Source of the DNA: Amycolatopsis sulphurea
GTDB taxonomy: Bacteria > Actinomycetota > Actinomycetes > Mycobacteriales > Pseudonocardiaceae
Direction: 5' to 3'
Length of the DNA stretch: 64,000 nucleotides
NCBI RefSeq assembly: GCF_002564045.1
Contig: NZ_PDJK01000001.1
Span: 806,001 to 870,000 of the forward strand
Shown here one piece after another: positions 1 through 64,000 of the stretch; positions within the stretch are counted from its first letter, which is position 1; every line of letters starts with the position of its first letter. The translations under genes were made by a program, and so were the position numbers. Under the pieces are notes generated by a model, which saw nothing but the letters and a program-made list of their open reading frames with translations, searched no databases and had not been told where the DNA came from.

Positions 1-75
1 AGGCACCGTCGACGATGCGCGGCAGCCACGGCACTCTGCTGATCACGGGTCCCGGCCAACTTTGCCGGGACCCTG
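1..75 (+). repeat. Right end of a miniature inverted-repeat element (partial)
   Basis: Positions 10-75 match the right part of the elements at 9696-9948, 25348-25617 and 33277-33459: GGCAGCCACGGC, then CTGATCACGGGTCC, then the terminal AACTTTGCCGGGACCCTG. The left end lies outside the window. See the full copies for the terminal inverted repeats. Confidence 0.75.
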
Positions 76-155
76 GGGTGAACGTTCGGTACCGTGACCG
101 GGTCACCGTATTCCACCAGTACTGCGGAGTGCTCGTCGGCAGGCTCCCGGTGAGA

Positions 156-195
156 GTGAAGGCCTCTTTGCGCACGGCGCCAAGGAGGCCTTCAC
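156..195. terminator. Hairpin downstream of the lipoprotein gene
   Basis: Positions 156-170 pair with 181-195 (GTGAAGGCCTC arms, one G-T wobble) around a 10-nt loop. The hairpin sits 40 bp past the stop codon of the minus-strand lipoprotein gene. There is no clear T-run, so it may be a terminator or simply a structural hairpin. Confidence 0.55.
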
Positions 196-233
196 CCGTC
201 CACAAGGGACTCAGGAGCCTGCTCGGCTCTGCC

Positions 234-995
234 TCAACGGCATTTCGTGGCACCGTCGGTGATCGCCACCCCGCCGACGGCACCAGCGGCTGTGGGCGTG
301 AACTCGAAGCGCCAGCCCGGGTTTTCCGCGATGGGCAGCTCGAACCGCCCGGCCGTGCCGGGCTTCAGGCCCCGTGCGTCGTACGCCTTGTGCAGGTCGG
401 CCAGCGAGGATCCGACGCCGATGCCCTCCGCGGTCTTGCCCTCGGGCGGGGCGCCCAGCCCATGCAAGCCGTTTTTGCCGAACGAGGCACCACCGGCCGC
501 GGCGAACGCCTTGTCACGCTCTTCTCGTTTGGTTGCCAGGTCGGCACTCGCCAGCGCGGCGTCTGCCGCCAGCATGGCCGTCTCCGCATCCTCGGCGGCA
601 GCTTTGGCCGCCGCCGAGGCGGACTTACCCGTAGTCTGCTTGCCGGCCTGGTCGGCCGCGTCCGCCTTGGCGTTGAGGTCTTCGGCCTTCCGATCCGCCT
701 CGGCCTCGGCCGCCAGCCGGGCCCGGTCCGGCGCAGGTCCGCCTTGCCAGCTCAGGACCGTACAGCCGTCCAGCTCGGACACCGGGGCGTTGGCGAGTTT
801 CCCGGTGGCGAGAGCTGCCTCCTTGGCCATCCCCGGGACGATGCCGCGATAACCGGCCACCCCGAAGACCTCGGCGCGGGCCGTGGCGGTTTCCGACTGG
901 CCGCCGGTGGCTTCCGACGAACACGCCGCCGGCGTGGTGACCGCGGCGATCACCACGGCCGAACGGCCGACGGACAGGACAAAACCCTTGTGCAT
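234..995 (-). CDS. Putative alanine-rich lipoprotein
   Basis: Predicted 253-aa secreted lipoprotein of unknown function. The N terminus has a basic start, a short hydrophobic stretch and a PAAC lipobox-like motif near residue 24, followed by a Ser/Gly/Thr linker. Residues about 75-150 are an Ala/Glu/Lys-rich, probably helical coiled-coil region (repeated AEAEADRKAEDL-type sequence). The C-terminal 80 residues look globular. The ATG at 995 is chosen because GAGGGG lies 8 bases upstream; a longer reading to 1115 adds an Arg-rich segment that would bury the signal sequence. The lipobox has Pro at -3, which is not classical, so lipid attachment is probable but not certain. Transcribed alone, with a hairpin after the stop. 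Confidence 0.75.
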   Translation of the reverse strand: MHKGFVLSVGRSAVVIAAVTTPAACSSEATGGQSETATARAEVFGVAGYRGIVPGMAKEAALATGKLANAPVSELDGCTVLSWQGGPAPDRARLAAEAEADRKAEDLNAKADAADQAGKQTTGKSASAAAKAAAEDAETAMLAADAALASADLATKREERDKAFAAAGGASFGKNGLHGLGAPPEGKTAEGIGVGSSLADLHKAYDARGLKPGTAGRFELPIAENPGWRFEFTPTAAGAVGGVAITDGATKCR

Positions 996-1151
996 CTGAT
1001 TCCCCTCGAACTGGACCCATCTCACGGGTCGTCGTTCCCGGCGCACCGAGACATCGGGCAACCTACCCGAATTGCGGCGCGTCCCCAATCGATTGCCGAA
1101 CGTTGGGGGGTGCACTTGGCCGGTTCGCGGACAGGACCGCCCGGCTCACCT

Positions 1152-2771
1152 TCATGGCCTTGTTTTTACGCCTCGGGTTCCTTTCGCGCGGTCCGTTGCC
1201 GAACCTGTCGAGTCCCCGCCGCCGTCATCTGCCACTGCTGATTTCTCGGTACCGGTTTCCCGTTCGCGGAGCTTGCGCTTGAGGATCTTGCCGGTGGCTC
1301 CCAGCGGCAGCGACTTCAGCAGCCGGATCTGCCGAGGGCATTTGTAGGCTGCGAGGCGTTCGCGGCAGTGCTGCTGCACCGCGGTGGCGTCGAGTGATAC
1401 GCCGGGGGCGGCGGCGACGAAGGCGACGATCTCCTCGCCGAGGCGATCGTCGGCCCGCCCGATCACGGCGGCTTGTGCCACACCGGGGATCTCGTACAGA
1501 ACCTCCTCGATCTCGCGGGGATAGACGTTGTACCCGCCTCGGATGATCAAGTCCTTGAGCCGGTCCACCACGTAGAAGTAGCCGTCCGCGTCCCGGTACC
1601 CGAGATCGCCGGTGTGGAACCACCCCTCGCGGATCGCCGAGGCCGTTGCCTCCGGGCGGCGGTAGTAGCCCTTCATCACATTGTGGCCGCGGACGACGAT
1701 TTCACCCACGTGGTCCGGTCCGGGGCCGATCGGCCGGTCATCCTGGTCGACGATCGCGACTTCGACACCCCAGATCGGCCGGCCGATCGAGCCGAACCTG
1801 CGCTCGGCCGGGCTGACGTTGAACGTCGTGGTGCTGGCGGTTTCGGACAACCCGTACCCTTCGAGCACCGTCGTCCCCGGGAACGCCGCCTCGAAGCTGC
1901 GGATGACCTCTGCGGGCATCGAGGCGCCACCGGAGATGGCGGTGCGGACGCGGCCGAGGCCGCGCCGGCCCTCGCCGGCGTGGAGCAGGGCGGAGAACAT
2001 CGTCGGGACGCCGGCGAAGACCGTGGCTCCGTGGCGGTCGAGCGCCTCGAGCACCTCCTCGGGGGCGAAGCGCTCGATGAGAATCGTGCTCGCGCCGTAC
2101 CTGACGGTGGCGTTCAGCAGGGCCGACAGGCCGAAGACATGGAACAGCGGGAGCACGGAGGTCGTCACGTCCTGCGGGGTGAACCCCATGAGCGCACCGC
2201 CGACCGAGCAGTTCATGTACAGCTGGAAATGGGTGAGTTCGGCGCCCTTCGGTTCGCCGGTCGTGCCGCTCGTGTAAAGCAGTACAGCGGTATCGTCCGA
2301 CGCTGTGGGGTGAATGTCCGCCGCGGGCTCGAACTGCTCGAGTGATGCGAACGGGACGCTCCCTTCCGGAAGCTCCCCGTCGGACACCGCGTAAATCGGG
2401 AGGGGGCCGACCTCGTCCACCGCCTGCCGCACCGCGTGCAGGCCGGTGCCGGAGGTGATGACGAGCCGGGCTCCGCTGTCGCGGAGGTGGTAGGCGATTT
2501 CGCGGGCGGTCAGCTGCGGGTTCAGCGGCATCATCGTCAGGCCCGCACGGAGGATCCCGAAATAGGAGACGACGAACTCGGGAGTGTTGCCCAGCACCAC
2601 CGCGACCGGGTGACCGGTCGTCAGGCCGCGGGCCCGGAGTGCGGCCGCCACCCGGGCGGAACGCCGGTCGACTTCGGCGTAGGTGATCGTCGACCGGCTG
2701 GTGTGCAGCAACGGCTTGTCCGGGGTCGCGGCCGCCGATTCGCGCAGGATGGTCGCCAGGTTGAAGGTCAT
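1152..2771 (-). CDS. Acyl-CoA synthetase / AMP-dependent acid-CoA ligase
   Basis: Class I adenylate-forming enzyme of 539 aa: activates a carboxylic acid with ATP and transfers it to CoA. The P-loop signature LLYTSGTTGEPKG lies near residues 166-178, followed by the ELTH segment. The A8 hinge region (GEIVVRGHNVMKGYY, then GWFHTGDLGY) and the C-terminal catalytic-lysine motif (GATGKILKRKLRE) are present, so the enzyme looks complete. The tail after the lysine motif is unusually long and Lys/Asp-rich. The gene lies 9 bases downstream of the cupin gene and is probably co-transcribed with it. The acid substrate cannot be read from sequence; by context it may be a breakdown product of the compound imported by the ABC transporter at 10.3-14.1 kb. 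Confidence 0.9.
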   Translation of the reverse strand: MTFNLATILRESAAATPDKPLLHTSRSTITYAEVDRRSARVAAALRARGLTTGHPVAVVLGNTPEFVVSYFGILRAGLTMMPLNPQLTAREIAYHLRDSGARLVITSGTGLHAVRQAVDEVGPLPIYAVSDGELPEGSVPFASLEQFEPAADIHPTASDDTAVLLYTSGTTGEPKGAELTHFQLYMNCSVGGALMGFTPQDVTTSVLPLFHVFGLSALLNATVRYGASTILIERFAPEEVLEALDRHGATVFAGVPTMFSALLHAGEGRRGLGRVRTAISGGASMPAEVIRSFEAAFPGTTVLEGYGLSETASTTTFNVSPAERRFGSIGRPIWGVEVAIVDQDDRPIGPGPDHVGEIVVRGHNVMKGYYRRPEATASAIREGWFHTGDLGYRDADGYFYVVDRLKDLIIRGGYNVYPREIEEVLYEIPGVAQAAVIGRADDRLGEEIVAFVAAAPGVSLDATAVQQHCRERLAAYKCPRQIRLLKSLPLGATGKILKRKLRERETGTEKSAVADDGGGDSTGSATDRAKGTRGVKTRP

Positions 2772-2780
2772 CGGCCGCGG

Positions 2781-3203
2781 CTACGATCCGACGGACATGC
2801 CGGGGTTGGTGGTGTGCCCACGCCCGTTGGACTCGGTGGGCAGGGTCACGGGGCTGGGCGACGGCTCGCTGATCAGCTCGATGATGTAGTGCGTCACCGG
2901 GTGGTCCTCGAGATTGCGGATCCGGTGGGGCACCATCGGGCCGCCGCTGCCCACGGTCTTGAACATGGTGAATCCCGGCTCGGCGACCTGCGAGATCGTC
3001 CAGTCGTCGTCGCCGTACTGCATCGCCTCCGCGCGGCCGGCGTCCGGCCACAGGATCAGGTGGTCGTGTTCGTGCTGGTGGAAGTCGTAGATCCCGCCGT
3101 TCGCCGCCAGGGTCATCGACCAGACGCGCACCCGGTCGTTCTCGAAGACCAGTTCGTCGCCGGGGGCGGTGGGGAACTTCTGATCATGGGTGGATTCGGA
3201 CAT
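2781..3203 (-). CDS. Cupin-like protein
   Basis: A 140-aa protein whose core (FHQHEHDHLILWPDAG, then a second strand block ending VPHRIRNLEDHP) has the spacing and His clusters of a single-domain metal-binding cupin. Residues about 38-46 carry three His in the HxHxHxH arrangement that usually binds Fe, Mn or Zn. The ATG at 3203 is preferred over the longer reading to 3257 because AAGGAG lies 8-13 bases upstream. First gene of a two-gene unit with the acyl-CoA ligase, divergent from the gamma-glutamyltransferase-like gene across an 85-bp shared promoter. Exact reaction unknown. Confidence 0.7.
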   Translation of the reverse strand: MSESTHDQKFPTAPGDELVFENDRVRVWSMTLAANGGIYDFHQHEHDHLILWPDAGRAEAMQYGDDDWTISQVAEPGFTMFKTVGSGGPMVPHRIRNLEDHPVTHYIIELISEPSPSPVTLPTESNGRGHTTNPGMSVGS

Positions 3204-3243
3204 CGGGCTGGGAACTCCTTCCCGGGAGGATGGCATAGCAGCT

Positions 3244-3279
3244 AGTATTGCATCCACATCGAAGCAAATTCAATGCAAG
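3244..3279. promoter_or_regulatory. Candidate GntR operator in the cupin / GGT intergenic region
   Basis: AGTATTGCATCC at 3244-3255 and, inverted, TTGCATTGAATT at 3268-3279. Related sites AGTATTGGATGC (6024), TGGATTGCATTC (8724), CTTATTGCACGC (8745) and AGTTGCATC (10219) precede other units of the same island. That they are operators of the GntR protein encoded at 6079 is inference. Confidence 0.35.
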
Positions 3280-3288
3280 AAGGACGAC

Positions 3289-5085
3289 ATGACCAGTTTC
3301 TCGCCGCTGGAATTGGCCCGCCCGCTCGTCACCGGGTCCTTCGGGGTGAGCGCCTCGACGCACTGGGTGGCCTCCGCGTCGGCACAGTCGGTGCTCGAAC
3401 GGGGCGGCAACGCCTTCGATGCCGCGGTCGCGGCCGGCTTCGTGCTGCACATCGTCGAGCCTCATCTCAACGGGCCGGGTGGTGACCTGGTCGCGATGGT
3501 GACCCGCGCCGGAGCCGAACCACTGGTGCTGTGCGGGCAGGGTCCCACTCCGGCATCCGCGACGATCGGGCACTTCCGGGCCGAGGGCCTGGACGAGATC
3601 CCGGGCTCCGGCGCGCTCGCGGCCGCGGTGCCTGGGGCGGTCGACGCCTGGCTGCTGCTGTTGCGGGACTACGGGACGTGGGAGCTCGAGGACGTGCTGA
3701 GCTATGCGATCCACTACGCCGAACGGGGACACCCGCTGCTCGCGAACGCCGCGGGGGTGATCGCGTCGGTCGCGACGCTGTTCACCGGCTCCTGGCCGAC
3801 TTCGGCGGAGCAGTGGCTCGATCGTGGCAGGCCCCCTTCGCCCGGCGAGCCGGTCGGCAACGGCGCGTATGGCCGGACCCTGCGGCGGCTCGTCGAGGAG
3901 GCGCGCGCCGCTGCGTCAGGCCGATCTCGCGAGGCCAGAATCGACGCGGCGCGTCGCGCCTGGGGCGCCGGCTTCGTCGCTGAAGCGGTCGACCGCTTCG
4001 TCCGCGGCACGCGGCACCTGCACTCGACCGGTGGCGATCACTTCGGGGTGCTCACCGGCCAGGACATGGCGACGTTCGAGGCGCATCTCGAGCCGGCCGT
4101 CTCGATCGAGTTCCGCGAGCACGTCGTGCACAAGGCGGGGGCGTGGAGCCAGGGACCGATGCTGCTGCAGAGCCTGCGGATCCTCGAGGGCTACGGCGAC
4201 GACGAGCTGGACTTGGTCAGTGAGCGCGGCATCCACCTGGTGGCCGAGGCGCTGAAGCTCGCCGCCGCCGACCGTGAGGTCTATTACGGGGACGACTTGA
4301 CCGAGCCCGAACTCCAGCACCTGCTGTCGGCCGAGTACGGCAAGACACGTCGTGACCTGATCACCGAGACCGCGTCGGTCGAGTTTCGCCCGGGTCGCGC
4401 GTCCGCCCTGAGAGAGCCCTATCGCCCGCCCCTGCGCCTGCCGTCCGGCGATCTCGGTGAGTCCGCGGGAGAGCCGACGGTCCGGGTCGCGGGTGACATG
4501 CGCGGCGACACGTGCCATGTGGACGTCATCGACCGCTTCGGCAACGCAGTCTCCGCGACGCCTTCCGGAGGCTGGCTCCAGTCGTCACCCACGATTCCCG
4601 AGCTGGGGTTCTGCCTGGGGACACGGCTGCAGATGATGCGGCTCGATCCGGCCAGCCCGTCCGCCCTGCGACCGGGGTGCCGCCCGCGGACGACGCTCAG
4701 CCCCACCACCGTCGTGTCGGACGACGGCCTGATCGCGCTCGGCACGCCCGGGGGCGACCAGCAGGACCAATGGCAACTCGTGTTCCTGTTGCGTGTCCTG
4801 GCGGCCGGGCTCGGCGAGCAGCACGCGATCGAGCTGCCGATGTTCCACACGACCAGTTTTCCGGGCAGCTTCTGGCCGCGCACCTGGGAACCCGGCGGGC
4901 TGGTCGTCGAGGACCGGCTCGGTGCCGGGGTGCTCGCGGCGCTCGAAGGCCGGGGTCACCGGCTGACCCGAGCCGGTGACTGGAAGCTGGGCCGCCTGTC
5001 CTCGGCACGGCGCGATCACCGGACCGGCATCCTGTCGGCCGCGGCGAATCCCCGTGGGGCGCAAGGCTATGCGGTGGGCCGATGA
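3289..5085 (+). CDS. Gamma-glutamyltransferase family protein (Ntn hydrolase)
   Basis: A 598-aa single-chain precursor of the GGT/acylase Ntn-hydrolase family. The family autocleaves before a conserved Thr, which becomes the nucleophile. Here that residue is Thr408 in GDTCHVDVID, followed by GNAVSATPSGGW, and the downstream oxyanion/substrate region (PGGDQQDQWQ) is present. The N-terminal half has the family's GGNAFDAAVAAGFVL and GPGGD blocks. No signal peptide is visible, unlike secreted GGTs. The ATG at 3289 follows AGAAGGA; the upstream extension to 3190 overlaps the divergent cupin gene and is rejected. ATGA overlap with the DapA-like gene indicates coupling. The substrate could be a gamma-glutamyl or other amide; it is not proven to be glutathione. 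Confidence 0.88.
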   Translation: MTSFSPLELARPLVTGSFGVSASTHWVASASAQSVLERGGNAFDAAVAAGFVLHIVEPHLNGPGGDLVAMVTRAGAEPLVLCGQGPTPASATIGHFRAEGLDEIPGSGALAAAVPGAVDAWLLLLRDYGTWELEDVLSYAIHYAERGHPLLANAAGVIASVATLFTGSWPTSAEQWLDRGRPPSPGEPVGNGAYGRTLRRLVEEARAAASGRSREARIDAARRAWGAGFVAEAVDRFVRGTRHLHSTGGDHFGVLTGQDMATFEAHLEPAVSIEFREHVVHKAGAWSQGPMLLQSLRILEGYGDDELDLVSERGIHLVAEALKLAAADREVYYGDDLTEPELQHLLSAEYGKTRRDLITETASVEFRPGRASALREPYRPPLRLPSGDLGESAGEPTVRVAGDMRGDTCHVDVIDRFGNAVSATPSGGWLQSSPTIPELGFCLGTRLQMMRLDPASPSALRPGCRPRTTLSPTTVVSDDGLIALGTPGGDQQDQWQLVFLLRVLAAGLGEQHAIELPMFHTTSFPGSFWPRTWEPGGLVVEDRLGAGVLAALEGRGHRLTRAGDWKLGRLSSARRDHRTGILSAAANPRGAQGYAVGR

Positions 5086-6023
5086 GCACGCAGACCGAAC
5101 CTCTCGAGCTGTGGGCGATGCTCGCGACGCCCTTCGACGAGGACTCCGGCCGGGTGGATCACGACAGCCTCGCCCGGTATGCGCGGGCGATGGCCGATCG
5201 CGGCTGTCACGGGCTTGTCGCGCTCGGCATCATCGCAGAGCCCCAAACGCTCTCGATTCCGGAGCAGCAACGGGTGCTGGCGACCGTGACGGCCAGCACG
5301 GACGTACCGGTGTACGCCTCGGCGCTCGCGCTCGACGAGGACACGCGGCGGCGTGTCGTGCCCGAGCTGGTTTCCTGCACCGACCGTGCACCTGCCGGGC
5401 TCATGGTGCCGGTCGACACGCCGGACCCGGTCGAGCTGCGCCGCCGCGTGATCGACGTGCACCGCCGGGCCGGAGATCTGCCGATCGTCGTTCAGGATTA
5501 CCCCGCGTGGTCGGGGGTCGCGATCGGGGTCGATGCCCTGGCGGACGCTCTGGACGGCCTGGACTTCGTCGCGGCCGTCAAGTGCGAGGCACCGCCGACG
5601 TTCGCGCGGATCCGCCGTCTGCGGCAGCGCATGCCCTCGGCCCGGTGCATCTCGGGACTGGGCGGCTTGAGCCTCGTCGACGACCTGGAGCAGGGCGCGA
5701 CCGTCGCGGCCTGCGGCGTTACGCGGCCCGAGGTGGTAGGGGCCGCGCTCGACCACTACGCGGCCGGCCGGCCTGATCTGGCGCGCCGGATGATCAACGT
5801 GATCGCCTCGTCGATCGGGTTCGAGGTCCAGCAGGGCACCAGCATCGCCGTGCGCAAGGAGGGCTTGCGACGTCAGGGGTTGTTCGCCCATGCGGCGGTA
5901 CGTGCGCCGACGCGGCCCTACGACGTCTGGCTCGACCCATTGCTCCAGGCACACGAGAGGCTCGTTGCGTCCGAGCTTGCTCTGGTTGCATTGCCGACTT
6001 CGGTGGGAGCATCAGTCTTGTGA
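5082..6023 (+). CDS. Dihydrodipicolinate synthase / N-acetylneuraminate lyase family protein
   Basis: A 313-aa class I aldolase-fold enzyme. Lys167 in DFVAAVKCEAPP is at the position of the Schiff-base lysine, and Tyr in VVQDYPAW corresponds to the YNxP tyrosine. The pyruvate-binding GxTGE loop is replaced by LGIIAEP, so this is not a standard DapA. Members with such changes act as aldolases or lyases on other keto acids. The start codon overlaps the stop of the GGT-like gene (ATGA), so the two probably work in one pathway: release of an amine or acid, then carbon-carbon cleavage. Followed by the GntR regulator. Confidence 0.85.
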   Translation: MSTQTEPLELWAMLATPFDEDSGRVDHDSLARYARAMADRGCHGLVALGIIAEPQTLSIPEQQRVLATVTASTDVPVYASALALDEDTRRRVVPELVSCTDRAPAGLMVPVDTPDPVELRRRVIDVHRRAGDLPIVVQDYPAWSGVAIGVDALADALDGLDFVAAVKCEAPPTFARIRRLRQRMPSARCISGLGGLSLVDDLEQGATVAACGVTRPEVVGAALDHYAAGRPDLARRMINVIASSIGFEVQQGTSIAVRKEGLRRQGLFAHAAVRAPTRPYDVWLDPLLQAHERLVASELALVALPTSVGASVL

Positions 6024-6035
6024 AGTATTGGATGC
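6024..6035. promoter_or_regulatory. Candidate GntR operator upstream of the GntR gene
   Basis: AGTATTGGATGC, closely matching AGTATTGCATCC at 3244. It lies 44 bases before the GntR start codon, as expected for autoregulation. Inference from motif recurrence only. Confidence 0.3.
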
Positions 6036-6078
6036 GCTATGGTCCAGGGCACCTGGTCCGATGGGAGGGCGAACCACG

Positions 6079-6789
6079 ATGATCGACCGCGCCGACGAGA
6101 GCGCCCGCCCGGATCCGGAGTCGCTCAGCGACCAGGTGGTCAGCCGGCTGCAGCGCAAGATCCTCTCCGGCGAGATCGCCATCGGGAGCTGGCTGCGGCA
6201 CGGTGCGATCGCCGAGGAGTTCGGGATCAGCCGCACCCCGGTGCGCGAGGCGTTGCGGATCCTGGCGGCCCAGGGCATCGTCACCATCGACGCCAACCGT
6301 GGCGCCCGGGTCAACGGGCAGTCCAGCCAGGACATCCGCGAGATCGGCGAGGTACGGGCCGAACTCGAGGGCCTGGCGGCGACACTGGCCTGTGACCGGA
6401 TGGACGACGAGCAGCTCGCCGAGATGACCGACTCCTGGCAGTCGTTCCGGACGACTCTCGACGAGCCGACCGACCAGCAGGCCAAAGCCTGGGTGGTGGC
6501 GAACGAGCGATTCCACTCGGTCATCATGGAGTCGGCCGGGAACCCGCACCTGGCGGCCACCATCCGCGATCTGCGGCGAAAGCTTCCGCACAACCTGTCG
6601 TTCGGCGCCTACGCCGGCAACTCGCGGCTGATCGCCCGCAACCTGTCCCAGCACCAGGCGATCGCCGACGCGATCATCGCCCAGGACGCCGAGCTGGCCC
6701 GCGTCGAGATGGTCAAGCACATCAAGTTCTCGATCGACGCCACCGCCCGCTGGGTCGAGCGGAACGCCGCCGACGGCGACGCCGGGTAG
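6079..6789 (+). CDS. GntR-family transcriptional regulator (FCD type)
   Basis: A 236-aa regulator. Residues about 15-80 form the winged helix (LSDQVVSRLQRKILSGEI, then EFGISRTPVREALRILAAQGIV with the GntR recognition-helix signature). The C-terminal 140 residues are all-helical and carry a metal-binding-type FCD domain (the FH in NERFHSVIMESAGNPHL, later NLSQHQAIADAI). The ATG at 6079 follows GGAGGG with 10-base spacing; the upstream extension to 5890 overlaps the lyase gene. By position it probably controls the surrounding catabolic genes in response to a carboxylic-acid effector. Confidence 0.9.
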   Translation: MIDRADESARPDPESLSDQVVSRLQRKILSGEIAIGSWLRHGAIAEEFGISRTPVREALRILAAQGIVTIDANRGARVNGQSSQDIREIGEVRAELEGLAATLACDRMDDEQLAEMTDSWQSFRTTLDEPTDQQAKAWVVANERFHSVIMESAGNPHLAATIRDLRRKLPHNLSFGAYAGNSRLIARNLSQHQAIADAIIAQDAELARVEMVKHIKFSIDATARWVERNAADGDAG

Positions 6790-6815
6790 CCACCGCTTCC
6801 GGCGGCCACCCGGCG
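6780..6815. terminator. Hairpin between convergent GntR and hydrolase genes
   Basis: CGCCGGGTAGCCACC (6780-6794) pairs with GGCGGCCACCCGGCG (6801-6815), with two mismatches and a 6-nt loop. The GntR stop codon lies in the left arm. Probably a bidirectional terminator. Confidence 0.5.
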
Positions 6816-6819
6816 CGCT

Positions 6820-7734
6820 TTACTGCGGCAGGCCGCCGAGAAACTCCAGCAGGAGTGGGTTGACGACGTCGGGTGCCTGCTGGTGGACCCAATGCCCCGC
6901 CCCGGCGACTGTCGTGGTTCGCAGGTCGAGGAAGACCTCCGGCATCCGGGTCGAGGGCATGAAGGCCGCCACGGCGTCCCGGTCCCCGGTCGCGAACAGC
7001 GCGGGGACGGTCGTGGTGGTCCCGCTTCGGCCGGCCGCGGCCGCCCAGTTCCGCTCCATGTTGCGGTAGTAGTTCAGGCCCGCGCCGAAACCGGTGCGCT
7101 CGAACGCGGCGGTGTACCGGCTCAGCTCCTGAGGGCTCAGCCACGGTGGCAGCATCGAGCTGCCGACCTCGGCGAAGGGATCGCGGTCGGACAGGATCGC
7201 GAGCAGGGTCGCGCGCACGTCCTTCGCCAAGAGCTCCTCGGGAGGACCGACGGGCTGGAATCGGACCATGTAGAAGTCCTCGCCGAGACGGCTGCGCAGG
7301 ATGTCCAGGGGCGAGACCGGTGCCGCCGGGAGGTAAGGAACGCTGAGTCCCGCGATGCCTCGTACGCGGTCGGGCCGGGTGAACGCGAGGGGCCAGACAC
7401 TGTTCGCGCCCCAGTCGTGGCCGATGAACGCCGCGCGGTCGACCCCCAGGACATCGAGGAGCCCGATCAGGTCGGCGCCCACCGTCTCGGCGTCGTAGCC
7501 GGAGACGGCAGTGGGCCGATCACTGGCGCCGTACCCGCGCATGTCCGGCACCACGACGCGGTAGCCGGCCGCGACCAGCGCGGGCACCTGATGCCGCCAC
7601 GAGTAGGCAAGGTCCGGGAAACCGTGGGCTAGGACCACGGCAGGCCCGGCCCCGGCAAGGTGAACGGACAGCTCGATTCCGTTGGTGCGAATGCGGACGG
7701 GATCGGGCAGCTCGGGCTGATCGCGTGTGGACAC
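6820..7734 (-). CDS. Alpha/beta hydrolase, epoxide hydrolase-like
   Basis: A 304-aa alpha/beta hydrolase. HGFPD at residues 37-41 supplies the oxyanion-hole motif and GHDWGA places Asp107 as nucleophile, which is typical of soluble epoxide hydrolases and haloalkane dehalogenases rather than serine esterases. The catalytic His is in GAGHWVHQQAPD near the C terminus. A cap with Tyr residues lies between. It is 15 bases downstream of the reductase gene at 7750, on the same strand, and is probably co-transcribed. The substrate is unknown. Confidence 0.85.
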   Translation of the reverse strand: MSTRDQPELPDPVRIRTNGIELSVHLAGAGPAVVLAHGFPDLAYSWRHQVPALVAAGYRVVVPDMRGYGASDRPTAVSGYDAETVGADLIGLLDVLGVDRAAFIGHDWGANSVWPLAFTRPDRVRGIAGLSVPYLPAAPVSPLDILRSRLGEDFYMVRFQPVGPPEELLAKDVRATLLAILSDRDPFAEVGSSMLPPWLSPQELSRYTAAFERTGFGAGLNYYRNMERNWAAAAGRSGTTTTVPALFATGDRDAVAAFMPSTRMPEVFLDLRTTTVAGAGHWVHQQAPDVVNPLLLEFLGGLPQ

Positions 7735-7749
7735 GGTTGCCTCCCTGGC

Positions 7750-8700
7750 TCAGCGGATCTCGATGACGGCCTTGCCGCCCAGCCGGCGATCCAGCAGCGC
7801 GGTGAACGCCTCCGAGGCGTTCGCCCAGTCGTCCCGCCACACGATCCCCGGATCCAGTGTGCCCGCACCCACTTGGGCGGCGAGCCAGGTCAGGTCGGCT
7901 TCGAAGTCGCTTTGCGCGCCTAGGAAGAAGGACACGATCGCACGGTCGTGCCGCCCTGCGTCGCCGAACAGGGCGCCGAACGGAAAGGTCTCCGGCTCGC
8001 CGGAGGAGTGGCCGACCGAGACGAGCGTTCCATGCGGGGCCAGCGCCCGGAACGCGTCGACAAGCTGCTGACCGCCGACCTGGTCGAGCACACCGTCAAC
8101 CGTCGTCGAGATCTCAGCGGGCGAGCCGACCAGTTCGGTGGCGCCCAGGGCCCGCAGGTCCGCGCCATACCGATCGAGGCTCCGGGCCGAGGCCACGACC
8201 TCCGCTCCGGCGATGCGGGCGAGCTGGATCGCGTACCGGCCCACTCCGCCGGAGGCGCCCGTCACCAGGATCCGCTTGCCCAGGATGTTGCCGATGCGCT
8301 TGAGACCGCGCAGTGCGCTCAGTCCGGCAACGGGAATCGTGCTCAAGGCACCGGGATCGGCGTCAACCGGCGCGACGCCCAGGGTCGCGGTGGATACGGC
8401 ACGCAGTTCGGCCCAGCCTCCCGACGCGCCCATCGAGACCACCGGCGTGCCGACGGCGGGACCGCTGCCGTCGGCGGCCGCCCGCACCACGACACCCGCG
8501 GCGTCCGCGCCGAGCACCAGGCCATCCGGTGGGGCCGGCAGGCCGTTGTCCTGCCGGCCGTAGGCGTGGACGACCTCGCCGTAGTTCAGGGACGCCGCCG
8601 AGACGCGCACGAGCGCTTCGTGGGGGGCGGGCACGGGTTCGGGCACCTCGGCCAGCCGAAGCCGCTCGGGGCCTTTGCTGTCGACGATGATGGCGCGCAT
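7750..8700 (-). CDS. Medium-chain dehydrogenase/reductase (quinone oxidoreductase-like)
   Basis: A 316-aa Zn-independent MDR. It has an N-terminal GroES-like fold, then a Rossmann motif [21 protein letters not shown], with no Zn-ligand Cys cluster. Probably reduces an enone or quinone with NAD(P)H. The ATG at 8700 is chosen: the longer start at 8733 has no ribosome site and would overlap the candidate operator. Divergent from the mycofactocin-type SDR across a 115-bp region that carries two TTGCA-type motifs. Confidence 0.85.
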
Positions 8701-8723
8701 GAGCCACAACCTCAGCTTCCTGG

Positions 8724-8759
8724 TGGATTGCATTCAAAAGTAGACTTATTGCACGCTAT
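8724..8759. promoter_or_regulatory. Candidate GntR operators between MDR and SDR genes
   Basis: TGGATTGCATTC (8724-8735) and CTTATTGCACGC (8745-8756) resemble the sites at 3244, 6024 and 10219. The region serves both divergent genes. Regulator assignment is inference. Confidence 0.3.
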
Positions 8760-8815
8760 CATGCAGTAGGATTCCATCAGAAGATCTCGCATCCGATGTG
8801 GTCGAAGGGAAGATC

Positions 8816-9682
8816 ATGAGCTCGTTCGACGGTAAGGTCGCGTTCGTCACCGGCGGGGGTCGTGGGCAGGGGCGGGAGATCGCCCTGGAGTTCGCCCGCC
8901 GCGGGGCCGATGTCGCGATCCTGGACATCGCCGAGGACATCGCCGGCCTTCCGTATTCGCTGGCGACCAAGGAGGACCTGGCGGAGACCCGCTCCCTGGT
9001 CGAAGGGCTGGGACGTCGCTGCGTGTCGTTCGTGGGCGACGTGCGCAGCCAGCGCGACCTCGACGCCGCCGCGGCCGGCGCTGTTTCCGAACTCGGGCGG
9101 ATCGACTACCTGGTCGCGAACGCCGGCATCTACGACTGGTCCTCGTCGCCGGTGTGGGAGACCTCCGACGAGTCGTGGAACAACCAGATCGGCGTCTGCC
9201 TCGAAGGTGTCTGGCGCTCGCTGAAGGCGGTCGTCCCGCACATCCTGGCCCACGGCGGGGGCGGCGCCATCGTCGTCACGTCGTCGAACCTCGCCGTCGA
9301 GGCCGTGCCCTTCAGCGTCGCCTATGTCACGGCCAAGCACGGCGTCATCGGCATCATGCGCACGGCGGCGCTGGAACTCGCGTCACTCGGCGTCCGGGTC
9401 AACGCGCTGCTGCCGAGTACCACCGACACCAAGATCAACGACCACCAGGCCGGCTGGACCAGGACCAGCGGCAAGCCGGACGGCACCCGCGAGGACTACC
9501 TCGAAGCCGTCCACCAGTGGACCGCCATGCGCAACACCGGGGTGATCCCGCCGAGCGCGCAGGCTCGTGCCGCGGTCTGGCTGTGCTCGGACGACGCGGA
9601 CTACGTCACCGGCATCCAGCTGCCGGTCGACGCGGGCCACCTCGTCCTTCCGGGCTTCAACCCGTGGCCGGTCCGCGACTGA
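8816..9682 (+). CDS. Mycofactocin-coupled SDR family oxidoreductase
   Basis: A 288-aa short-chain dehydrogenase. The cofactor motif TGGGRGQG is at residues 12-19, NAG near 98, and the active-site YxxxK is in AYVTAKHG. The diagnostic feature is the insertion after the second strand, reading PYSLATKEDLAETRSLVEGLGRR. From established knowledge this marks the SDR subfamily that keeps its NAD cofactor tightly bound and passes electrons to mycofactocin. Such enzymes oxidise alcohols such as carveol. The ATG at 8816 follows GAAGGGA with 5-base spacing; the GTG at 8798 is less likely. No mycofactocin biosynthesis genes are in the window. Divergent from the MDR gene. Confidence 0.88.
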   Translation: MSSFDGKVAFVTGGGRGQGREIALEFARRGADVAILDIAEDIAGLPYSLATKEDLAETRSLVEGLGRRCVSFVGDVRSQRDLDAAAAGAVSELGRIDYLVANAGIYDWSSSPVWETSDESWNNQIGVCLEGVWRSLKAVVPHILAHGGGGAIVVTSSNLAVEAVPFSVAYVTAKHGVIGIMRTAALELASLGVRVNALLPSTTDTKINDHQAGWTRTSGKPDGTREDYLEAVHQWTAMRNTGVIPPSAQARAAVWLCSDDADYVTGIQLPVDAGHLVLPGFNPWPVRD

Positions 9683-9695
9683 TCCGGTGGGCGGC

Positions 9696-9948
9696 CAGGG
9701 TTCCGGCAAAGTCGGTGTGAGGGGCCCTGCGCAGGCTGCGGAGGTCCGTGGAAGGTCCGTGAAGGGGTCCTTCACGGACTTGAGACAGGTCCGGCGCACA
9801 CCACGAGGTGGTCGCGCGTTTCGAGCGCCTCCGCTTCGCCTGCTGCCGGGCGCAATCGATCGAGATGGCAGGCGCCGTCGATGATGACGCGGCAGCCACG
9901 GCTCTCTCTGCTGATCACGGGTCCTCGATCAACTTTGCCGACACCCTG
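9696..9948 (+). mobile_element. MITE-like element, full copy 1 (253 bp)
   Basis: Left end CAGGGTTCCGGCAAAGT and right end ACTTTGCCGACACCCTG are inverted repeats of each other. The flanks are near-identical 11-bp direct repeats (CGGTGGGCGGC at 9685-9695, CGGTGGACGGC at 9949-9959), consistent with a target-site duplication. The interior has a GTGAAGG palindrome remnant and no open reading frame of its own. Closely related to the copies at 25348 and 33277. Confidence 0.75.
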
Positions 9949-10044
9949 CGGTGGACGGCGGTGTGGGTCCGCTCGCGTATCGGCGGATTCGCGGGGGCGT
10001 CGCACTACAAGTGGTTCGCCGCTGCCGGCCAAGTGCCTGGCGAG

Positions 10045-10079
10045 ACGCTCGGCTGGGGGGTGCCCCAGCCGAGCGTTTT
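10045..10079 (+). terminator. Strong hairpin with T-run
   Basis: ACGCTCGGCTGGGG (10045-10058) pairs perfectly with CCCCAGCCGAGCGT (10063-10076) around GGTG and is followed by TTT. Classic intrinsic terminator, about 360 bases past the SDR gene, with the MITE inserted between. Confidence 0.75.
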
Positions 10080-10179
10080 GCGTTGTGCGGCAAGGGAGTC
10101 GTCGCGGCGGCCGTGACGAGGGCGTTGCCTTCCGGGCGCGGGACCGGGCGTGCGCACGCAGGATCTCGGCGCGGATGCG

Positions 10180-10208
10180 TTGACATGAGGCAGGTCACAT
10201 GGGATGTT
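10180..10208 (+). promoter_or_regulatory. Possible promoter of the ABC transporter operon
   Basis: TTGACA at 10180-10185, a 17-base spacer, then GATGTT at 10203-10208. The -35 is perfect and the -10 weak. An AGTTGCATC motif (10219-10228), like the candidate GntR sites elsewhere in the island, lies just downstream where a repressor could block it. Confidence 0.35.
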
Positions 10209-10291
10209 ATGCGGCACAAGTTGCATCACAAACTGTCGGATGAGGTTTCAGGCCGGCCATTCTTGAATCGCTCAGGTTGAGGAGTTCCACC

Positions 10292-11473
10292 ATGAACTGG
10301 TTGAGGTCGGCTGTGGCGGTCGTCGGGACCGTCGCGGCTGTGGTCGCGGTAGCGGCATGTGGCGCTTCGAAGAACTCTGGCGACGTTCCGGTGGAGAAGG
10401 TGTCGCAGTCCGACGCCGACAAGGCGCTGGACAAGGCCCACGCGGGTCCCGCGGCCACATGTGAGTCGGGCAAGGGCCTGACGATCGGCGGCGCCGTCGT
10501 CTGGAGCTCCAACGCCGGTGGCAAGGCGTACAACGATGCGTTCAAGGCCGCGGCGCAGGCGTGTGGTGCCACGCCGCTCCTGGTCGAGGCGAAAGCCGAC
10601 GACCCCATCAACTCGATGATCAGCGCGATGGATCTGGTGACCTCGAAGAAGGCCAACGTGACGTCGTTCTTCCCGCTGTCTCCCGACGCGATGACGCCGC
10701 CGAGCAAGCGCGCCCTCGCGGCCGGCATCCCGGTCGTGGCGGGCGAGGTCTCGAACTTCGCCGACGCGACGCTGACGTTCCATCAGGACCGGCTGACCGG
10801 TGCGGTCAACTCGGCCCGGCTGTTCTGCACGAAGTACCCGCAGGGTGGTGGCGTGATCTACGGCGCCTACGGATACCCGCAGGCCGATCTCGTCGCCATG
10901 CAGCAACGATTCACCGACGAGGTCAAGAAATGCAGCAACGGCAAGATCACCGTCGTCGGCACCTACCAGAACAAGACCGATGACATCGCGGGCGGGCTCA
11001 GCACGGCCCAGGCGGCGCTCCAGCAGCACCCGGATGCCGTCGGCGTCGTGGCCTATAGCGACACCAACGCGGTCGCGGCGTCGCGGGCGGCGACGAACCT
11101 CGGGGTCCGCGACAAGCTGACCATCGTCGGCTACAACGTGGACGCCGTGGGCCACGAGGCGCTGTCCAAGGGCGTCATCGACTACTCGTTCCTGTGGGGG
11201 CAGGCAGAGCAGGGCCAGCTCACCGTCAAGTACATGATCGACCTGGCGACGGGCAAGAAAGCGCCGAAGTTCGTGACGCTCTACCCCAAGTGCATCAGCA
11301 AGAGCATGATCTCCTCGGTGCCGACGATCGCGGTCCGCACCACCGGCATCGGTGAGGGCCGTGACCTGGAGCCGACCGGTCTCGCGCCGACAGTGACCAG
11401 TGACGACAAGCCGATCCTCGAAGTGAGCGCCGCTCAGCGTGAGCAGGTCGCGTGTCCCGTGGACGCGTCGTGA
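10292..11473 (+). CDS. ABC transporter substrate-binding lipoprotein (ribose/AI-2 type)
   Basis: A 393-aa extracellular solute-binding protein of the RbsB-like periplasmic binding fold. The signal peptide ends in a VAACG lipobox near residue 23. Two Rossmann-like lobes follow (residues about 60-180 and 185-330), with typical segments such as SFFPLSPDAM and GVVAYSDTNAVAASRA. The ATG at 10292 follows GAGGAG; the upstream TTG is rejected. First gene of an importer with the ATPase and permease behind it. The ligand is unknown; the fold binds sugars but also other small polar compounds, and the neighbours suggest a non-sugar catabolic substrate. Confidence 0.9.
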   Translation: MNWLRSAVAVVGTVAAVVAVAACGASKNSGDVPVEKVSQSDADKALDKAHAGPAATCESGKGLTIGGAVVWSSNAGGKAYNDAFKAAAQACGATPLLVEAKADDPINSMISAMDLVTSKKANVTSFFPLSPDAMTPPSKRALAAGIPVVAGEVSNFADATLTFHQDRLTGAVNSARLFCTKYPQGGGVIYGAYGYPQADLVAMQQRFTDEVKKCSNGKITVVGTYQNKTDDIAGGLSTAQAALQQHPDAVGVVAYSDTNAVAASRAATNLGVRDKLTIVGYNVDAVGHEALSKGVIDYSFLWGQAEQGQLTVKYMIDLATGKKAPKFVTLYPKCISKSMISSVPTIAVRTTGIGEGRDLEPTGLAPTVTSDDKPILEVSAAQREQVACPVDAS

Positions 11474-12990
11474 GCCCGCATGAGGCGCAGCCTTCCGGCA
11501 GGCTCGTGCTGTCGGTACGCGGCCTGACGAAGGACTTCCCCGGAGTCCGTGCGCTGGACGGCGTCGACCTCGACCTGCACGCCGGTGAGGTCCTCGGCCT
11601 GGCCGGCGAAAACGGCTCCGGCAAGTCCACGCTGCTCAAGATCATGGCCGGGAGCTACCGGCCCGATGCCGGCCACGTCAGCATCGGTGGCAGGCAGACG
11701 GACCTGGTGAGCCCGGCGCAGGCGCGGGACCTCGGCGTCGCTCTGGTCGCGCAGGAGATCCAGATCCAGCCCAGCCAGAGCGTCACCGAAAACCTCTTCG
11801 ACGGCCGGTTGCCGCGACGATTCGGTCGCATCGACTGGCGCCGGGCGCACGACCGGGCGGCCGAGGAACTCGCCGGACTCGGACTGGTGATCGGCCCGCG
11901 CTCGGTTGCCGGAACACTGCCGCTTCACCAGCAGCAGATGCTCTCGATCGCCCGCGTCGTCCGGCGTCGTCCGGACGTCGTGCTCCTTGACGAGCCGACA
12001 AGCTCGTTGACGGCAGACGAGACCGAGGTCGTGTACGCGATGATCCGGCGGCTCCAGGAGGAAGGGAGCGCGGTCGTCTACATCACGCACCGGCTCCGCG
12101 AGTACTTCGACCTGACCGATCGGCTCGTGGTGCTCCGCGACGGGCGCCACGTCGCCGACCTCGAGACGGCAGCGACCGACGAGCTCGAGCTGGTGCACCG
12201 GATGGTCGGCCGTGAGATGTCCGACCTGTTCGCCCGTCCCGGCGCCAGAGACCGGGGCGAGCCGGATGCGCGGCCGCCGGCGCTGACCGTCCGGGGGCTG
12301 AGTACCTCGCGTCTGCGCGACATCGACCTGCAAGTGCGCCCCGGTGAAATCGTCGGTATCGCCGGCCAGGCCGGGAGCGGGCGGACCAGCCTGGCCGAAA
12401 CCCTGTTCGGCCGATGGCCGTTCCAGGGCGACGTGGAGGTCGCCGGGAAGCGGGTGAACCTGACCTCGCCGTCGGCCGCGATCGCCACGGGCATCGCGCT
12501 GGTGCCGGAGGACCGGAAGCGGACGGGCCTGGTACTGACCATGTCCGTGCAGGAGAACCTGGCGATGGCGGCGGCGCGGCTGCTCGGTCGCCGGGGGCTG
12601 CGCTTCCCGCGACACGAGCGCAAGCACGCGGCCGAGGTGGCCACGCGGGTCAACCTGCGATCCGCCGGTCTCGACGTGCTCGCGAGCACGTTGAGCGGCG
12701 GGAACCAGCAGAAGGTGGTCATCGGCAAGTGGTTGCTGCGTGATCCGTCGGTCCTGATCCTCGACGAACCGACGCGGGGGGTCGACGTGGGCGCCAAAGC
12801 CGAGATCTACGCGATCATCGAGGCCCTCGCGGCCCGGGGTATCGCGGTGGTCGTCGTGTCGTCGGAGCTGCTCGAAGTCCTGCGCCTGGCCGACCGCGTC
12901 GTGGTCATGGCCAAGGGGCGGGTGGTCGGCGAGCAGGCGGGCGACGAGGCAACCGAAGAGTCCGTCACGCGACTGTCGTTCGCGTCCTAG
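11470..12990 (+). CDS. ABC transporter ATP-binding protein, tandem NBD (RbsA-like)
   Basis: A protein of about 506 aa with two nucleotide-binding domains, as in RbsA/MglA. NBD1 has Walker A GENGSGKST (near residue 47) and Walker B VVLLDEPTSSL. Its signature is replaced by LPLHQQQ. NBD2 has a degenerate Walker A GQAGSGRTS (Arg for Lys) but a clean signature LSGGNQQK and Walker B LILDEPTRGVDVG. Such asymmetry is normal for this family. The GTG at 11470 overlaps the previous stop (GTGA); a GTG at 11452 is the alternative. Energises import by the permease at 13005. Confidence 0.9.
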   Translation: MSPHEAQPSGRLVLSVRGLTKDFPGVRALDGVDLDLHAGEVLGLAGENGSGKSTLLKIMAGSYRPDAGHVSIGGRQTDLVSPAQARDLGVALVAQEIQIQPSQSVTENLFDGRLPRRFGRIDWRRAHDRAAEELAGLGLVIGPRSVAGTLPLHQQQMLSIARVVRRRPDVVLLDEPTSSLTADETEVVYAMIRRLQEEGSAVVYITHRLREYFDLTDRLVVLRDGRHVADLETAATDELELVHRMVGREMSDLFARPGARDRGEPDARPPALTVRGLSTSRLRDIDLQVRPGEIVGIAGQAGSGRTSLAETLFGRWPFQGDVEVAGKRVNLTSPSAAIATGIALVPEDRKRTGLVLTMSVQENLAMAAARLLGRRGLRFPRHERKHAAEVATRVNLRSAGLDVLASTLSGGNQQKVVIGKWLLRDPSVLILDEPTRGVDVGAKAEIYAIIEALAARGIAVVVVSSELLEVLRLADRVVVMAKGRVVGEQAGDEATEESVTRLSFAS

Positions 12991-13004
12991 GGAGATCGAG
13001 AACC

Positions 13005-14057
13005 ATGATCCGGAAGCTGATCGCACCACGACCTGGCGAGCAGGATGCCGCATCCGCGGCCGCGCAGGTCCGGGCCGCGCCGACGCCGAGACCGTGGCGG
13101 CAGCGGCTGGCGGGCCCTTCGACACCGATGATCGCGGTCGCCGCGCTGCTCGTCCTCGTCATCGTCGTCGAGGTGCTCACCGAGCCGACGTTCAGTTCGC
13201 CGGCGAACGTCACGAACCTGCTGCGCGCCACCGCGATCCCGGCGATCCTGGCGATCGGGATGACCATGGTGATCCTGTCCGGGGGCATGGACCTGTCGAT
13301 GGGCAGCATCCTGAGCATCTCCGGAATCGCCTACGCCAAGTGCGTCGAGGCAGGATGGCCGGAGCCCGTCGCGCTGGTCGTGACGCTGGGACTCGGCGCG
13401 GCCATCGGCTTCGGCGTCAACGGCCTCCTGATCGGCCGGTTCAAGATGTCGTTCTTCGTCGTGACCCTCGCGTCCGCCTCGGCCATCGGCGGCATTGCCC
13501 TGCTGTGGTCCGGAAACCGGCAGATCGACACCTCCGGGAGCGAACTGGCCTCTTTCCTCGGCAACGACGCATGGGGAAACCGGATCCCGTACGGCGCGGT
13601 CCTGGCGGTCGTGCTGGTCGTCGTCGCTGCCCTCGCGCTGAAGTACACGGTGTTCGGCCGGTCGGTGTACGCGGTGGGAGGCAACCCCGAGGCCGCCGCC
13701 CTGTCCGGCGTGCGCAGGGAATGGGTCGTCCCCGCGGTCTACGGCCTCAGCGGACTCTGTGCCGCGCTCGGTGGCGTCATGATGGCGGGCCGGCAGACCA
13801 TCGCCGATCCCTCGGCCGGAGGCTCGTCGATCGTCCTCTACGTCATCGCGGCGGCGCTGCTGTCCGGTGTCGCCATCGCCGGTGGCGCGGGCTCGGTGTA
13901 CGGCGCCCTCATCGGCACCGCGTTCCTTCAGGTGCTGTCGAACGCGTTGGCCCTCAAGGGTTTCGACAACAGCTGGCAGATGCTGATGACCGGCCTCATC
14001 CTGCTGCTCGCGGTGTACTTCGACCGGGTGCGTCAGCGACTCGCCGGGTTCCGATGA
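13005..14057 (+). CDS. ABC transporter permease (RbsC-like)
   Basis: A 350-aa inner-membrane permease with about 8-10 hydrophobic segments beginning near residue 42. The family's SGGMDLSMGSI segment (about residues 91-101) and the cytoplasmic coupling loop GGNPEAAALSGV (near 222-233) are both present. The ATG follows AGGGAGATCGAG. Forms the importer with the binding protein and ATPase immediately upstream; one permease gene probably gives a homodimeric channel. Confidence 0.92.
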   Translation: MIRKLIAPRPGEQDAASAAAQVRAAPTPRPWRQRLAGPSTPMIAVAALLVLVIVVEVLTEPTFSSPANVTNLLRATAIPAILAIGMTMVILSGGMDLSMGSILSISGIAYAKCVEAGWPEPVALVVTLGLGAAIGFGVNGLLIGRFKMSFFVVTLASASAIGGIALLWSGNRQIDTSGSELASFLGNDAWGNRIPYGAVLAVVLVVVAALALKYTVFGRSVYAVGGNPEAAALSGVRREWVVPAVYGLSGLCAALGGVMMAGRQTIADPSAGGSSIVLYVIAAALLSGVAIAGGAGSVYGALIGTAFLQVLSNALALKGFDNSWQMLMTGLILLLAVYFDRVRQRLAGFR

Positions 14058-14109
14058 CCATCGGCAGCCCCCGACCCCTCCGACTGGACGCAGCAAAGGA
14101 CGGATTCGC

Positions 14110-15147
14110 ATGACCAACGAGATAGTCGCCGATCTCGCCGCCGGGACACGTTCGCGTGCGGTGGCGGCGGGCCTGGACGGGTACGAGTTCGACGCACTGG
14201 TCGAGACCATTCCCGACCCGGAGCAGTGGCCGGACGTGCTGCGCGGCGCCGCGAGCCGGCATCTGGATACGGGGGACAGGGCAGCCGAGGCCGGACTGCT
14301 CGAGACGGCCGTGACCGCTTATCGCGCCGCGTCGGTGTGGTTGTACTTCGCGCAGGCGTGGCCCACGGCGTCGGCTGACGGATACGGAGCGTCGGCCCGC
14401 GCGCAGTGGCGTGCGATCTCGCTCCGTGAGCCGCAGGCCCGGAGGTTGTCGGGCGACTCCTTCCGCGCGGTGCTCAGGCATCCGGCGCAGGCCGGTCCGA
14501 CCGGACCGGTGGTCCTCCTCGTCTCCGGCCTCGACGGTGCCAAGGAAGAACAACTCGCCGTCTCCGACGTGTTGCTTGCCCGCGGCCTGTCGACAGTCGC
14601 GATCGACGGCCCGGCGCAGGGCGAGCTGACGACGGTGCAGCCCTTCAGCCCGGATTTCTCGCGGGTGGTGACCGAGGTGATCGAGACGCTGCGGAGTCTC
14701 GACGGACCGTGGACCCCGTCGTCGATCGGCATCTGGGGTTCGAGCCTGGGCGGCCACTACACCGTGACCGCACTCGCACGGGAGAAGCGGCTCGCGGCGG
14801 GGGTCGTGGTCAGCGGGTTCGCCAAGGCCGGCTGGGAGGCCATGGGGCCGTATGTCCGAAGCCTTGCCACGGTCCGGGCCGGCAGCGAGGAGGCGGCGGC
14901 CCGGTTCGCGGACTCCCTCGATGTCACGGCCGAGGTCTCGTCGATCGCGGCCCCGGTGTTCCTCGTCGACGGCGGCCGGGATCCCCTCGTCAACGGTCCT
15001 ATGACCGGCTCGTGGATCTCGGGGGAGGTGCGGGACGGAACGTACCGCTTCATCGAGCAAGGTGACCACAACGTCGCGAACGCCCGCTGGTTGTGGCTCG
15101 ACGACGCCGCCGACTGGCTCGCCGGGAACCTGAGGCCCGCGCAGTGA
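14110..15147 (+). CDS. Alpha/beta hydrolase with N-terminal helical cap
   Basis: A 345-aa serine hydrolase. The first 115 residues are helical, then the alpha/beta core begins (VVLLVSGLDGAKEE). The nucleophile is Ser212 in GSSLGG, the acid is probably Asp in VDGGRDPL, and the base is His in QGDHNV. The architecture resembles 2,6-dihydropseudooxynicotine hydrolase, which cleaves a carbon-carbon bond in nicotine breakdown, and FrsA-like esterases; assignment to either is inference. Lies 52 bases after the permease gene and probably belongs to the same operon, so it may act on the imported compound. Distantly similar in layout to the hydrolase at 38800. Confidence 0.8.
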   Translation: MTNEIVADLAAGTRSRAVAAGLDGYEFDALVETIPDPEQWPDVLRGAASRHLDTGDRAAEAGLLETAVTAYRAASVWLYFAQAWPTASADGYGASARAQWRAISLREPQARRLSGDSFRAVLRHPAQAGPTGPVVLLVSGLDGAKEEQLAVSDVLLARGLSTVAIDGPAQGELTTVQPFSPDFSRVVTEVIETLRSLDGPWTPSSIGIWGSSLGGHYTVTALAREKRLAAGVVVSGFAKAGWEAMGPYVRSLATVRAGSEEAAARFADSLDVTAEVSSIAAPVFLVDGGRDPLVNGPMTGSWISGEVRDGTYRFIEQGDHNVANARWLWLDDAADWLAGNLRPAQ

Positions 15148-15245
15148 ACCGATCGACCGCGATCGGCAGCGGTTCCTGAGCGATCCCGGCCGGGCGCAGC
15201 GTCGGGTGAACCAGGTGCACCGACTGTCCAGAATGGAGTCCGTAC

Positions 15246-16211
15246 ATGCGCGCAGCACGGGTGACCCGCACGGACGGGCCACTGTCGCTGGAGGTCGGCG
15301 AGGTCGGCGATCCGGCCGCAGGCCCCGGTGAGGTGCTCATCGAGGTCAAGGCGGCCGGGGTCAACTTCCCGGATCTCCTGCTGACACAGGACAAATACCA
15401 GTACAAGCCCGAGCTTCCCTTCGTACTGGGCGGCGAGCTCGCGGGTGTGGTCCGCGAGGCGCCGCAGGACTCCGGGTTCTCACCCGGCGACCGGGTGGCC
15501 GCGCTTCCGGGCATCGGCGCGTTCGCCGAACTGGCTGCCGTGCCTGCGGGCAGTGTCTTCCCGCTGCCCGATACGGTCGGCTTCGCCGCGGGCGCCTGCC
15601 TGCCGTTGAACTACCTGACGATGATGTTCGCCCTCGCCACCCGCGGGCAGCTGCGCGCCGGCGAGAGCGTCCTCGTCCACGGTGCAGCGGGCGGCATCGG
15701 AACCTCGACGATCCAGCTGGCGAAAGCGATGGGCGCTCGCGTGATCTCCGTGGTGTCGAGCCAGGAGAAGGCCCGCTTCGTGCAGTCGATCGGCGCCGGC
15801 GAGGTCGTGCTGGCCGACGGGTTCAAGGACGCCGTCAAGGAGCTGACGGACGGCGTGGGTGTCGACGTGGTCGTGGACCCGGTCGGCGGTGACCGATTCA
15901 CCGACTCGCTGCGCAGCCTGGCCCCGTTGGGCAGGCTCCTGGTGATCGGTTTCACCGCCGGTGACATCCCGACGGTGAAGGTGAATCGGCTGTTGCACGG
16001 CAACCTCGACGTCCGCGGGGTGGGCTGGGGTGCATACGCGATGCCGCGCGAGGGCTTCGCCCGGCGGGAGTGGGACAAGCTGGTCCCGTATCTGGAGTCC
16101 GGCGCCGTGGACCCACCCATTGGCGGCACCTTTTCCCTCGACAGGGCCGGTGAGGCCGTGGCGGGTCTGGGCGAGCGCGGCGTCTTGGGCAAGTTCATCG
16201 TCGAGCCTTGA
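15246..16211 (+). CDS. NADPH:quinone oxidoreductase-like MDR
   Basis: A 321-aa Zn-independent medium-chain reductase. GVNFPDLLLTQDKYQYKP is the family's N-terminal substrate segment. HGAAGGIGTSTIQLAKAMGARV (near residues 142-163) is the NADPH-binding Rossmann motif, and VVDPVGGDRF follows. No Zn ligands. It resembles QorA/enoyl reductases that saturate activated double bonds. Last gene of the importer-hydrolase block. Confidence 0.87.
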   Translation: MRAARVTRTDGPLSLEVGEVGDPAAGPGEVLIEVKAAGVNFPDLLLTQDKYQYKPELPFVLGGELAGVVREAPQDSGFSPGDRVAALPGIGAFAELAAVPAGSVFPLPDTVGFAAGACLPLNYLTMMFALATRGQLRAGESVLVHGAAGGIGTSTIQLAKAMGARVISVVSSQEKARFVQSIGAGEVVLADGFKDAVKELTDGVGVDVVVDPVGGDRFTDSLRSLAPLGRLLVIGFTAGDIPTVKVNRLLHGNLDVRGVGWGAYAMPREGFARREWDKLVPYLESGAVDPPIGGTFSLDRAGEAVAGLGERGVLGKFIVEP

Positions 16212-16261
16212 GGAGACGTCGCTGCCGGAGAAGCGTCGACGGATCTCCGCGTGCCGGACCG

Positions 16262-16337
16262 GTTTCGGGTCTGTGAAGGGGCCCTTCACGGACTCAGAGT
16301 CTGTGAAGGGCCCCTTCACAGACCTCCGCGGGCTGTG
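16262..16337. repeat. MITE fragment: internal double palindrome
   Basis: Two GTGAAGGGGCCCTTCAC-type arms, mutual reverse complements, separated by GGACTCAGAGTCT, so that the 50-base unit can fold into one long hairpin. CCTCCGCGGGCTGTGCAGGG follows, as in the copy at 43305. The terminal repeats are absent. The rest of 16212-16508 holds no recognisable gene. Confidence 0.65.
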
Positions 16338-16508
16338 CAGGGACGGCCGTGCAGTCCCGTTCGCCGAGGAACCGCGCATGCAGGACATCGGGCTCGTCAT
16401 CGGCCGCGCCGCGCGAATTCGTCCGGCTCCGGGAACTTCTGGTGACGTGCCGCGATGCGCTCCTCGGGCACTGACGGCACGCCCGGCGGGAGAGTGGCGG
16501 CACGGCGT

Positions 16509-17144
16509 TTACGTCTGGCTCCTGCCGTCCAGGGAATCGCGGTACTGCCGCAGGCGCTGAATCTCGGTTCGGCTGTACAGCGGGAAAGTGAAGCGCGAGC
16601 CGTCCGGCCAGGTCAGGGTGCGCGCGCGGAACTTGATCTCCGGAGGCTCCGGTGTGCGTGCCTGCCAGACGATCCGCGGCGGGGGCGCGTCGGCCGGGTC
16701 GATGATCGTCGATCCGGTGTCCACGACGGCGACGCACGACGGCGAGAACACCAGCCACGGCCCGTCCAGCTTTCGCAGCCGGTCGACCAGGTCGAGCGCC
16801 ATCGCGTTCGCGGGGCCCTGCACGTCGGCCTTCCGCTCGCCCTTGGTGCCGCCGGTGCTGCCGTCGCTGTTCATCAGGGCGAAGACGACAACGGCCGCCC
16901 TGCCGACGCCACGCAGAATGTTCCAGAAGAACCGCCGGACGACCCGCTGTCCGGCGGCCGTGCCGTCCCGGCGCCTGCCGGGCACGTCGAAGTACAGCTT
17001 GTCGTCGCTGAGCCGCAGCGCGACGACCGGCTCGCGCCACTGGTCTCGCATGAACTCCTCGACCCGCTCCCGGAACCCGGGACGGACCCTGAGCTGCTCG
17101 GTCTTGCGGTCGAGGCGGTCCTGATGCTCGAGAATCTTCCCCAT
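16509..17144 (-). CDS. Hypothetical protein at the end of a type VII cargo locus
   Basis: A 211-aa protein I do not recognise. No signal peptide or clear membrane helix is present, apart from a mildly hydrophobic stretch (NILRGVGRAAVVVFALM, about residues 75-91). The sequence is mixed alpha/beta and ends with an Arg-rich helix. The ATG at 17144 is the first Met after the upstream gene's stop; the reading to 17867 continues into antisense-looking Arg/Gly-rich sequence and is rejected. Last of the minus-strand genes that start at 19191, so it may be an accessory of the WXG100-type cargo. Confidence 0.6.
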   Translation of the reverse strand: MGKILEHQDRLDRKTEQLRVRPGFRERVEEFMRDQWREPVVALRLSDDKLYFDVPGRRRDGTAAGQRVVRRFFWNILRGVGRAAVVVFALMNSDGSTGGTKGERKADVQGPANAMALDLVDRLRKLDGPWLVFSPSCVAVVDTGSTIIDPADAPPPRIVWQARTPEPPEIKFRARTLTWPDGSRFTFPLYSRTEIQRLRQYRDSLDGRSQT

Positions 17145-17200
17145 TGCCTGTCGTCTTGCCTCGGCGGGAGCCGACTGGGCGAACTCCTCCGGCGTGGCGG

Positions 17201-17656
17201 CTAGATGTCGAGGTTCCTGCGGGTCTCCTCCGGGCTCTTGTCCCCGCCGATCTTGCTCTTGTCGAACCACGGTTCGTCTCCTTCGGGCGTGACGGCGTCT
17301 TTGCCTTCGGTGTAAGCGGACCTCCCGGCCGCGATGCCGGCTTTGACGCCCGCTCCGGCGACGAACGGCTGGGCGCCGACCGAAGTGCCGAACCCCGTGG
17401 TGAGCACCCGGTTGCTCGGCTGGAAGCCCTGCGCGGCCGCGCCGATCCCGAACTTGGTCTCGCCCGGCATCACCCCGACGCGCAGTTTTCTGGTGAACAC
17501 CTCGATCTTGCCCGAGAACTTGACCAGGAACTGCATGAACGTGTCCAGCAGCTTGCCGAACTTGCCGAGGTACCGGGTGACCTTCGCGAGCACGCTGGCG
17601 GCCTTGGCGATGGAGGCGGTCATCGCGGCGGCGACCGAGCCGCCGAAGCTGATCAC
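17201..17656 (-). CDS. 3' part of a type VII cargo-like protein, split by an in-frame TAG
   Basis: Open frame of 151 aa, Ala/Gly-rich with a basic helical middle (KVTRYLGKFGKLLDTFMQF). It is in the same frame as the upstream gene, whose stop TAG is at 17693-17695; 12 further sense codons (beginning LITLWLPALAAS) link the two with no ribosome site between them. In related actinobacterial WXG100-domain proteins, as I recall them, a helix like ITELVS runs straight into a segment like LWLPALAA. The simplest reading is one gene of about 376 codons carrying a nonsense mutation, a sequencing error or a read-through stop. If this part is expressed alone, it would start at GTG 17656 without a ribosome site. 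Confidence 0.55.
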   Translation of the reverse strand: MISFGGSVAAAMTASIAKAASVLAKVTRYLGKFGKLLDTFMQFLVKFSGKIEVFTRKLRVGVMPGETKFGIGAAAQGFQPSNRVLTTGFGTSVGAQPFVAGAGVKAGIAAGRSAYTEGKDAVTPEGDEPWFDKSKIGGDKSPEETRRNLDI

Positions 17657-17692
17657 CGACGCGGCGAGCGCGGGCAGCCAGAGGGTGATCAG

Positions 17693-18328
17693 CTAGGAGA
17701 CCAGCTCGGTGATGATCGCCTTGATCACCTCTTCGATGACCACCATGACCATCGACCACATCTGCAGGACCTCGGCGACCGAACCGGCGGCCGAGCCGAC
17801 ACCGCGCATGCCCGAGGAGAAGTCGCCCAGCGCTTCCTTCGCCGCGTTGCCGGCGTCGTCCACCCACTCGGCCAGCGCCGTGTCGCCGGTCCGCTCGAAA
17901 TCGTCGGCGAGGGCGACGAAGCCCTGCGCGATCGTGGCGAAGTTCTCCGACGCGTGCCCGATCGCCGGACCGTCCCCGGTGACCTGGTGCAACGCGTCCT
18001 GGAGCGGCTGGACCAGTTCGAGCAGCATGTTCAGCCCATGGCTGACCAGCCAGCCGATCGGGTCCATCGCGAAGGTGATCATGTCGCCGGCGGCCGCGCC
18101 GACGAACTTCGCCCCGTCGCCGACCAGCGCGGCGCCCGCCGAAGCCAGCTCGCCGGGGTTGTCCGCCTGGGCTGCCTGCTGGGCGTGGCCGGCGATCGAC
18201 TTGCCGGCCTTGTAGACCGTCCCGGCCACCGGCACGTACCCCGCCGCGCGATCGAGGTTCGCACCCGTGCTCTCGTCGTACGGCGCGACATTCAGCGTGT
18301 CGGCGATGCTCTTCTTTTCCTCCGTCAT
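17693..18328 (-). CDS. WXG100-superfamily / type VII secretion cargo-like protein (5' part)
   Basis: A 211-aa open frame ending at an in-frame TAG (17693-17695). Residues about 20-95 hold a Gly/Ala-rich hydrophobic helical region; residues about 100-190 form the long helices typical of WXG100-related cargo (HASENFATIAQGFVALADDFERT, then a hydrophobic helix MWSMVMVVIEEVIKAII). The ATG overlaps the stop of the small gene upstream (ATGA at 18325-18328). The protein probably continued through the region down to 17201. Partner of the 111-aa protein and the YbaB-like protein upstream. Confidence 0.7.
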   Translation of the reverse strand: MTEEKKSIADTLNVAPYDESTGANLDRAAGYVPVAGTVYKAGKSIAGHAQQAAQADNPGELASAGAALVGDGAKFVGAAAGDMITFAMDPIGWLVSHGLNMLLELVQPLQDALHQVTGDGPAIGHASENFATIAQGFVALADDFERTGDTALAEWVDDAGNAAKEALGDFSSGMRGVGSAAGSVAEVLQMWSMVMVVIEEVIKAIITELVS

Positions 18329-18660
18329 TCGCCCGGCCTCCCCGCCCCGTCGATTTCCGCCTCGTACCGGCCGAATGTGACCTTCCCGGCGTCCTCGGCT
18401 CCCCGGTACAGCTCGGCGGCCTTGTTCAGCTTGGTGATGAAACCGTCCACGCCGTCCTGCATCTCGCCCAGCAGCGAGCGCAGTTCCTGGAGGCGGTCGG
18501 TGTAGCCCTGCTTGGCGAAGATCCCGACGACGCCCCACGCCTGGTCGGTCACGTCGGCGGCGTCGATCTTGCCGCCGAATTTGGCCCCTTCTTGCTCGTA
18601 GTACGGGAGTTGCCGGACGTACCCGGAGATCGCGTCGACATTGGTCTGGATGTTTCCCAT
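18325..18660 (-). CDS. WXG100-like type VII secretion target (EspC-type)
   Basis: A 111-aa all-helical protein. GNIQTNVDAISGYVRQLPYYEQEG starts the first helix, AWGVVGIF supplies the Trp-Gly turn, and a second long helix (YTDRLQELRSLLGEMQDGVDGFITKLNKAAELYRG) follows. This matches the ESX/WXG100 helical-hairpin plan, with the Trp-containing turn placed late as in EspC-like targets. Overlaps the next gene (ATGA). No secretion machinery genes are in the window. Confidence 0.75.
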   Translation of the reverse strand: MGNIQTNVDAISGYVRQLPYYEQEGAKFGGKIDAADVTDQAWGVVGIFAKQGYTDRLQELRSLLGEMQDGVDGFITKLNKAAELYRGAEDAGKVTFGRYEAEIDGAGRPGE

Positions 18661-18681
18661 CGAGAAGGCCCCTCGGTCGGA

Positions 18682-19191
18682 TCAGTCGCGGCGGAGGATG
18701 GAGTTGTCCTCGAAATAGTCGTCGTCGTCCCGCGGTCCGGGACGGCGCCGCGGCGTTGCCCGCTGCGCGGTCTGCTGCGGTGCCGGTTGCTCCGACGCGG
18801 GTTCCTCCGCCTCGGTTCCCCAAGCCTCCGCCTGAGCCTGCCGGACCTGCTCGGAGGTGTTGACGCCGAACGCGTCACCGAAGGCGTCGTCCACGATTCC
18901 GGCCTGCTGCTGGACGGCTCCGGCGACCGCCTGGCGCAAGGTGCTCATGATCAACGTGGACAACTGCGCCGAGCCGAGGCGCGTGGCACCGGCGGCGAGC
19001 CGGATGTCGGTCACCGTCCCACCGGCGCCCGCGACCACCGTGACCGCGCCGTCCGGTGAGGTCACGGCGTTCTCGACCTGCGCGATCCGCTCCTGCATGT
19101 CGCCGACGCCGGAGAAGCCGGCCTCGGCCTGCCGCACCTTGGCCTGGAAATTCTCGAACTGCGCGATCAGCTCATCTAGCTGGGCGGACAT
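18682..19191 (-). CDS. YbaB/EbfC-family nucleoid-associated-type protein
   Basis: A 169-aa protein. Residues 1-100 match the YbaB/EbfC fold: an N-terminal coiled helix (QLDELIAQFENFQAKVRQAE), then a beta sheet (GAVTVVAGAGGTVTDIRLAAGA), then a helix. The C-terminal 60 residues are Gln/Glu/Pro-rich, ending in Arg-rich and Asp-rich clusters. The ATG at 19191 follows GGAG with 5-base spacing. In actinobacteria such proteins commonly head WXG100 cargo operons, as here; the DNA-binding role is inferred from the family. Confidence 0.8.
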   Translation of the reverse strand: MSAQLDELIAQFENFQAKVRQAEAGFSGVGDMQERIAQVENAVTSPDGAVTVVAGAGGTVTDIRLAAGATRLGSAQLSTLIMSTLRQAVAGAVQQQAGIVDDAFGDAFGVNTSEQVRQAQAEAWGTEAEEPASEQPAPQQTAQRATPRRRPGPRDDDDYFEDNSILRRD

Positions 19192-19394
19192 CGCATCTCC
19201 CTGGTCCGGTGCGTCGGCGTACGTCCGGATTGTGCCAGACACGTATGCGAGCCGGGTGTTCATCGAGGAGATCACGCAGCATCACCACGCCGATCTCGTG
19301 AGTGCGCGACGGCGCTCTCGACACTCGCGGGGGTAGCGCTCGGTCACGCCCGCGCTGTTTCCCGTGATCGCCCTGAATACACGGTGCAGGTCAA

Positions 19395-19408
19395 GGGACT
19401 TTGGTCCT
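19395..19408. promoter_or_regulatory. DosR-box-like palindrome upstream of the sigma factor gene
   Basis: GGGACTTTGGTCCT matches 12 of 14 positions of the mycobacterial DosR core GGGACTWWAGTCCC. It lies 55 bases before the sigma factor GTG. The best match in the window. Confidence 0.5.
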
Positions 19409-19462
19409 CGCGCCAAGGCAGCCCGGCTCTCCGCGGGGCTCGCGCGGGAGGGAGACGCTCAC

Positions 19463-20134
19463 GTGGGCAGAGACATCGGGCCGAGGAACGGGACGGTGGG
19501 CGATGAGGCAGAGGGAGTGTTGCGCCAGGCTGATCGGTGGTACGCCGATCCTGGACGCAGAGCAGTGACCGCCGCCGGGATGTTCGGCCGCGACGGTTCC
19601 TCCGCCACAGCCGGACGGGCGCGGTCGACCAACGGCAGGTTCACCGGGGACGACCTCGATCGGCTCGTCCGCGCGGCGGGGCAGGACGATCAGGCGGCCG
19701 TCGCCCGGCTGGTGCACGTCCTGCGTCTCGTCGTGGCCCGCTACTGCCGGGCGTTGCTGGGAGGGCGCGACCTTGCGTATCTGTCCGCCGACGACGTCGC
19801 CCAGAATGTCTGCGCGGCCGTGCTCAGGGCACTGCCCGGCCACCGGGACCGTGGCGGCTCGTTCCTCCACCTCGTGCACGAGATCGCCGCCGACAAGGTG
19901 GCCGACGCCTGCCGGATCGTTGCCGGTGACCGGTTCGGAACGGGTACCGGGCAGCCGGCGGCCCTGAGCCGCCTCGCGCCGCTACAGCGGGAGATCCTGG
20001 CATTGCGCATCGTCGTCGGACTCAGCGTCGGCGAGACCGCGGAAATGCTCGCCATCCCGGCCGCCGACGTCCGTGCCATCCAGCATCGTGCCCTAGCCGA
20101 ACTTCGCGAGGCGCTCCGGGACCGGGATTGCTGA
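19463..20134 (+). CDS. ECF-type RNA polymerase sigma factor (ShbA-like)
   Basis: A 223-aa sigma factor. Region 2 spans roughly residues 65-135 (LSADDVAQNVCAAVLRALPGHRDRGGSF, with the DDVAQ motif for -10 recognition), and region 4 spans about 165-220 (LQREILALRIVVGLSVGETAEMLAIPAADVRAIQHRALAELREAL). The linker is short. The sequence resembles the ShbA family that in Streptomyces transcribes the principal sigma gene, but a divergent member; function by inference. The GTG at 19463 is chosen for its GGAGGGAG ribosome site. A DosR-box-like palindrome upstream suggests induction together with the dormancy island that follows. Confidence 0.82.
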   Translation: MGRDIGPRNGTVGDEAEGVLRQADRWYADPGRRAVTAAGMFGRDGSSATAGRARSTNGRFTGDDLDRLVRAAGQDDQAAVARLVHVLRLVVARYCRALLGGRDLAYLSADDVAQNVCAAVLRALPGHRDRGGSFLHLVHEIAADKVADACRIVAGDRFGTGTGQPAALSRLAPLQREILALRIVVGLSVGETAEMLAIPAADVRAIQHRALAELREALRDRDC

Positions 20135-20188
20135 GACGCACATTGTTGTCGGCGTCCCAGGAACGTCATCCCACCTGCCGGGGAGTGA

Positions 20189-20202
20189 GAGCACTTGGTC
20201 CT
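20189..20202. promoter_or_regulatory. Weak DosR-like half site upstream of the first Acg gene
   Basis: GAGCACTTGGTCCT: the right half is identical to that of the box at 19395 and the left half is poor. About 85 bases before the Acg gene start. Confidence 0.25.
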
Positions 20203-20286
20203 TCGAGGTCGTGACCGGTGCCGGTAGGGCACGCGCCACGAACGGCCGAAGCTGGGTGGCATCCGCCCGACCGACCGGAGACCACC

Positions 20287-21261
20287 ATGAACGCTTCCCT
20301 CGCCCCGGCCGTCGAACGGGCGCTCGCGGCCGCGGTCCGTGCCCCTTCCCCGCAGAACACCCAGCCGTGGCGGTTCGTGGTCACCGGATCGCGGATCGAG
20401 ACCTGGCTGGACCGCGGCCGGGTGCTCGCGATCGCCGACGCGGCGGGCCGGGAGGCCCGGCTGTCCTGTGGTGCGGCGGTGTGCAACCTGCTGCTTACGT
20501 TGCAGGCGGAGGGATTCCGTGCCCACCTGAGGATCCGGCCGGTGGCCGCGGAACACGACCTGCTGGCGGTGGTGGACCTCGAAAGGGGCGGACCGGCGTC
20601 AGCGGCGGAGCGGCGGCTGGCCGAGGCGGTCTTCCACCGGCACACGAACCGCCGTCCGTTCTCGGACCGCCGGGTGTCGGACGCGGTGCGGTCGCATCTC
20701 GTCGCCGCCGCCTGGACCGAACGCGGCCGTCTCGAATTCCTGGACGGGACAGGGCGCTATCCCCGGGTGACCGCCCTGATCCGGCAGGCCGAGCATGAGC
20801 AGCGGACAGACCCGGAATTCCGCGCGGAAGCGGCGTACTGGACCGGGCGTCCGTCGGACAGCCCGGACGGCGTGCCGACCGCGGCGTTCGGGCCGGCGGC
20901 GAAGGCCCCACCCGTCGTGTCCCTGCGGTCCTCTCACGAGAATCCGGCCGTGCCGCCGCGTCCGTTCGAGCAAGACCCTTTGCTGGCCGCGGTGCTGACC
21001 GACGATCGGGGAACGGCCGCCGACGTCCGCGCGGGACTCGCGCTCCAGCGGGTCCTGCTCGCCGCGACCGCGGACGGGCTGGCCACGTCATTCGTCTCGC
21101 AGCCGTTCGAGACGGCTGCCACGCGCGGCCTGCTCCTGGAGCTGTTCGGGGGACTGGGCCACGTGCATACCTTGCTGCGTCTCGGATACGCCTACTCGGT
21201 GCGGACGACCCGGCGCCGCCCGGTGGCGGAGGTGACTGACATCCGGGAACCGGCGCGCTGA
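20287..21261 (+). CDS. Acg-family FMN-binding nitroreductase-like protein
   Basis: A 324-aa protein of the Acg (Rv2032) family, made of two degenerate nitroreductase folds. The signature APSPQNTQPWRF (residues about 19-30) and LSCGAAVCNLLLTL are present, as is ADGLATSFVSQPFE in the second half. Established work shows Acg binds FMN but lacks ordinary nitroreductase activity because a lid blocks the site; it is DosR-controlled in mycobacteria. The ATG at 20287 follows CGGAG. Clearly homologous to the protein encoded at 34190-35170. Opens an operon with the Rv1733c-like gene and the ABC exporter. Confidence 0.88.
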   Translation: MNASLAPAVERALAAAVRAPSPQNTQPWRFVVTGSRIETWLDRGRVLAIADAAGREARLSCGAAVCNLLLTLQAEGFRAHLRIRPVAAEHDLLAVVDLERGGPASAAERRLAEAVFHRHTNRRPFSDRRVSDAVRSHLVAAAWTERGRLEFLDGTGRYPRVTALIRQAEHEQRTDPEFRAEAAYWTGRPSDSPDGVPTAAFGPAAKAPPVVSLRSSHENPAVPPRPFEQDPLLAAVLTDDRGTAADVRAGLALQRVLLAATADGLATSFVSQPFETAATRGLLLELFGGLGHVHTLLRLGYAYSVRTTRRRPVAEVTDIREPAR

Positions 21262-21318
21262 TTGCCCGGCGGCGCAAGCCGATCCGGAAAGCGCAGCCCC
21301 AGACGGAAGGCGCGAGAC

Positions 21319-21918
21319 ATGAGTTCGTCGGCGAGCCGTCTCATGAGGTGGTGGCGTCTGCTGGTACCCGGACGTCGCTCGGTTGCCCGGACCTCGGACC
21401 GGATCCAGGCCGCGCTGATCTCCTGCGCCGTGGTCCTTGCGCTGGCCGCGGTTCCGTTCGCGGTGACCGCCGGTTCCGTGGTCTACGCCGGTCAGCAGCG
21501 GATCTTCGTGGCGCAGCAGGCCGCGCGACACCCGGCGACCGCGACTCTGCTCGCCGACGGACCTCCGTTCTCATCGGACCACAGTGGCGGGGTCGTCGCG
21601 CGCACGGCGCCCACGGATGCCACCTGGTGGGCACCTGACGGATCGTCGAGAGTGGGGCCCGTCGCGGCCCGCTCTGGGACGCACCGCGGCGACACGATCT
21701 CGATCTGGGTGGATCGATCCGGCGCGGTCGTCGCGCCGCCGCTGTCCAAGACGACCGTCCTGGCCGATTCCTTCGGGGCCGCGCTGGGCGTGTGGCTGGG
21801 GGTGTGCGGGGCGCTGGCGCTGGTATGCAACCTGGCGGTCCTCACCATGAATCGCTATCGGTACCGGTGGTGGCAGCGGGAGTGGTTCGCCGAGCAGTCG
21901 AAGCGGACACACCCGTGA
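21319..21918 (+). CDS. Rv1733c-like membrane protein
   Basis: A 199-aa membrane protein with two transmembrane helices, at residues about 28-52 (ALISCAVVLALAAVPFAV) and about 155-180 (ALGVWLGVCGALALVCNLAVL). The intervening extracytoplasmic domain of about 100 residues has strands ATWWAPDGSSRVG and GDTISIWVDRSGAV. This plan and the RTSDRIQAALI lead-in match the Rv1733c family, a DosR-regulon antigen of unknown function. The ATG at 21319 follows GGAAGG. Its stop overlaps the ABC ATPase start (GTGA). Confidence 0.78.
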   Translation: MSSSASRLMRWWRLLVPGRRSVARTSDRIQAALISCAVVLALAAVPFAVTAGSVVYAGQQRIFVAQQAARHPATATLLADGPPFSSDHSGGVVARTAPTDATWWAPDGSSRVGPVAARSGTHRGDTISIWVDRSGAVVAPPLSKTTVLADSFGAALGVWLGVCGALALVCNLAVLTMNRYRYRWWQREWFAEQSKRTHP

Positions 21919-22646
21919 GGCCGGCCGGGCCCGTGGCGATCTCGGTGGAGGGCCTGCACGTCGTGCGAGGCCGCCGGGAAGTCTTGCGAGGAGTCGGTTT
22001 CGCGGTCGCCCCGGGCACGGTCACCGGGCTGCTGGGACCGAACGGCGGGGGCAAGAGCACGCTCCTGCGGTCGATCGTGGGCGTCCAGATCGTCGCGAGC
22101 GGGGCGGTCACCGTCCTGGGCCGTCCGGCCGGACATCCGGAATTGCGGCACCGGATCGGCTACGCGACGCAAGAACCTGCGGTGTACGCCGATTTGACGG
22201 TGACCGAGGCGTTGCGGTACTTCGCCACGGTGCTGGGCGCCGGTGGCGCGTCGGTGCGCCGGGCGCTGGAAGAAGTCGGGCTCGAATCCGCTGCGCACAC
22301 TGTGGTCGCGAAGCTGTCCGGGGGCCAGCGGGCCCGCGCGAACCTCGCGGTCGCGCTCTTGGGGGAGCCGGAGCTGCTCGTGCTGGACGAGCCGACCGTC
22401 GGGTGTGATCCGGAGTTGCGGGAACAGCTCTGGACGTTGTTCCGGGCCCGGGCGGAAGCCGGGACGACGTTACTGATCTCCAGCCACGTCATGGACGAGG
22501 CAGCACGCTGTGAACGCTTGCTGCTGCTGCGCGAGGGCGAGTTGCTGGCGACCGGTACTCCAGCCGAACTCCGGGGACGGACCGGGACCACCGATCTCGA
22601 ACAGGCTTTCCTGCGGTTGATCCGGCGGAAGGAGGTCCGCGCGTGA
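21915..22646 (+). CDS. ABC transporter ATP-binding protein (ABC-2 exporter type)
   Basis: A 243-aa ATPase. Walker A is GPNGGGKST (near residue 36), the Q-loop is in YATQEPAVY, the signature LSGGQRARANLA, Walker B LLVLDEPTVGCDPE and the H-loop SSHVMDEA. It resembles NodI/DrrA-type exporters. The GTG at 21915 is within the GTGA overlap with the preceding stop. Pairs with the permease that overlaps its 3' end by 4 bases. The substrate is unknown; the same operon carries Acg and Rv1733c-like genes, so it may be stress-induced. Confidence 0.9.
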   Translation: MRPAGPVAISVEGLHVVRGRREVLRGVGFAVAPGTVTGLLGPNGGGKSTLLRSIVGVQIVASGAVTVLGRPAGHPELRHRIGYATQEPAVYADLTVTEALRYFATVLGAGGASVRRALEEVGLESAAHTVVAKLSGGQRARANLAVALLGEPELLVLDEPTVGCDPELREQLWTLFRARAEAGTTLLISSHVMDEAARCERLLLLREGELLATGTPAELRGRTGTTDLEQAFLRLIRRKEVRA

Positions 22647-23380
22647 ACCATCCGGCGATGACCGCGGCGACCGCGCGGCGCATCCTGACCCAGTTGCGGC
22701 ACGATCCCCGTACCGTCGCGTTGTTGCTGGTCGTCCCGACCGCGTTGATGGTGTTGCTGCGGTACGTGCTCGATTCGGCCGTGCGGTTCAGCGTTGTCGC
22801 GCCCGCGCTGCTCGGCGTCTTCCCGTTCACGATCATGTTCCTGCTCACCTCGGTCAGCACGTTGCGCGAGCGGACCGGCGGCACGCTCGAACGGCTGATG
22901 GCGCTGCCGCTGGGCAAGCTGGACCTGCTCGGTGGTTACGCGCTCGCGTTCGGTGCGGTCGCGGTGGTCCAGGTCGTGGTGGCGACCGGGGTGTCCGTGC
23001 TGTGGCTGGGGCTGAGCGTGGCCGGGCCGCTGTGGGCGCTGTTGCTGATCACCGTCCTCGATGCGCTGCTCGGCACCGCCCTCGGGCTGCTGGTGAGCGC
23101 CTTCGCCCGGACGGAATTCCAGGCTGTGCAGTTCATGCCGGTCGTGGTGCTGCCGCAAATCCTGCTGTGCGGGCTGTTCGTCCCGCGCGATTCGATGAGC
23201 TGGTTGCTGAACGCGGTGTCGGACGTGCTGCCGCTGTCCTACGCGGTGGACGCGCTGACGCACGTCACGCACTTCGCCGAGGTGGACGGCACGCTCGTGC
23301 GGAACATGCTGATCGTGGCCGGCTGCGCGGGCCTGGCGCTGCTCATCGGGGCGGCGACGTTGCGGCGCCGGCCCCCTTGA
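22643..23380 (+). CDS. ABC-2 type transporter permease
   Basis: A 245-aa integral membrane protein with six hydrophobic segments. It contains the ABC-2 motif RTGGTLERLMALPLGKLDLLGGYAL after helix 2 and the conserved LCGLFVPRDSM before helix 6. Overlaps the ATPase gene by GTGA. The two form a probable half-transporter-style exporter for a lipid, drug or small hydrophobic compound. Confidence 0.9.
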   Translation: MNHPAMTAATARRILTQLRHDPRTVALLLVVPTALMVLLRYVLDSAVRFSVVAPALLGVFPFTIMFLLTSVSTLRERTGGTLERLMALPLGKLDLLGGYALAFGAVAVVQVVVATGVSVLWLGLSVAGPLWALLLITVLDALLGTALGLLVSAFARTEFQAVQFMPVVVLPQILLCGLFVPRDSMSWLLNAVSDVLPLSYAVDALTHVTHFAEVDGTLVRNMLIVAGCAGLALLIGAATLRRRPP

Positions 23381-23440
23381 CCCGGGCCGCTGTGCGGGGT
23401 CCTCCGGCGGGTGTCCACAATGGATCCGAGGTCGGGTGGG

Positions 23441-23746
23441 CTACCGGGATTTCCGGTGTCGGCCAGTGTGGAAGTAGCCCGGCCGGGGGAAGGCGCTCGC
23501 GGCCACGACTATGCCGAGCACGAAGCCGAAGTCGTACCAGTGCCCGCTGTCGTGGGTGCTGCTGCCGCCGAAGAGCGACGCAAGGAACGTGATCGGGCGG
23601 AGAAGACCGTGCCAGATGCCGGACCAGAATCCAGGCGGCGCGGAGGCCCCGGCCGGTGCGGCGCGGCTGGCCGCCGCGGCCACGAGCAGCACGAGGATCC
23701 CGGCTGTCACCGTCCGGCGCGCCGCGCTGCGGGCAGGTGTGCTCAT
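23441..23746 (-). CDS. Small secreted or membrane protein
   Basis: A 101-aa protein with an N-terminal signal-like segment ([27 protein letters not shown]) and a Trp/Gly-rich middle ([23 protein letters not shown]). A second hydrophobic stretch ([16 protein letters not shown]) sits near the C terminus, which ends in a basic tail. The ATG at 23746 gives the expected signal position; the longer frame to 24232 runs antisense through the dehydrogenase gene. Convergent with the ABC permease and divergent from the alcohol dehydrogenase. Function unknown. Confidence 0.6.
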
Positions 23747-23882
23747 CGAACCACTCTGCGGCCCGTCTCGTCCCGGCGGAAGAGCCGAACGTCCCCGGGC
23801 AGAGGGACCTGCGGACGTCGCGCGCGGAGCCGCCGCGAGGTCATCGTGGACGACGGCGGGCACGTGGGGGAGAGGGGCGGCG

Positions 23883-24881
23883 ATGACGGAGCGGATGTGG
23901 GGCTGGCGTGTGCGCGAGCCGGGGCCGATCGGCGGGCGGCCGCTGGTCCGGGAGCGGCTGCCGGTGCCGGTGCCCGGCCCCGGGGAACTTCTGGTGCGCG
24001 TGCGCGTGTGCGGAGTATGCCGCACTGACCTGCATGTCGCGGAAGGAGATCTGCCGGTGCACGCACCGGGCGTGATTCCGGGACACGAGGTCGTCGGCGA
24101 GGTGGTGACGCACGGGCTGGGCGGCTTCTCGCCCGGGGACCGGGTCGGCATCGCCTGGCTGCGCGCCACGTGCGGAGTGTGCCGGTTCTGCCGTACCGGC
24201 AAGGAGAATCTGTGTCTGGAATCCCGGTACACCGGCTGGGACGCCGACGGCGGATATGCCGAGTACGCAGTGGTCCCGGCCGCGTTCGCCCATCGCCTGC
24301 CGGCAGGCTACTCCGACGAGGAATTGGCGCCGTTGCTCTGCGCGGGTGTGATCGGTTACCGGGCGCTGAACCGTGCCGAAGTCCCTGAAGGCGGTCGCCT
24401 CGGCATTTACGGGTTCGGCGGGAGCGCGCATCTGGCGGCCCAGGTCGCACTGGCCCGGGGTGTCACGGTGCATGTCCTCACCCGCAGCGCAGCGGCCCGG
24501 AAGCTCGCGCTGGAACTCGGCGCCGCGTCCGCCGGTGACGTCCCGCCGGAGCCGCTGGACTCGGCCATCCTGTTCGCACCGGCCGGGGAACTCGTGCCGA
24601 TCGCGCTGTCCGCGCTCGATCGCGGGGGCACGCTGGCGGTCGCCGGGATCCACCTGACCGGCATCCCGGTGCTGGACTATCGGCGGCATCTGTTCCAGGA
24701 ACGGCAGGTGCGCAGCGTCACGGCCAACACCCGGGCGGACGCGCGGAAGTTCTTCCGGTTCGCCGACCGGCACCGGTTGCACGTCAGCACGACGGCCTAC
24801 GCCCTTTCCGAGGCCGTGCAGGCGCTGACCGATCTCGCCGCGGGCCGGGTCACCGGAGCCGCGGTGCTGCATACGGACTGA
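23883..24881 (+). CDS. Zinc-dependent alcohol dehydrogenase
   Basis: A 332-aa MDR. Catalytic Zn ligands: Cys46 in GVCRTD and His68-Glu69 in PGHEVVGEV. Structural Zn lobe: Cys97, Cys100, Cys103 and Cys111 in the CGVCRFC...C pattern. Rossmann motif [16 protein letters not shown]. It resembles the AdhA/AdhP group that interconverts alcohols and aldehydes with NAD. The ATG follows GGGGAGAGG. Divergent from the small membrane protein. In the dormancy context it may recycle reduced cofactor under low oxygen; that is inference. Confidence 0.9.
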
Positions 24882-24888
24882 CCGAGCG

Positions 24889-25263
24889 TTATCCGAAGGT
24901 CGGCGGCGTGGGCGGTTCGCCGCGCCGGGTCCGGGCACGGACACTCCGGAGGAATTCCCGGACCGCGCCGGGCGGCGGAACCCGCTCCCCGCCCAGATAG
25001 GCGACCACGAGCAGATCCTCGCCGGAGTGGGTTTCGACGGTGAACGACCAGCCATGGCGTTCATCCCACACCAGAGCGGTATCGCGTCCGGGATAGGCGG
25101 CGAGCTGCCCGTCGAGCGCGATATAGGCCGACATCGGCCGATCGAGGTCGAGTGTGCAGGATTCCGGACCGACGCCGGCCGCGGAACTCACCTCCGCCAC
25201 GTAAGCGCTGATTCCGTTCAGCAGGCGGGTTTCCTCGTCGATGTGCACGATCTGGACTGTCAT
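24889..25263 (-). CDS. DUF6292-like protein
   Basis: A 124-aa protein with a helix (ISAYVAEVSSAAGV), then strands (MSAYIALDGQLAAYPGRDTALVWDERHGWSFTVE) and GEDLLVVAYLGGERVPPPGAVREFL. This matches my recollection of the actinobacterial DUF6292 family, whose function is not known. Its stop is 8 bases from the alcohol dehydrogenase stop, so the two genes converge. No DosR-like box is seen upstream. Confidence 0.7.
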   Translation of the reverse strand: MTVQIVHIDEETRLLNGISAYVAEVSSAAGVGPESCTLDLDRPMSAYIALDGQLAAYPGRDTALVWDERHGWSFTVETHSGEDLLVVAYLGGERVPPPGAVREFLRSVRARTRRGEPPTPPTFG

Positions 25264-25347
25264 CGATTCTCATCTCTGTATACCGCGCCGCGGCGGCCGT
25301 ATCGAAGCCCGGCCGGCCCGCCGGGAGGCGTCAGTGCCCTTCGGCAC

Positions 25348-25617
25348 CAGGGTGTCGGCAAAGTCGGTGTGAGGGGCCCTGCGCAGACTGCGGAGGTCCG
25401 TGAAGGGGCCCATCACGGACTCTGAGTCTGTGAAGGGCCCCTTCACAGACCCGAGACAGGTCCGGCGCACACCACGAGGTGGTCGCGCATCTCGAACACC
25501 TCCGCTTCGCCTGCTGCCGGGCGTGATCGATCGAGAGGGCAGGCGCCGTCGATGATGACGCGGCAGCCACAGCACTCTGCTGATCACGGGTCCTCGGCCA
25601 ACTTTGCCGGGACCCTG
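25348..25617 (+). mobile_element. MITE-like element, full copy 2 (270 bp)
   Basis: The longest copy. Left terminus CAGGGTGTCGGCAAAGTC and right terminus AACTTTGCCGGGACCCTG are inverted repeats. Interior: the double GTGAAGGGGCCC palindrome (25400-25450), then a region shared with copy 1 (ACAGGTCCGGCGCACACC onward). The flanks CCCTTCGGCAC and CCCTTTCGCCC agree at 8 of 11 positions, a possible old target duplication. The rest of 25264-25867 shows only a GCCCTTTC tandem triplet near 25617-25645 and no gene. Confidence 0.75.
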
Positions 25618-25867
25618 CCCTTTCGCCCTTTCGCCCTTTCGCCGTGCCGCGGCCGGACGGCTGGTGACCGCCGGGCCCCCCGACCGAGCTCGGCCGGTCG
25701 CCTTCAGGCTCCGCGCGGACCAGCATGCCGAAAAGGGCCGAAGGTCCCCGGATCCGGCCGGTACTGACTGACGGACCTGCTGTACGGCCGGAAAAGCGTT
25801 GGCGGGCCGAGGAACGTTCGGCATCCGGGGTCCGGGGCGATCAGCGGTGCTGCTTTGTGTCCGAGCT

Positions 25868-26323
25868 TCACTGCGACGTACCGGGCGGCTCCGGGCCAAG
25901 GGGTTTCCGAGGATCGGGGATCGCCGGGAGAAGCTGCCCGCCGGGGAGCCGGGCGTGCGATGGCGTGCAGCGCGAGTTCCACGTCATTGCCGCGTGGAGC
26001 TGCTCCGGGGCCAGCCGTGCTTCGCGTGCGATCCGCTCCACCGTCGCGTCCTGCAACGAAGGATGCAGGCTGGCCTGGCTGAGCAGCTCGAACCACCACT
26101 GCGCCTCGCTCCAGCCGACGTGGGCTCGTTCGACGACCGCGGTGAGATGCTCGTCGCAGCAGGCGTAGACCAGACGCCGGCCGTGCATCGCGTACTCCGT
26201 GAAATCGACGGCGGACGGATCCGGGACCAGGGCGACCTGAATCCGTCCGGGCGTGATGTGCCGCCCGCAGTGTTCGCATCGGCGGCCGCGGCGGGCCTCC
26301 GCCGGGAAATCTGGTCGCGGCAT
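25868..26323 (-). CDS. Hypothetical protein with a zinc-binding-like Cys motif
   Basis: A 151-aa protein. CEHCGRHI near residue 16 and YACCDEHL near residue 54 form a possible Zn site (two Cys plus Cys-Cys-His). A helical part with several Trp (WSEAQWWFELL) and a Pro-rich tail follow. The ATG at 26323 follows GGAG with 6-base spacing; the longer frame lacks a ribosome site. An inverted repeat CGAATCG-7-CGATTCG at 26409-26429 upstream could be an operator. No family recognised. Confidence 0.65.
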   Translation of the reverse strand: MPRPDFPAEARRGRRCEHCGRHITPGRIQVALVPDPSAVDFTEYAMHGRRLVYACCDEHLTAVVERAHVGWSEAQWWFELLSQASLHPSLQDATVERIAREARLAPEQLHAAMTWNSRCTPSHARLPGGQLLPAIPDPRKPLGPEPPGTSQ

Positions 26324-26408
26324 CACATCTCCGGGGTATTCGACCGTTTCGCGGTGCACAGGTCTGAACACGGGGGCCGGAGCGCTGACAGCGTTCGCAT
26401 TCACTCGC

Positions 26409-26429
26409 CGAATCGAAATAACCGATTCG
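26409..26429. promoter_or_regulatory. Inverted repeat in the 26324-26734 intergenic region
   Basis: CGAATCG and CGATTCG, a perfect 7-bp dyad with a 7-base AT-rich spacer, upstream of the minus-strand gene ending at 25868. A second perfect stem, CGAAACGG-GCA-CCGTTTCG, is at 26555-26573. No gene seen in this region. Confidence 0.3.
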
Positions 26430-26638
26430 ATGCGGAATACCTATTTTAGGCGACAATGTGCAGGCTGCCAACCTAGCCGTCCTGGTGGTGGCCCCGGATA
26501 CCGGGCCAGGGAAGGGATTCTTCGGCGCTGGGCTACACCGGGTCACCCCGGTGCCGAAACGGGCACCGTTTCGAGTGACGGATTTGTCATCGTGAGGGAT
26601 GTGCCGCGTTAGGCGAGAGCCGCAGCGTCCTGGGCCGC

Positions 26639-26652
26639 GGGACCAAAGACTC
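26639..26652. promoter_or_regulatory. DosR-box-like site upstream of a universal stress protein gene
   Basis: GGGACCAAAGACTC agrees with GGGACTWWAGTCCC at 11 of 14 positions. It is 82 bases before the start at 26735. Confidence 0.4.
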
Positions 26653-26734
26653 CGGCGTCGCGGACGTCTGCCCACAGTCCCGGTGGCCGGCACCGGCTTA
26701 GCGTCGGCGGGCGAGGCGGACGGAGGAGAAGACC

Positions 26735-27241
26735 ATGACCACAGCCGGCCAGGACGAGATCGTCGTGGGCGTCGACGGATCCGCGGCCAGTGCCGCGGCG
26801 TTGCGCTGGGGGCTGGCGGAGGCCAGAGCCAGTGGCCGGACCGTGGTGACTTTGCGGGCGTGGACGTTCGGCCCGCTCCGTGACCTCGAGCCGGCGGCCG
26901 GCCGCCCGCCCGCCGAGATCGCTGCCCGCTTTCAGCGCGAACTGGACACCATGGCGGCGACCGTGCGTGCCGAGGGGGAACCGGTGCCGCTGCGGACCGG
27001 GACGATCGAGGGGGCGCCCGGCCCGGCGCTGGTCCGCGCCTCGGCCGGCGCGGCGATGCTGGTGCTGGGCAGTCACGGGCACAGCCGGGTCCTGCGGATG
27101 CTCGTCGGCTCGGTCTCCGCGTACTGCCTGCGGCAGTCCCGTTGCCCGGTCGTGATCGTCCCTGCCCGTTCCGCCGAGGAACGCGAGCCACTGCCCGAGG
27201 ACGAGACCGCAGACACCTACTACCCCGGCCCCCTGTTGTGA
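26735..27241 (+). CDS. Universal stress protein, single domain
   Basis: A 168-aa UspA-fold protein. IVVGVDGSAASAAALRW starts strand 1, and the nucleotide-binding signature is VLGSHGHSRVLRMLVGSVSAYCL (G-x2-G-x9-G-S), indicating an ATP-binding type. The C terminus adds about 20 acidic residues. In mycobacteria several such proteins belong to the DosR regulon; a DosR-like box lies upstream here. Confidence 0.88.
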   Translation: MTTAGQDEIVVGVDGSAASAAALRWGLAEARASGRTVVTLRAWTFGPLRDLEPAAGRPPAEIAARFQRELDTMAATVRAEGEPVPLRTGTIEGAPGPALVRASAGAAMLVLGSHGHSRVLRMLVGSVSAYCLRQSRCPVVIVPARSAEEREPLPEDETADTYYPGPLL

Positions 27242-27258
27242 CGACCCGGACCTGGTGC

Positions 27259-27368
27259 CGTGAAGGGTCCCTTCACGGACTCTGAGTCTGTGAAGGGCCC
27301 CTTCACAGACCTTCACGGACCTCCGCAGTCTGCGCAGGTCCCCTCACACCGACTTTGCCGACACCCTG
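27259..27368 (-). repeat. MITE-like element, truncated copy (one terminus)
   Basis: Inverted relative to copies 1-3. The terminus GACTTTGCCGACACCCTG ends at 27368 and the double GTGAAGGG palindrome lies at 27262-27308. The other terminal repeat is missing. Confidence 0.65.
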
Positions 27369-27430
27369 GACTCTGAGGCTGTGAAGGCCACCTTCACGGC
27401 CTGCGGGCGGCACTTCCGTCCTCGCGAGAA

Positions 27431-27444
27431 GGGACTTCGGTCTC
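27431..27444. promoter_or_regulatory. DosR-box-like site upstream of the degraded USP / CBS gene
   Basis: GGGACTTCGGTCTC, 11 of 14 matches to the DosR core. It precedes the universal stress protein remnant at 27481 and the CBS gene at 27628. Confidence 0.35.
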
Positions 27445-27480
27445 TCACCGGAGCCGGTCCCGGTGAGAGACCGTGGAAAA

Positions 27481-27593
27481 GCGCCGCTCCTGATTGTCAT
27501 CGGCAGCCGGGGCCGGTCACGGGTGGCTTGTCCGGGTCCACCGGAAACCGGCTGTTCGCGGACGCGGCGTGCCCGGTAGCCGTCGTCCACTGA
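27481..27593 (+). pseudogene. Remnant of a universal stress protein gene
   Basis: Frame 1 from 27481 reads APLLIVIGSRGRSR, and a second frame from about 27516 reads GGLSGSTGNRLFADAACPVAVVH before a TGA at 27591-27593. Together they reproduce the C-terminal signature of universal stress proteins (compare GSRGRGG...GSTSQALLVHSACPVAVV encoded near 29280-29370), with a frameshift and a small deletion in the middle. No upstream part of the gene survives; a truncated MITE copy ends about 110 bases upstream. Confidence 0.7.
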
Positions 27594-27627
27594 GCCGCCA
27601 GGCCCCTGAAGAGTGTGGGAGAAGACC

Positions 27628-28197
27628 GTGCGAGCACGGGACATCATGACCCGGCCGGTGGTCCGGGCCGGACCGGGAACCCCGGTCCGCGAGGCGATCG
27701 CGCTGCTGACCGAGCACGGTGTGGCGGCGCTGCCGGTGGTCGACGACGAGAACCAGGTCGTCGGCATCTTCACCGAAGCGGACGCGCTGGCCGGGGTGCT
27801 GACCGGGGAGCCGGTCGGGCCGGACCTGCGGGTGCACGAGGTCATGACGAAACCGGTCGACACCGTGGACCTCGATGCCGATGTCAGCGACATCGCCGCA
27901 CGGATGCTCGTGGGCCGGCTGCGCAGCATCCCGGTGATCGACGAAGGCGGCCTCGCCGGGATCGTGAGCCGCCGCGATCTGCTGCGGCCGCTGGTCCGCC
28001 AGGACGACACGATCGCGGCTCAGCTGCGGGGACTGCTGCGTGACTACGCAGGGCATCGCGCTCTTTGGGAGGTGTCGGTGACCGGCGGGATCGTCACGAT
28101 CCGCGGTGTGTTCGCGGACGAGGCCGAGCGGCGGCTCGTAGCCGCGCTGGGGCGGATTGTGGCAGGCGTGGTGGCGGTGGAGCTTTGCCCGCAATGA
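27628..28197 (+). CDS. CBS-domain pair protein with C-terminal BON domain
   Basis: A 189-aa protein. Two CBS repeats (residues about 5-60 and 75-125, with MTRPVV and MTKPVD starts) typically bind adenine nucleotides. The last 60 residues (LWEVSVTGGIVTIRGVFADEAERRLV) form a BON domain, as in mycobacterial DosR-regulon Hrp1-like and related proteins. The GTG at 27628 is preferred because GGAGAAG precedes it and the N terminus then matches the paralogue at 29876 (MRARD/MRARE). Heads a run of overlapping stress genes. Confidence 0.88.
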   Translation: MRARDIMTRPVVRAGPGTPVREAIALLTEHGVAALPVVDDENQVVGIFTEADALAGVLTGEPVGPDLRVHEVMTKPVDTVDLDADVSDIAARMLVGRLRSIPVIDEGGLAGIVSRRDLLRPLVRQDDTIAAQLRGLLRDYAGHRALWEVSVTGGIVTIRGVFADEAERRLVAALGRIVAGVVAVELCPQ

Positions 28198-28228
28198 CAG
28201 TTCGAGCACTGGGGATCGAGGAGGAGAA

Positions 28229-28510
28229 ATGCAGGCACAGCCCGGAGATTGGCTGGTGGTGAAGGGCGTCCGGGTGGACCTCCCGGAGCAGCGGGGCCGC
28301 ATCGTCGAGGTCGGTTCCCCGGACGGCGGTCCGCCGTTCACGGTGCGCTGGCAGGCCGATGATCATGTTTCGACGATCTTCCCCGGACCGGACGCGATCG
28401 TGCTGACCGAAGCCGAGATTTCGGCGCAGGACGAGCACGATCGCGAGCGGTCCGAGCGGCAGCGCGCGCAGCGGCGGGCCGGGGGAGGGACTCATCGTGT
28501 CCGAAGGTGA
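28229..28510 (+). CDS. DUF1918 domain protein
   Basis: A 93-aa protein. Residues 1-58 (MQAQPGDWLVVKGV...RGRIVEV...PPFTVRWQADDHVSTIFPGPDA) match the small beta-barrel DUF1918 found in actinobacterial stress gene clusters. A charged Asp/Glu/Arg helix follows. The ATG at 28229 follows GGAGGAG. Its 3' end overlaps the next USP gene by 14 bases. Function unknown. Confidence 0.85.
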   Translation: MQAQPGDWLVVKGVRVDLPEQRGRIVEVGSPDGGPPFTVRWQADDHVSTIFPGPDAIVLTEAEISAQDEHDRERSERQRAQRRAGGGTHRVRR

Positions 28511-29390
28511 CCGGGGCGTCGTGCTGGCGGGCGTGGACGGTTCGGCGTCGGCGCGCCACGCCGTGGTCTGGGCCGCCGAGCAGGCGGCCCGGCGGAGCTT
28601 GGTGCTGCGGCTCGTGCAGGTGTACGTGGTCCCGTCGCCGGGCATCACCGGTCCGGGGGTACGGGGGGTGCGTTCCGGGTTCCGGCATCAGGCCCGCGCG
28701 TGGCTCGCCGAGGCCGAAGCCGCTGTGCTGCAGCGATGGCCGTCGTTGCCGACCGAGCGGCTCGTCGCCGAGGGAAGCCCGGTCGCGGTCCTGCGGCGGG
28801 AGAGCCGCGGCGCCGAACTGGCCGTGCTGGGTTCCCGGGGCCTCGGCGGGTTCACCGGTCTGCTGGTCGGCTCGACCGCGGTCGGGCTGGTCGCCCACGC
28901 GCGGTGCCCGGTCGTGGTGGTGCGGGGCCGGATGCCGGACGATCCGCCCCCGGCGGCCGGTCCGGTGGTGGCCGGGCTGGACGGCTCGGCCGACAGCGAT
29001 GACGCGCTCGGCTTCGCCTGTGCCGAAGCGGTCTCCCGGCACGAAGTCCTGCTGGCCGTGCACACCTGGAACGAGCAGTGGCACGCGGACGGTTCGGCGC
29101 GGGGCGCGAACCGGGTGCCCGGCGAGGTCGCCGCGGCCGAATGCCGGCGGGTCGAGGACCAGCTCGCGCCGTGGCGGGAGAAGTTCCCGCAGCTGCGGAT
29201 CGACGTGCGGGCCGGCCCGGGACGGCCGGTGCGGACGCTGCTGAAGTTCGGCGAGGACGCGCAGCTGGTCGTGGTCGGCAGCCGGGGGCGGGGCGGGTTC
29301 GACGGGATGCTGCTGGGTTCCACCAGCCAGGCCCTGCTGGTGCATTCGGCCTGCCCGGTGGCGGTCGTGCGGCCGGGGAACCGGCCATGA
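28497..29390 (+). CDS. Universal stress protein, tandem domains
   Basis: 297 aa with two UspA domains (about 1-145 and 150-297). Each keeps the ATP motif: VLGSRGLGGFTGLLVGSTAVGLV and VVGSRGRGGFDGMLLGSTSQALL. The GTG at 28497 follows GGGGGAGG. Overlaps the membrane protein gene (ATGA). Paralogous to the protein encoded at 30487. Confidence 0.92.
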   Translation: MSEGDRGVVLAGVDGSASARHAVVWAAEQAARRSLVLRLVQVYVVPSPGITGPGVRGVRSGFRHQARAWLAEAEAAVLQRWPSLPTERLVAEGSPVAVLRRESRGAELAVLGSRGLGGFTGLLVGSTAVGLVAHARCPVVVVRGRMPDDPPPAAGPVVAGLDGSADSDDALGFACAEAVSRHEVLLAVHTWNEQWHADGSARGANRVPGEVAAAECRRVEDQLAPWREKFPQLRIDVRAGPGRPVRTLLKFGEDAQLVVVGSRGRGGFDGMLLGSTSQALLVHSACPVAVVRPGNRP

Positions 29391-29791
29391 CGACGATGCG
29401 GGGCCGGGTCGCGCTGCGGGTGCTCGCGTCCTACGAAACCGTGGTTGCGGCGGGCGCGCTGGTCGGCGGGGTCTGCCTGATCGCGGGCGTGCCCGGTTTC
29501 CGGTTGCCGACCGCCGTCCTCGCCCCGTTCGGGTTGTCCACCTGGGTGCTGCCCGGTGTGGCGCTCATCGTCGTGGTTGGTGGCACTCTCGGCTGGGCCG
29601 CCGGGGTGGCTTGGCGGGTTGACCGGCAGGCGCCCGGGTTCGCGTATGCCGCGAGCGTGGTGATCGCGGGCTGGCTCGCGATCCAGCTCTCGGTGCTCGG
29701 CTTTCGTGAGCCGGCGCAGTGGGTGACGCTCGCGCTGGTGGGGTTGCTGGTTCTGCTGAGCCGGTATGTGCAGCGGGTGGTGGCTCGGTGA
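29387..29791 (+). CDS. Four-helix membrane protein
   Basis: A 134-aa protein with four predicted transmembrane helices, at about residues 16-38, 48-70, 85-105 and 112-130, and short loops. The ATG overlaps the preceding USP stop. No family recognised. Its place between universal stress and CBS-BON genes suggests a stress-related membrane role, not further defined. Confidence 0.7.
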   Translation: MTTMRGRVALRVLASYETVVAAGALVGGVCLIAGVPGFRLPTAVLAPFGLSTWVLPGVALIVVVGGTLGWAAGVAWRVDRQAPGFAYAASVVIAGWLAIQLSVLGFREPAQWVTLALVGLLVLLSRYVQRVVAR

Positions 29792-29875
29792 CCCGTGCCG
29801 ACGGCCTGCTCCCGGCAGCGTGCGTACCTGGTTCGCTGCCTGCTTTCGGGACAGCACAATGAAAGGACGGACCTG

Positions 29876-30490
29876 ATGCGCGCACGCGAGCTGATGTCGT
29901 CTCCGGTGATGACGGTGTATCCGTGGACGCCGGTCAAGCAGGCGGCCGAAATCCTGTCCGGGCACGGGTTCACCGCGCTGCCGGTGGTCGACGAGGACGA
30001 CCGGTTGATCGGGATCGTGACCGAGGCGGATCTGATCCGCCGGGGCGTCCCGGCGGACGCACGCTCGGCATACCGGCATCCCGCCCGCCCCGGTGCGGTC
30101 GACACGCTGGTGGGTGCGGTGATGACCACGCCGGCGACCGGGATGTCGTCCGGCACCGACGTGGCCGATCTCTGCCAGGCCCTGGTGGATGGACGGATCC
30201 GGGCGATGCCGATCGTCGATGGTGCCCGGGTGGTCGGGATCGTCACCCGGGGCGATGTCGTCCGGGTGCTGGCCCGGGCGGACGACGCGATCGCGGCGGA
30301 CGTGCGGCACCGGCTGGAGATCTATGGCGGCCACGGGCGCTGGCAGGTCGAGGTGCGCGACGGGATCGTGCGCATCGTGGACCGCTATGACGACGAATCC
30401 GATCGCCACGTCGCCACTTTGCTCGCGCTGGCGGTGCCCGGCGTGGTCGGAGCGGACGTCGTGTCCGCGGAAGAGGAGGTAGGACGATGA
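29876..30490 (+). CDS. CBS-domain pair protein with C-terminal BON domain
   Basis: 204 aa, paralogue of the protein encoded at 27628: CBS1 (MRARELMSSPVMTVYPWT), CBS2 (MTTPATGMSSGTDV) and a BON-like tail (WQVEVRDGIVRIVDRYDDESDRH). The insert between the CBS repeats is longer. The ATG at 29876 follows GAAAGGACGG. Stop overlaps the next USP gene by ATGA, so the pair is co-translated. Confidence 0.88.
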   Translation: MRARELMSSPVMTVYPWTPVKQAAEILSGHGFTALPVVDEDDRLIGIVTEADLIRRGVPADARSAYRHPARPGAVDTLVGAVMTTPATGMSSGTDVADLCQALVDGRIRAMPIVDGARVVGIVTRGDVVRVLARADDAIAADVRHRLEIYGGHGRWQVEVRDGIVRIVDRYDDESDRHVATLLALAVPGVVGADVVSAEEEVGR

Positions 30491-31380
30491 CCGGTCGCGG
30501 CCGTACCGTGCTCGCCGGGATCGACGGCTCGGACGGATCGGCCGAAGCGGTCCGCTGGGCCGCCGGGCTCGCCGCCGGGCGGGGGTTGGAGCTGGAACTC
30601 CTGCACTGCCTGCGGGTCGCGTCGCTCTACTACGGTGGCGGGCTTGCCGGGAGCGAGGCGCTCTTCAGGAACATCCAGCGGGAGGGCGACCGGATCGTGG
30701 CGGAGGCCCGCGGTCTGGCCCTCGAAGTCGATCCCGCGGTGCGGGTCCGGACCGAGGTGTGCCACGATCCGGCCGCGGCCGCGCTGATAGATCGCTCTCG
30801 CGGGACCCGGATGGCGGTCCTCGGCCGAACCGGCCTCGGCGGGTTCGCCGGGATGCTGGTCGGCGGCACCACCGCGACGGTCGCGAGCCACGCGTACTGC
30901 CCGGTGACGGTGGTCCGCGGTCGTCACGGCGACGGTGCGGTGCCGCAGGAAGGGCCGGTCGTGGTTGGGGTGGACGGCAGCCCGAACAGCGAGGCGGCGA
31001 TCGCCGCGGCGTTCGAGGAGGCGAGCTTCCGGCGGGCCCCGCTGGTCGCGGTGCATGCCTGGGCCGATGTCACCTACGACTCGACCGAGGGGATGGCGCG
31101 TCTGCTGCCGCAATGGGAGGTTCTTCAGCCGGACGAGGAGCGGCTGCTGGCCGAACGGCTGGCGGGATGGCAGGAGAAATACCCCGATGTGCCGGTGGAG
31201 CGCAAACTGGTCCGGGACCGGCCGCGGCACATCCTGCTCGACGAGTCCGCCCGGGCTCGCCTGGTGGTCGTGGGGAGCCGTGGCCGGGGCGGGTTCACCG
31301 GAATGCTGCTCGGCTCGACCAGCCAGGCGTTGATCCAGCATGCCTGGTGCCCGGTGCTGGTGGTGCGGCCGGAGCGGTAG
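30487..31380 (+). CDS. Universal stress protein, tandem domains
   Basis: 297 aa with two UspA folds. ATP motifs: VLGRTGLGGFAGMLVGGTTATV (GG in place of GS, possibly weaker) and VVGSRGRGGFTGMLLGSTSQALI. Coupled to the CBS-BON gene by overlap. Last gene of the stress operon before the sensor genes. Confidence 0.92.
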   Translation: MTGRGRTVLAGIDGSDGSAEAVRWAAGLAAGRGLELELLHCLRVASLYYGGGLAGSEALFRNIQREGDRIVAEARGLALEVDPAVRVRTEVCHDPAAAALIDRSRGTRMAVLGRTGLGGFAGMLVGGTTATVASHAYCPVTVVRGRHGDGAVPQEGPVVVGVDGSPNSEAAIAAAFEEASFRRAPLVAVHAWADVTYDSTEGMARLLPQWEVLQPDEERLLAERLAGWQEKYPDVPVERKLVRDRPRHILLDESARARLVVVGSRGRGGFTGMLLGSTSQALIQHAWCPVLVVRPER

Positions 31381-31519
31381 CGGCGACGCTCGGCGACCCC
31401 GAACCGGCCCGGCCACAGGTCCGTTGACGGCCGCTTGACGGCCTCGCTCCCGGATGGCGAAACTGGTGTGTTCGCGGTGCTACGTGGCTGGGACACCGAG
31501 CCGACAGGCGGGAGCCGGG

Positions 31520-33250
31520 TTGAGCCAGCGGAGCGTATCGGAGCCGGCCGGGCTGAGCTTCCCCGGCCGGCCGGGGCTGGAACTCGACCAACTGCTGGGA
31601 CAGCTGGTCGAACGCGCGCAAGAGGTGATCGGGACCCAGGGCAGGCTCCGGGGGCTGTTGCGCGCGACGCAGGCGGTCACCGGTGGTCTCGCGGTGCCGG
31701 TGTTGCTCAGGCGCATCGTGGAGGCCGGTCGGGAACTGGTGGGAGCGCAGTACGCGGCACTGGGCGTGGTCGGGCCGGACGGGCGGCTGACGGAGTTCGT
31801 GCACACCGGGATGGACGAGGAGACGGTGGCGCGGATCGGCCGGCTCCCGGAGGGAAAAGGACTGCTCGGCGCGGTGATCGAGGACCCGCGGCCGATCCGG
31901 CTGACCCGGTTGCAGGACGATCCCCGTTCGGCCGGGTTCCCCGAGGGGCACCCGCCGATGACCGGTTTCCTGGGGGTGCCGGTCCGTGCGCGGGGCGCGG
32001 TCTTCGGCAACTTGTACTTCGCTTGCGGGGATCGTGGGCCCTTCACCGAGGAAGACGAGCAGTTGGCGCTGGCGCTGGCGGCCGCGGCGGGGAGCGCGAT
32101 CGAGAACGCCCGGCTGTGCGAGACAGCTCGGAACCAACAGGAGTGGCTGCGCGCGTCCGCGGTGGTCACTCGCGAGTTGTTGTCGCCGGATGCCGGGGAC
32201 CCATGGGCCCGGGTCGTGGAGTACGTGCGGGATTTGGCGGCGGCGGACCTGGTCAGCGTGGTCTGCCCGGGGCCGGACCCGGGAACGGTGCGCGTCGAGC
32301 GGGCGATCGGGGCCGGTGCGGATCAGCTCCGGGGGATCGTCGTGCCGGCGGACTCCACCGTGGCGGGCATCGTGCTCGCGAGCGGCGAGCCAAGGATGGG
32401 TTCCTTGCCGGACGAGCGATCCCGGCTGGCCGTGCCCTCCGCCGTCGAGCTGAACGTCGACGCGGTGTTGCTGGTGCCGTTCACCGGTGGCGGGCAGGTG
32501 ACCCGGGTGCTGACGGTCGCGCGGCTGGGCGGCCGCCCGGCGTTCACGGGTGGCGATCTGGAGATCGCGGTCTGGTTCGCCGACCAGGCCTCGGTGGCCA
32601 TGGAACTGGCGGCCGCCCGGGCCGAACGGGAAGCCGAGGCACTGCACGACGAACGCGACCGGATCGCGGCGGAGCTGCACTACGAGATCCTGCGGCGCCT
32701 GTATGCGATCGGCCTGTCCCTGCAGACCACTGCCGGGCTCGTGCGGTCCCCGGCGGTGGCCGCCCGGCTGAAGGGCACGATCGCCGATCTGGACGACATC
32801 ATCGGCCACGTGCAGGACACGGTGTTCCAGCTGGACGACGCCGCATCGGCGGCCCCGGAACCGGTGCGCGACCAGGTGCTGCGGGTGCTGTCCGAGGCGG
32901 CAGCACGGCTCGGGTTCGCGGTGTCCTCGGAGCTGACCGGAAAATTCGAAACGATCCCGTGCGAGGCGGTGATCCCGTTCCTTACGGAGGCCCTGCGCCT
33001 GGTCGCCCTCCATGCCGCGGCGGAGGAGGTGGCGGTGGAGGTCCGGGCGTCGGGGGAGCTGGTGACCGCGGTCGTCCGATACGAGGGTACCGGTGACGTC
33101 GCCGGTACCGCGGCCGGCGAGCTGGCCGTGCTCGCGGAGCAGGCCAAGCGCCGGGGAGGCACGTTCAGGATTGCCGGAGGTGCGGTCGCCGGGGATGGCG
33201 AGCTGCGCTGGGCTGTTCCGGTGGAACGGGGATCTTCTCCACCGGGCTGA
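31520..33250 (+). CDS. DevS/DosT-like GAF sensor with degenerate kinase core
   Basis: About 576 aa. Two GAF domains (residues about 40-195 and 215-365). The first carries FPEGHPPMTGFLGVPVRARG, the segment where, as I recall, the haem-ligating His of DevS lies. The dimerisation box DERDRIAAELHYEILRRLYAIGL retains His387 but has ELHYE instead of DLHDH. The ATPase part lacks the N box (EALRLVALHAAAEEV replaces [10 protein letters not shown]) and any DxGxG segment, so it probably cannot bind ATP normally. The TTG at 31520 follows GGCGGGAG; an ATG at 31454 has no ribosome site. Likely a partner or decoy for the intact kinase at 35309. Confidence 0.8.
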   Translation: MSQRSVSEPAGLSFPGRPGLELDQLLGQLVERAQEVIGTQGRLRGLLRATQAVTGGLAVPVLLRRIVEAGRELVGAQYAALGVVGPDGRLTEFVHTGMDEETVARIGRLPEGKGLLGAVIEDPRPIRLTRLQDDPRSAGFPEGHPPMTGFLGVPVRARGAVFGNLYFACGDRGPFTEEDEQLALALAAAAGSAIENARLCETARNQQEWLRASAVVTRELLSPDAGDPWARVVEYVRDLAAADLVSVVCPGPDPGTVRVERAIGAGADQLRGIVVPADSTVAGIVLASGEPRMGSLPDERSRLAVPSAVELNVDAVLLVPFTGGGQVTRVLTVARLGGRPAFTGGDLEIAVWFADQASVAMELAAARAEREAEALHDERDRIAAELHYEILRRLYAIGLSLQTTAGLVRSPAVAARLKGTIADLDDIIGHVQDTVFQLDDAASAAPEPVRDQVLRVLSEAAARLGFAVSSELTGKFETIPCEAVIPFLTEALRLVALHAAAEEVAVEVRASGELVTAVVRYEGTGDVAGTAAGELAVLAEQAKRRGGTFRIAGGAVAGDGELRWAVPVERGSSPPG

Positions 33251-33276
33251 GGACTTCGGTCATGGCCGAGCCGGGC

Positions 33277-33459
33277 CAGGGTGTCGGCAAAGTCGGTGTG
33301 GAGGGCCCTGCGCAGCTGCGGAGGGCTGTGAAGGGCTGTGAAGGGCCCCTTCACGGACTCTGAGTCCGTCAGGGGCACCTTCACGGACCCGAAACCGGTC
33401 GGGCAGCCACGGCTCTCTCTGCTGATCACGGGTCCTCGACCAACTTTGCCGGGACCCTG
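33277..33459 (+). mobile_element. MITE-like element, copy 3 (183 bp) with exact flanking repeats
   Basis: Ends CAGGGTGTCGGCAAAGTC and CAACTTTGCCGGGACCCTG. Exact 12-bp direct repeats GCCGAGCCGGGC flank it (33265-33276 and 33460-33471), the clearest evidence of insertion. The interior is shorter than in copies 1 and 2: the segment between the palindrome and GGCAGCCACGGC is deleted. Lies between the sensor and devR. Confidence 0.8.
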
Positions 33460-33538
33460 GCCGAGCCGGGCCATCCGGACGTACGCTCGTTTCCTGGCTG
33501 CCCGGCGGAGTGTGGCTGCCGAGGCGGGAGACGGGCCG

Positions 33539-34180
33539 ATGGTGCGGGTTTTCCTGGTCGACGATCACGAGGTGGTCCGGCGCGGGGTCGCCGACCTGCT
33601 GGAAGAGGCGGACGAGCTCACGGTGGTGGGCCAGGCGGGCACCGTGTCGCAGGCGCTGGCCCGGATCCCGGCCCTGCGGCCGGACGTGGCCGTGCTCGAT
33701 GTGCGGCTGCCCGACGGCAACGGCATCGAGCTGGCTCGTGAGCTGCGTTCCCGGCTGCCTGGCGTGAAGTGCCTGATGCTCACGTCCTATACCGACGAAC
33801 AGGCGATGCTCGACGCCGTCCTGGCGGGGGCCAGCGGCTATGTCATCAAGGACATCAAGGGACTCGACCTGGTTTCGGCGGTGCTGGACGTCGGGGCCGG
33901 GAAGTCGCTGCTGGACGCGCACGCCGCGGCCGCGCTGATGGCGAAGCTGCGCGACAGCGCGGAAAAGAAGCGCGGGCCGCTTGCTCAGCTGTCCGATCAG
34001 GAGCGCACGCTGCTGGAGCTGATCGGGGAGGGCCTCACCAACCGCCAGATCTCCGAGCGGATGTTCCTGGCGGAGAAGACCGTGAAGAACTACGTTTCCC
34101 GGTTGCTGACCAAGCTCGGCATGGAACGGCGCACCCAGGCGGCGGTGCTCGTCACGGAGCTGCGTGGCCGGCAGCGATAG
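33539..34180 (+). CDS. devR: Response regulator DevR (DosR)
   Basis: A 213-aa NarL/LuxR-type regulator. Receiver domain: [16 protein letters not shown], phospho-acceptor Asp54 in [11 protein letters not shown], Thr/Ser in LMLTSYT and Lys in YVIKDIKG. Output domain from about 145: [51 protein letters not shown]. Near-identical blocks to mycobacterial DosR ([22 protein letters not shown]-like region, [16 protein letters not shown]) make orthology convincing. The ATG at 33539 follows GGGAG. It should bind the GGGACTTTGGTCC-type boxes listed in this annotation. Confidence 0.93.
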
Positions 34181-34189
34181 CCGCCGGGT

Positions 34190-37030
<2,841 letters not shown>

Positions 37031-37060
37031 TCCGCCGGTGGTGATGCGGAGCAGCCACCA

Positions 37061-37543
37061 TCACCGGCGGCATGCCCGCGCAGTTCGACGAGACTCACCG
37101 GGTGGCCGCGGATGCCGTGCCGCTTCCGGCGTGATGACCACCACCGGACAGCGTGAGTACCGTACGCACTCCCGCGAAACGCTGCCCAGTAACGGTTCCC
37201 GCGCCGGGCCGGTGCCGTGTGCGCCGACCACGAGGAGATCTGCCTCGGTGGATTCGGTGACCAGTTCGGTGGCCGGGTCTCCTCGTGGTGTGGTGACGGT
37301 GACTTCCGGCGCGTCCGGGTATTCCTGCCGGATGCTCGAGATGTGGTTGTGTGGCATGGGCGCCGCACCCGGGCCGTGGAGCGCGAACGATGTCCCCCGC
37401 AGCAACCCCTCGGCGGGCCGGACCACGACGGCGTGCACCCGGTCCCCGGGCTGCGCGGCGACGCCGAGGGCCCACCGCAGCGCCGCATCGCCGTGTGGCG
37501 AACCGTCGACACCGACGATGATGAAGCGACCGGGGGAGTTCAT
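37061..37543 (-). CDS. Universal stress protein, single domain
   Basis: A 160-aa UspA-fold protein: FIIVGVDGSPHGDAALRWALGVA at the N terminus and VVGAHGTGPAREPLLGSVSRECVRYSRCPVVVI at the nucleotide site. The ATG at 37543 is preceded by AAGGGCA. Two DosR-like boxes lie 54-113 bases upstream, the arrangement seen at strong DosR promoters in mycobacteria. Convergent with the kinase gene. Confidence 0.87.
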   Translation of the reverse strand: MNSPGRFIIVGVDGSPHGDAALRWALGVAAQPGDRVHAVVVRPAEGLLRGTSFALHGPGAAPMPHNHISSIRQEYPDAPEVTVTTPRGDPATELVTESTEADLLVVGAHGTGPAREPLLGSVSRECVRYSRCPVVVITPEAARHPRPPGESRRTARACRR

Positions 37544-37596
37544 GAGGTGCCCTTTCCTCGGCTTCCGATCGTGCGGCAGCGCATGATGCGTGGGTA

Positions 37597-37656
37597 GGGC
37601 CGTAGGTCCCCGGCGGACTCGGGGATGGTGACGGCGCAAGTGGTGACTTTCGGCCC
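37597..37656 (-). promoter_or_regulatory. Pair of DosR-box-like sites upstream of a USP gene
   Basis: Proximal site 37597-37610 reads GGGACCTACGGCCC on the minus strand (11 of 14 matches). Distal site 37643-37656 reads GGGCCGAAAGTCAC (11 of 14). Centres are 46 bases apart. The stretch 37660-38040 beyond shows no gene. Confidence 0.4.
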
Positions 37657-38040
37657 ACTCGAGTCCGCGGAGTACGTGCGAAACGGCCGGTCGTCCTTCA
37701 TCGGTGCACGACCTCGGCTGTGGCGCCCGTGCGGAGCCGACGTGGCCCGGTGCGCGCCGGTCGTAAGCCCCCGGTTCGCTTCTCGTCACCGAGAACCCGA
37801 CCGCCACTGTCCACATCGGACTTGACGCGAACGCTCATGCCCGGCCGGACACGAGAGCGATGTGGCCCGAGCGCGGAACGCGTGGACACCGGGCGGTGTG
37901 GTGTGCGTGATCCTGCCGAAGCATGACGACTGGGCGGGGAGAGGCGCTCGCGGCGTCGATGTCTGCGGAAACGACCACCGCGGCCGGAAATCGCCGGCTC
38001 CGTGTCCCTCCGGATCGCGAGGCCACGGCGAGGAGTACCC

Positions 38041-38265
38041 ATGGAGTACCGCCGACTTGGCGCGTCCGGATCGCGCACCAGCACTGGGCTTCGGCGCCGG
38101 CATGTTCGGCGTACTGGCCCGATGCACGGGGCCATGGGCGAAATCGACCGCAAAGCAGCTCCGTGGATGATCGACATCTGCGTCGACCCGGGGTTGCCAT
38201 GTTCGACGCCGCGGGCCGGAAGCCCTCGCTTCGGCGCGTCGGAAGTCCTTCCGTACCTCGGCAGG
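38041..38265 (+). pseudogene. Aldo/keto reductase remnant, multiply frameshifted
   Basis: MEYRRLGASGSRTS starts at ATG 38041, a typical aldo/keto reductase N terminus. Other frames then continue the family pattern in order: LGFGAGMFG, GPMHGAMGEIDRKAAPWMIDICVDPG, VAMFDAA and GASEVLPYLGR (compare the family's MIDxCLDAGxxxFDTADxYSxGxSE). At least three frame changes are needed within 225 bases. The gene then stops abruptly against the MarR gene. Confidence 0.7.
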
Positions 38266-38712
38266 TCACAGCTTGTCGTAGAAGGCGGTGATCGCGGCCA
38301 TGACTTCGATCGCCGCGGTGAGCTGGGCGGGCCGGAAGTGCTCCAGTGTCTCGTCGAAGGCAGCCGCCAGTTTCCGTTCGCGTTCCTCGTGTCTGCGCAG
38401 GCCGGATGCGGTGATCCGGACGAGCACTGTCCGGCGGTCGTCCTCGACGCGCTCGCGGGTGACGTCTCCCGATTTGACCAGGCCGTTCACCAGTTGGGTC
38501 ACGGCTGCACCAGTGGTTTCGGTATGCCCGGCGAGCCGGCTGATCGAGAGCGGGCCTTCCTCGGCGAGCGCGCGCAGGGCGCGGGCGTGCGGGAAGGACA
38601 GCGCGCCCTGATCCCGGCTCACCCGGCCGCGCAGCCGTGCGTCGGCCGCGCTGAGTGTGTAAGCCGCCCGTGCGAGGCGGTCCCGGGTCTCGGCTTCGGT
38701 GCTGTCCGGCAT
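38266..38712 (-). CDS. MarR-family transcriptional regulator
   Basis: A 148-aa winged-helix regulator. Helices: LSFPHARALRALAEEGPLSISRLAGHTETTGAAVTQLVNGLVKSGDVTRERVEDDRRTVLVRITASG, which contains the recognition helix and wing with the DxRRTVLVRIT motif. The ATG at 38712 follows GGAGGGAG. Divergent from the hydrolase at 38800; the AT-rich dyad between them is a likely operator for both. Confidence 0.88.
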   Translation of the reverse strand: MPDSTEAETRDRLARAAYTLSAADARLRGRVSRDQGALSFPHARALRALAEEGPLSISRLAGHTETTGAAVTQLVNGLVKSGDVTRERVEDDRRTVLVRITASGLRRHEERERKLAAAFDETLEHFRPAQLTAAIEVMAAITAFYDKL

Positions 38713-38749
38713 GCACTCTCCCTCCGCTTGACGGGACCTTAGCATAGGG

Positions 38750-38777
38750 CTTAACTAAGAAGGACTTAGTAATTAAG
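38750..38777. promoter_or_regulatory. Candidate MarR operator
   Basis: CTTAACTAAG (38750-38759) and CTTAGTAATTAAG (38765-38777), two related dyads in an AT-rich patch that contrasts with the surrounding GC-rich sequence, between divergent marR and hydrolase genes. Confidence 0.5.
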
Positions 38778-38799
38778 GTCTTATATACTTGGAGGGAAG

Positions 38800-40053
38800 A
38801 TGACTTCTCGAGCCATCGGGCAGAGCTGGGCTCTCGATGCGGCGATCGCCCAGGGCGGGTTCGACGCGCTGCACCCGCAGGCGCGGGGCAGCCTCGAAAT
38901 GATCGGGGTCGACCACTCCGACTTCGAGCGGGTGTTCAGCCAGGTCAAGGCCGGTGCCATGATGCCGAAGGCGTGGGCTGGTGTCGCCGAGCAGGTCGAA
39001 ACGCGCGCCGCCCATTACCGCCGGACGGGTTTCCTGGCGACGGCGGCCGATTTCGCTCAGCGGTCCGCGACGCTGTGGTGCGGTGCGCTGGGCGCCCTCC
39101 CAGTCGGGGATGCCCGCAGGGCCGTGTTCCGCGAGCACCTCAACCGCTGCGTGGACCACATCGGGGACCTCCGTGGCGGACGGGTCCGGCGGGTAGTGCT
39201 GGACTTCGAGGGCGGTCATCTCTACGGGTTGCTGCATCTGCCGGCGGGGGACGTCCGCGCGGCCCCGGCGGTGATCCTCGGGCCGGGCATGGACATGGTC
39301 AAAGAGCACTTCCTGTCCCCGGCCGAACGGTATTACACCTCGCGCGGGATGGTGGCGTTGTCGATCGACGGGCCGGGCCAAGGGGAGACACGCGAGAGCG
39401 GCGTTACGGTCGGGGTGACCAACTCCGAACGGGCACTGGCGCACTGGATCGACTACCTGACCGGCCTTCCGGAGGTGGCCGCGGACCGGATCGGCATGTT
39501 CGGGGTCAGCATGGGCGGCTACTGGGGACACCGGCTCGCCGCGGCCGACCGCCGGCTGGCCGCCCTCGCCAGCTTCGAAGGCGTCACCGGCGAGTTCACC
39601 ACGATCTTCGAGCGGGCCCAGCCCAGCTTCAAGCGCAACTACCTGCAGATGTCCGGCTACACCGACGAGGAGGCGTTCGACCGGGAGCTGGCGCCTCGGT
39701 TGCCGCTGGGCGATCTGGTCCGGGACATCGTGTGCCCGGTGCTGATCGGGATCGGTGAGTTCGACGAGCTCAGCAGTCTCGAGGAGATCATCGCCTCCTA
39801 CGAGCGGATCACCGCGCCGAAGGAGATCCGGGTGTATGAGAACGAGTTCCATCCCCTCGGCGGCGTGGCCGCGGAAATGATGCGGTTCGGCGCCGACTGG
39901 CTCGAACGCGTGCTGGCCGGTGAGCTCGCCGAGCCCGGCCGTGATGAGCGCTATTACGTGCGCTGCGACGGCGAGGTGACCGAAGGCACCGCCGAACCCG
40001 ACTGGTGGCGAGGTGCGGTGCCGTCGGCACTGCGCGCCTCGCGAAGCGAATGA
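38800..40053 (+). CDS. Alpha/beta hydrolase with helical N-terminal domain
   Basis: 417 aa. Helical region 1-125, then the core: VVLDFEGGHLYGLLHLP, PGMDMVKEHF, SIDGPGQGETRES. Nucleophile Ser237 in GVSMGG, probable acid Asp in GEFDELSS, base His in ENEFHPLGG. The plan matches FrsA/dihydropseudooxynicotine-hydrolase-like enzymes. The ATG follows GGAGGGAAG. Likely repressed by the divergent MarR protein and co-transcribed with the SDR 20 bases downstream. Confidence 0.82.
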   Translation: MTSRAIGQSWALDAAIAQGGFDALHPQARGSLEMIGVDHSDFERVFSQVKAGAMMPKAWAGVAEQVETRAAHYRRTGFLATAADFAQRSATLWCGALGALPVGDARRAVFREHLNRCVDHIGDLRGGRVRRVVLDFEGGHLYGLLHLPAGDVRAAPAVILGPGMDMVKEHFLSPAERYYTSRGMVALSIDGPGQGETRESGVTVGVTNSERALAHWIDYLTGLPEVAADRIGMFGVSMGGYWGHRLAAADRRLAALASFEGVTGEFTTIFERAQPSFKRNYLQMSGYTDEEAFDRELAPRLPLGDLVRDIVCPVLIGIGEFDELSSLEEIIASYERITAPKEIRVYENEFHPLGGVAAEMMRFGADWLERVLAGELAEPGRDERYYVRCDGEVTEGTAEPDWWRGAVPSALRASRSE

Positions 40054-40073
40054 CGGACAGGGGAGGAAAAACC

Positions 40074-40814
40074 ATGGAACTGCGCCTTGACGGACGGGTC
40101 GCGTTGGTGACCGGGGCAAGCTCCGGACTCGGCGCGGCCATCGCCCGGCAGCTCGCCGCGTCCGGGGCGAGAGTCGCCGCAGTGGGCCGTGACCAGGACC
40201 GGCTCGGCAAGGTAACCGGCGAGATCGGCGCCGCGGCGGTCGGTCTTACCGCGGACCTGCGGGAGGCGGGTGCACCGGAGCGGATCGTCGACGAATGCGT
40301 GGCGGCTTTCGGTACCGTGGACATCCTCGTCCACGCCGCGGGGCTCGGCGAAGCCGCGCCGTTCGAGCGGAGCCTCGACGCGCTCGACCGGATGTGGTCG
40401 GTCAACCTGCGCGCGCCGTATGTGCTGACGCAGGCGGCACTTCCGCATGTGCGCGGCGGCGGCAGCGTCGTGTTCCTCAGTTCGGTCGCGGGCATCGTCG
40501 CCTGTCCCCAAAGCACGGCCTACGGCACGGTCAAGGGCGCAGTGGAGAACTTGACCCGCTGCCTCGCGGTCGAGGAAGCGCCGCACGGAGTCCGCGTGAA
40601 CGCCGTCGCCCCGGGCACCGTCCGCACTCCGCTGAGCGAAGCCGGGCCACTGGCCGATCCGGCGGGGGAGAAGTTCCTGACGGACCGCACTCCGCTCGGC
40701 CGGATCGCGGGGGTGGGAGACGTTTCGTCGGCCGTGCTGTACCTGGTCTCCGACGCAGCCGCCTACGTGACCGGCCACAGTCTGGTCGTCGACGGGGGGT
40801 GGACCGCACAGTAG
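40074..40814 (+). CDS. Short-chain dehydrogenase/reductase
   Basis: A 246-aa classical SDR: TGASSGLG cofactor loop, Arg at AVGRDQDR favouring NADPH, VHAAG, catalytic Ser in LSSVAG and the YxxxK motif in AYGTVKGAV. The C terminus is the family's VTGHSLVVDGGW. The ATG follows GGGGAGG. Second gene of the unit with the hydrolase. Confidence 0.9.
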   Translation: MELRLDGRVALVTGASSGLGAAIARQLAASGARVAAVGRDQDRLGKVTGEIGAAAVGLTADLREAGAPERIVDECVAAFGTVDILVHAAGLGEAAPFERSLDALDRMWSVNLRAPYVLTQAALPHVRGGGSVVFLSSVAGIVACPQSTAYGTVKGAVENLTRCLAVEEAPHGVRVNAVAPGTVRTPLSEAGPLADPAGEKFLTDRTPLGRIAGVGDVSSAVLYLVSDAAAYVTGHSLVVDGGWTAQ

Positions 40815-40905
40815 GGGCTGCCGATTCGCAGGTTCCGTCCCGAGCCGCGCGGTAACCCGGCTCCTCCCGGACAACGGCAATCAGCCATCCACAGTGGACA
40901 CTTCC

Positions 40906-41502
40906 TCAGCGGACCAGTGGCATGAAGATCGTGTCGACGACTTCCCGGATCGACTCGGACGACATCGGCCGCAGATGCATGATCGCCTCGTGCCGGAGCA
41001 GGTCGTAGGGCAGGCCGGCGATCCGCGGGGTCAGCTTCGCGCCGTCGATCTCGCCTCGGTCGATCGCGCGCTGCAGCACGGTTTCGATCACCGACTGCCG
41101 GGACCCGGTCAGCATCTCGCGCAGGTCGGCGGGACTGGTGCCGAGTTCGTCGAAATATGCGGCCAGCTGCGCGGTCATGATCGCCGCGAAGCCCGCGAAC
41201 CACACGTTGAGCTGTTCCATAAGGTCGATGGTGTCGTCCCGCAGTGACCCGGTGGCCGGGTCGGTCAGGACTCCACGGTCACTCGCGCGGAGGATCGCGT
41301 CCTGAACCAGCGCACCTTTGGTCGCCCAGCGGCGGTTGACGACCGGACGGCTCGTGCCCGCTCGCCCGGCGACCGACTCGAAGGTCAGGCCGGAATACCC
41401 GCGTTCCATCAGTTCGTCCCACGCTGCGTCCAGCAACGCACCCTCGAGTTCCGCGCCGTGCCTGCGCCGGCCACGAACGGGTGGCTCGCTTGCAAGATCC
41501 AT
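40906..41502 (-). CDS. TetR-family transcriptional regulator
   Basis: A 198-aa protein. The DNA-binding domain is at residues 18-65 (ALLDAAWDELMERGYSGLTFESVAGRAGTSRPVVNRRWATKGALV), followed by a helical ligand domain with an aromatic-rich pocket region (LNVWFAGFAAIMTAQLAAYF). No ribosome site precedes the ATG; a TAAGAT -10-like hexamer 6 bases upstream suggests a leaderless transcript. Divergent from the unknown gene at 41613, which it may control. Confidence 0.88.
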   Translation of the reverse strand: MDLASEPPVRGRRRHGAELEGALLDAAWDELMERGYSGLTFESVAGRAGTSRPVVNRRWATKGALVQDAILRASDRGVLTDPATGSLRDDTIDLMEQLNVWFAGFAAIMTAQLAAYFDELGTSPADLREMLTGSRQSVIETVLQRAIDRGEIDGAKLTPRIAGLPYDLLRHEAIMHLRPMSSESIREVVDTIFMPLVR

Positions 41503-41612
41503 GACTGCATCTTACACTAGGAGATGAGGGCACTCGACCCTTCTTTCTGCTCCACCGGCCGTTTCGACCGTACCGGCGTGAGCTGTCAAGTATGTTGAAC
41601 AGGAGAATCGTC

Positions 41613-42317
41613 ATGAGCACCACCGCTGATGTTCAGCCGTCCACTTCGGTCACCGTCACCGTGCACACGAAAGGACAGGATTTCGACGAGTCCGCGGTGG
41701 ACCAGTGGGAATTGAAGGCTGCTCGCCGGGCACTGAAGAACCTGAAGAATGTGGCCGGAGGTCAGGTCATGATGGATCTGCTCAAGGAGCAGATCGACGC
41801 GGGTGACCGTTTTCACAAGGAGCTCGTGGAGGCGGCCGGCGGTGCGTGGCGGGAATCACGGACCGAATTCGCGGTGCGCGGGCTCACGGGTACTCAGCTC
41901 ACCAACTGGTTCCGCGGGCAAGCGGGCACCGGAGAATTCGGGGACAAAGCCCTTCTCGTGAACGCGCACCCCGAGCACTACGTCGAGCCGCCCACGTACC
42001 CGGGTGGCATGGTGGAGACGATCGGCGGGCACCTCACCCGGTTCAAGGTGGCGATGGTGCCGGAACTTCCCCCGGTCATCGCGGAATACCTCGATCCGGC
42101 CTACCCGCAGACGCTCGCGCAGGCCGAGCTGACTCTCGACGACGGCACCGCCTTCGCGTACTGCGTGCACCAGGCGCGGGACACCGAAACCGGCGCGGCC
42201 GTCGTGGTCCGCGTCATTTATCCGGCCACCTCTCCGGACTCCCTGATCGAGGGTCACTGCGAGCATTTGGCCATCGAATTCCGCAGCTGGATCAGGAACG
42301 CCGCCGCGGCGGCGTGA
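41613..42317 (+). CDS. Hypothetical protein next to an SDR
   Basis: A 234-aa protein I do not recognise. The first 90 residues are helical and charged (DQWELKAARRALKNLKNVAGGQVMMDLLKEQI). The rest is beta-rich and contains HPEHYVEPPTYPGGMVETIGGHLTRFKVAM and a C-terminal FDD-like region (LTLDDGTAFAYCVHQARDTETGAAVVVRVIYPAT). No signal peptide. The ATG follows AGGAG. Operon with the SDR 30 bases downstream and under likely TetR control. Confidence 0.7.
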   Translation: MSTTADVQPSTSVTVTVHTKGQDFDESAVDQWELKAARRALKNLKNVAGGQVMMDLLKEQIDAGDRFHKELVEAAGGAWRESRTEFAVRGLTGTQLTNWFRGQAGTGEFGDKALLVNAHPEHYVEPPTYPGGMVETIGGHLTRFKVAMVPELPPVIAEYLDPAYPQTLAQAELTLDDGTAFAYCVHQARDTETGAAVVVRVIYPATSPDSLIEGHCEHLAIEFRSWIRNAAAAA

Positions 42318-42347
42318 CCCTTCGGGAAGACCAACGAAAGACAGCCT

Positions 42348-43067
42348 ATGGAATTCAAGAATAAAAAGGCTCTGGTTACCGGTTCGGGAGCATTCGGCGG
42401 CCTCGGGCACGCCATCGCGAAAATCTTCGCCGAGGGTGGTGCCGAGGTCACGATCACCGGCCGGGATCCGGAGCGCGCAGCGCCGGTCCTCGACGATCTC
42501 GGTGGCAACGCCCGTTTCCTGCCAGCCGATTTGCACGACAAGGAGAATGTGCGCAAGCTCGCCGCCGACGCCGGTCCGGTAGACATCCTCGTCAACAACG
42601 CGGCAATCCTGCTCGGCGCCTCACAGGACCTCGACGACTACGAGCACGCATTCGCCGTCAACGTGCGTGCGCCGTTCGTGCTCACCACCGTCCTGGCACC
42701 GGCGATGGCCGAGCGCGGCGGCGGCAGCGTCGTCAACATCTCCTCGACGGCCGCCGGAATCGGCATGCCCGAGATGGGCGTCTACGGGGCGACCAAAGCC
42801 GCGCTGGAATCCCTGACCCGGGCGTGGGCGGCGGAATTCGGCCCGGCGAACGTCCGCGTCAACGCGGTGTCACCCGGACCGATGCGCACGTCGAAGGCGG
42901 TCGCCGCGCTGGGCCCGGACGTCGGCGGCTACGGCGGCACCGTGCCGATGGCGCGGGCGGCCGACCCGTCCGAGGTCGCCGAAGTGGTCGCCTTCGCGGC
43001 CGGCGACCGGGCCGGATTCATGACCGGCGCAGTCCTCCCGGCGGACGGCGGCCGGGCCGCCATCTGA
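42348..43067 (+). CDS. Short-chain dehydrogenase/reductase
   Basis: A 239-aa classical SDR with a slightly longer glycine loop (TGSGAFGGLG), TITGRDPER, NNAA, SSTAAGIG and the catalytic YGATKAA. The C terminus is FMTGAVLPADGG. Probably NADP-dependent. Second gene of the pair with the unknown protein. Confidence 0.88.
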   Translation: MEFKNKKALVTGSGAFGGLGHAIAKIFAEGGAEVTITGRDPERAAPVLDDLGGNARFLPADLHDKENVRKLAADAGPVDILVNNAAILLGASQDLDDYEHAFAVNVRAPFVLTTVLAPAMAERGGGSVVNISSTAAGIGMPEMGVYGATKAALESLTRAWAAEFGPANVRVNAVSPGPMRTSKAVAALGPDVGGYGGTVPMARAADPSEVAEVVAFAAGDRAGFMTGAVLPADGGRAAI

Positions 43068-43113
43068 CCCCGTCTGCCCGGCTCCGTCCCCCGCGGCTGC
43101 CGGGCCGGCGGAC

Positions 43114-43153
43114 CACTGTACGGACGCCTTTTGCGCTGGGCGTCCGTACAGTG
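43114..43153. terminator. Perfect 15-bp hairpin after the SDR gene
   Basis: CACTGTACGGACGCC (43114-43128) pairs perfectly with GGCGTCCGTACAGTG (43139-43153) around TTTTGCGCTG. About 46 bases past the stop. Terminator or protein-binding dyad. Confidence 0.6.
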
Positions 43154-43304
43154 CCGACTATGCATCGCCAGAGTCTGCTGCTCATGTGTATAGGCACCGA
43201 CTCCGGTGACCTCGCCGCGCGCCCGGATCCGGGCGCGCGGCATTTCGGCGAGTACGGTTTCAAGGAAGCCGTCGCGGAGATCTTCGCGACTCGGCAGCAG
43301 TAAG

Positions 43305-43407
43305 GCTGTGAAGGGGCCCTTCACGGACTCAGAGTCCGTGAAGGGCCCCTTCACAGACCTCCGCGGGCTGTGCGGGGCCCTCACACCGACTTTGCCGACA
43401 CCGTCAG
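43305..43407 (-). repeat. MITE-like element, truncated copy
   Basis: Double GTGAAGGGGCCC palindrome (43307-43357), then CACACCGACTTTGCCGACACC, ending in a damaged terminus CGTCAG instead of CCTG. Orientation opposite to copies 1-3. The rest of the 43068-43787 gap is the AT-richer leader of the biosynthetic operon, and no gene is seen. Confidence 0.65.
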
Positions 43408-43685
43408 GGGAGTCGGTGCGCGGACGGCGCCGTGTTCGAGGCCGTCCGGGCGGTGCTCGTCCGACCTGCCGTGGCGGCTCGGCTGCCCGTGGGTTGCCGG
43501 GCGAAAAGTGCGTCGATTCCATTTGTTTCGTGGGCCGTGGATTTCTTCGTATAGCTACAACTATCTGACAAACCTCGCATCGGTATTGGATTGATCTGCC
43601 GCGGAAAATCCGGACCTGAGTCAGGTGCCGAGGAGAGTGGCACTGTGATGCTGATCTCATTCGATCGGACTATTGTCGGCTGTGA

Positions 43686-43742
43686 ACCGTCTCGCTACGG
43701 TCGGTAGTAGTGGTTGAAAAATGAGAAAAAATGCGTGAATAA
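43686..43742 (+). promoter_or_regulatory. Possible promoter and dyad upstream of the biosynthetic operon
   Basis: TTGAAA (43714-43719), 17 bases, then GAATAA (43737-43742), in a locally AT-rich stretch. A dyad ACCGT-CTCGCT-ACGGT (43686-43701) sits just upstream and could bind an activator. Hexamers are imperfect. Confidence 0.3.
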
Positions 43743-43787
43743 GCGTATTTCTCATCTGTGAATAATCACCAACGAGGGGTGGGGATA

Positions 43788-45071
43788 GTGCTGGAAGGAG
43801 AGCCTGGGGAGATCGTTCCCCGGCCCATTTCGCAGGTGCTGGCCGTGGGTGGCGGATCAGATCTGCAGCCGCGGCTGCGGGCGATGTTTCCCGAGTTGCG
43901 CACGGTCGCGCTCTGCCGGGCCGCCGCGCTCGGCTGGGTGCAGAAGCTCGGCGAGAACCAGGCGGTGGTGGTGCTCAGCGACGACTCGCCGGTGGAGCGC
44001 TGGATTGCCGCCGGACGGCACATCAACGCGGAGTTCCCGATCGATCGGATCGTCGCGATGGCCGACCTCGACCAGGACAAGGCCGCGGCGATCGCGGCGG
44101 ACCTGGGTGTCGAGTTCTACTCGCCCGAGGTCGTGGAACGAGTGCACAACAAGGTCGAAATGCGTCGGCGGCTGCGGGAGCGGGGCGTGGACCGGCTGCC
44201 GTACCGGGACCTGCCGTCGGCGGCCGAGGCGCGAGACTTCTTCGCCGAAGCCGGCCCGCCGTTGATCGTCAAGCCCAGCCGCGGCCGGGCCAGCGCGGGG
44301 GTGACGGTCGTGACCGAGCCCGCGCAACTCGATGCGGCGTATCACCGGGCAGCCACCGAGCACGCGCCCAGGGTCGAACCGTCCTCGCCGATCGGCGAGC
44401 GATTCGTGGAGGGGCCGGAATACAGCGTGGAGTGCCTCTCCCACCGCGGCCACCACTACGTGTTCGCCGTGAACGAAGAGTTCAAGGACTCTGTGTCCAA
44501 AGTGGAATACGGCCATGTTGTCCCGGCGCGGATCGCCGCGGAGACCGAGACGGCCCTGGTCGAGCACGTTCGCGAGTGCCTGACGGCGCTGGGCATCGAG
44601 CATGGCATCACGCACAGTGAGCTGATCTTCGGCCCGGACGGTCCGGTGTTTCTGGAAACTCACCTGAGGCAGGCGGGCGACGAGATTCCGCAGCTGATCG
44701 CCGATGCGACCGGGCTGGACATGGCTGACTTTTTCCTCCGGCAGGTCGCCGGCGAGGATATCGGTGCGCTGCCGGAGCTGATCGCGAGGCGGGATCGGCC
44801 GCAGTACACCGGAGCCGCGGCGATCCGCTATCTCGTGCCGCCCGCGGAGGGTGTTCTGGAGGGCATCGACGGCTGGGACGGCGTCGCGGCGTTGCCCGGG
44901 GTGCGCGCACACGCGCAGTCGGCGGAGGCCGGCGCTCTGCTGAACGGGCTGGAGAGCTCGTATTCCCGGCTGGGGCATGTGCGGGTGCAGGCAGCGGATA
45001 CGGCAGCGGCGCTTCAGTTGCTCGACAAGGCATTCGCGGCCATCACGGTCAGGGCTCGCCCCGCAGCGTAA
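43788..45071 (+). CDS. ATP-grasp ligase (first)
   Basis: 427 aa. Pre-ATP-grasp Rossmann-like domain about 1-110, then ATP-grasp: LIVKPSRGRASAGVTVV (glycine-rich loop), RFVEGPEYSVECLS and ELIFGPDGPVFLETHLRQAGDE (metal ligands; Glu-Thr-His replaces the usual Glu-x-Asn). A C-terminal subdomain follows. Such enzymes join a carboxylate to an amine through an acyl phosphate. The GTG at 43788 follows GAGGGG; the earlier GTG at 43758 has none. First gene of a 13-gene operon; it probably forms an amide or peptide bond in the product. Confidence 0.85.
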   Translation: MLEGEPGEIVPRPISQVLAVGGGSDLQPRLRAMFPELRTVALCRAAALGWVQKLGENQAVVVLSDDSPVERWIAAGRHINAEFPIDRIVAMADLDQDKAAAIAADLGVEFYSPEVVERVHNKVEMRRRLRERGVDRLPYRDLPSAAEARDFFAEAGPPLIVKPSRGRASAGVTVVTEPAQLDAAYHRAATEHAPRVEPSSPIGERFVEGPEYSVECLSHRGHHYVFAVNEEFKDSVSKVEYGHVVPARIAAETETALVEHVRECLTALGIEHGITHSELIFGPDGPVFLETHLRQAGDEIPQLIADATGLDMADFFLRQVAGEDIGALPELIARRDRPQYTGAAAIRYLVPPAEGVLEGIDGWDGVAALPGVRAHAQSAEAGALLNGLESSYSRLGHVRVQAADTAAALQLLDKAFAAITVRARPAA

Positions 45072-45092
45072 AACGGCAGGAGAGCGTCCGAA

Positions 45093-46352
45093 ATGACATC
45101 CATTCGGGCTGGTGGCACGGGTGTGCCTCCTTCATCCGCGATCCGCAGATACCTGTTCGGCTATTTTGTCACCAATGTCGGCGTGGGCGGATTCACGCTC
45201 GCGGTCGGGCTGATTCTGTTCGCGAGAACCGGTTCGGCGGAAATGTTCGGGATACTCGTCGGAATGGAGTTCGGTCTCGGGTTGATCGGGCAGGTGATCG
45301 GCGTGAGCGTGCTCGACCGCCGGGACGCGCTGAAGGTGGCGATCATCGCCAACGTGGTGCGCGGCTGTGCAGTTCTCGGGTGCGGCGCGCTGCTGCTCGC
45401 GACGGCCGGCACCACCGTACTGACCAGCGTGTTCCTGGTGTCGGCGATCATCCGGCCGCTGTACCGGGCCGCCAGTTTCGCGCTGGTGGTCCGGGTGTGC
45501 GAGCCGGTTGAGCTGGCCAGGGTGAACGGCCTTCGATTCGGTCTGCTGCAGGTCGCTCAGGTCACCGGGCTGTTGTGGGTGTCCCTGCTCAACGCCGTCG
45601 CTCCGCAGCCGGTGATGCTGCTGGGCGTCGCGGCGTGCCTGCTGGCGGGCACCGCGATCCTCGCCGGGCTTCGGCACCTTCCGGCCAAGGAGCCGCCGGA
45701 CACGGCCGACCGGATGTTCGGCCGGTGGCGAGAGCTGGGCGCGGCCTTTCGCCGCACCCCGGCGGTGGCCGTCCACCTGCTGCTCGGCTGCGCCGGGCCG
45801 CTGGCCGTGGCGCTGGCCGCGGTGCTGGTCGCTCCGGTGAACGCGGAACTCGGTGGCGGCGCGCTGGGCATCATCGCCCTCGACGGCAGTGCCGCGGCCG
45901 GTTCGTTCGTGGCGGTGATGATCACGCGGAAGTTCGCCGTCGAGCGGCTGCCGTCGCTGATCTGGGCCGCGCCGCCACTGATGGCGGCCGGACTGCTGCT
46001 GCTGGGGCTGAACCAGTCCGTGCCGGCCGGGGTGGTGGCTTTCCTGGGTTTGGGCTGCGGATCGGTGCTGTCGGCGACCGCGCTCGACTCGTTGTTGCAG
46101 TACCGCACCGCGGCGCGGCTGGTCGGCAGGCTGGCGATTTCCCAGGAGGCCGCGGTTTCGCTGTTCGCGCTCGTCGCGCTGCCGGTGTTCGGCCGGCTGC
46201 TGGCCGAGCGCGGAGTCGGTGTCGCGTCCGTGGTGTTCGCGACGGTGCTTGCCGGTTTCACGGTGGCCTTCGCGGTCGGGTGGTCGGTACGCCGGACCCG
46301 GCTGCTCACGAGTCCGGTGGGGATTCCGGACCGAATCGAGGGGAGAACATAG
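45093..46352 (+). CDS. MFS transporter
   Basis: 419 aa with about 12 hydrophobic segments. It has the motif-A-like loop DRRDALKVAIIANVVRG after helix 2 and a long central loop near residues 190-215 (KEPPDTADRMFGRWRELG). Probable exporter of, and self-resistance to, the product of the surrounding operon. Confidence 0.88.
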   Translation: MTSIRAGGTGVPPSSAIRRYLFGYFVTNVGVGGFTLAVGLILFARTGSAEMFGILVGMEFGLGLIGQVIGVSVLDRRDALKVAIIANVVRGCAVLGCGALLLATAGTTVLTSVFLVSAIIRPLYRAASFALVVRVCEPVELARVNGLRFGLLQVAQVTGLLWVSLLNAVAPQPVMLLGVAACLLAGTAILAGLRHLPAKEPPDTADRMFGRWRELGAAFRRTPAVAVHLLLGCAGPLAVALAAVLVAPVNAELGGGALGIIALDGSAAAGSFVAVMITRKFAVERLPSLIWAAPPLMAAGLLLLGLNQSVPAGVVAFLGLGCGSVLSATALDSLLQYRTAARLVGRLAISQEAAVSLFALVALPVFGRLLAERGVGVASVVFATVLAGFTVAFAVGWSVRRTRLLTSPVGIPDRIEGRT

Positions 46353-46354
46353 CC

Positions 46355-46966
46355 ATGCAGATCGAACTCGGCTGGGCCGAAGTGCTGGACACGCTTGTCC
46401 GGGATCCCGCGGACGAAAAGGCGCGGGCCTGGGCCGACGAGGCCGCCCGCGAGGAGCGCGGGACGCCGGGGCAACTGTATTCCTACCGAGTGCTGACCAG
46501 TGGCGAAGAAGTGCTCACCGCACTGGCCGAAGGGCCGCGCCGGGTCGAAGCGCTGCTGGCCGAGTACGCCCCGACCCGCACCGATCACCAGCCGGAGCCG
46601 GGCGAGTGGAGCCCGCGGCAGATCGTTCACCACCTCGCGGACAACGAGGCGGTGAACGCGGTGCGGCTGCGGGCCATTCTGACCGAGGAGACGCCGGAGA
46701 TCTACGGGTACGATTCGGATCCCTGGACCAGATTCTTCGACGTGGAAAGCGTGCCTGAGGCACTGCACCGGTTCGCTGTCCAGCGTGCGAACACCGTCCG
46801 GGTGCTGCGGGGCCTCAGCGATGAGGACTTCGACCGCAAGGGTGTGCTGTCCTACCGCGGTGCGGAGACCGTCCGGGTGCTCGCGGCGGTGCTCGCCGGG
46901 CACGACCTGTCGCATCTCGACCAGCTGGTGAAGTCGTTCACCATGGTTCGGGCGGCGGGGCTATGA
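46355..46966 (+). CDS. DinB-family metal-dependent helical protein
   Basis: A 203-aa four-helix-bundle protein of the DinB_2 type. Metal-ligand candidates: His in QIVHHLADNEAVNAVRLR, and His-His in AGHDLSHLDQL near the C terminus. PEPGEWSPRQIVHHLAD is the family's characteristic lead-in. Some relatives use bacillithiol or mycothiol as co-substrate. The role in the cluster is unknown; thiol transfer or isomerisation are possibilities. Overlaps the next gene by ATGA. Confidence 0.8.
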   Translation: MQIELGWAEVLDTLVRDPADEKARAWADEAAREERGTPGQLYSYRVLTSGEEVLTALAEGPRRVEALLAEYAPTRTDHQPEPGEWSPRQIVHHLADNEAVNAVRLRAILTEETPEIYGYDSDPWTRFFDVESVPEALHRFAVQRANTVRVLRGLSDEDFDRKGVLSYRGAETVRVLAAVLAGHDLSHLDQLVKSFTMVRAAGL

Positions 46967-48180
46967 GCTACGCCGAACTGGCGGCACAGGTTCTCGAACA
47001 GGATCTCTGTACCTCATGTGGTGCCTGTGCCGCGGTGTGCCCTCAGGATTTGCTGCGGATCTCCGTCGACCGCCCGGTCGCGGCACTGCGCCCCGAGGTC
47101 GCCGCCGGCGACGTCTCCTGTGGCAGCTGCACGCTCTGCGTGGACGTCTGCCCCGGTAAGGACACCGGCACGGCCGATTCGGAACTGCGGCTGTTCGGCC
47201 GGACCCGGGCCGAGCACGAGCGCTGGGTCGGGGTCAGCCGCCGGACCTGCCAAGCCCGTGCTCTCAACTCGGAGGTACTGGGCGCCGCATCGGCGGGCGG
47301 CGCCGTGACCACGCTGCTCATCACCGCGCTGCGAACCGGGATGATCGATGCCGCCCTGGTCGTCGGCAGGGACGAGGACCGCCCGTGGATCCCGGCGGCG
47401 CACCTGGTGGATACCGAGGCCGCGGTGACCGCGTCGGCACAGGCGAGTTACTCGATCGCGCCCACCCTGCAGTTGTTGCGGGATACGGCGTACCAGCGGA
47501 TCGCTGTGGTGGGCCTGGCCTGCCAGATCCAGGCGCTCAACAAGATGGCGAACCTGCCGGAGCCACCGCCGATGCTGTCCAAGGTGGCCCTGACCATCGA
47601 GATCGCCTGCTCGTCCAACACCCGGCTGGCCGGGACCGAACACCTCATCGAGGATCGGCTTCGGCTGCCGCTGGCCGAGGTCACCGACCTGAAGTACCGG
47701 TCCGGCCGGTACCCGGGCAACTTCACCGCTCGCGACGGCTCCGGCACCGAGCACAGCCTGCCGTTCCACGAGCTGGTGACGACGTTCAAGAAGTTCAAGA
47801 CGTTCCGTTGTCTCGCCTGTCCGGACTGGTGGAGCGGGCTGGCCGACATCTCCGTGGCCGACGGAGACCCGAACATCTTCCGCACCAGCCGGAACGACAC
47901 CGAGGTCCCGAAGACCTCGTTGGTGATGACCAGGACCGGTACCGGTGACGAGCTCGTGGCGCGGGCGGTCGAGCGCGACGAGCTCGAGGTCGCCGACAGC
48001 ACCTTCGAACCCGGCGAAAGCCTGGGGCTGCAACGCAAACGCCACCGGTACCTGGGATATCAGCGCAAGTATCCGGAGCGGGTGCCGCATCCGGCGATGC
48101 CGGGCGAGGAAACCGTCCAGCCGCTGAGCGACGAGGACGTGATCGAGCGGATGAGCCCGGCAGGCGCCCGTGGCGACTGA
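46963..48180 (+). CDS. F420 hydrogenase/dehydrogenase beta-subunit-like iron-sulfur flavoprotein
   Basis: 405 aa. Two [4Fe-4S] ferredoxin motifs at the N terminus (Cys16, 19, 22, 26 and Cys53, 56, 59, 63). The FrhB N- and C-terminal domains follow: AASAGGAVTTLLITALRTG, VGLACQIQALNKM, and the CLACPDWWSGLADISVADG segment with further Cys. The family reduces F420 or uses reduced F420 or ferredoxin to reduce double bonds or remove groups. In this cluster it is the only visible redox enzyme besides the SDR. Overlaps the EPSPS-like gene by 11 bases. Confidence 0.85.
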   Translation: MSYAELAAQVLEQDLCTSCGACAAVCPQDLLRISVDRPVAALRPEVAAGDVSCGSCTLCVDVCPGKDTGTADSELRLFGRTRAEHERWVGVSRRTCQARALNSEVLGAASAGGAVTTLLITALRTGMIDAALVVGRDEDRPWIPAAHLVDTEAAVTASAQASYSIAPTLQLLRDTAYQRIAVVGLACQIQALNKMANLPEPPPMLSKVALTIEIACSSNTRLAGTEHLIEDRLRLPLAEVTDLKYRSGRYPGNFTARDGSGTEHSLPFHELVTTFKKFKTFRCLACPDWWSGLADISVADGDPNIFRTSRNDTEVPKTSLVMTRTGTGDELVARAVERDELEVADSTFEPGESLGLQRKRHRYLGYQRKYPERVPHPAMPGEETVQPLSDEDVIERMSPAGARGD

Positions 48181-49510
48181 GCATCGGGCGGTGCCGGCCC
48201 GGATCCGGCTGGGCCGGCCGCATCCCGGCAACGGGCCGGTCCGCGCGAAACCCCACGCGGACAAGGCGATGAGCCAGCGCGCGACCCTGCTCGCCGCGAT
48301 CGCGGACGGGCAGTCGCACCTCCGGAACCTCGCTGACTGCCGGGACACCGCATCGAACCTGCGAGCGCTTGAGCAGCTCGGCGTCCCTGTCCACGTCGAA
48401 GGAACGAGCGTGACCATCGACGGCGTGGGCCCTGGCGGGTTCGATTTCCGTGGCGAGACAGTGGACGCCGGCAACAGCGCGACTACGGCGAGACTGCTCA
48501 TCGCGGTCTTGGCCGGCAGCCGGGCAGACTGCGTTGTCGACGGCAACGACCTGCTGCGCGACCGGCCGATGGACTGGCTGATAGAACCGCTGAGACAGGT
48601 GGGTGCCGACCTGACCTGCTTCGGGCCGAAGGAGCGGTTGCCGGTGCGCGTGGCAGGCAGGCAGCTGCGGGGCGGCACCGTCGACGTCGAGATCGACTCG
48701 GCCCAGCCGGTATCCGCGATGTTGTTCGCTGGGCTCGCGGCGGACGGCGAGGTGGTCATCCGGCGACGGACGGCGGCCCGCGATCACACGGAGCGGATGC
48801 TGCGCTGGACGGGCGTGGACGTGCGGGCCGCGCGGAACCAGGTGATCCTGACTCCCGGAACTCCGCGCGCCTTCGAGCTGACCGTGCCTGGTGATCCGTC
48901 CGCGGCGGCTGTGCTGGCCGCACTGCACTTGGCCTCGCCGCGAGCGTCGTCGTCTTTGCTGCTCGACGACGTCTGCCTGAATCCGACCCGGCTCGGCTTC
49001 TTCCGCGCTCTGCGGTCGCTCGGTGCGGACATCACGTGGCAGGAGGGTGCGGGCGCCGGGTCGCCGGAGCCGGTCGGCACGATCGAGGTGCGCGGCCCGC
49101 TGCGTCTTGCGGGCGGCACGGTCGGCGGCAAGGAACTCATCCAGGCCGGTATCGACGAGTTGCCGCTCCTGGCCGCGCTGTGCTGCCGGGCAGACCGGCC
49201 GCTGGTCATCGAGGACGCCGCCGAGCTGCGCGACAAGGACATCGACCGGATCACCGCCACGGTGGAGCTGTTGACGCAGTTCGGCATCGAAGCGTCCGCC
49301 ACCTCCGAAGGACTGATCGCCGCTCCGTCGGAGCCGAAGCCGCCGGCGGAGCTTTCGTTGCCAAGGGACCATCGGCTGGTGTTCGCCGGCTGCGTGCTGG
49401 CAGTGCTCGCCGGCGGAGAGCTGGTACTCGACGGCGTGGACGCGGCCGCGACGTCGTATCCGGCTCTGGTCGAGGATCTGGCCACCTATGTTCCGGTGGA
49501 GGTGCTGTGA
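48170..49510 (+). CDS. EPSP synthase (AroA)-like enolpyruvyl transferase family protein
   Basis: 446 aa with the repeated six-unit inside-out barrel pattern. Equivalents of E. coli residues, aligned by eye: Lys22 kept (Lys32, ADKAMSQR), Ser23 is Ala33, Arg27 kept, GNSATTAR, Arg124 kept (LRDRPMD), Ser169-Ser170-Gln171 is SAQ, Asp313 kept (GIDELP), Lys-Glu-Ser-Asp-Arg is KDIDR (Glu341 to Asp), His385-Arg386 kept (DHR), and Lys411 not found (ATSYPA). Substrate phosphate and PEP contacts are therefore altered. Probably acts on another cyclic substrate; in ansatrienin-type pathways an AroA homologue has been proposed to carry out an elimination. GTG start, coupled to the flanking genes. Confidence 0.85.
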   Translation: MATEHRAVPARIRLGRPHPGNGPVRAKPHADKAMSQRATLLAAIADGQSHLRNLADCRDTASNLRALEQLGVPVHVEGTSVTIDGVGPGGFDFRGETVDAGNSATTARLLIAVLAGSRADCVVDGNDLLRDRPMDWLIEPLRQVGADLTCFGPKERLPVRVAGRQLRGGTVDVEIDSAQPVSAMLFAGLAADGEVVIRRRTAARDHTERMLRWTGVDVRAARNQVILTPGTPRAFELTVPGDPSAAAVLAALHLASPRASSSLLLDDVCLNPTRLGFFRALRSLGADITWQEGAGAGSPEPVGTIEVRGPLRLAGGTVGGKELIQAGIDELPLLAALCCRADRPLVIEDAAELRDKDIDRITATVELLTQFGIEASATSEGLIAAPSEPKPPAELSLPRDHRLVFAGCVLAVLAGGELVLDGVDAAATSYPALVEDLATYVPVEVL

Positions 49511-50223
49511 CGCTGGCGATTGTCACCGGAGGTGCCGGGTGCCTCGGCAGCGAGGTGAGCCGCGGCCTCGTCTCCGACGGCCACCATGTGCTGGTGCTCG
49601 ACCGGGCCGGGCACCGGCCGGCGGAGAATCTGACGAGTGCGGTGGTCGACCTGACCGACGAGGACGGTGTGCGGTCGGCCGTGGACAGGGGCATGGCCCG
49701 GCACGGCGCACCCGCGGTGCTGGTCACCTGTCACGGTTGGTCTCCGAAGGGACCCGGCGGGCGGGCCGCGGCCGGCGCCGCGATGCCCGCCGCGGACTTT
49801 CTGGCGGTACTGCGGGTCAACCTGCTCGGCTGCTATCTCGCGATGAAGGCGGTCGTGCCCGCGATGGCGGCGGCCGGTGGCGGGCGGGTGGTCAATGTCA
49901 GCAGTACTTCCGGGCTGACTGGCCGGACCACGGCCAGTCCCGCCTACGCGGCGGCCAAAGCCGGAATCGACGCGCTGACCCGGTCGTTCGCGGCCGAGTA
50001 CGGCGACCGGGGGGTGCTGGTGTCCGCCATCGCACCGGGCAAGTTCCGCAGTCCGGGCTGGGTCGACGACCCGGCGGCAGTGGCCGGATACACCGGAGAA
50101 ATCCCGCTCGGCAGGCTGGCGGAACCGGCGGAAATCGGCGCGGCGATCCGGTTCCTGGTCTCGGCGGGCAACACCTACCTCACCGGCCACACCATGGTGC
50201 TCGACGGAGGGCGGCTGGCATGA
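49507..50223 (+). CDS. Short-chain dehydrogenase/reductase
   Basis: A 238-aa classical SDR. TGGAGCLG glycine loop, catalytic Ser in VSSTSGLTG, YxxxK in AYAAAKAG, and TGHTMVLDGG at the C terminus. A Gly/Ala-rich insert (GGRAAAGAAMPA) precedes helix 4. Overlaps both neighbours (GTGA, ATGA). Likely oxidises or reduces a ring hydroxyl or ketone of the pathway intermediate. Confidence 0.9.
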   Translation: MTLAIVTGGAGCLGSEVSRGLVSDGHHVLVLDRAGHRPAENLTSAVVDLTDEDGVRSAVDRGMARHGAPAVLVTCHGWSPKGPGGRAAAGAAMPAADFLAVLRVNLLGCYLAMKAVVPAMAAAGGGRVVNVSSTSGLTGRTTASPAYAAAKAGIDALTRSFAAEYGDRGVLVSAIAPGKFRSPGWVDDPAAVAGYTGEIPLGRLAEPAEIGAAIRFLVSAGNTYLTGHTMVLDGGRLA

Positions 50224-50972
50224 CCAGGGTCGAAGACCTGACCTGGACCGAGTTCGAGAACCGGGCACCCGGAGTGCCGTACTGGCTGGTCGTCACCGGC
50301 AGCGTCGAGCAGCACGGTCCGCACCTCCCGCTGGGCGCGGACACCCTGGTCGTGGAGCGAGCCGCCGAACTGGTGGCCGACCGGCACGGCGCGCTGGTGC
50401 TGGGCACGGTGCGGGCAGGCGTGCTGCACGCTTTCCAGGACTGGCCGGGCAGTACTCGCCTGACGCCGGAGACTTTCACCTCGACCGTCGTGGAACTGAC
50501 CGCGGGGATCGTGCCGTACCGGAACCGGGTCGTGCTGCTCAACGGGCACGACGAAAACCACGAGTCGCTCATGATCGCGGCACGGCGGCTGGTCGAATGC
50601 CAGGGCACGGACGTCGTCGTGGTGGAGTGGGCCGAACTGGTCAGCGACGTGATCCGCGAGAGGTCCGCTTCGACCAGCGAGGCGCACGCGGGCGAGGGCC
50701 TGACGTCGGTTTTCCTGCACTGGTACCCGGACCGGGTGCGGACTGAACTGGTCGCGCCCGGGGTCGAGCCGGAGAACGGCCTGACCCGGGACGATCTGCA
50801 CGTGGCGAAGCGTGCGCACCGGCCGGTCCGATTCGATCGGGCGGCGGTGCCCTCGGGCGTGATCGGCGACCCGCGGCCGGCGAGCGCGGACAAAGGGGCG
50901 GCGATCGCGGAGGCGTTGGTGGATCGGCTGGAACTGCTGGTGAAGGAGCGAGGATGGCTGTGCGCCCGATGA
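50220..50972 (+). CDS. Creatininase-family metal-dependent amidohydrolase
   Basis: 250 aa. Metal-site motifs: SVEQHGPHLPLGADT (Glu, His, Asp), LNGHDENHES (the family NGHGGN is changed to NGHDEN) and EAHAGEGLTS (family HAGExETS). The family hydrolyses cyclic or formyl amides; members include creatininase, ArfB and MftE. Overlaps the SDR gene by ATGA. In this cluster it could cleave a lactam or a carrier-peptide amide. Confidence 0.83.
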   Translation: MTRVEDLTWTEFENRAPGVPYWLVVTGSVEQHGPHLPLGADTLVVERAAELVADRHGALVLGTVRAGVLHAFQDWPGSTRLTPETFTSTVVELTAGIVPYRNRVVLLNGHDENHESLMIAARRLVECQGTDVVVVEWAELVSDVIRERSASTSEAHAGEGLTSVFLHWYPDRVRTELVAPGVEPENGLTRDDLHVAKRAHRPVRFDRAAVPSGVIGDPRPASADKGAAIAEALVDRLELLVKERGWLCAR

Positions 50973-52261
50973 CGGCCGAGGACGCCGGCACGGCGATGCG
51001 GGAGCTGACCCGGTTCGAGTCGCCGTCGATGTCGGCGACCATCGAAAACGACATCGGCCTGATCGTGTCTCATGCGGACGGCCCCCATTTCTGGGATCGG
51101 GACGGCCGGCGGTATCTCGACCTCACCGCGGGGTCGGGGGTCCATGCGCTCGGCCATGGCGATCCCGGGCTGCTGACGGCGATGTCCGAGCAGCTGCACC
51201 GGTTCGCCCACGGTGGCTGGCAGCTGGGCTGTCCGGCTCGCGCCGAGCTGAGCGGTCGGCTCGCCGAGTTGCTGCCCTGGCCGGATCCGGTGCTGTTGTA
51301 CTGCACAACCGGTTCGGAGGCGGTCGAAGGCGCGCTGAAGGTGGCTCGCGCGGCCACCGGACGGCGGCAGATCCTGGGTTTCCTCGGCGGCTATCACGGA
51401 AAGACCGGCGGGTCGCTCGCTGTCACCGCGAATTCGAGCCTGCGGCGGGACGTCACCGAGCTGCCGATCGCGGCGCTGAGCCTGCCGTATCCCTCGGCCC
51501 GCGGATACCTCACCGCCGAAGTAGTGTCGTCCGAGGCAGAATTCGCGTGGGGCAAAGAGATCCTCGAACATCCGGATTTCGGGCTGGACGACGTGGCCGC
51601 GCTGGTGGTGGAGCCCGTGCAAGGCGCGGGCGGCATGCTGGCGGCAAGTCCCGGCTGGCTTTCGCAGCTGCGCGAGTTCACCAGGAAACACGGCATTCTG
51701 CTGGTTCTGGACGAGATCTATACGGGCTTCGGCCGCACTGGATCGATGTTCGGCTTTCAGCACGACGGCGTCGTGCCGGACCTTGTCGTGCTGGGCAAGG
51801 CGTTGGGTGGCGGTCTGCCCGTCTCCCTGGTCGCCGGACCGCGCGCGGTGATGAAGCGGATAGCGTCGCTCCGGCAGACGAGCACGTTCTCCGCGAATCC
51901 GGTGGCCTGCGCGGCGGGCAATTACGTGGTGCGGCGCGTGGTCGAGGACGACCTGTCGCGGCGTGCTGCCGAGACCGGCGACGCACTGGCGGCTGCGCTT
52001 GCCGCCCTGCGGATCCCCGGCGTCGAGATCACGTTGTGCGGGCGCGGGTTGATGCTGGGCGCACGCGTCCACACGACGGGCGGCGCGGACTTCGTCAAGG
52101 CGGTGGTGGCCCGGATGCGGGAGCTCGGAGTTCTCGTGCTGCGCGGGGGTTCGGACGGTGAGGTGGTGAAGCTGACTCCGCCGCTGACGCTGCCGGCCGA
52201 CGCCGCAACGGCCGCCATCGAGGCTTTCGCCACGGCAATCAGGGACGAGCTCGCGCGGTGA
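50954..52261 (+). CDS. Class III aminotransferase (PLP)
   Basis: 435 aa. PLP Schiff-base lysine Lys282 in LVVLGKALGGGLP; DEIYTGFGRTGSMFG and VEPVQGAGGM are the cofactor-site blocks; CTTGSEAVEGALKVAR binds the phosphate. Introduces an amino group at a non-alpha carbon or terminal aldehyde/ketone in most relatives. The ATG at 50954 follows GAAGGAG with 6-base spacing, overlapping the preceding gene by 19 bases; an ATG at 50969 is the alternative. Confidence 0.9.
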   Translation: MAVRPMTAEDAGTAMRELTRFESPSMSATIENDIGLIVSHADGPHFWDRDGRRYLDLTAGSGVHALGHGDPGLLTAMSEQLHRFAHGGWQLGCPARAELSGRLAELLPWPDPVLLYCTTGSEAVEGALKVARAATGRRQILGFLGGYHGKTGGSLAVTANSSLRRDVTELPIAALSLPYPSARGYLTAEVVSSEAEFAWGKEILEHPDFGLDDVAALVVEPVQGAGGMLAASPGWLSQLREFTRKHGILLVLDEIYTGFGRTGSMFGFQHDGVVPDLVVLGKALGGGLPVSLVAGPRAVMKRIASLRQTSTFSANPVACAAGNYVVRRVVEDDLSRRAAETGDALAAALAALRIPGVEITLCGRGLMLGARVHTTGGADFVKAVVARMRELGVLVLRGGSDGEVVKLTPPLTLPADAATAAIEAFATAIRDELAR

Positions 52262-53058
52262 CCGAACGACTCTGGGTAGGTCGGGTGTTCGTGCGGAGCG
52301 GCTGCGGCGGCAACCACACCGGAGTGGTGCTTGACGAGTGCGGCGCACCGGCCGATCTGGCTGCTGCCCTTGGCTTTCCGGACACCGCGTTCGTGCAAGA
52401 GCACGCCGGACGTTCCGTCACCGTTCGCACGTTCTCGCCGTACGAGGAACTGGCCCAGTGCTTGCAGACGACGCTGGCGGCCCCGGTCGCGCTCGGCGCG
52501 GCCGACAGTGAGACCTGGCGCGTCCGGCATCCCGCCGGCGCCTTGGACGTTCAGGTCGAGCGTGCGACGGACGGATGGCTGTGCTGGGCTCGCGACACTG
52601 ACGCAGCAGGGGAGCCGATGCGCGTCGGCGACTTGCCGGGTTGGCTGAGCGCTGCGGACGTCTATCGGGTGCCGCAGGGACGAAGCAGGTTGTACGCGAG
52701 GGTTTCGGACGTCGCGGAGTTGCCGGTGTTCAGCTCCGCCGAGGTTCTCGCTGTTTGCCGGGCGCATGACTGCACTGCTGTCGTCTTCTTCGCCGAGACC
52801 GCGGCGGAGACCGTGCGGACCAGGGTGTTCACGACTTCGCTGGGAGGTCGGGAAGACGTCGCCACCGGTGGTGCGGCGGCAGGCGTCGGCGTCCTGCTCG
52901 CGCGTGCGCGCCGGACCGGGCGGATCGACGTGATCCAAGGCTCGGAGGAACCAGCCGGACAGGGACACCTGTTGTTGTCGCTGGACAGTGAACGACATGT
53001 CGGCGGCCGGGTATTGCCGCTGCTGACGGGAAGGACAGCGGCATGGGGACCGGACTGA
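52258..53058 (+). CDS. PhzF-family isomerase/epimerase-like protein
   Basis: 266 aa with the two-lobed PhzF/DapF-like plan: FVRSGCGGNHTGVVLDE at the start, LGFPDTAFVQEH where the catalytic Glu would be (Asp here), VRTFSPYEELAQCLQTTLAAPVAL for the first lobe and DVATGGAAAGVGVLL for the second. PhzF isomerises a chorismate-derived diene in phenazine synthesis. The Glu-to-Asp change means activity cannot be assumed. GTGA overlap with the aminotransferase gene. Confidence 0.82.
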   Translation: MTERLWVGRVFVRSGCGGNHTGVVLDECGAPADLAAALGFPDTAFVQEHAGRSVTVRTFSPYEELAQCLQTTLAAPVALGAADSETWRVRHPAGALDVQVERATDGWLCWARDTDAAGEPMRVGDLPGWLSAADVYRVPQGRSRLYARVSDVAELPVFSSAEVLAVCRAHDCTAVVFFAETAAETVRTRVFTTSLGGREDVATGGAAAGVGVLLARARRTGRIDVIQGSEEPAGQGHLLLSLDSERHVGGRVLPLLTGRTAAWGPD

Positions 53059-54158
53059 CAGCGACCCGCCACAGCCGGATCGACGACGTAGCCGGCACCG
53101 AAGAGCTGTTCGCCGGGGCACCGCTCTACGAGAGTCCCGGTTGGCTCCGTTACTGCGAGCGGCTTTCGGGCGGGCGCATGACGTACCTGGTCGCGAGGGA
53201 CGAACACGGCAGTCCGGTCGGGCTCACGGCGACCAGGATCGTGCGTCCAGGCCAGGTGATGGCCCTGTATGACCTCGGTACGTTGTTCGACGACTGGAAG
53301 CCGGCGGCGTTGTACCCGAACGTCGTTTCCGCCGTGTCCGGTTCGCACTGGGTCGATCGTGTCCTGCCCGGTATCGATCCCGCTCCGGTTCGCGCAGTTC
53401 TCGGCAAGGAGCTTGCCGAGGTTGCGGCGGAGCTTGGCTGCCCGGCCGCGGCGGCGTTGTATGTCGACGAGATGGACAGTGCCCGGCAGCTGAGCGCGGC
53501 GATGGGTGGCTCGCCGCCGTTCATCTTCGCCGCGCAGACGCTCCTGACCGGGCAGTGGTCCAGCTTCGACGACTATGTGGCCAGTCTCAAGCGTTCGCGG
53601 CGTAACAAGGTACGACGAGAGCTGCGCGAGTGCCGCGAGAACGGGATCCGGATTTCCGTCCACAGTGGAACGAAAGCGCTCGGCGAGGACACTGCGCGGC
53701 TCCAGGTCGCGTTGCGGGAGAAGTATGCGGTGGGCGGCTCGGTCGAATCCGTTCTTGCCGATTATGAGAATCTTCGTGCGACGGTCGAGGACCGGCTGCT
53801 CGTGTTCCGGGCGGAGCGCGACGGACGGCTGCTGGGCATGAGCATCGCATTGCTGGACGGCGATCGGCTGCACCTGCGGCTGGTCGGCTTCGATTACTCG
53901 CAGGAGCTGGACTTCCTCTATTTCACCGTGTTGTTCTACGCGCCGATTGAATGGGGTTCCCGCAACGGGATGACGTCCTATGCGTTCGGCACCAGCAGCT
54001 ATCCCGCGAAACTGGCACGCGGCTGCCTGCCGGCGCCGCTCTACGCCGTCGTGCGCTGGCCCGATGCGGACCGCGCGGCCTGCGAGGAGCGAGCGCGAGC
54101 GCACGAGAAGGCGCTGAGCGCGGAGCTCGGCATCGGAGACGGTGAGGGGAATTCGTGA
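53043..54158 (+). CDS. FemAB/GNAT-like acyl- or aminoacyl-transferase
   Basis: 371 aa with two GNAT-type folds. The first lobe has YESPGWLRYCERLSGGRMTYLVARDEHG, a long basic helix LKRSRRNKVRRELRECRENGI follows, and the second lobe has LLVFRAERDGRLLGMSIALLDGDRLHLRLVGFDYSQELDFLYFTVLFY. This layout is shared by FemX/FemAB-type tRNA-dependent aminoacyl transferases and BioF2-like acetyltransferases. In peptide antibiotic clusters such proteins add an amino acid from tRNA. Donor not determinable here. Confidence 0.75.
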   Translation: MGTGLTATRHSRIDDVAGTEELFAGAPLYESPGWLRYCERLSGGRMTYLVARDEHGSPVGLTATRIVRPGQVMALYDLGTLFDDWKPAALYPNVVSAVSGSHWVDRVLPGIDPAPVRAVLGKELAEVAAELGCPAAAALYVDEMDSARQLSAAMGGSPPFIFAAQTLLTGQWSSFDDYVASLKRSRRNKVRRELRECRENGIRISVHSGTKALGEDTARLQVALREKYAVGGSVESVLADYENLRATVEDRLLVFRAERDGRLLGMSIALLDGDRLHLRLVGFDYSQELDFLYFTVLFYAPIEWGSRNGMTSYAFGTSSYPAKLARGCLPAPLYAVVRWPDADRAACEERARAHEKALSAELGIGDGEGNS

Positions 54159-55459
54159 CGAAACGTCGTTTGCTGGTGGTGGACGCGCCGGGCGGTCCAC
54201 GGCCGGAACAGTATCTGCGCAGTTTGTGCGAGGAATTCAGCGTTACGGTGGTGTGGTTGTCCGTCGAGGCGCCCGCGGGCCGGGACCGCCGCCGGGCAGC
54301 GGTCTCGCTCGCGCCGACAGACATCGCCGTCGGGAATCCGCTGGACCTGGCAGGCGAAATACGGCGAGTGGCCGACGCCCACGAGCCTGACGGGATACTC
54401 GCGCTGAGCGAGCGCGTCGTTCATGTCGCACAATCGGCCGCCTATGAGCGTGGGTTGCCCGCCAACCGCCCGGAGACCTTGCAAGCGTTGCAGGACAAGA
54501 GGATCCAGCGGGAGCAGTTGGCCAAGGCCGGCCTCGCGGTCCCCGAACCGTGGGTCCTGCGCACCGAGCGAGACTGCGCCGCGGCCGCCGGAGGGGCAGC
54601 GTTTCCCGCGGTGCTCAAGCCTTCGGTGGGTATGGGCAGCATCGCGACCTACCTGATTCCGGGTCCGGAGGAGCTGCTCGCGACTTGGCGGTCCGCGATG
54701 GAGATTGTCGCCGCGGACAGCCGGATAGCGCACCACAGCCCGGTTCTGCTGCTGGAAGAGCTGTTGCCCGGCATGGACCCGGTGGACGAGCCGAGGCTTG
54801 GCGACTACGTCTCGGTCGAAGTGCTGGTGACCGACGACGGCCCGAACATCCTTGCGGTGTCGGACAAATTGCCGCTGTCCCCGCCGTTTCGGGAGAACGC
54901 GCATTTCCTGCCGTCGGTCCGGCCGCCTGGCGTCCTGGCACCGATCACCGACTGCGTCCTGGCCGCGCACGAAGCGCTCGGGATCACCCACGGGGTCACG
55001 CACACCGAGGTCAAGCTCACGCCGGCCGGCCCGGCGATCATCGAAGTCAACGGACGGGTCGGCGGTGGCGTGACCGAGGAACTGCGGCTCGCGGCGAACT
55101 ACGACCTGCCGCTCCACCTGGCCCGGACGGCCGTCGGGCGGCCGGCCGACACCCGCCCGGCGTTTCACCGGTACGCGTCGTTTCTCACTCCCCAGCCGCC
55201 GCAGGGACATCACGTGGTGCGGCGGTCCCCGGCGACGGCCGAGCTACGGGCGGCGTTTCCCGCGCTGGACGAGATCGTCCATATCACCGCCGCCGGCCAG
55301 ATCGCCGATTCCGCCGTCGGCACCGCCGGCAATCTGGTCAAGGCATTCGCCGCCGCGCCGGCCCACGAGGACCTCGTCGACCTGGCCGAGCGCATCACCG
55401 GTCCCGAGTACTTCCGGCTCGAAGAGATATCGGCCGGCGACAAGGAGAAGAAGACGTGA
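54155..55459 (+). CDS. ATP-grasp ligase (second)
   Basis: 434 aa. FPAVLKPSVGMGSIATYLI (glycine loop), VLLLEELLPG and YVSVEVLV (central strands), and HTEVKLTPAGPAIIEVNGRVGGGVTEEL (metal ligands Glu and Asn, active-site Arg). More canonical than the first ATP-grasp protein at 43788 and not its close paralogue. Likely forms a second amide bond. GTGA and GTGA overlaps with both neighbours show tight coupling. Confidence 0.87.
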   Translation: MTKRRLLVVDAPGGPRPEQYLRSLCEEFSVTVVWLSVEAPAGRDRRRAAVSLAPTDIAVGNPLDLAGEIRRVADAHEPDGILALSERVVHVAQSAAYERGLPANRPETLQALQDKRIQREQLAKAGLAVPEPWVLRTERDCAAAAGGAAFPAVLKPSVGMGSIATYLIPGPEELLATWRSAMEIVAADSRIAHHSPVLLLEELLPGMDPVDEPRLGDYVSVEVLVTDDGPNILAVSDKLPLSPPFRENAHFLPSVRPPGVLAPITDCVLAAHEALGITHGVTHTEVKLTPAGPAIIEVNGRVGGGVTEELRLAANYDLPLHLARTAVGRPADTRPAFHRYASFLTPQPPQGHHVVRRSPATAELRAAFPALDEIVHITAAGQIADSAVGTAGNLVKAFAAAPAHEDLVDLAERITGPEYFRLEEISAGDKEKKT

Positions 55460-56988
55460 CGAGCAGTATCCGGATCTTCATCGGCGAGCCGTCCTCGATC
55501 GACCCGGCACAGGGTTTCGAACACGACGGGGCGCTCGTGCTGCGGTTCCTCGCCGACCCGCTGATCGACTTCACCCCGGACACCGGCGAGCCCCGGCCGG
55601 CCGCGGCCGCGAGCTGGGAGGTGGACGAGGACGGGAAGCGAGTGCTGTTCCGGCTGCGCCGCGATGTCCGATTTCACCACGGCCGGGCCGTGACGGCCGA
55701 GGATTACGTGTACTCGCTGACCAGGGTGGTCCGACCGGAGACCGGGTCGAAGCTGGCCTACAACCTGGCGATGGTCGAGGGCTGCGAAGCCGTCCTGGCC
55801 GGCCGCTCGGACACGTTGAGCGGAGTCCGCGCGCTGGCCCCGGACCTGCTCGAAGTCCGGTTGACCGAACCGTTCCACGAGATCGCGGCGGTGTTCGGGC
55901 ACCGGGTCACCGCGCCGGTGCCTGCCGAGCTCATCGAGGCCGACCCCGAGGACTTCCGGGTGCGGCCGGTCAGCACCGGGCCCTACCGGATCGCCGAGCC
56001 GTGGCGGGAGGGCATCGGACTGGTGCTGGAACGCTTCGACGGCTACTACGGGAGCAACGCCGCCTACCCGGACGGCGGCGGCGGGCACGTCGACCGGATC
56101 GACCTGGCGGTCTACGACGAGGTCGACGAGGGCTACGCGGACTGGCAGCGAGGTGCCCTGCAGATCACCAAGGTCCCGCCGGCCCGGCTGGGGGACGCTT
56201 TCGGATTCGGCGAGCGATTCCGGCGGACGCCGTGCGCGCTGATGCAATACATCGGATTTCCCACCAGGGTCGCTCCGTTCGACGACCCCCGCGTCCGCCG
56301 GGCCGTCGCGATGAGTGTCGACCGGCAGCACATCATCGACGAGATCTTCCACGGCACCCGCCCGATCGCCGACCGGGTCCTGCCGCCCGCCATCGCCCGC
56401 GGCGACGGCGGCGACGACCTGATCGACATCGAGTACTCACCGCAGCGAGCTCGTGAACTGCTGGCCGAAGCAGGCGTCGGCACCGACCTGGAGTTCGACT
56501 TCTGCTTCAACGCCGGCCTCGGCCACGACGCCTGGGTGGCGCTGGCACTGGACCAGATCAGCGCCGCCCTCGGCTGGCGGTTCCGGCTCACCCCGTTGCC
56601 CTGGCCGGAATTCCTGCGCTGGCTGCCTCGAGCCGATGCCCTGTTCCGGATGACCTGGGTGATCGACTACCCGTCGCCGGACAACTTCCTCTATCCGCTG
56701 TTCCATTCCGAATCCATCCACCACGACAATTTCACCGGGTTTTCCTCCGCCGAGTTCGACCTGCTGATCCAGCGCGCCCGATCAACCGCGGACCCGGCCG
56801 AACGCGCCAAGCTCTATCGGGCGGCCGAAGAGGTAGTGTGCTCGGCTCTGCCACTGCTGCCGCTGTGGTTCGGCGTCCAGTACCACTTGGTCGACCTCGA
56901 CCGGTTCGACATCGACGGGCCGCCGGTCGACCTGTTCGGCGAGCCCGCACTGCGGCTTTACCGGCCGCGGCCGAGCTCTGCCGGCTGA
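55456..56988 (+). CDS. Peptide-binding protein (SBP family 5) without a signal peptide
   Basis: 510 aa of the OppA/DppA-type fold: EPSSIDPAQGFEHDGALVLRFLADPLIDF, LRRDVRFHHGRAVTAEDYVYSLTRVV, STGPYRIAEPW, DDPRVRRAVAMSVDRQHII and DYPSPDNFLYPLFHS. The protein begins MTSSIRIFIGEPSSID directly, with no signal sequence or lipobox, and the GTG start lies within the overlap with the previous gene. No permease or ATPase is adjacent. Precedent: clavulanic acid clusters contain OppA-like proteins needed for late steps. It may bind the peptide product or an intermediate. Confidence 0.85.
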   Translation: MTSSIRIFIGEPSSIDPAQGFEHDGALVLRFLADPLIDFTPDTGEPRPAAAASWEVDEDGKRVLFRLRRDVRFHHGRAVTAEDYVYSLTRVVRPETGSKLAYNLAMVEGCEAVLAGRSDTLSGVRALAPDLLEVRLTEPFHEIAAVFGHRVTAPVPAELIEADPEDFRVRPVSTGPYRIAEPWREGIGLVLERFDGYYGSNAAYPDGGGGHVDRIDLAVYDEVDEGYADWQRGALQITKVPPARLGDAFGFGERFRRTPCALMQYIGFPTRVAPFDDPRVRRAVAMSVDRQHIIDEIFHGTRPIADRVLPPAIARGDGGDDLIDIEYSPQRARELLAEAGVGTDLEFDFCFNAGLGHDAWVALALDQISAALGWRFRLTPLPWPEFLRWLPRADALFRMTWVIDYPSPDNFLYPLFHSESIHHDNFTGFSSAEFDLLIQRARSTADPAERAKLYRAAEEVVCSALPLLPLWFGVQYHLVDLDRFDIDGPPVDLFGEPALRLYRPRPSSAG

Positions 56989-57007
56989 TCCGAACAACGG
57001 GGGATAC

Positions 57008-57439
57008 GTGACACAGCATGCGGACCGGATCATCGAAGCGAAGGCCGACCAGCTGCGGGCGCTCGACACCACGCTGATCGACACCATCCAGAACTGGATA
57101 GACCTGACCAAAGACCTCGGCAACGCACGGATTGACGCCGGGCATCCCCGAACTGTGCACCAGGATGAGCTGGCGTTCATCAGGGGCTTCCGCTCGCTCG
57201 GCGCGGCCGGCGCCGAGCTGGCCGTGGTTCTGCTACGGCTGAGCCGGACCGGCCTTGACTCGCCGCAGGCCAAGGAAGTCTCGCCGGCTGACTATCGAGT
57301 GCGTCGGACATCGACGTCGCACCCGTCCGGGCGCTTCCGCGACGGCAGACCGATCAACGTCGACGCTGAACTGGTAGGTCATGCCGGTTGTGACGGTGCG
57401 TGTGCTGCATGGCCGAAAGAGACGCTTGCGGGGCCGTAG
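57008..57439 (+). CDS. Chorismate-mutase (AroQ)-like protein
   Basis: 143 aa. Residues about 10-85 fit the three-helix AroQ pattern: QLRALDTTLIDTIQNWIDLTKDLGNARIDAGHP aligns without gaps to the family's I-x2-LD-x2-LL...LA-x-x-IG-x-x-K-x-x-x-G-x-P; a second helix and a terminal LLRLSR (family Ser-Arg end) follow. The Lys equivalent is Arg and the second active-site Arg is not conserved, so activity may be lost or changed. The last 55 residues are unlike the family and low in structure, and may reflect a shifted 3' end. GTG start 19 bases after the SBP gene, so probably the last gene of the biosynthetic operon. Confidence 0.5.
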   Translation: MTQHADRIIEAKADQLRALDTTLIDTIQNWIDLTKDLGNARIDAGHPRTVHQDELAFIRGFRSLGAAGAELAVVLLRLSRTGLDSPQAKEVSPADYRVRRTSTSHPSGRFRDGRPINVDAELVGHAGCDGACAAWPKETLAGP

Positions 57440-57600
57440 TTTCCGGGTTGGGGATTCGCCTCGCCTGGGGCGCTCGTACTGCCTGGTATCCATCCTCTCA
57501 AGCCTGCTGGTTAAGGGATCGCTTTTCGATGTGTCAGGCGGTGCTGAGCGATGCCGAAAAATACCCTTTCTGCTGGTAGTCGGCCATCACCTACGTCCGG

Positions 57601-57762
57601 CTATGCGGCAAGCTGTCGTAGCGTGCGTGACGTCTCGGGCACTTCTTGGGCTCGCGCGTGCCGGATTCTGTCGAGGTATTCGTGCAGGTCAATTGTGCCG
57701 GCGGTCTGGTCGTTGTCCACTTTGTGGCCAGTTGACTGGCCAGTTGTCCCGATAATCGCCAT
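57601..57762 (-). CDS. Possible small protein
   Basis: A 53-codon open frame on the minus strand starting at ATG 57762, ending DLHEYLDRIRHARAQEVPETSRTLRQLAA. The amino-acid mix looks protein-like, not antisense Arg/Gly-rich. The ribosome site is weak. It is divergent from the TIR gene. Nothing else is seen in the 57440-57807 gap. Confidence 0.3.
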   Translation of the reverse strand: MAIIGTTGQSTGHKVDNDQTAGTIDLHEYLDRIRHARAQEVPETSRTLRQLAA

Positions 57763-57794
57763 TATCTGTCGATTTCCGCCCGCTGCCCGCCGCA

Positions 57795-57808
57795 TATCAT
57801 CGTTGGCG
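57795..57808 (+). promoter_or_regulatory. Possible leaderless promoter of the TIR operon
   Basis: TATCAT at 57795-57800 ends 7 bases before the GTG at 57808, and no ribosome site is visible. This fits a leaderless transcript beginning at the start codon. No convincing -35. Confidence 0.35.
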
Positions 57809-58401
57809 TGTCCGAGTACGAGTTCGATCTGTTCATCAGCTACAGCCGTCACGGCAGCGTGCAGAAATGGCTGCTCAACCACTTCTACGGCAAATTGCGT
57901 GAATGTCTCGCCGACGAGTACGGCAGCCTGAACGTGTACGTGGATCGGCAGATGCCCAGTGCGGTGCACTGGCCGTCCAACCTGCGGGACGCGTTGCAGC
58001 GCAGCAAGATCATGGTTCAGTTGCTCACCCCGCCGTACTTTCAGTCCTCCTGGTGCATGGCCGAGACGCGTAGCATGCAAGCCAGGGAGGAGATGCTCGG
58101 ATTCGCGGGACACGGTGGCTCTTCCCAGGGGTTGATCTACCCGATCCTGTACGGGGACTCGGAAAATTTCCCCGATTGGGGAAAGGTGCGCGCCTGGCGG
58201 GATTTCAAGGACGTGGCCTATCCGGATCCTTCCTATCAGCAGAGTGTTGAATACAACAAGTTCCACCACAAGGTCAAGGAGCTCGCCAGGGACTTGGCGC
58301 AGCTGGTGGCCCAGGCGCCACCGTGGCGGCCGGACTGGCCGCTCGTCGAAGTACCGGAACCGGTGTTGCTGCCGACTCCTCCGCTGCCGAGGTTCGAATG
58401 A
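57808..58401 (+). CDS. TIR-domain protein
   Basis: A 197-aa protein. EFDLFISYSR (residues 4-13) is the first TIR strand and BB-loop lead-in, LRDALQRSKIMVQLLTPPYFQSSWCMAE covers the later core, and Glu86 in WCMAE occupies the position of the catalytic Glu of NAD-cleaving TIR proteins. The C-terminal 40 residues are Pro-rich. From established work, such TIR domains in bacteria often deplete NAD or make signalling nucleotides on phage infection; activity here is inferred. The stop overlaps the start of the ATPase gene (ATGA). Confidence 0.85.
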   Translation: MSEYEFDLFISYSRHGSVQKWLLNHFYGKLRECLADEYGSLNVYVDRQMPSAVHWPSNLRDALQRSKIMVQLLTPPYFQSSWCMAETRSMQAREEMLGFAGHGGSSQGLIYPILYGDSENFPDWGKVRAWRDFKDVAYPDPSYQQSVEYNKFHHKVKELARDLAQLVAQAPPWRPDWPLVEVPEPVLLPTPPLPRFE

Positions 58402-60047
58402 CGACCGGCACCGTGCTCACCTTCTATTCGTACAAGGGCGGGGTGGGTCGCAGTTTCACGCTGGCGAACGTGGCCGTGCTGCTGGCGCGCTGGGGGTACC
58501 GGGTGCTCACGGTGGACTGGGACCTCGAAGCGCCCGGGCTGCACCACTACTTCGGGCCGAAGCTGATCGAGCAGCCGGAACGCGGCGTCGTCGACCTCGC
58601 GCACGACTTCCTGCGTGGTGCCGGAGCACCGGAGGGCCCGCGGGATCTGGAGTCCTACGCCGTCCGGGTCGGCGTCGAAGGTGGCCGGCTCGATCTGCTG
58701 GCCGCCGGGCGCGTGGTTTCAGGCAAGCTGGAAGACTCCTATTCGAAGCGAATGCAGGCGCTGAACTGGGAGGACCTGTACCAGCGCGGGTTCGCCGCGT
58801 ACCTGGAGCGGTGCCGTGCGGCGTGGACCGAGGACTACGACTTCGTACTGCTCGACAGCCGGACCGGTGTCTCCGACATCGCCGGCATCTGCACCGCGCA
58901 TCTGCCGGACCGGCTGGTCGTGGTGTTCACCGCCAACGACCAGAACCTCGACGACGTGGTGGACGTCGCCCGGCGGGCCGACCGCGCCCGTGACCGCATG
59001 CCCTACGACCGGCCCCGGCACTCGGTACTTCCCATTCTGTCCAGGTTGGACAATCGAGTCGAGTACGAGCGCGCCGAGCAGTGGCAGCGCAAGTGCGCCG
59101 AGACCGTGGCGCCGCTGTTCGGCAACTGGCTGGCGCAGACCGTCCCGGTGGACCTGATGATGCGCCACCTCACGGTGCCCTACGTCTCCTACTGGAGCTT
59201 CGGCGAGCAGTTGCCGGTCCTGGAGGAGGAGGTGCCCAAAGCGGACCAGATCTCCTACGCGCTGGAGACGGTCACTTCGGTCATCGCGCAGGACTTCGAC
59301 CGTACCGACGTGCTGGCCGACAACCGTGACGCCTACGTGGCCGCCGCGCGGGACCGGTGCCGTGAGTTCGACCTGGACGTGCTGGTGTCGAGCGCACGGC
59401 AGTCCAAGGTCGCCGCGGAACTGATCCAAGAACTGCACCTGCTCGGGGTGCGCGCCGACCGGTCGTTGTCCGGCGACCCGGGATTCCTGGCCGAGGCCAC
59501 CGAATCGGCCCAGCACCTGTGCCTGGTGGTGGAGGGACCGCTGAGCCGCTGGCAGATCACCGAGTCCGAACGATTCCTGCGGCACACGCTCGGGCCGGAG
59601 GGCCGGCATCGGCAGCTGTTCTGCCTGCTCGCCCGCGGCATCGATCGCGACGAACTGCCGGGCTTCGTGCGCAATCTGCGCCACCTGGAATTCACCCCGG
59701 ACGTGCGGCCCGTCCAGGTGGCCAGGCAACTGCACCATCTGCTTACCGCCACCGGGGCAGAGCCGGACCAGGAGGCGCTGCGGGGCGCGGCGGCCGCTCT
59801 CCGCGCGCTGCCGGACACCCTGCCCTACGCCGAACGCTTCGTCCTGGTCGAGGAAACCGTGCGCGGAATGGCCGCCGCACTGGACCACGGCGACCTGACC
59901 CTGCTGCTCGACCGGTCGGCGGACCTGACCTTCCTCGGCAGAGCCCACGGCGACGGTGCCGGGGTGCCCGCACCCCGTGCGCTCCTCGACGCGACGAGGG
60001 CACTGCTGAGCCGGATCGATCGACGGATCAACGCGTTCACCGAATGA
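58398..60047 (+). CDS. KGGVGR-type MinD/ParA-like ATPase with C-terminal TIR-like domain
   Basis: 549 aa. The N-terminal deviant Walker motif YSYKGGVGRSF has Lys13 but Arg in place of the P-loop Lys, as in the KGGVGR-variant ATPases of actinobacteria; VDWDLEAPGLHHYF and FVLLDSRTGVSDIAG supply the other nucleotide-site blocks. From about residue 320 a second domain begins (LDVLVSSARQSKVAAELIQELHLLGVRAD), continues LCLVVEGPLSRWQITESE with Trp385 and Glu389/Glu391, then FCLLARGI: a TIR-like order of strands including a W-x3-E motif. Lies between the TIR gene and the small gene, overlapping the former and abutting the latter. Confidence 0.82.
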   Translation: MTTGTVLTFYSYKGGVGRSFTLANVAVLLARWGYRVLTVDWDLEAPGLHHYFGPKLIEQPERGVVDLAHDFLRGAGAPEGPRDLESYAVRVGVEGGRLDLLAAGRVVSGKLEDSYSKRMQALNWEDLYQRGFAAYLERCRAAWTEDYDFVLLDSRTGVSDIAGICTAHLPDRLVVVFTANDQNLDDVVDVARRADRARDRMPYDRPRHSVLPILSRLDNRVEYERAEQWQRKCAETVAPLFGNWLAQTVPVDLMMRHLTVPYVSYWSFGEQLPVLEEEVPKADQISYALETVTSVIAQDFDRTDVLADNRDAYVAAARDRCREFDLDVLVSSARQSKVAAELIQELHLLGVRADRSLSGDPGFLAEATESAQHLCLVVEGPLSRWQITESERFLRHTLGPEGRHRQLFCLLARGIDRDELPGFVRNLRHLEFTPDVRPVQVARQLHHLLTATGAEPDQEALRGAAAALRALPDTLPYAERFVLVEETVRGMAAALDHGDLTLLLDRSADLTFLGRAHGDGAGVPAPRALLDATRALLSRIDRRINAFTE

Positions 60048-60058
60048 AAGGCGGCGAA

Positions 60059-60664
60059 ATGCCGGAGCAGTACTCCACGAATGCCAGGGCCGCACTACTG
60101 GCGCTGGCGCTGGCCAACCGGGCCATGCTCAACACCGAACTGGTCAACGACCACAAGGTCCGGCTCGGTCCCGCCGACCGCGACCGGCTGAATACCGCCG
60201 GACTGCTGGAGAGTTCGACGAACGTCCGGCCGTTCGTGCACCGGATCACCGACGACGGGATCGACTGGTGCCTGACCGACCTGGTCCGCTCGGAACTACC
60301 GCCTCGCGCGGGGCCGCAGGCCCGGCAGCAGCTCGACCTGCTCCGCAGGCTGGTGCCGTTCCTGCGCCAGCGCGGCTTGCTGGCCGAGGCGTTGCGGTCC
60401 GGTGACCTGGAATCGCTCATCCGCGGCGTCTACGCCGAGCTGTCGGTGGGCGTGCAGGACTGGATTCGCCTGGCCCGGCTGCGGCCGAAGCTCAACGGTG
60501 CGGGCAAGGACGAGGTGGACGCAGTGCTGGTCAAAATGGCGAAGACGGGCACGGTCCACCTGGCCCCCGACTCCAATCGCAAGGTGCTCACCGACGTCGA
60601 CCACGCCGCCGCCGTCCGGGTCGGTGGCGAGGACAAGCACCTCATCGTAATCGAGGAATCATGA
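60059..60664 (+). CDS. Small protein with a winged-helix-like start
   Basis: A 201-aa protein of unrecognised family. Residues 8-75 (ARAALLALALANRAMLNTELVNDHKVRLGPADRDRLNTAGLLESSTNVRPFVHRITDDGIDWC) have the helix-helix-helix-wing layout of a winged-helix domain. A helical region and a beta-rich end follow. The ATG at 60059 follows AAAGGCGG; an ATG at 60044 overlapping the previous stop is the alternative. ATGA overlap with the large ATPase gene. Probably an adaptor or DNA-binding partner of the system. Confidence 0.65.
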   Translation: MPEQYSTNARAALLALALANRAMLNTELVNDHKVRLGPADRDRLNTAGLLESSTNVRPFVHRITDDGIDWCLTDLVRSELPPRAGPQARQQLDLLRRLVPFLRQRGLLAEALRSGDLESLIRGVYAELSVGVQDWIRLARLRPKLNGAGKDEVDAVLVKMAKTGTVHLAPDSNRKVLTDVDHAAAVRVGGEDKHLIVIEES

Positions 60665-63600
60665 CCGACGACTTACGTGAGGTCCTGGCCGTACTGCGAT
60701 TCAACTCCGCCGAGACCCCGGACGACGTCTGGCACACTTCGCCCTCGCACATCGACGGCCTGCACGCCAGGGTCGAGCACACCATCGGGGCGGGCATCGA
60801 GGACGCCAGGGCCAGCACCGGCCCGAGCCCGGTGGGCGTGGCCGTGCAGGGGGAGAAGGGAGTGGGCAAGACCCACCTGCTCGGCTCGGTGCGCCGCATG
60901 GTGCAGCGTGAGGGCGGCTACTTCTTCCTGGTCGAGCTCACCACCGGGGACGCGTTCTGGGATGACCTCGCCGAGGCGATGCGCGGCGAGCTGCACCGGG
61001 CCAACGACGAGGGCGAGCGCCAGCTCACCGTGCTGCTGCGGCAGTTGTGTGCCGGTGCCGCGGTGTCCGAAGAGGTCAGCCGAGCCATCGTGGGCGAATC
61101 GGCACTGCAGCCCGACCACCTGCGTGCACTGCTCAACGGCCTGAGGAAGGCCGACAGCCGCATCGCCGTGGAATGCGGTGATACCATCCGAGCTCTGGTG
61201 CTCTACGGGTCCGACGCCGCGGACATCGGCCTGGAATACCTCCAGGGCCACCAAGGCAGCAAGGATGACCGCCGGTTGTGGGGCATGCAGCACCGCGCCA
61301 AGTCACCCCGCGTGCTCGTGCGCGACATCTCCCGCGTCCTCGCCCTGACGGGTCCGTGCGTCGTCGGGGTCGACCAGCTGGACACCTTGGTCAACAAGGG
61401 GCAGGACGCCCTCGACACCCAGGAGACCGACGCCGGGGCGACCCGGGAAATCGCGCTGATTTCCGACGGTTTGATGGCGCTGCGCGAATCCACCCAGCGG
61501 ACGCTGACCATCGTGGCGTGCCTGCCCAACACCTGGATGAGGTTGAAGGCCGTGGCCAGCGACACGGTGGGCGACCGGTTCACTCAGACCTCCTTCCTGG
61601 GGGCGATCCAGGATCCGGAACTGGGCAGGAAACTGATCGAGAAGTGGCTTGGGGTGATCTACGAAAAGCACGGCGTCACACCACCGCACTCGACCTGGCC
61701 CGTGGCCGCCAGCGCGTTCGGTGAGAGCTGGACGAGTTACACACCGCGGCAGTTGCTCAAGCGGATCCATGCCCACGCCGAAGCCTGCCTGCACGGTGAG
61801 ATCCGGGAACTGGGTTCCTTCGACGAGAAGGTGGCCGAGACCGTACCAGTGGGCCTGCTGCCGGATCATTCCCTGGACGAACTCGACGAGGAGTTCGCCC
61901 GGCTGCGGAGTGCGGTCGATCTCAGCGAGCTGGACATCAGCAAGGATAATGAAGACGAGGTCGCCCCACCATTGCTGCTGGCCGGATTGAAGGCGTGGAT
62001 CACCGAGATCGGCAATGACGACCTGAAGTGGCAGCCGGAGTCGCTGTCGGACGAGAAAAGGCTGCACGCCAGCCTGCGCCGGCACCTCGACGACGCGCTT
62101 GACCTCCAGGAGCAGTGGACCTTCCGGGTCATCTCCGGGGGCCACGGCACGACAGTGCTGCGCCGGTTGCGCAACGCCCGCGACGCTGCGGGCATCCGGG
62201 CCGGGGCCAAGGACCGGTACCTCGTGCTCATCCGCTGGGGCAACCGCGGCTGGACCGGGCCGACCACCCGCAAGGAGTTCACTGCGCTGGAGCAGCTGGG
62301 GGTGCGGCGCCTCGACATGTCGGACGAGGATCTGCGGACCTTCAGCGCGCTCCGGAAAATGCTGGCCACGCCGAACCGGCGGTTGATCACCTGGCTGGTG
62401 GCGCGCAAGCCGGCCAGCGGCCGGACACTGCTGCGCCACGTCCTGCCCCAGTCCACCCCGCCCAGGAACGGCCACCAGGAAACGCGGCCGCCGCCGGACC
62501 TCGCCCCGGCCAGACTCACCACCCCACCCCCCGCCGAGCCGAAGCCCACCCCGCCAAAGGCCCCGATTGCCGAACCGGTCGAAGCCCCGGTCGTGGAACC
62601 GGCCGCACCGGCCGACGAGGAATTCGTGCTCGGGCTCAACGGGGAAATCCGCATCGAGCTGGCGTCGCTGCGCAAGCACGTCATCGTGTTCGCGGGGTCC
62701 GGCAGCGGGAAAACCGTGCTGCTGCGCCGGATCGTCGAGGAGTGCGCACTGCGCGGGGTGTCGGCGATCGTGCTGGACCCCAACAACGACTTGGCCCGCC
62801 TGGGCGACGCCTGGCCCGAACCGCCTGGCGACTGGCTGCCCGGGGACGCGGGCAAGTCGGCGGAATACCTGGCCCACACCGAGGTCGTGGTGTGGACGCC
62901 GGGCCGGGCGGGCGGACGTCCGCTCAGCTTCCACCCGCTGCCCGACTTCGCCGACGTTCGCGAGGACCCCGACGAGTTCGCGGTCTCGGTCGAAGCCGCC
63001 GTGGCCCGGCTGGTGCCGCACGCCAGGGTCGTCAACGGTACCAAGGGTGCCGTTCGCGGCCGGGCGGTGCTGCGCGAGGCGCTGACGCACTACGCCCGTT
63101 CCGGGAAGCGGGACCTCAACCGGTTCATCGAACTGCTCGCCGAACTGCCGGAGGGGGTGAGCAAGCTCAGCACCGGCACCGCGATGGCCGCCGATCTGGC
63201 GGAGACCCTGCGGGCGGCTGTGGTCAACGACCCGCTCCTCGGCGGGCCGGGGGAAACGACCGACCCGGGGGTCCTGCTCACGCCGTCGGCAGGCAGGCGG
63301 GCCCGGATCTCGGTGATCAGCTTCATCGGGTTGCCGTCGGAGGAGCAGCGGCAGGGCTTCGTCAGCCAGCTCCAGTGGGAGGTGTTCGCCTGGATCAAAC
63401 GCCACCCGGCCGTGGACCGGCCGCTCGGCGGCCTGTTCGTGATGGACGAAGCGCAGACCATCGCGCCGTCGACTGCGTTGACGGCCAGCACGCAGAGCAC
63501 CATCCTGCTCGCCTCCCAGGCACGCAAGTACGGGCTCGGCCTGGTGCTGGCCACCCAGGCACCGAAGGGCGTGCACAACCAGGTGGTCGGCAATGCCACG

Positions 63601-63834
63601 ACGCAGTTCTTCGGCAGGCTGAACAGCCCGGCGCAGGTGGCCGCGGCGACCGAGATGGCCAGGGCGAAGAGCAGTTCAGTGGGCAACATCTCGAGGCTGG
63701 AACGCGGGCAGTTCTACGCCACCGGCGAGAACTTCGCGTTCCGCCGGATGCGGGTGCCGCTGTGCCTGAGCCACCACCCGCCGAGTCCGTTGCGGCTCGA
63801 AGAAGTACTGGACCGGTCTCACGAGCACCGGTGA
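60661..63834 (+). CDS. Two-ATPase protein: N-terminal AAA plus C-terminal HerA/FtsK-like domain
   Basis: 1057 aa. First P-loop GEKGVGKT at residues 64-71, with probable Walker B VVGVDQLD near 236. The middle, about 330-600, is alpha/beta of unknown type, followed by a Pro-rich linker (about 600-650). Second P-loop GSGSGKT at 679-685; Walker B FVMDEAQ (Asp929-Glu930); then LASQARKYGLGLVLATQAP and FFGRLNSPAQV, as in HerA/VirB4-like DNA translocases. No HerA N-terminal barrel. HerA-like ATPases paired with TIR, SIR2 or nuclease proteins are recurrent in phage defence. Complete 3' end, followed by a strong hairpin. Confidence 0.82.
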   Translation: MTDDLREVLAVLRFNSAETPDDVWHTSPSHIDGLHARVEHTIGAGIEDARASTGPSPVGVAVQGEKGVGKTHLLGSVRRMVQREGGYFFLVELTTGDAFWDDLAEAMRGELHRANDEGERQLTVLLRQLCAGAAVSEEVSRAIVGESALQPDHLRALLNGLRKADSRIAVECGDTIRALVLYGSDAADIGLEYLQGHQGSKDDRRLWGMQHRAKSPRVLVRDISRVLALTGPCVVGVDQLDTLVNKGQDALDTQETDAGATREIALISDGLMALRESTQRTLTIVACLPNTWMRLKAVASDTVGDRFTQTSFLGAIQDPELGRKLIEKWLGVIYEKHGVTPPHSTWPVAASAFGESWTSYTPRQLLKRIHAHAEACLHGEIRELGSFDEKVAETVPVGLLPDHSLDELDEEFARLRSAVDLSELDISKDNEDEVAPPLLLAGLKAWITEIGNDDLKWQPESLSDEKRLHASLRRHLDDALDLQEQWTFRVISGGHGTTVLRRLRNARDAAGIRAGAKDRYLVLIRWGNRGWTGPTTRKEFTALEQLGVRRLDMSDEDLRTFSALRKMLATPNRRLITWLVARKPASGRTLLRHVLPQSTPPRNGHQETRPPPDLAPARLTTPPPAEPKPTPPKAPIAEPVEAPVVEPAAPADEEFVLGLNGEIRIELASLRKHVIVFAGSGSGKTVLLRRIVEECALRGVSAIVLDPNNDLARLGDAWPEPPGDWLPGDAGKSAEYLAHTEVVVWTPGRAGGRPLSFHPLPDFADVREDPDEFAVSVEAAVARLVPHARVVNGTKGAVRGRAVLREALTHYARSGKRDLNRFIELLAELPEGVSKLSTGTAMAADLAETLRAAVVNDPLLGGPGETTDPGVLLTPSAGRRARISVISFIGLPSEEQRQGFVSQLQWEVFAWIKRHPAVDRPLGGLFVMDEAQTIAPSTALTASTQSTILLASQARKYGLGLVLATQAPKGVHNQVVGNATTQFFGRLNSPAQVAAATEMARAKSSSVGNISRLERGQFYATGENFAFRRMRVPLCLSHHPPSPLRLEEVLDRSHEHR

Positions 63835-63842
63835 CCGCGGCG

Positions 63843-63882
63843 AAAAGCGCCCTTCACCCGTTTCGGGTGAAGGGCGCTTTTT
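63843..63882. terminator. Bidirectional intrinsic terminator
   Basis: AAAAGCGCCCTTCACCCG (63843-63860) and CGGGTGAAGGGCGCTTTT (63864-63881) form a perfect 18-bp stem with a TTT loop and A/T flanks on both sides. It ends the conflict operon and the converging gene at 63892. Confidence 0.85.
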
Positions 63883-63891
63883 CTCGTGAGG

Positions 63892-64000
63892 TCAGCGCGC
63901 CACGGCGGCGACTACGGTGTTGATGCGCTGCCACAGTGCGGCGAACAGGTCTTCCCGGCGGTAGACCCGCGGCTCGCCGGTGCTGCGGCCGAGGACCGAG
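63892..64000 (-). CDS. Partial gene, C-terminal 35 residues
   Basis: Minus-strand frame running off the window, reading SVLGRSTGEPRVYRREDL and on to INTVVAAVAR with a TGA at 63892-63894. It converges on the terminator. Too little is visible to name the family. Confidence 0.6.
   Translation of the reverse strand, partial: SVLGRSTGEPRVYRREDLFAALWQRINTVVAAVAR

Follow-up and report, generated by a model that had tools for sequence, protein, structure and literature searches.

The end of the window, the 64,000-nucleotide stretch of Amycolatopsis sulphurea DNA analysed here, contains four closely packed genes that a preliminary description had read as a four-part defence system, and the question is whether they form a unit and what such a unit would do. 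The explanation that we favour is a conflict operon with a TIR effector, most likely directed against phages, that is built on a core of a small protein and an AAA-HerA protein; we give it about an even chance of being correct.

Organization of the operon and its flanks

All four open reading frames were present on the forward strand, as had been described. The first gene (57808-58401, GTG start) encodes a TIR protein of 197 residues with the motif WCMAE (W82-C83-M84-A85-E86), and an ATGA overlap joins it to the gene of a KGGVGR-variant MinD/ParA ATPase (58398-60047, ATG start, 549 residues). The third gene (60044-60664) encodes a small protein of up to 206 residues, the core partner of HerA, and is joined by another ATGA overlap to the AAA-HerA gene (60661-63834), whose 1057-residue product has two ATPase domains. 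ATGA contacts had been reported at all junctions, and those between TIR and KGGVGR and between the small protein and HerA stood. The longest form of the small protein starts at 60044 and shares an ATGA overlap with the KGGVGR gene; 16 of 18 alignment rows, with starts as picked by the gene caller, begin at the second Met of this form, so that 60059, 11 bp past the KGGVGR stop, is the likelier start, and with it the overlap is lost.

Downstream, a hairpin of 19 pairs (63842-63882; -42.2 kcal/mol, z -8.5; not assigned to a strand) sits between convergent genes. The perfect terminator of the preliminary description was recovered as this hairpin 3' of the operon, but it was absent from the list of a consensus terminator scan, perhaps because its T run pairs within the stem. 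An Rfam search of the window's own locus at the gathering threshold returned no family. Upstream (43788-56988), ten of the 12 called genes were scanned and look metabolic, a point against a defence reading, and regulator-like neighbour genes are kept in many of the related loci.

A constant core and a variable front module

Using the HerA protein, we retrieved 80 actinobacterial loci, the best 80 of at least 518 confirmed relatives; because they were ranked by similarity to the query, proportions among them are not natural frequencies. Co-occurrence of the four families had been set beforehand as a test of the operon, and it was borne out: among these best 80, 48 loci carry all four genes, 32 lack both TIR and KGGVGR, and none has only one of the two. 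The small protein was found by profile in 79. Six loci that seemed to lack TIR (L036, L043, L044, L045, L047 and L052) proved to be gene-caller artefacts, as tblastn found the TIR sequence.

The module before the core, again among the best 80 of at least 518 relatives, was TIR with KGGVGR in 48 loci, a DUF559 nuclease in 15, PDC-M02A/B-like genes in seven, divergent Trypco1/trypsin-WD40 genes in five and others in five; the L098 representatives matched the PADLOC families PDC-M02A (E 1.7e-55) and PDC-M02B (E 2.9e-104). The small protein and AAA-HerA are a constant core, and the slot ahead of them varies. A fixed four-gene system was rejected on the 32 core loci without TIR and KGGVGR, so the proposed four-part unit survived as families that occur together, not as a fixed set.

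Pairwise-distance correlations among the four proteins were 0.78-0.88 over 43 loci, and shuffled maxima were 0.12-0.27. This analysis left out five TIR loci in which the TIR gene had not been called; L055, a near copy of L036, was omitted from it and from the clustering, edge-gene adjacency and junction counts. Shared species history adds to these correlations. Additionally, two genomes have two copies each, and the testable copy of each genome matched its own subfamily for all four proteins. By co-occurrence and co-inheritance, the association of the four genes exceeds chance. In the HerA tree, which was made by a quick method with SH-aLRT support only and a midpoint root, the TIR and KGGVGR pattern required two changes, interpreted as a single gain and a single loss; the long branches of L003 and L004 meet, and their placement is unsure.

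The distribution of the operon is patchy. HerA was present in 17 of 23 same-genus genomes, with the TIR form in 16, and a sample of 121 genomes from the order yielded the AAA half in 20, among them the genome under study. Phage carriage was rejected, as there was no match in phage records and none of five pattern hits in a viral-contig scan was confirmed.

At their edge, outside the interval first described, 43 of the 48 TIR loci carry an additional TIR/SEFIR gene, and we count this fifth gene as part of the operon neighbourhood. In the window it is a convergent, TIR-like accessory gene on the reverse strand, whose end lies at 63892-64000 and which runs past the window to about 64794; it was called in its own genome as a gene of 300 residues (L054:7893-8795). 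The same gene adjoins 26 of the 48 TIR loci, including this one. Its counterpart in one relative (L056) matched TIR_2 below the cut-off (E 0.0012), that in another (L035) had no TIR_2 match, and the edge gene of L080 matched the PADLOC family bSEFIR (E 6e-28).

Domain composition of the four proteins

The TIR protein, correctly described as bearing WCxxE, matched Pfam TIR_2 at 40.7 bits (cut-off 28), with TIR_2/TIR above cut-off. Glu86 was invariant in 17 of 17 aligned rows, and WCxxE was present in all 43 called TIR genes or pieces scoring >150 bits. In the PDB, the profile aligned to enzymes with TIR domains as well as to resistance proteins of plants; the top hit bears the name ADP-ribosyl cyclase/cyclic ADP-ribose hydrolase, and Glu86 aligned to the Glu of that protein. 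The motif and this alignment point to NAD targeting indirectly, and Glu86 is a candidate catalytic residue of a predicted NADase. The top NCBIfam match was FxsC_Nterm at 47.8 bits, under the FxsC cut-off of 130, and FxSxx-COOH FxsC membership was rejected. A Thoeris TIR identity was also rejected (ThsB1, 14.8 bits; ThcB4, 20.9 bits against a cut-off of 220), and none of the four operon proteins gave a ThsA row at E 1.

The assignment of the second protein to the KGGVGR MinD-like ATPases was confirmed by NCBIfam NF047398 (155 bits, cut-off 90); a CATASP match (19.4 bits) was under cut-off. The protein consists of an ATPase (1-300), a TIR-like segment with WQxxE (about 325-453) and C-terminal helices (456-548), and its AF2 model (mean pLDDT 76) had structural matches to the MinD/ParA fold; the first 50 Foldseek hits included no TIR. 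Pfam TIR_2 matched 14 of 29 C-terminal fragments (best E 7.9e-5) but not the fragment of the window protein itself, and the C-terminus probably bears a divergent TIR domain, although this reading is weak. A PDB profile search with the TIR-like segment gave nothing usable. Aligned by hhalign to the standalone TIR profile, the segment reached a probability of 1.3 % (E 0.039); this test is low in power, since the SEFIR family, used as a positive control, itself reached just E 0.0042 and 8.1 % against the same profile.

The description of the 1057-residue protein as having two P-loop domains held, with AAA_22 (38.2 bits) and DUF87 above their Pfam cut-offs and AAA_16 (30.1) below its own. Its AF2 model (mean pLDDT 83) showed an AAA domain (about 1-420), a middle domain (431-594), a low-confidence linker (599-651) and HerA (654-1057). 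K70, D238, K684, T685, D929-E930, R955 and Q966, including both Walker A lysines, were invariant in all 51 aligned rows. AAA ATPases usually place the catalytic Glu of Walker B where the AAA half has a Gln (DQxD; DE in the HerA half), so the AAA half may not hydrolyse ATP. This half had no match at E 0.01 in a PDB profile search. The HerA model matched HerA in Foldseek, including SIR2/HerA and DUF4297-HerA complexes. The middle domain (431-552) has the REase-like order helix-strand-strand-helix-strand; no Lys in 465-529 was conserved in >80 % of the 51 rows, the Foldseek top 50 contained no REase, and no Pfam nuclease family was above cut-off in the four proteins.

The winged-helix-like character ascribed to the small protein is unproven. 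Family searches gave nothing beyond one Pfam row below cut-off, and the PDB match to AspA (E 0.11) is at chance level, since calmodulin chains outranked it; the counterpart in L004 matched the DUF6293_C winged helix below cut-off. The C-terminal half of the protein recurs in actinobacterial plasmid proteins, some of them annotated as helicase or HTH.

Relation to known systems and proposed function

No description of this four-gene combination was found in the open-access literature searched, in agreement with the earlier statement that it was unrecognized. The 'HerA/FtsK capture' class Orc/CDC6-HerA-wHTH-REase, as presented in the relevant parts of Iyer et al. 2024 (PMC10853773), is similar in its AAA ATPase and HerA, its REase-like region between the ATPases and its small partner gene. 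The HerA half also has the sensor-1 Gln of that class with an Arg finger just ahead of the strand (51 of 51 rows), and the DUF559 cluster gene in 15 of the best 80 of at least 518 relatives is nuclease-type. No counterpart of the active REase of that class was found among the four proteins, which include TIR and KGGVGR instead, and the Orc/CDC6 and iREase identity of our parts is putative. The same source places TIR fused to Orc/CDC6 in other neighbourhoods, independent of HerA.

In Nezha, or SIR2-HerA, HerA is likewise paired with an NAD-consuming effector, here only predicted, and immunity is abolished when the SIR2 active site is altered or herA is lost (PMC11559045). That effector is SIR2, not TIR, and the system, which the abstract gives as two proteins (SIR2-like protein and helicase), would be without a KGGVGR ATPase or a small partner; the AAA-HerA fusion of the present operon is a further difference. 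Nezha membership was rejected, as the four proteins gave no SIR2 row. For PDC-M28, the KGGVGR domain matched the M28B component at 88 bits over residues 7-182 only and the four proteins had no M28C row, and membership was rejected; in a same-genus genome, one gene scores 401 bits for M28B and its neighbour 549 bits for M28C.

The best reading of these comparisons is a HerA-centred invader sensor that would fire a TIR NADase. It would work in the manner of Nezha and resembles the Orc/CDC6-HerA-wHTH class, but has another effector module. Because the pump core of relatives is accompanied by other weapons in the same slot, this conserved operon of soil actinobacteria is probably a defence system with exchangeable warheads; the PADLOC candidate-defence modules and bSEFIR-like edge genes of the representatives favour a conflict role. 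AAA-HerA would join the small protein in a ring and engage invading DNA, and its ATP turnover would change the KGGVGR protein, a putative MinD/ParA-like nucleotide-binding switch in which arginine replaces the P-loop lysine. The TIR-like C-terminus of this switch could then nucleate the standalone TIR through TIR-TIR contacts, and the assembled TIR would consume NAD+ or make an NAD-derived signal, halting the infected cell, with the edge gene as an additional effector or modulator.

The same parts could instead intercept segregating or transferring DNA, as Iyer et al. propose for HerA capture systems in the part of PMC10853773 devoted to them, with the TIR killing or arresting the cell. The HerA pump, the ParA/MinD-like second gene and the plasmid-protein relatives of the small protein would suit this, but the machinery is common to the phage reading and the core pair of L004 itself lies on a Methylobacterium plasmid; we consider the anti-plasmid or anti-conjugation role unlikely. 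L003 was not taken as plasmid evidence, since it lies amid ribosomal-protein genes on a record called plasmid.

An internal signalling or programmed-death switch for development or stress would be akin to the peptide-processing, FxsC-containing FxSxx-COOH/VMAP systems, whose inactive MinD/ParA-like and TIR/AP-ATPase parts are described from multicellular actinobacteria (PMC7159879, sections on these parts). FxsC_Nterm as the top match and the adjoining regulator-like genes fit a regulatory role, yet the FxsC cut-off was missed, the descriptions of parts in that source include no HerA core, the distribution is patchy, and the front module is exchanged with nuclease-type and PADLOC candidate families, which makes this improbable. 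TIR domains can also be purely structural, and several TIR-like domains per locus, some weakly TIR-like, would be consistent with scaffolds beside ATPases that silence or translocate DNA. The conserved WCxxE and Glu86 and the enzyme named in the top PDB match argue against this, and we hold it to be very unlikely.

A broader version of the TIR-effector defence reading, to which we give somewhat less than an even chance, is that the small protein and AAA-HerA are a general actinobacterial immune chassis with at least four unrelated warheads (DUF559, PDC-M02, Trypco1/trypsin-WD40 and TIR with KGGVGR). In the two-TIR relay of Pseudonocardiaceae, the ParA-like switch would turn HerA engagement of DNA into TIR polymerisation, and the edge TIR/SEFIR gene would be a third, exchangeable component. 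If this is true, one DNA-engaging core could be traced as it switches among DNA cutting, NAD depletion and a PADLOC candidate module, which would make sensing and killing separable and testable by module exchange. TIR would join the effectors paired with HerA, and the KGGVGR ATPases, a family that has a name but as yet no explanation, would gain a testable role as the relay from an ATPase sensor to TIR.

Gene organization and surroundings of the operon

The four genes of the putative TIR/KGGVGR/HerA defence operon were found where the preliminary description had placed them, all on the forward strand: a TIR gene with a GTG start (57808-58401), a KGGVGR ATPase gene (58398-60047), a small gene (60044-60664 in its longest form) and an AAA-HerA gene (60661-63834), the KGGVGR and AAA-HerA genes each starting at an ATGA overlap. 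The likelier start of the small gene is its second methionine at 60059, because 16 of 18 rows in the small-protein alignment begin there (starts from the gene caller). The small gene and the HerA gene overlapped by 4 or 1 bp in 48/48 TIR loci (47 of 80 plus the window) and in 29 of the 31 loci without TIR. Where a terminator had been proposed, a 19-pair hairpin (63842-63882, z -8.5) separates the operon from a convergent gene, which ends at 63892 and extends beyond the window. The hairpin was absent from the output of the consensus terminator scan.

An HTH gene and a large gene that is SARP/TPR-like by eye (9321-13451 in L054, the stretch around the window's own locus) adjoin the operon in many related loci. 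The HTH gene's relative in locus L056 has HTH_31, and the two neighbours are possibly regulators of the operon. A co-directional run of 12 called genes (43788-56988; 10 scanned) contained two ATP-grasp genes, one of them L-amino-acid-ligase-like, with MFS, FrhB-like, EPSP-synthase-like, creatininase, class III aminotransferase, PhzF-like and peptide-binding protein genes, and looks like a small-molecule pathway.

Features of the four proteins

The TIR protein passed both Pfam TIR_2 and TIR. PDB matches to its profile included a TIR bearing the name ADP-ribosyl cyclase/cyclic ADP-ribose hydrolase, to which the glutamate of WCxxE aligned, and plant resistance proteins such as RPP1, L6 and RUN1. 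Glu86 was invariant in 17 aligned TIR rows, and WCxxE was present in 43/43 called TIR genes or pieces above 150 bits, five more TIR loci having no called TIR gene. At L100:4126-4693, the TIR gene consists of two overlapping called pieces, reflecting either a broken reading frame or an error in sequencing. The C-terminal ~80 residues of the small protein are an uncharacterised domain; they recur in plasmid-encoded proteins of actinobacteria, some of which carry a helicase or HTH annotation.

In the AAA-HerA model (mean pLDDT 83), the AAA half is followed by a middle block (431-594) whose strand/helix order resembles a restriction-endonuclease fold, a low-confidence linker and a HerA domain. The Foldseek top 50 contained HerA-type proteins, including SIR2/HerA, DUF4297-HerA and the DndH C-domain, and no match for the AAA and middle parts; the top PADLOC match was mad8 (68 bits, HerA half). 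Lys70, Asp238, Lys684, Asp929-Glu930, Arg955 and Gln966 were invariant in 51 rows. Because its Walker B reads DQxD, the AAA half may lack ATP hydrolysis.

The second protein passed the NCBIfam KGGVGR model. In 39/39 rows the P-loop lysine position is occupied by Arg18, and Lys13, Asp40, Asp42 and Asp153 were conserved in the same alignment. Kaur et al. (PMC7159879) predict inactivity for the MinD/ParA-like domains of the conflict systems that they describe. The operon's KGGVGR gene was the only one over the cut-off in its own genome. Across 15 genus genomes (own included; a subset of 24 searched), 13 KGGVGR genes were found at E 1e-20, 11 being the operon's by position and two sitting elsewhere. 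At one of these two places (L156:7753-10492), the called KGGVGR gene encodes 433 aa and its ATPase neighbour 481 aa, and this pair matched PADLOC PDC-M28B/M28C at 401 and 549 bits; at the other, the gene caller missed the KGGVGR gene.

A second, divergent TIR probably lies towards the C-terminus of the KGGVGR protein. Its AlphaFold2 model (mean pLDDT 76) places an alternating strand-helix block (326-453) behind the MinD fold, followed by helices (456-548). W385-Q386 was kept in 39/39 rows and Glu389 in 38/39, with spacing as in WCxxE. Pfam TIR_2 matched 14 of 29 isolated homologous C-terminal fragments at E <=1 (best 7.9e-5), and did not match the window's own fragment at that threshold. By hhalign, the segment matched the standalone TIR profile at E 0.039 (probability 1.3 %), compared with 0.14-0.42 for four unrelated segments; this test is weak, because even the SEFIR positive control reached only E 0.0042 (8.1 %) and the TIR-like family of genes at the locus edge 0.11. 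The segment matched that edge-gene family somewhat better (E 0.0028, 11.1 %). The Foldseek top 50 for the whole model contained MinD/ParA-type P-loop proteins and CTP synthase, and no TIR.

Co-inheritance and exchange of the front module

A HerA alignment search gave at least 518 confirmed relatives, the best 80 of which, all Actinomycetota by record name, were taken. The four families proposed to belong together do co-occur: all four were found in 48 of these best 80 loci, and TIR alone or KGGVGR alone in 0/80 by profile. As the set was ranked by similarity to the query, 48/80 is not a natural frequency. The small gene and HerA stood without TIR/KGGVGR in 31/80, and in L124 (1/80) HerA was present and the small gene was not found.

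Among the same best 80, the module preceding this core was TIR+KGGVGR in 48, a DUF559-cluster gene in 15, a DUF4365 gene together with a partner of 333-367 aa in seven, a divergent pair of Trypco1 and trypsin/STAND/WD40 genes in five and other in five. These classes are based on gene calls and clustering, with family scans on representatives, and the "trypsin" and "STAND" labels on inspection by eye and literature. Only the partner of the DUF4365 gene was seen in L124, and only the large member of the Trypco1 pair was called in L120. The L098 representatives of the DUF4365 pair matched PADLOC PDC-M02A (E 1.7e-55) and PDC-M02B (E 2.9e-104). The HerA tree (84 rows) required two changes for TIR+KGGVGR, compared with a shuffled mean of 27.0; we read these as a gain, on a branch with a support of 100, and a loss in L101, their direction being inferred because the tree is midpoint-rooted. 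Named rows in the TIR+KGGVGR clade are Pseudonocardiaceae but for one labelled Nocardia.

The four proteins share a common history. Their pairwise distances correlated at 0.78-0.88 over 43 loci, which includes a contribution from species history, compared with shuffled maxima of 0.12-0.27. A. auranticolor and A. enzanensis carry two operon copies each, and for each of the four proteins the one testable copy per genome matched the subfamily to which it belongs. In the genus, the HerA protein was present in 17/23 genomes and the TIR form in 16; in the order, 20 of a sample of 121 genomes, with the operon's own among them, had the AAA half. Three relatives came from plasmid records: one on a Methylobacterium plasmid, one in a Tsukamurella record with ribosomal-protein genes in the same stretch, and one in a Nonomuraea record of 11.8 Mb. 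No relative was found in phage records or confirmed in viral contigs.

Counting the window but not L055, 43 of the 48 TIR loci had a further TIR-superfamily gene at the locus edge: a convergent TIR-like gene behind HerA in 26, and a SEFIR-cluster gene in 17, of which 16 were counted as divergent ahead of TIR and one through a same-strand downstream copy. Five TIR loci had no edge gene, L064 among them stopping at a contig end. Among the 32 loci without TIR/KGGVGR in the best 80, only L101, placed within the TIR clade, had one. The L080 representative matched PADLOC bSEFIR (E 6e-28) and that of L038 carried Pfam SEFIR and NPCBM. The TIR-like family was weaker: L056 scored below the TIR_2 cut-off and had no PADLOC match, and L035 had no TIR_2 match. 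Additionally, in one Amycolatopsis subclade (L047, L049, L051, L052), a same-strand 1115-1139 aa gene with a TIR-like start by eye lies 53 bp past HerA.

Putative mechanism and precedents

In the open-access papers searched, at the level of listings and selected passages, we found no description of TIR, KGGVGR and HerA together. The closest published class is that of the Orc/CDC6-HerA-wHTH-REase neighbourhoods of Iyer et al. 2024 (PMC10853773), who describe TIR fused to Orc/CDC6 copies in neighbourhoods independent of HerA association. In Nezha (PMC11559045), a SIR2 NADase acts together with HerA.

From the observed genes, motifs, co-inheritance and module exchange, we infer a mechanism that would begin with the AAA-HerA core engaging DNA and becoming activated. 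The KGGVGR switch, itself probably equipped with a TIR-like domain, would relay this activation to the standalone TIR, and the latter would then consume NAD+. As judged from sequence, the putative operon likely serves in defence.
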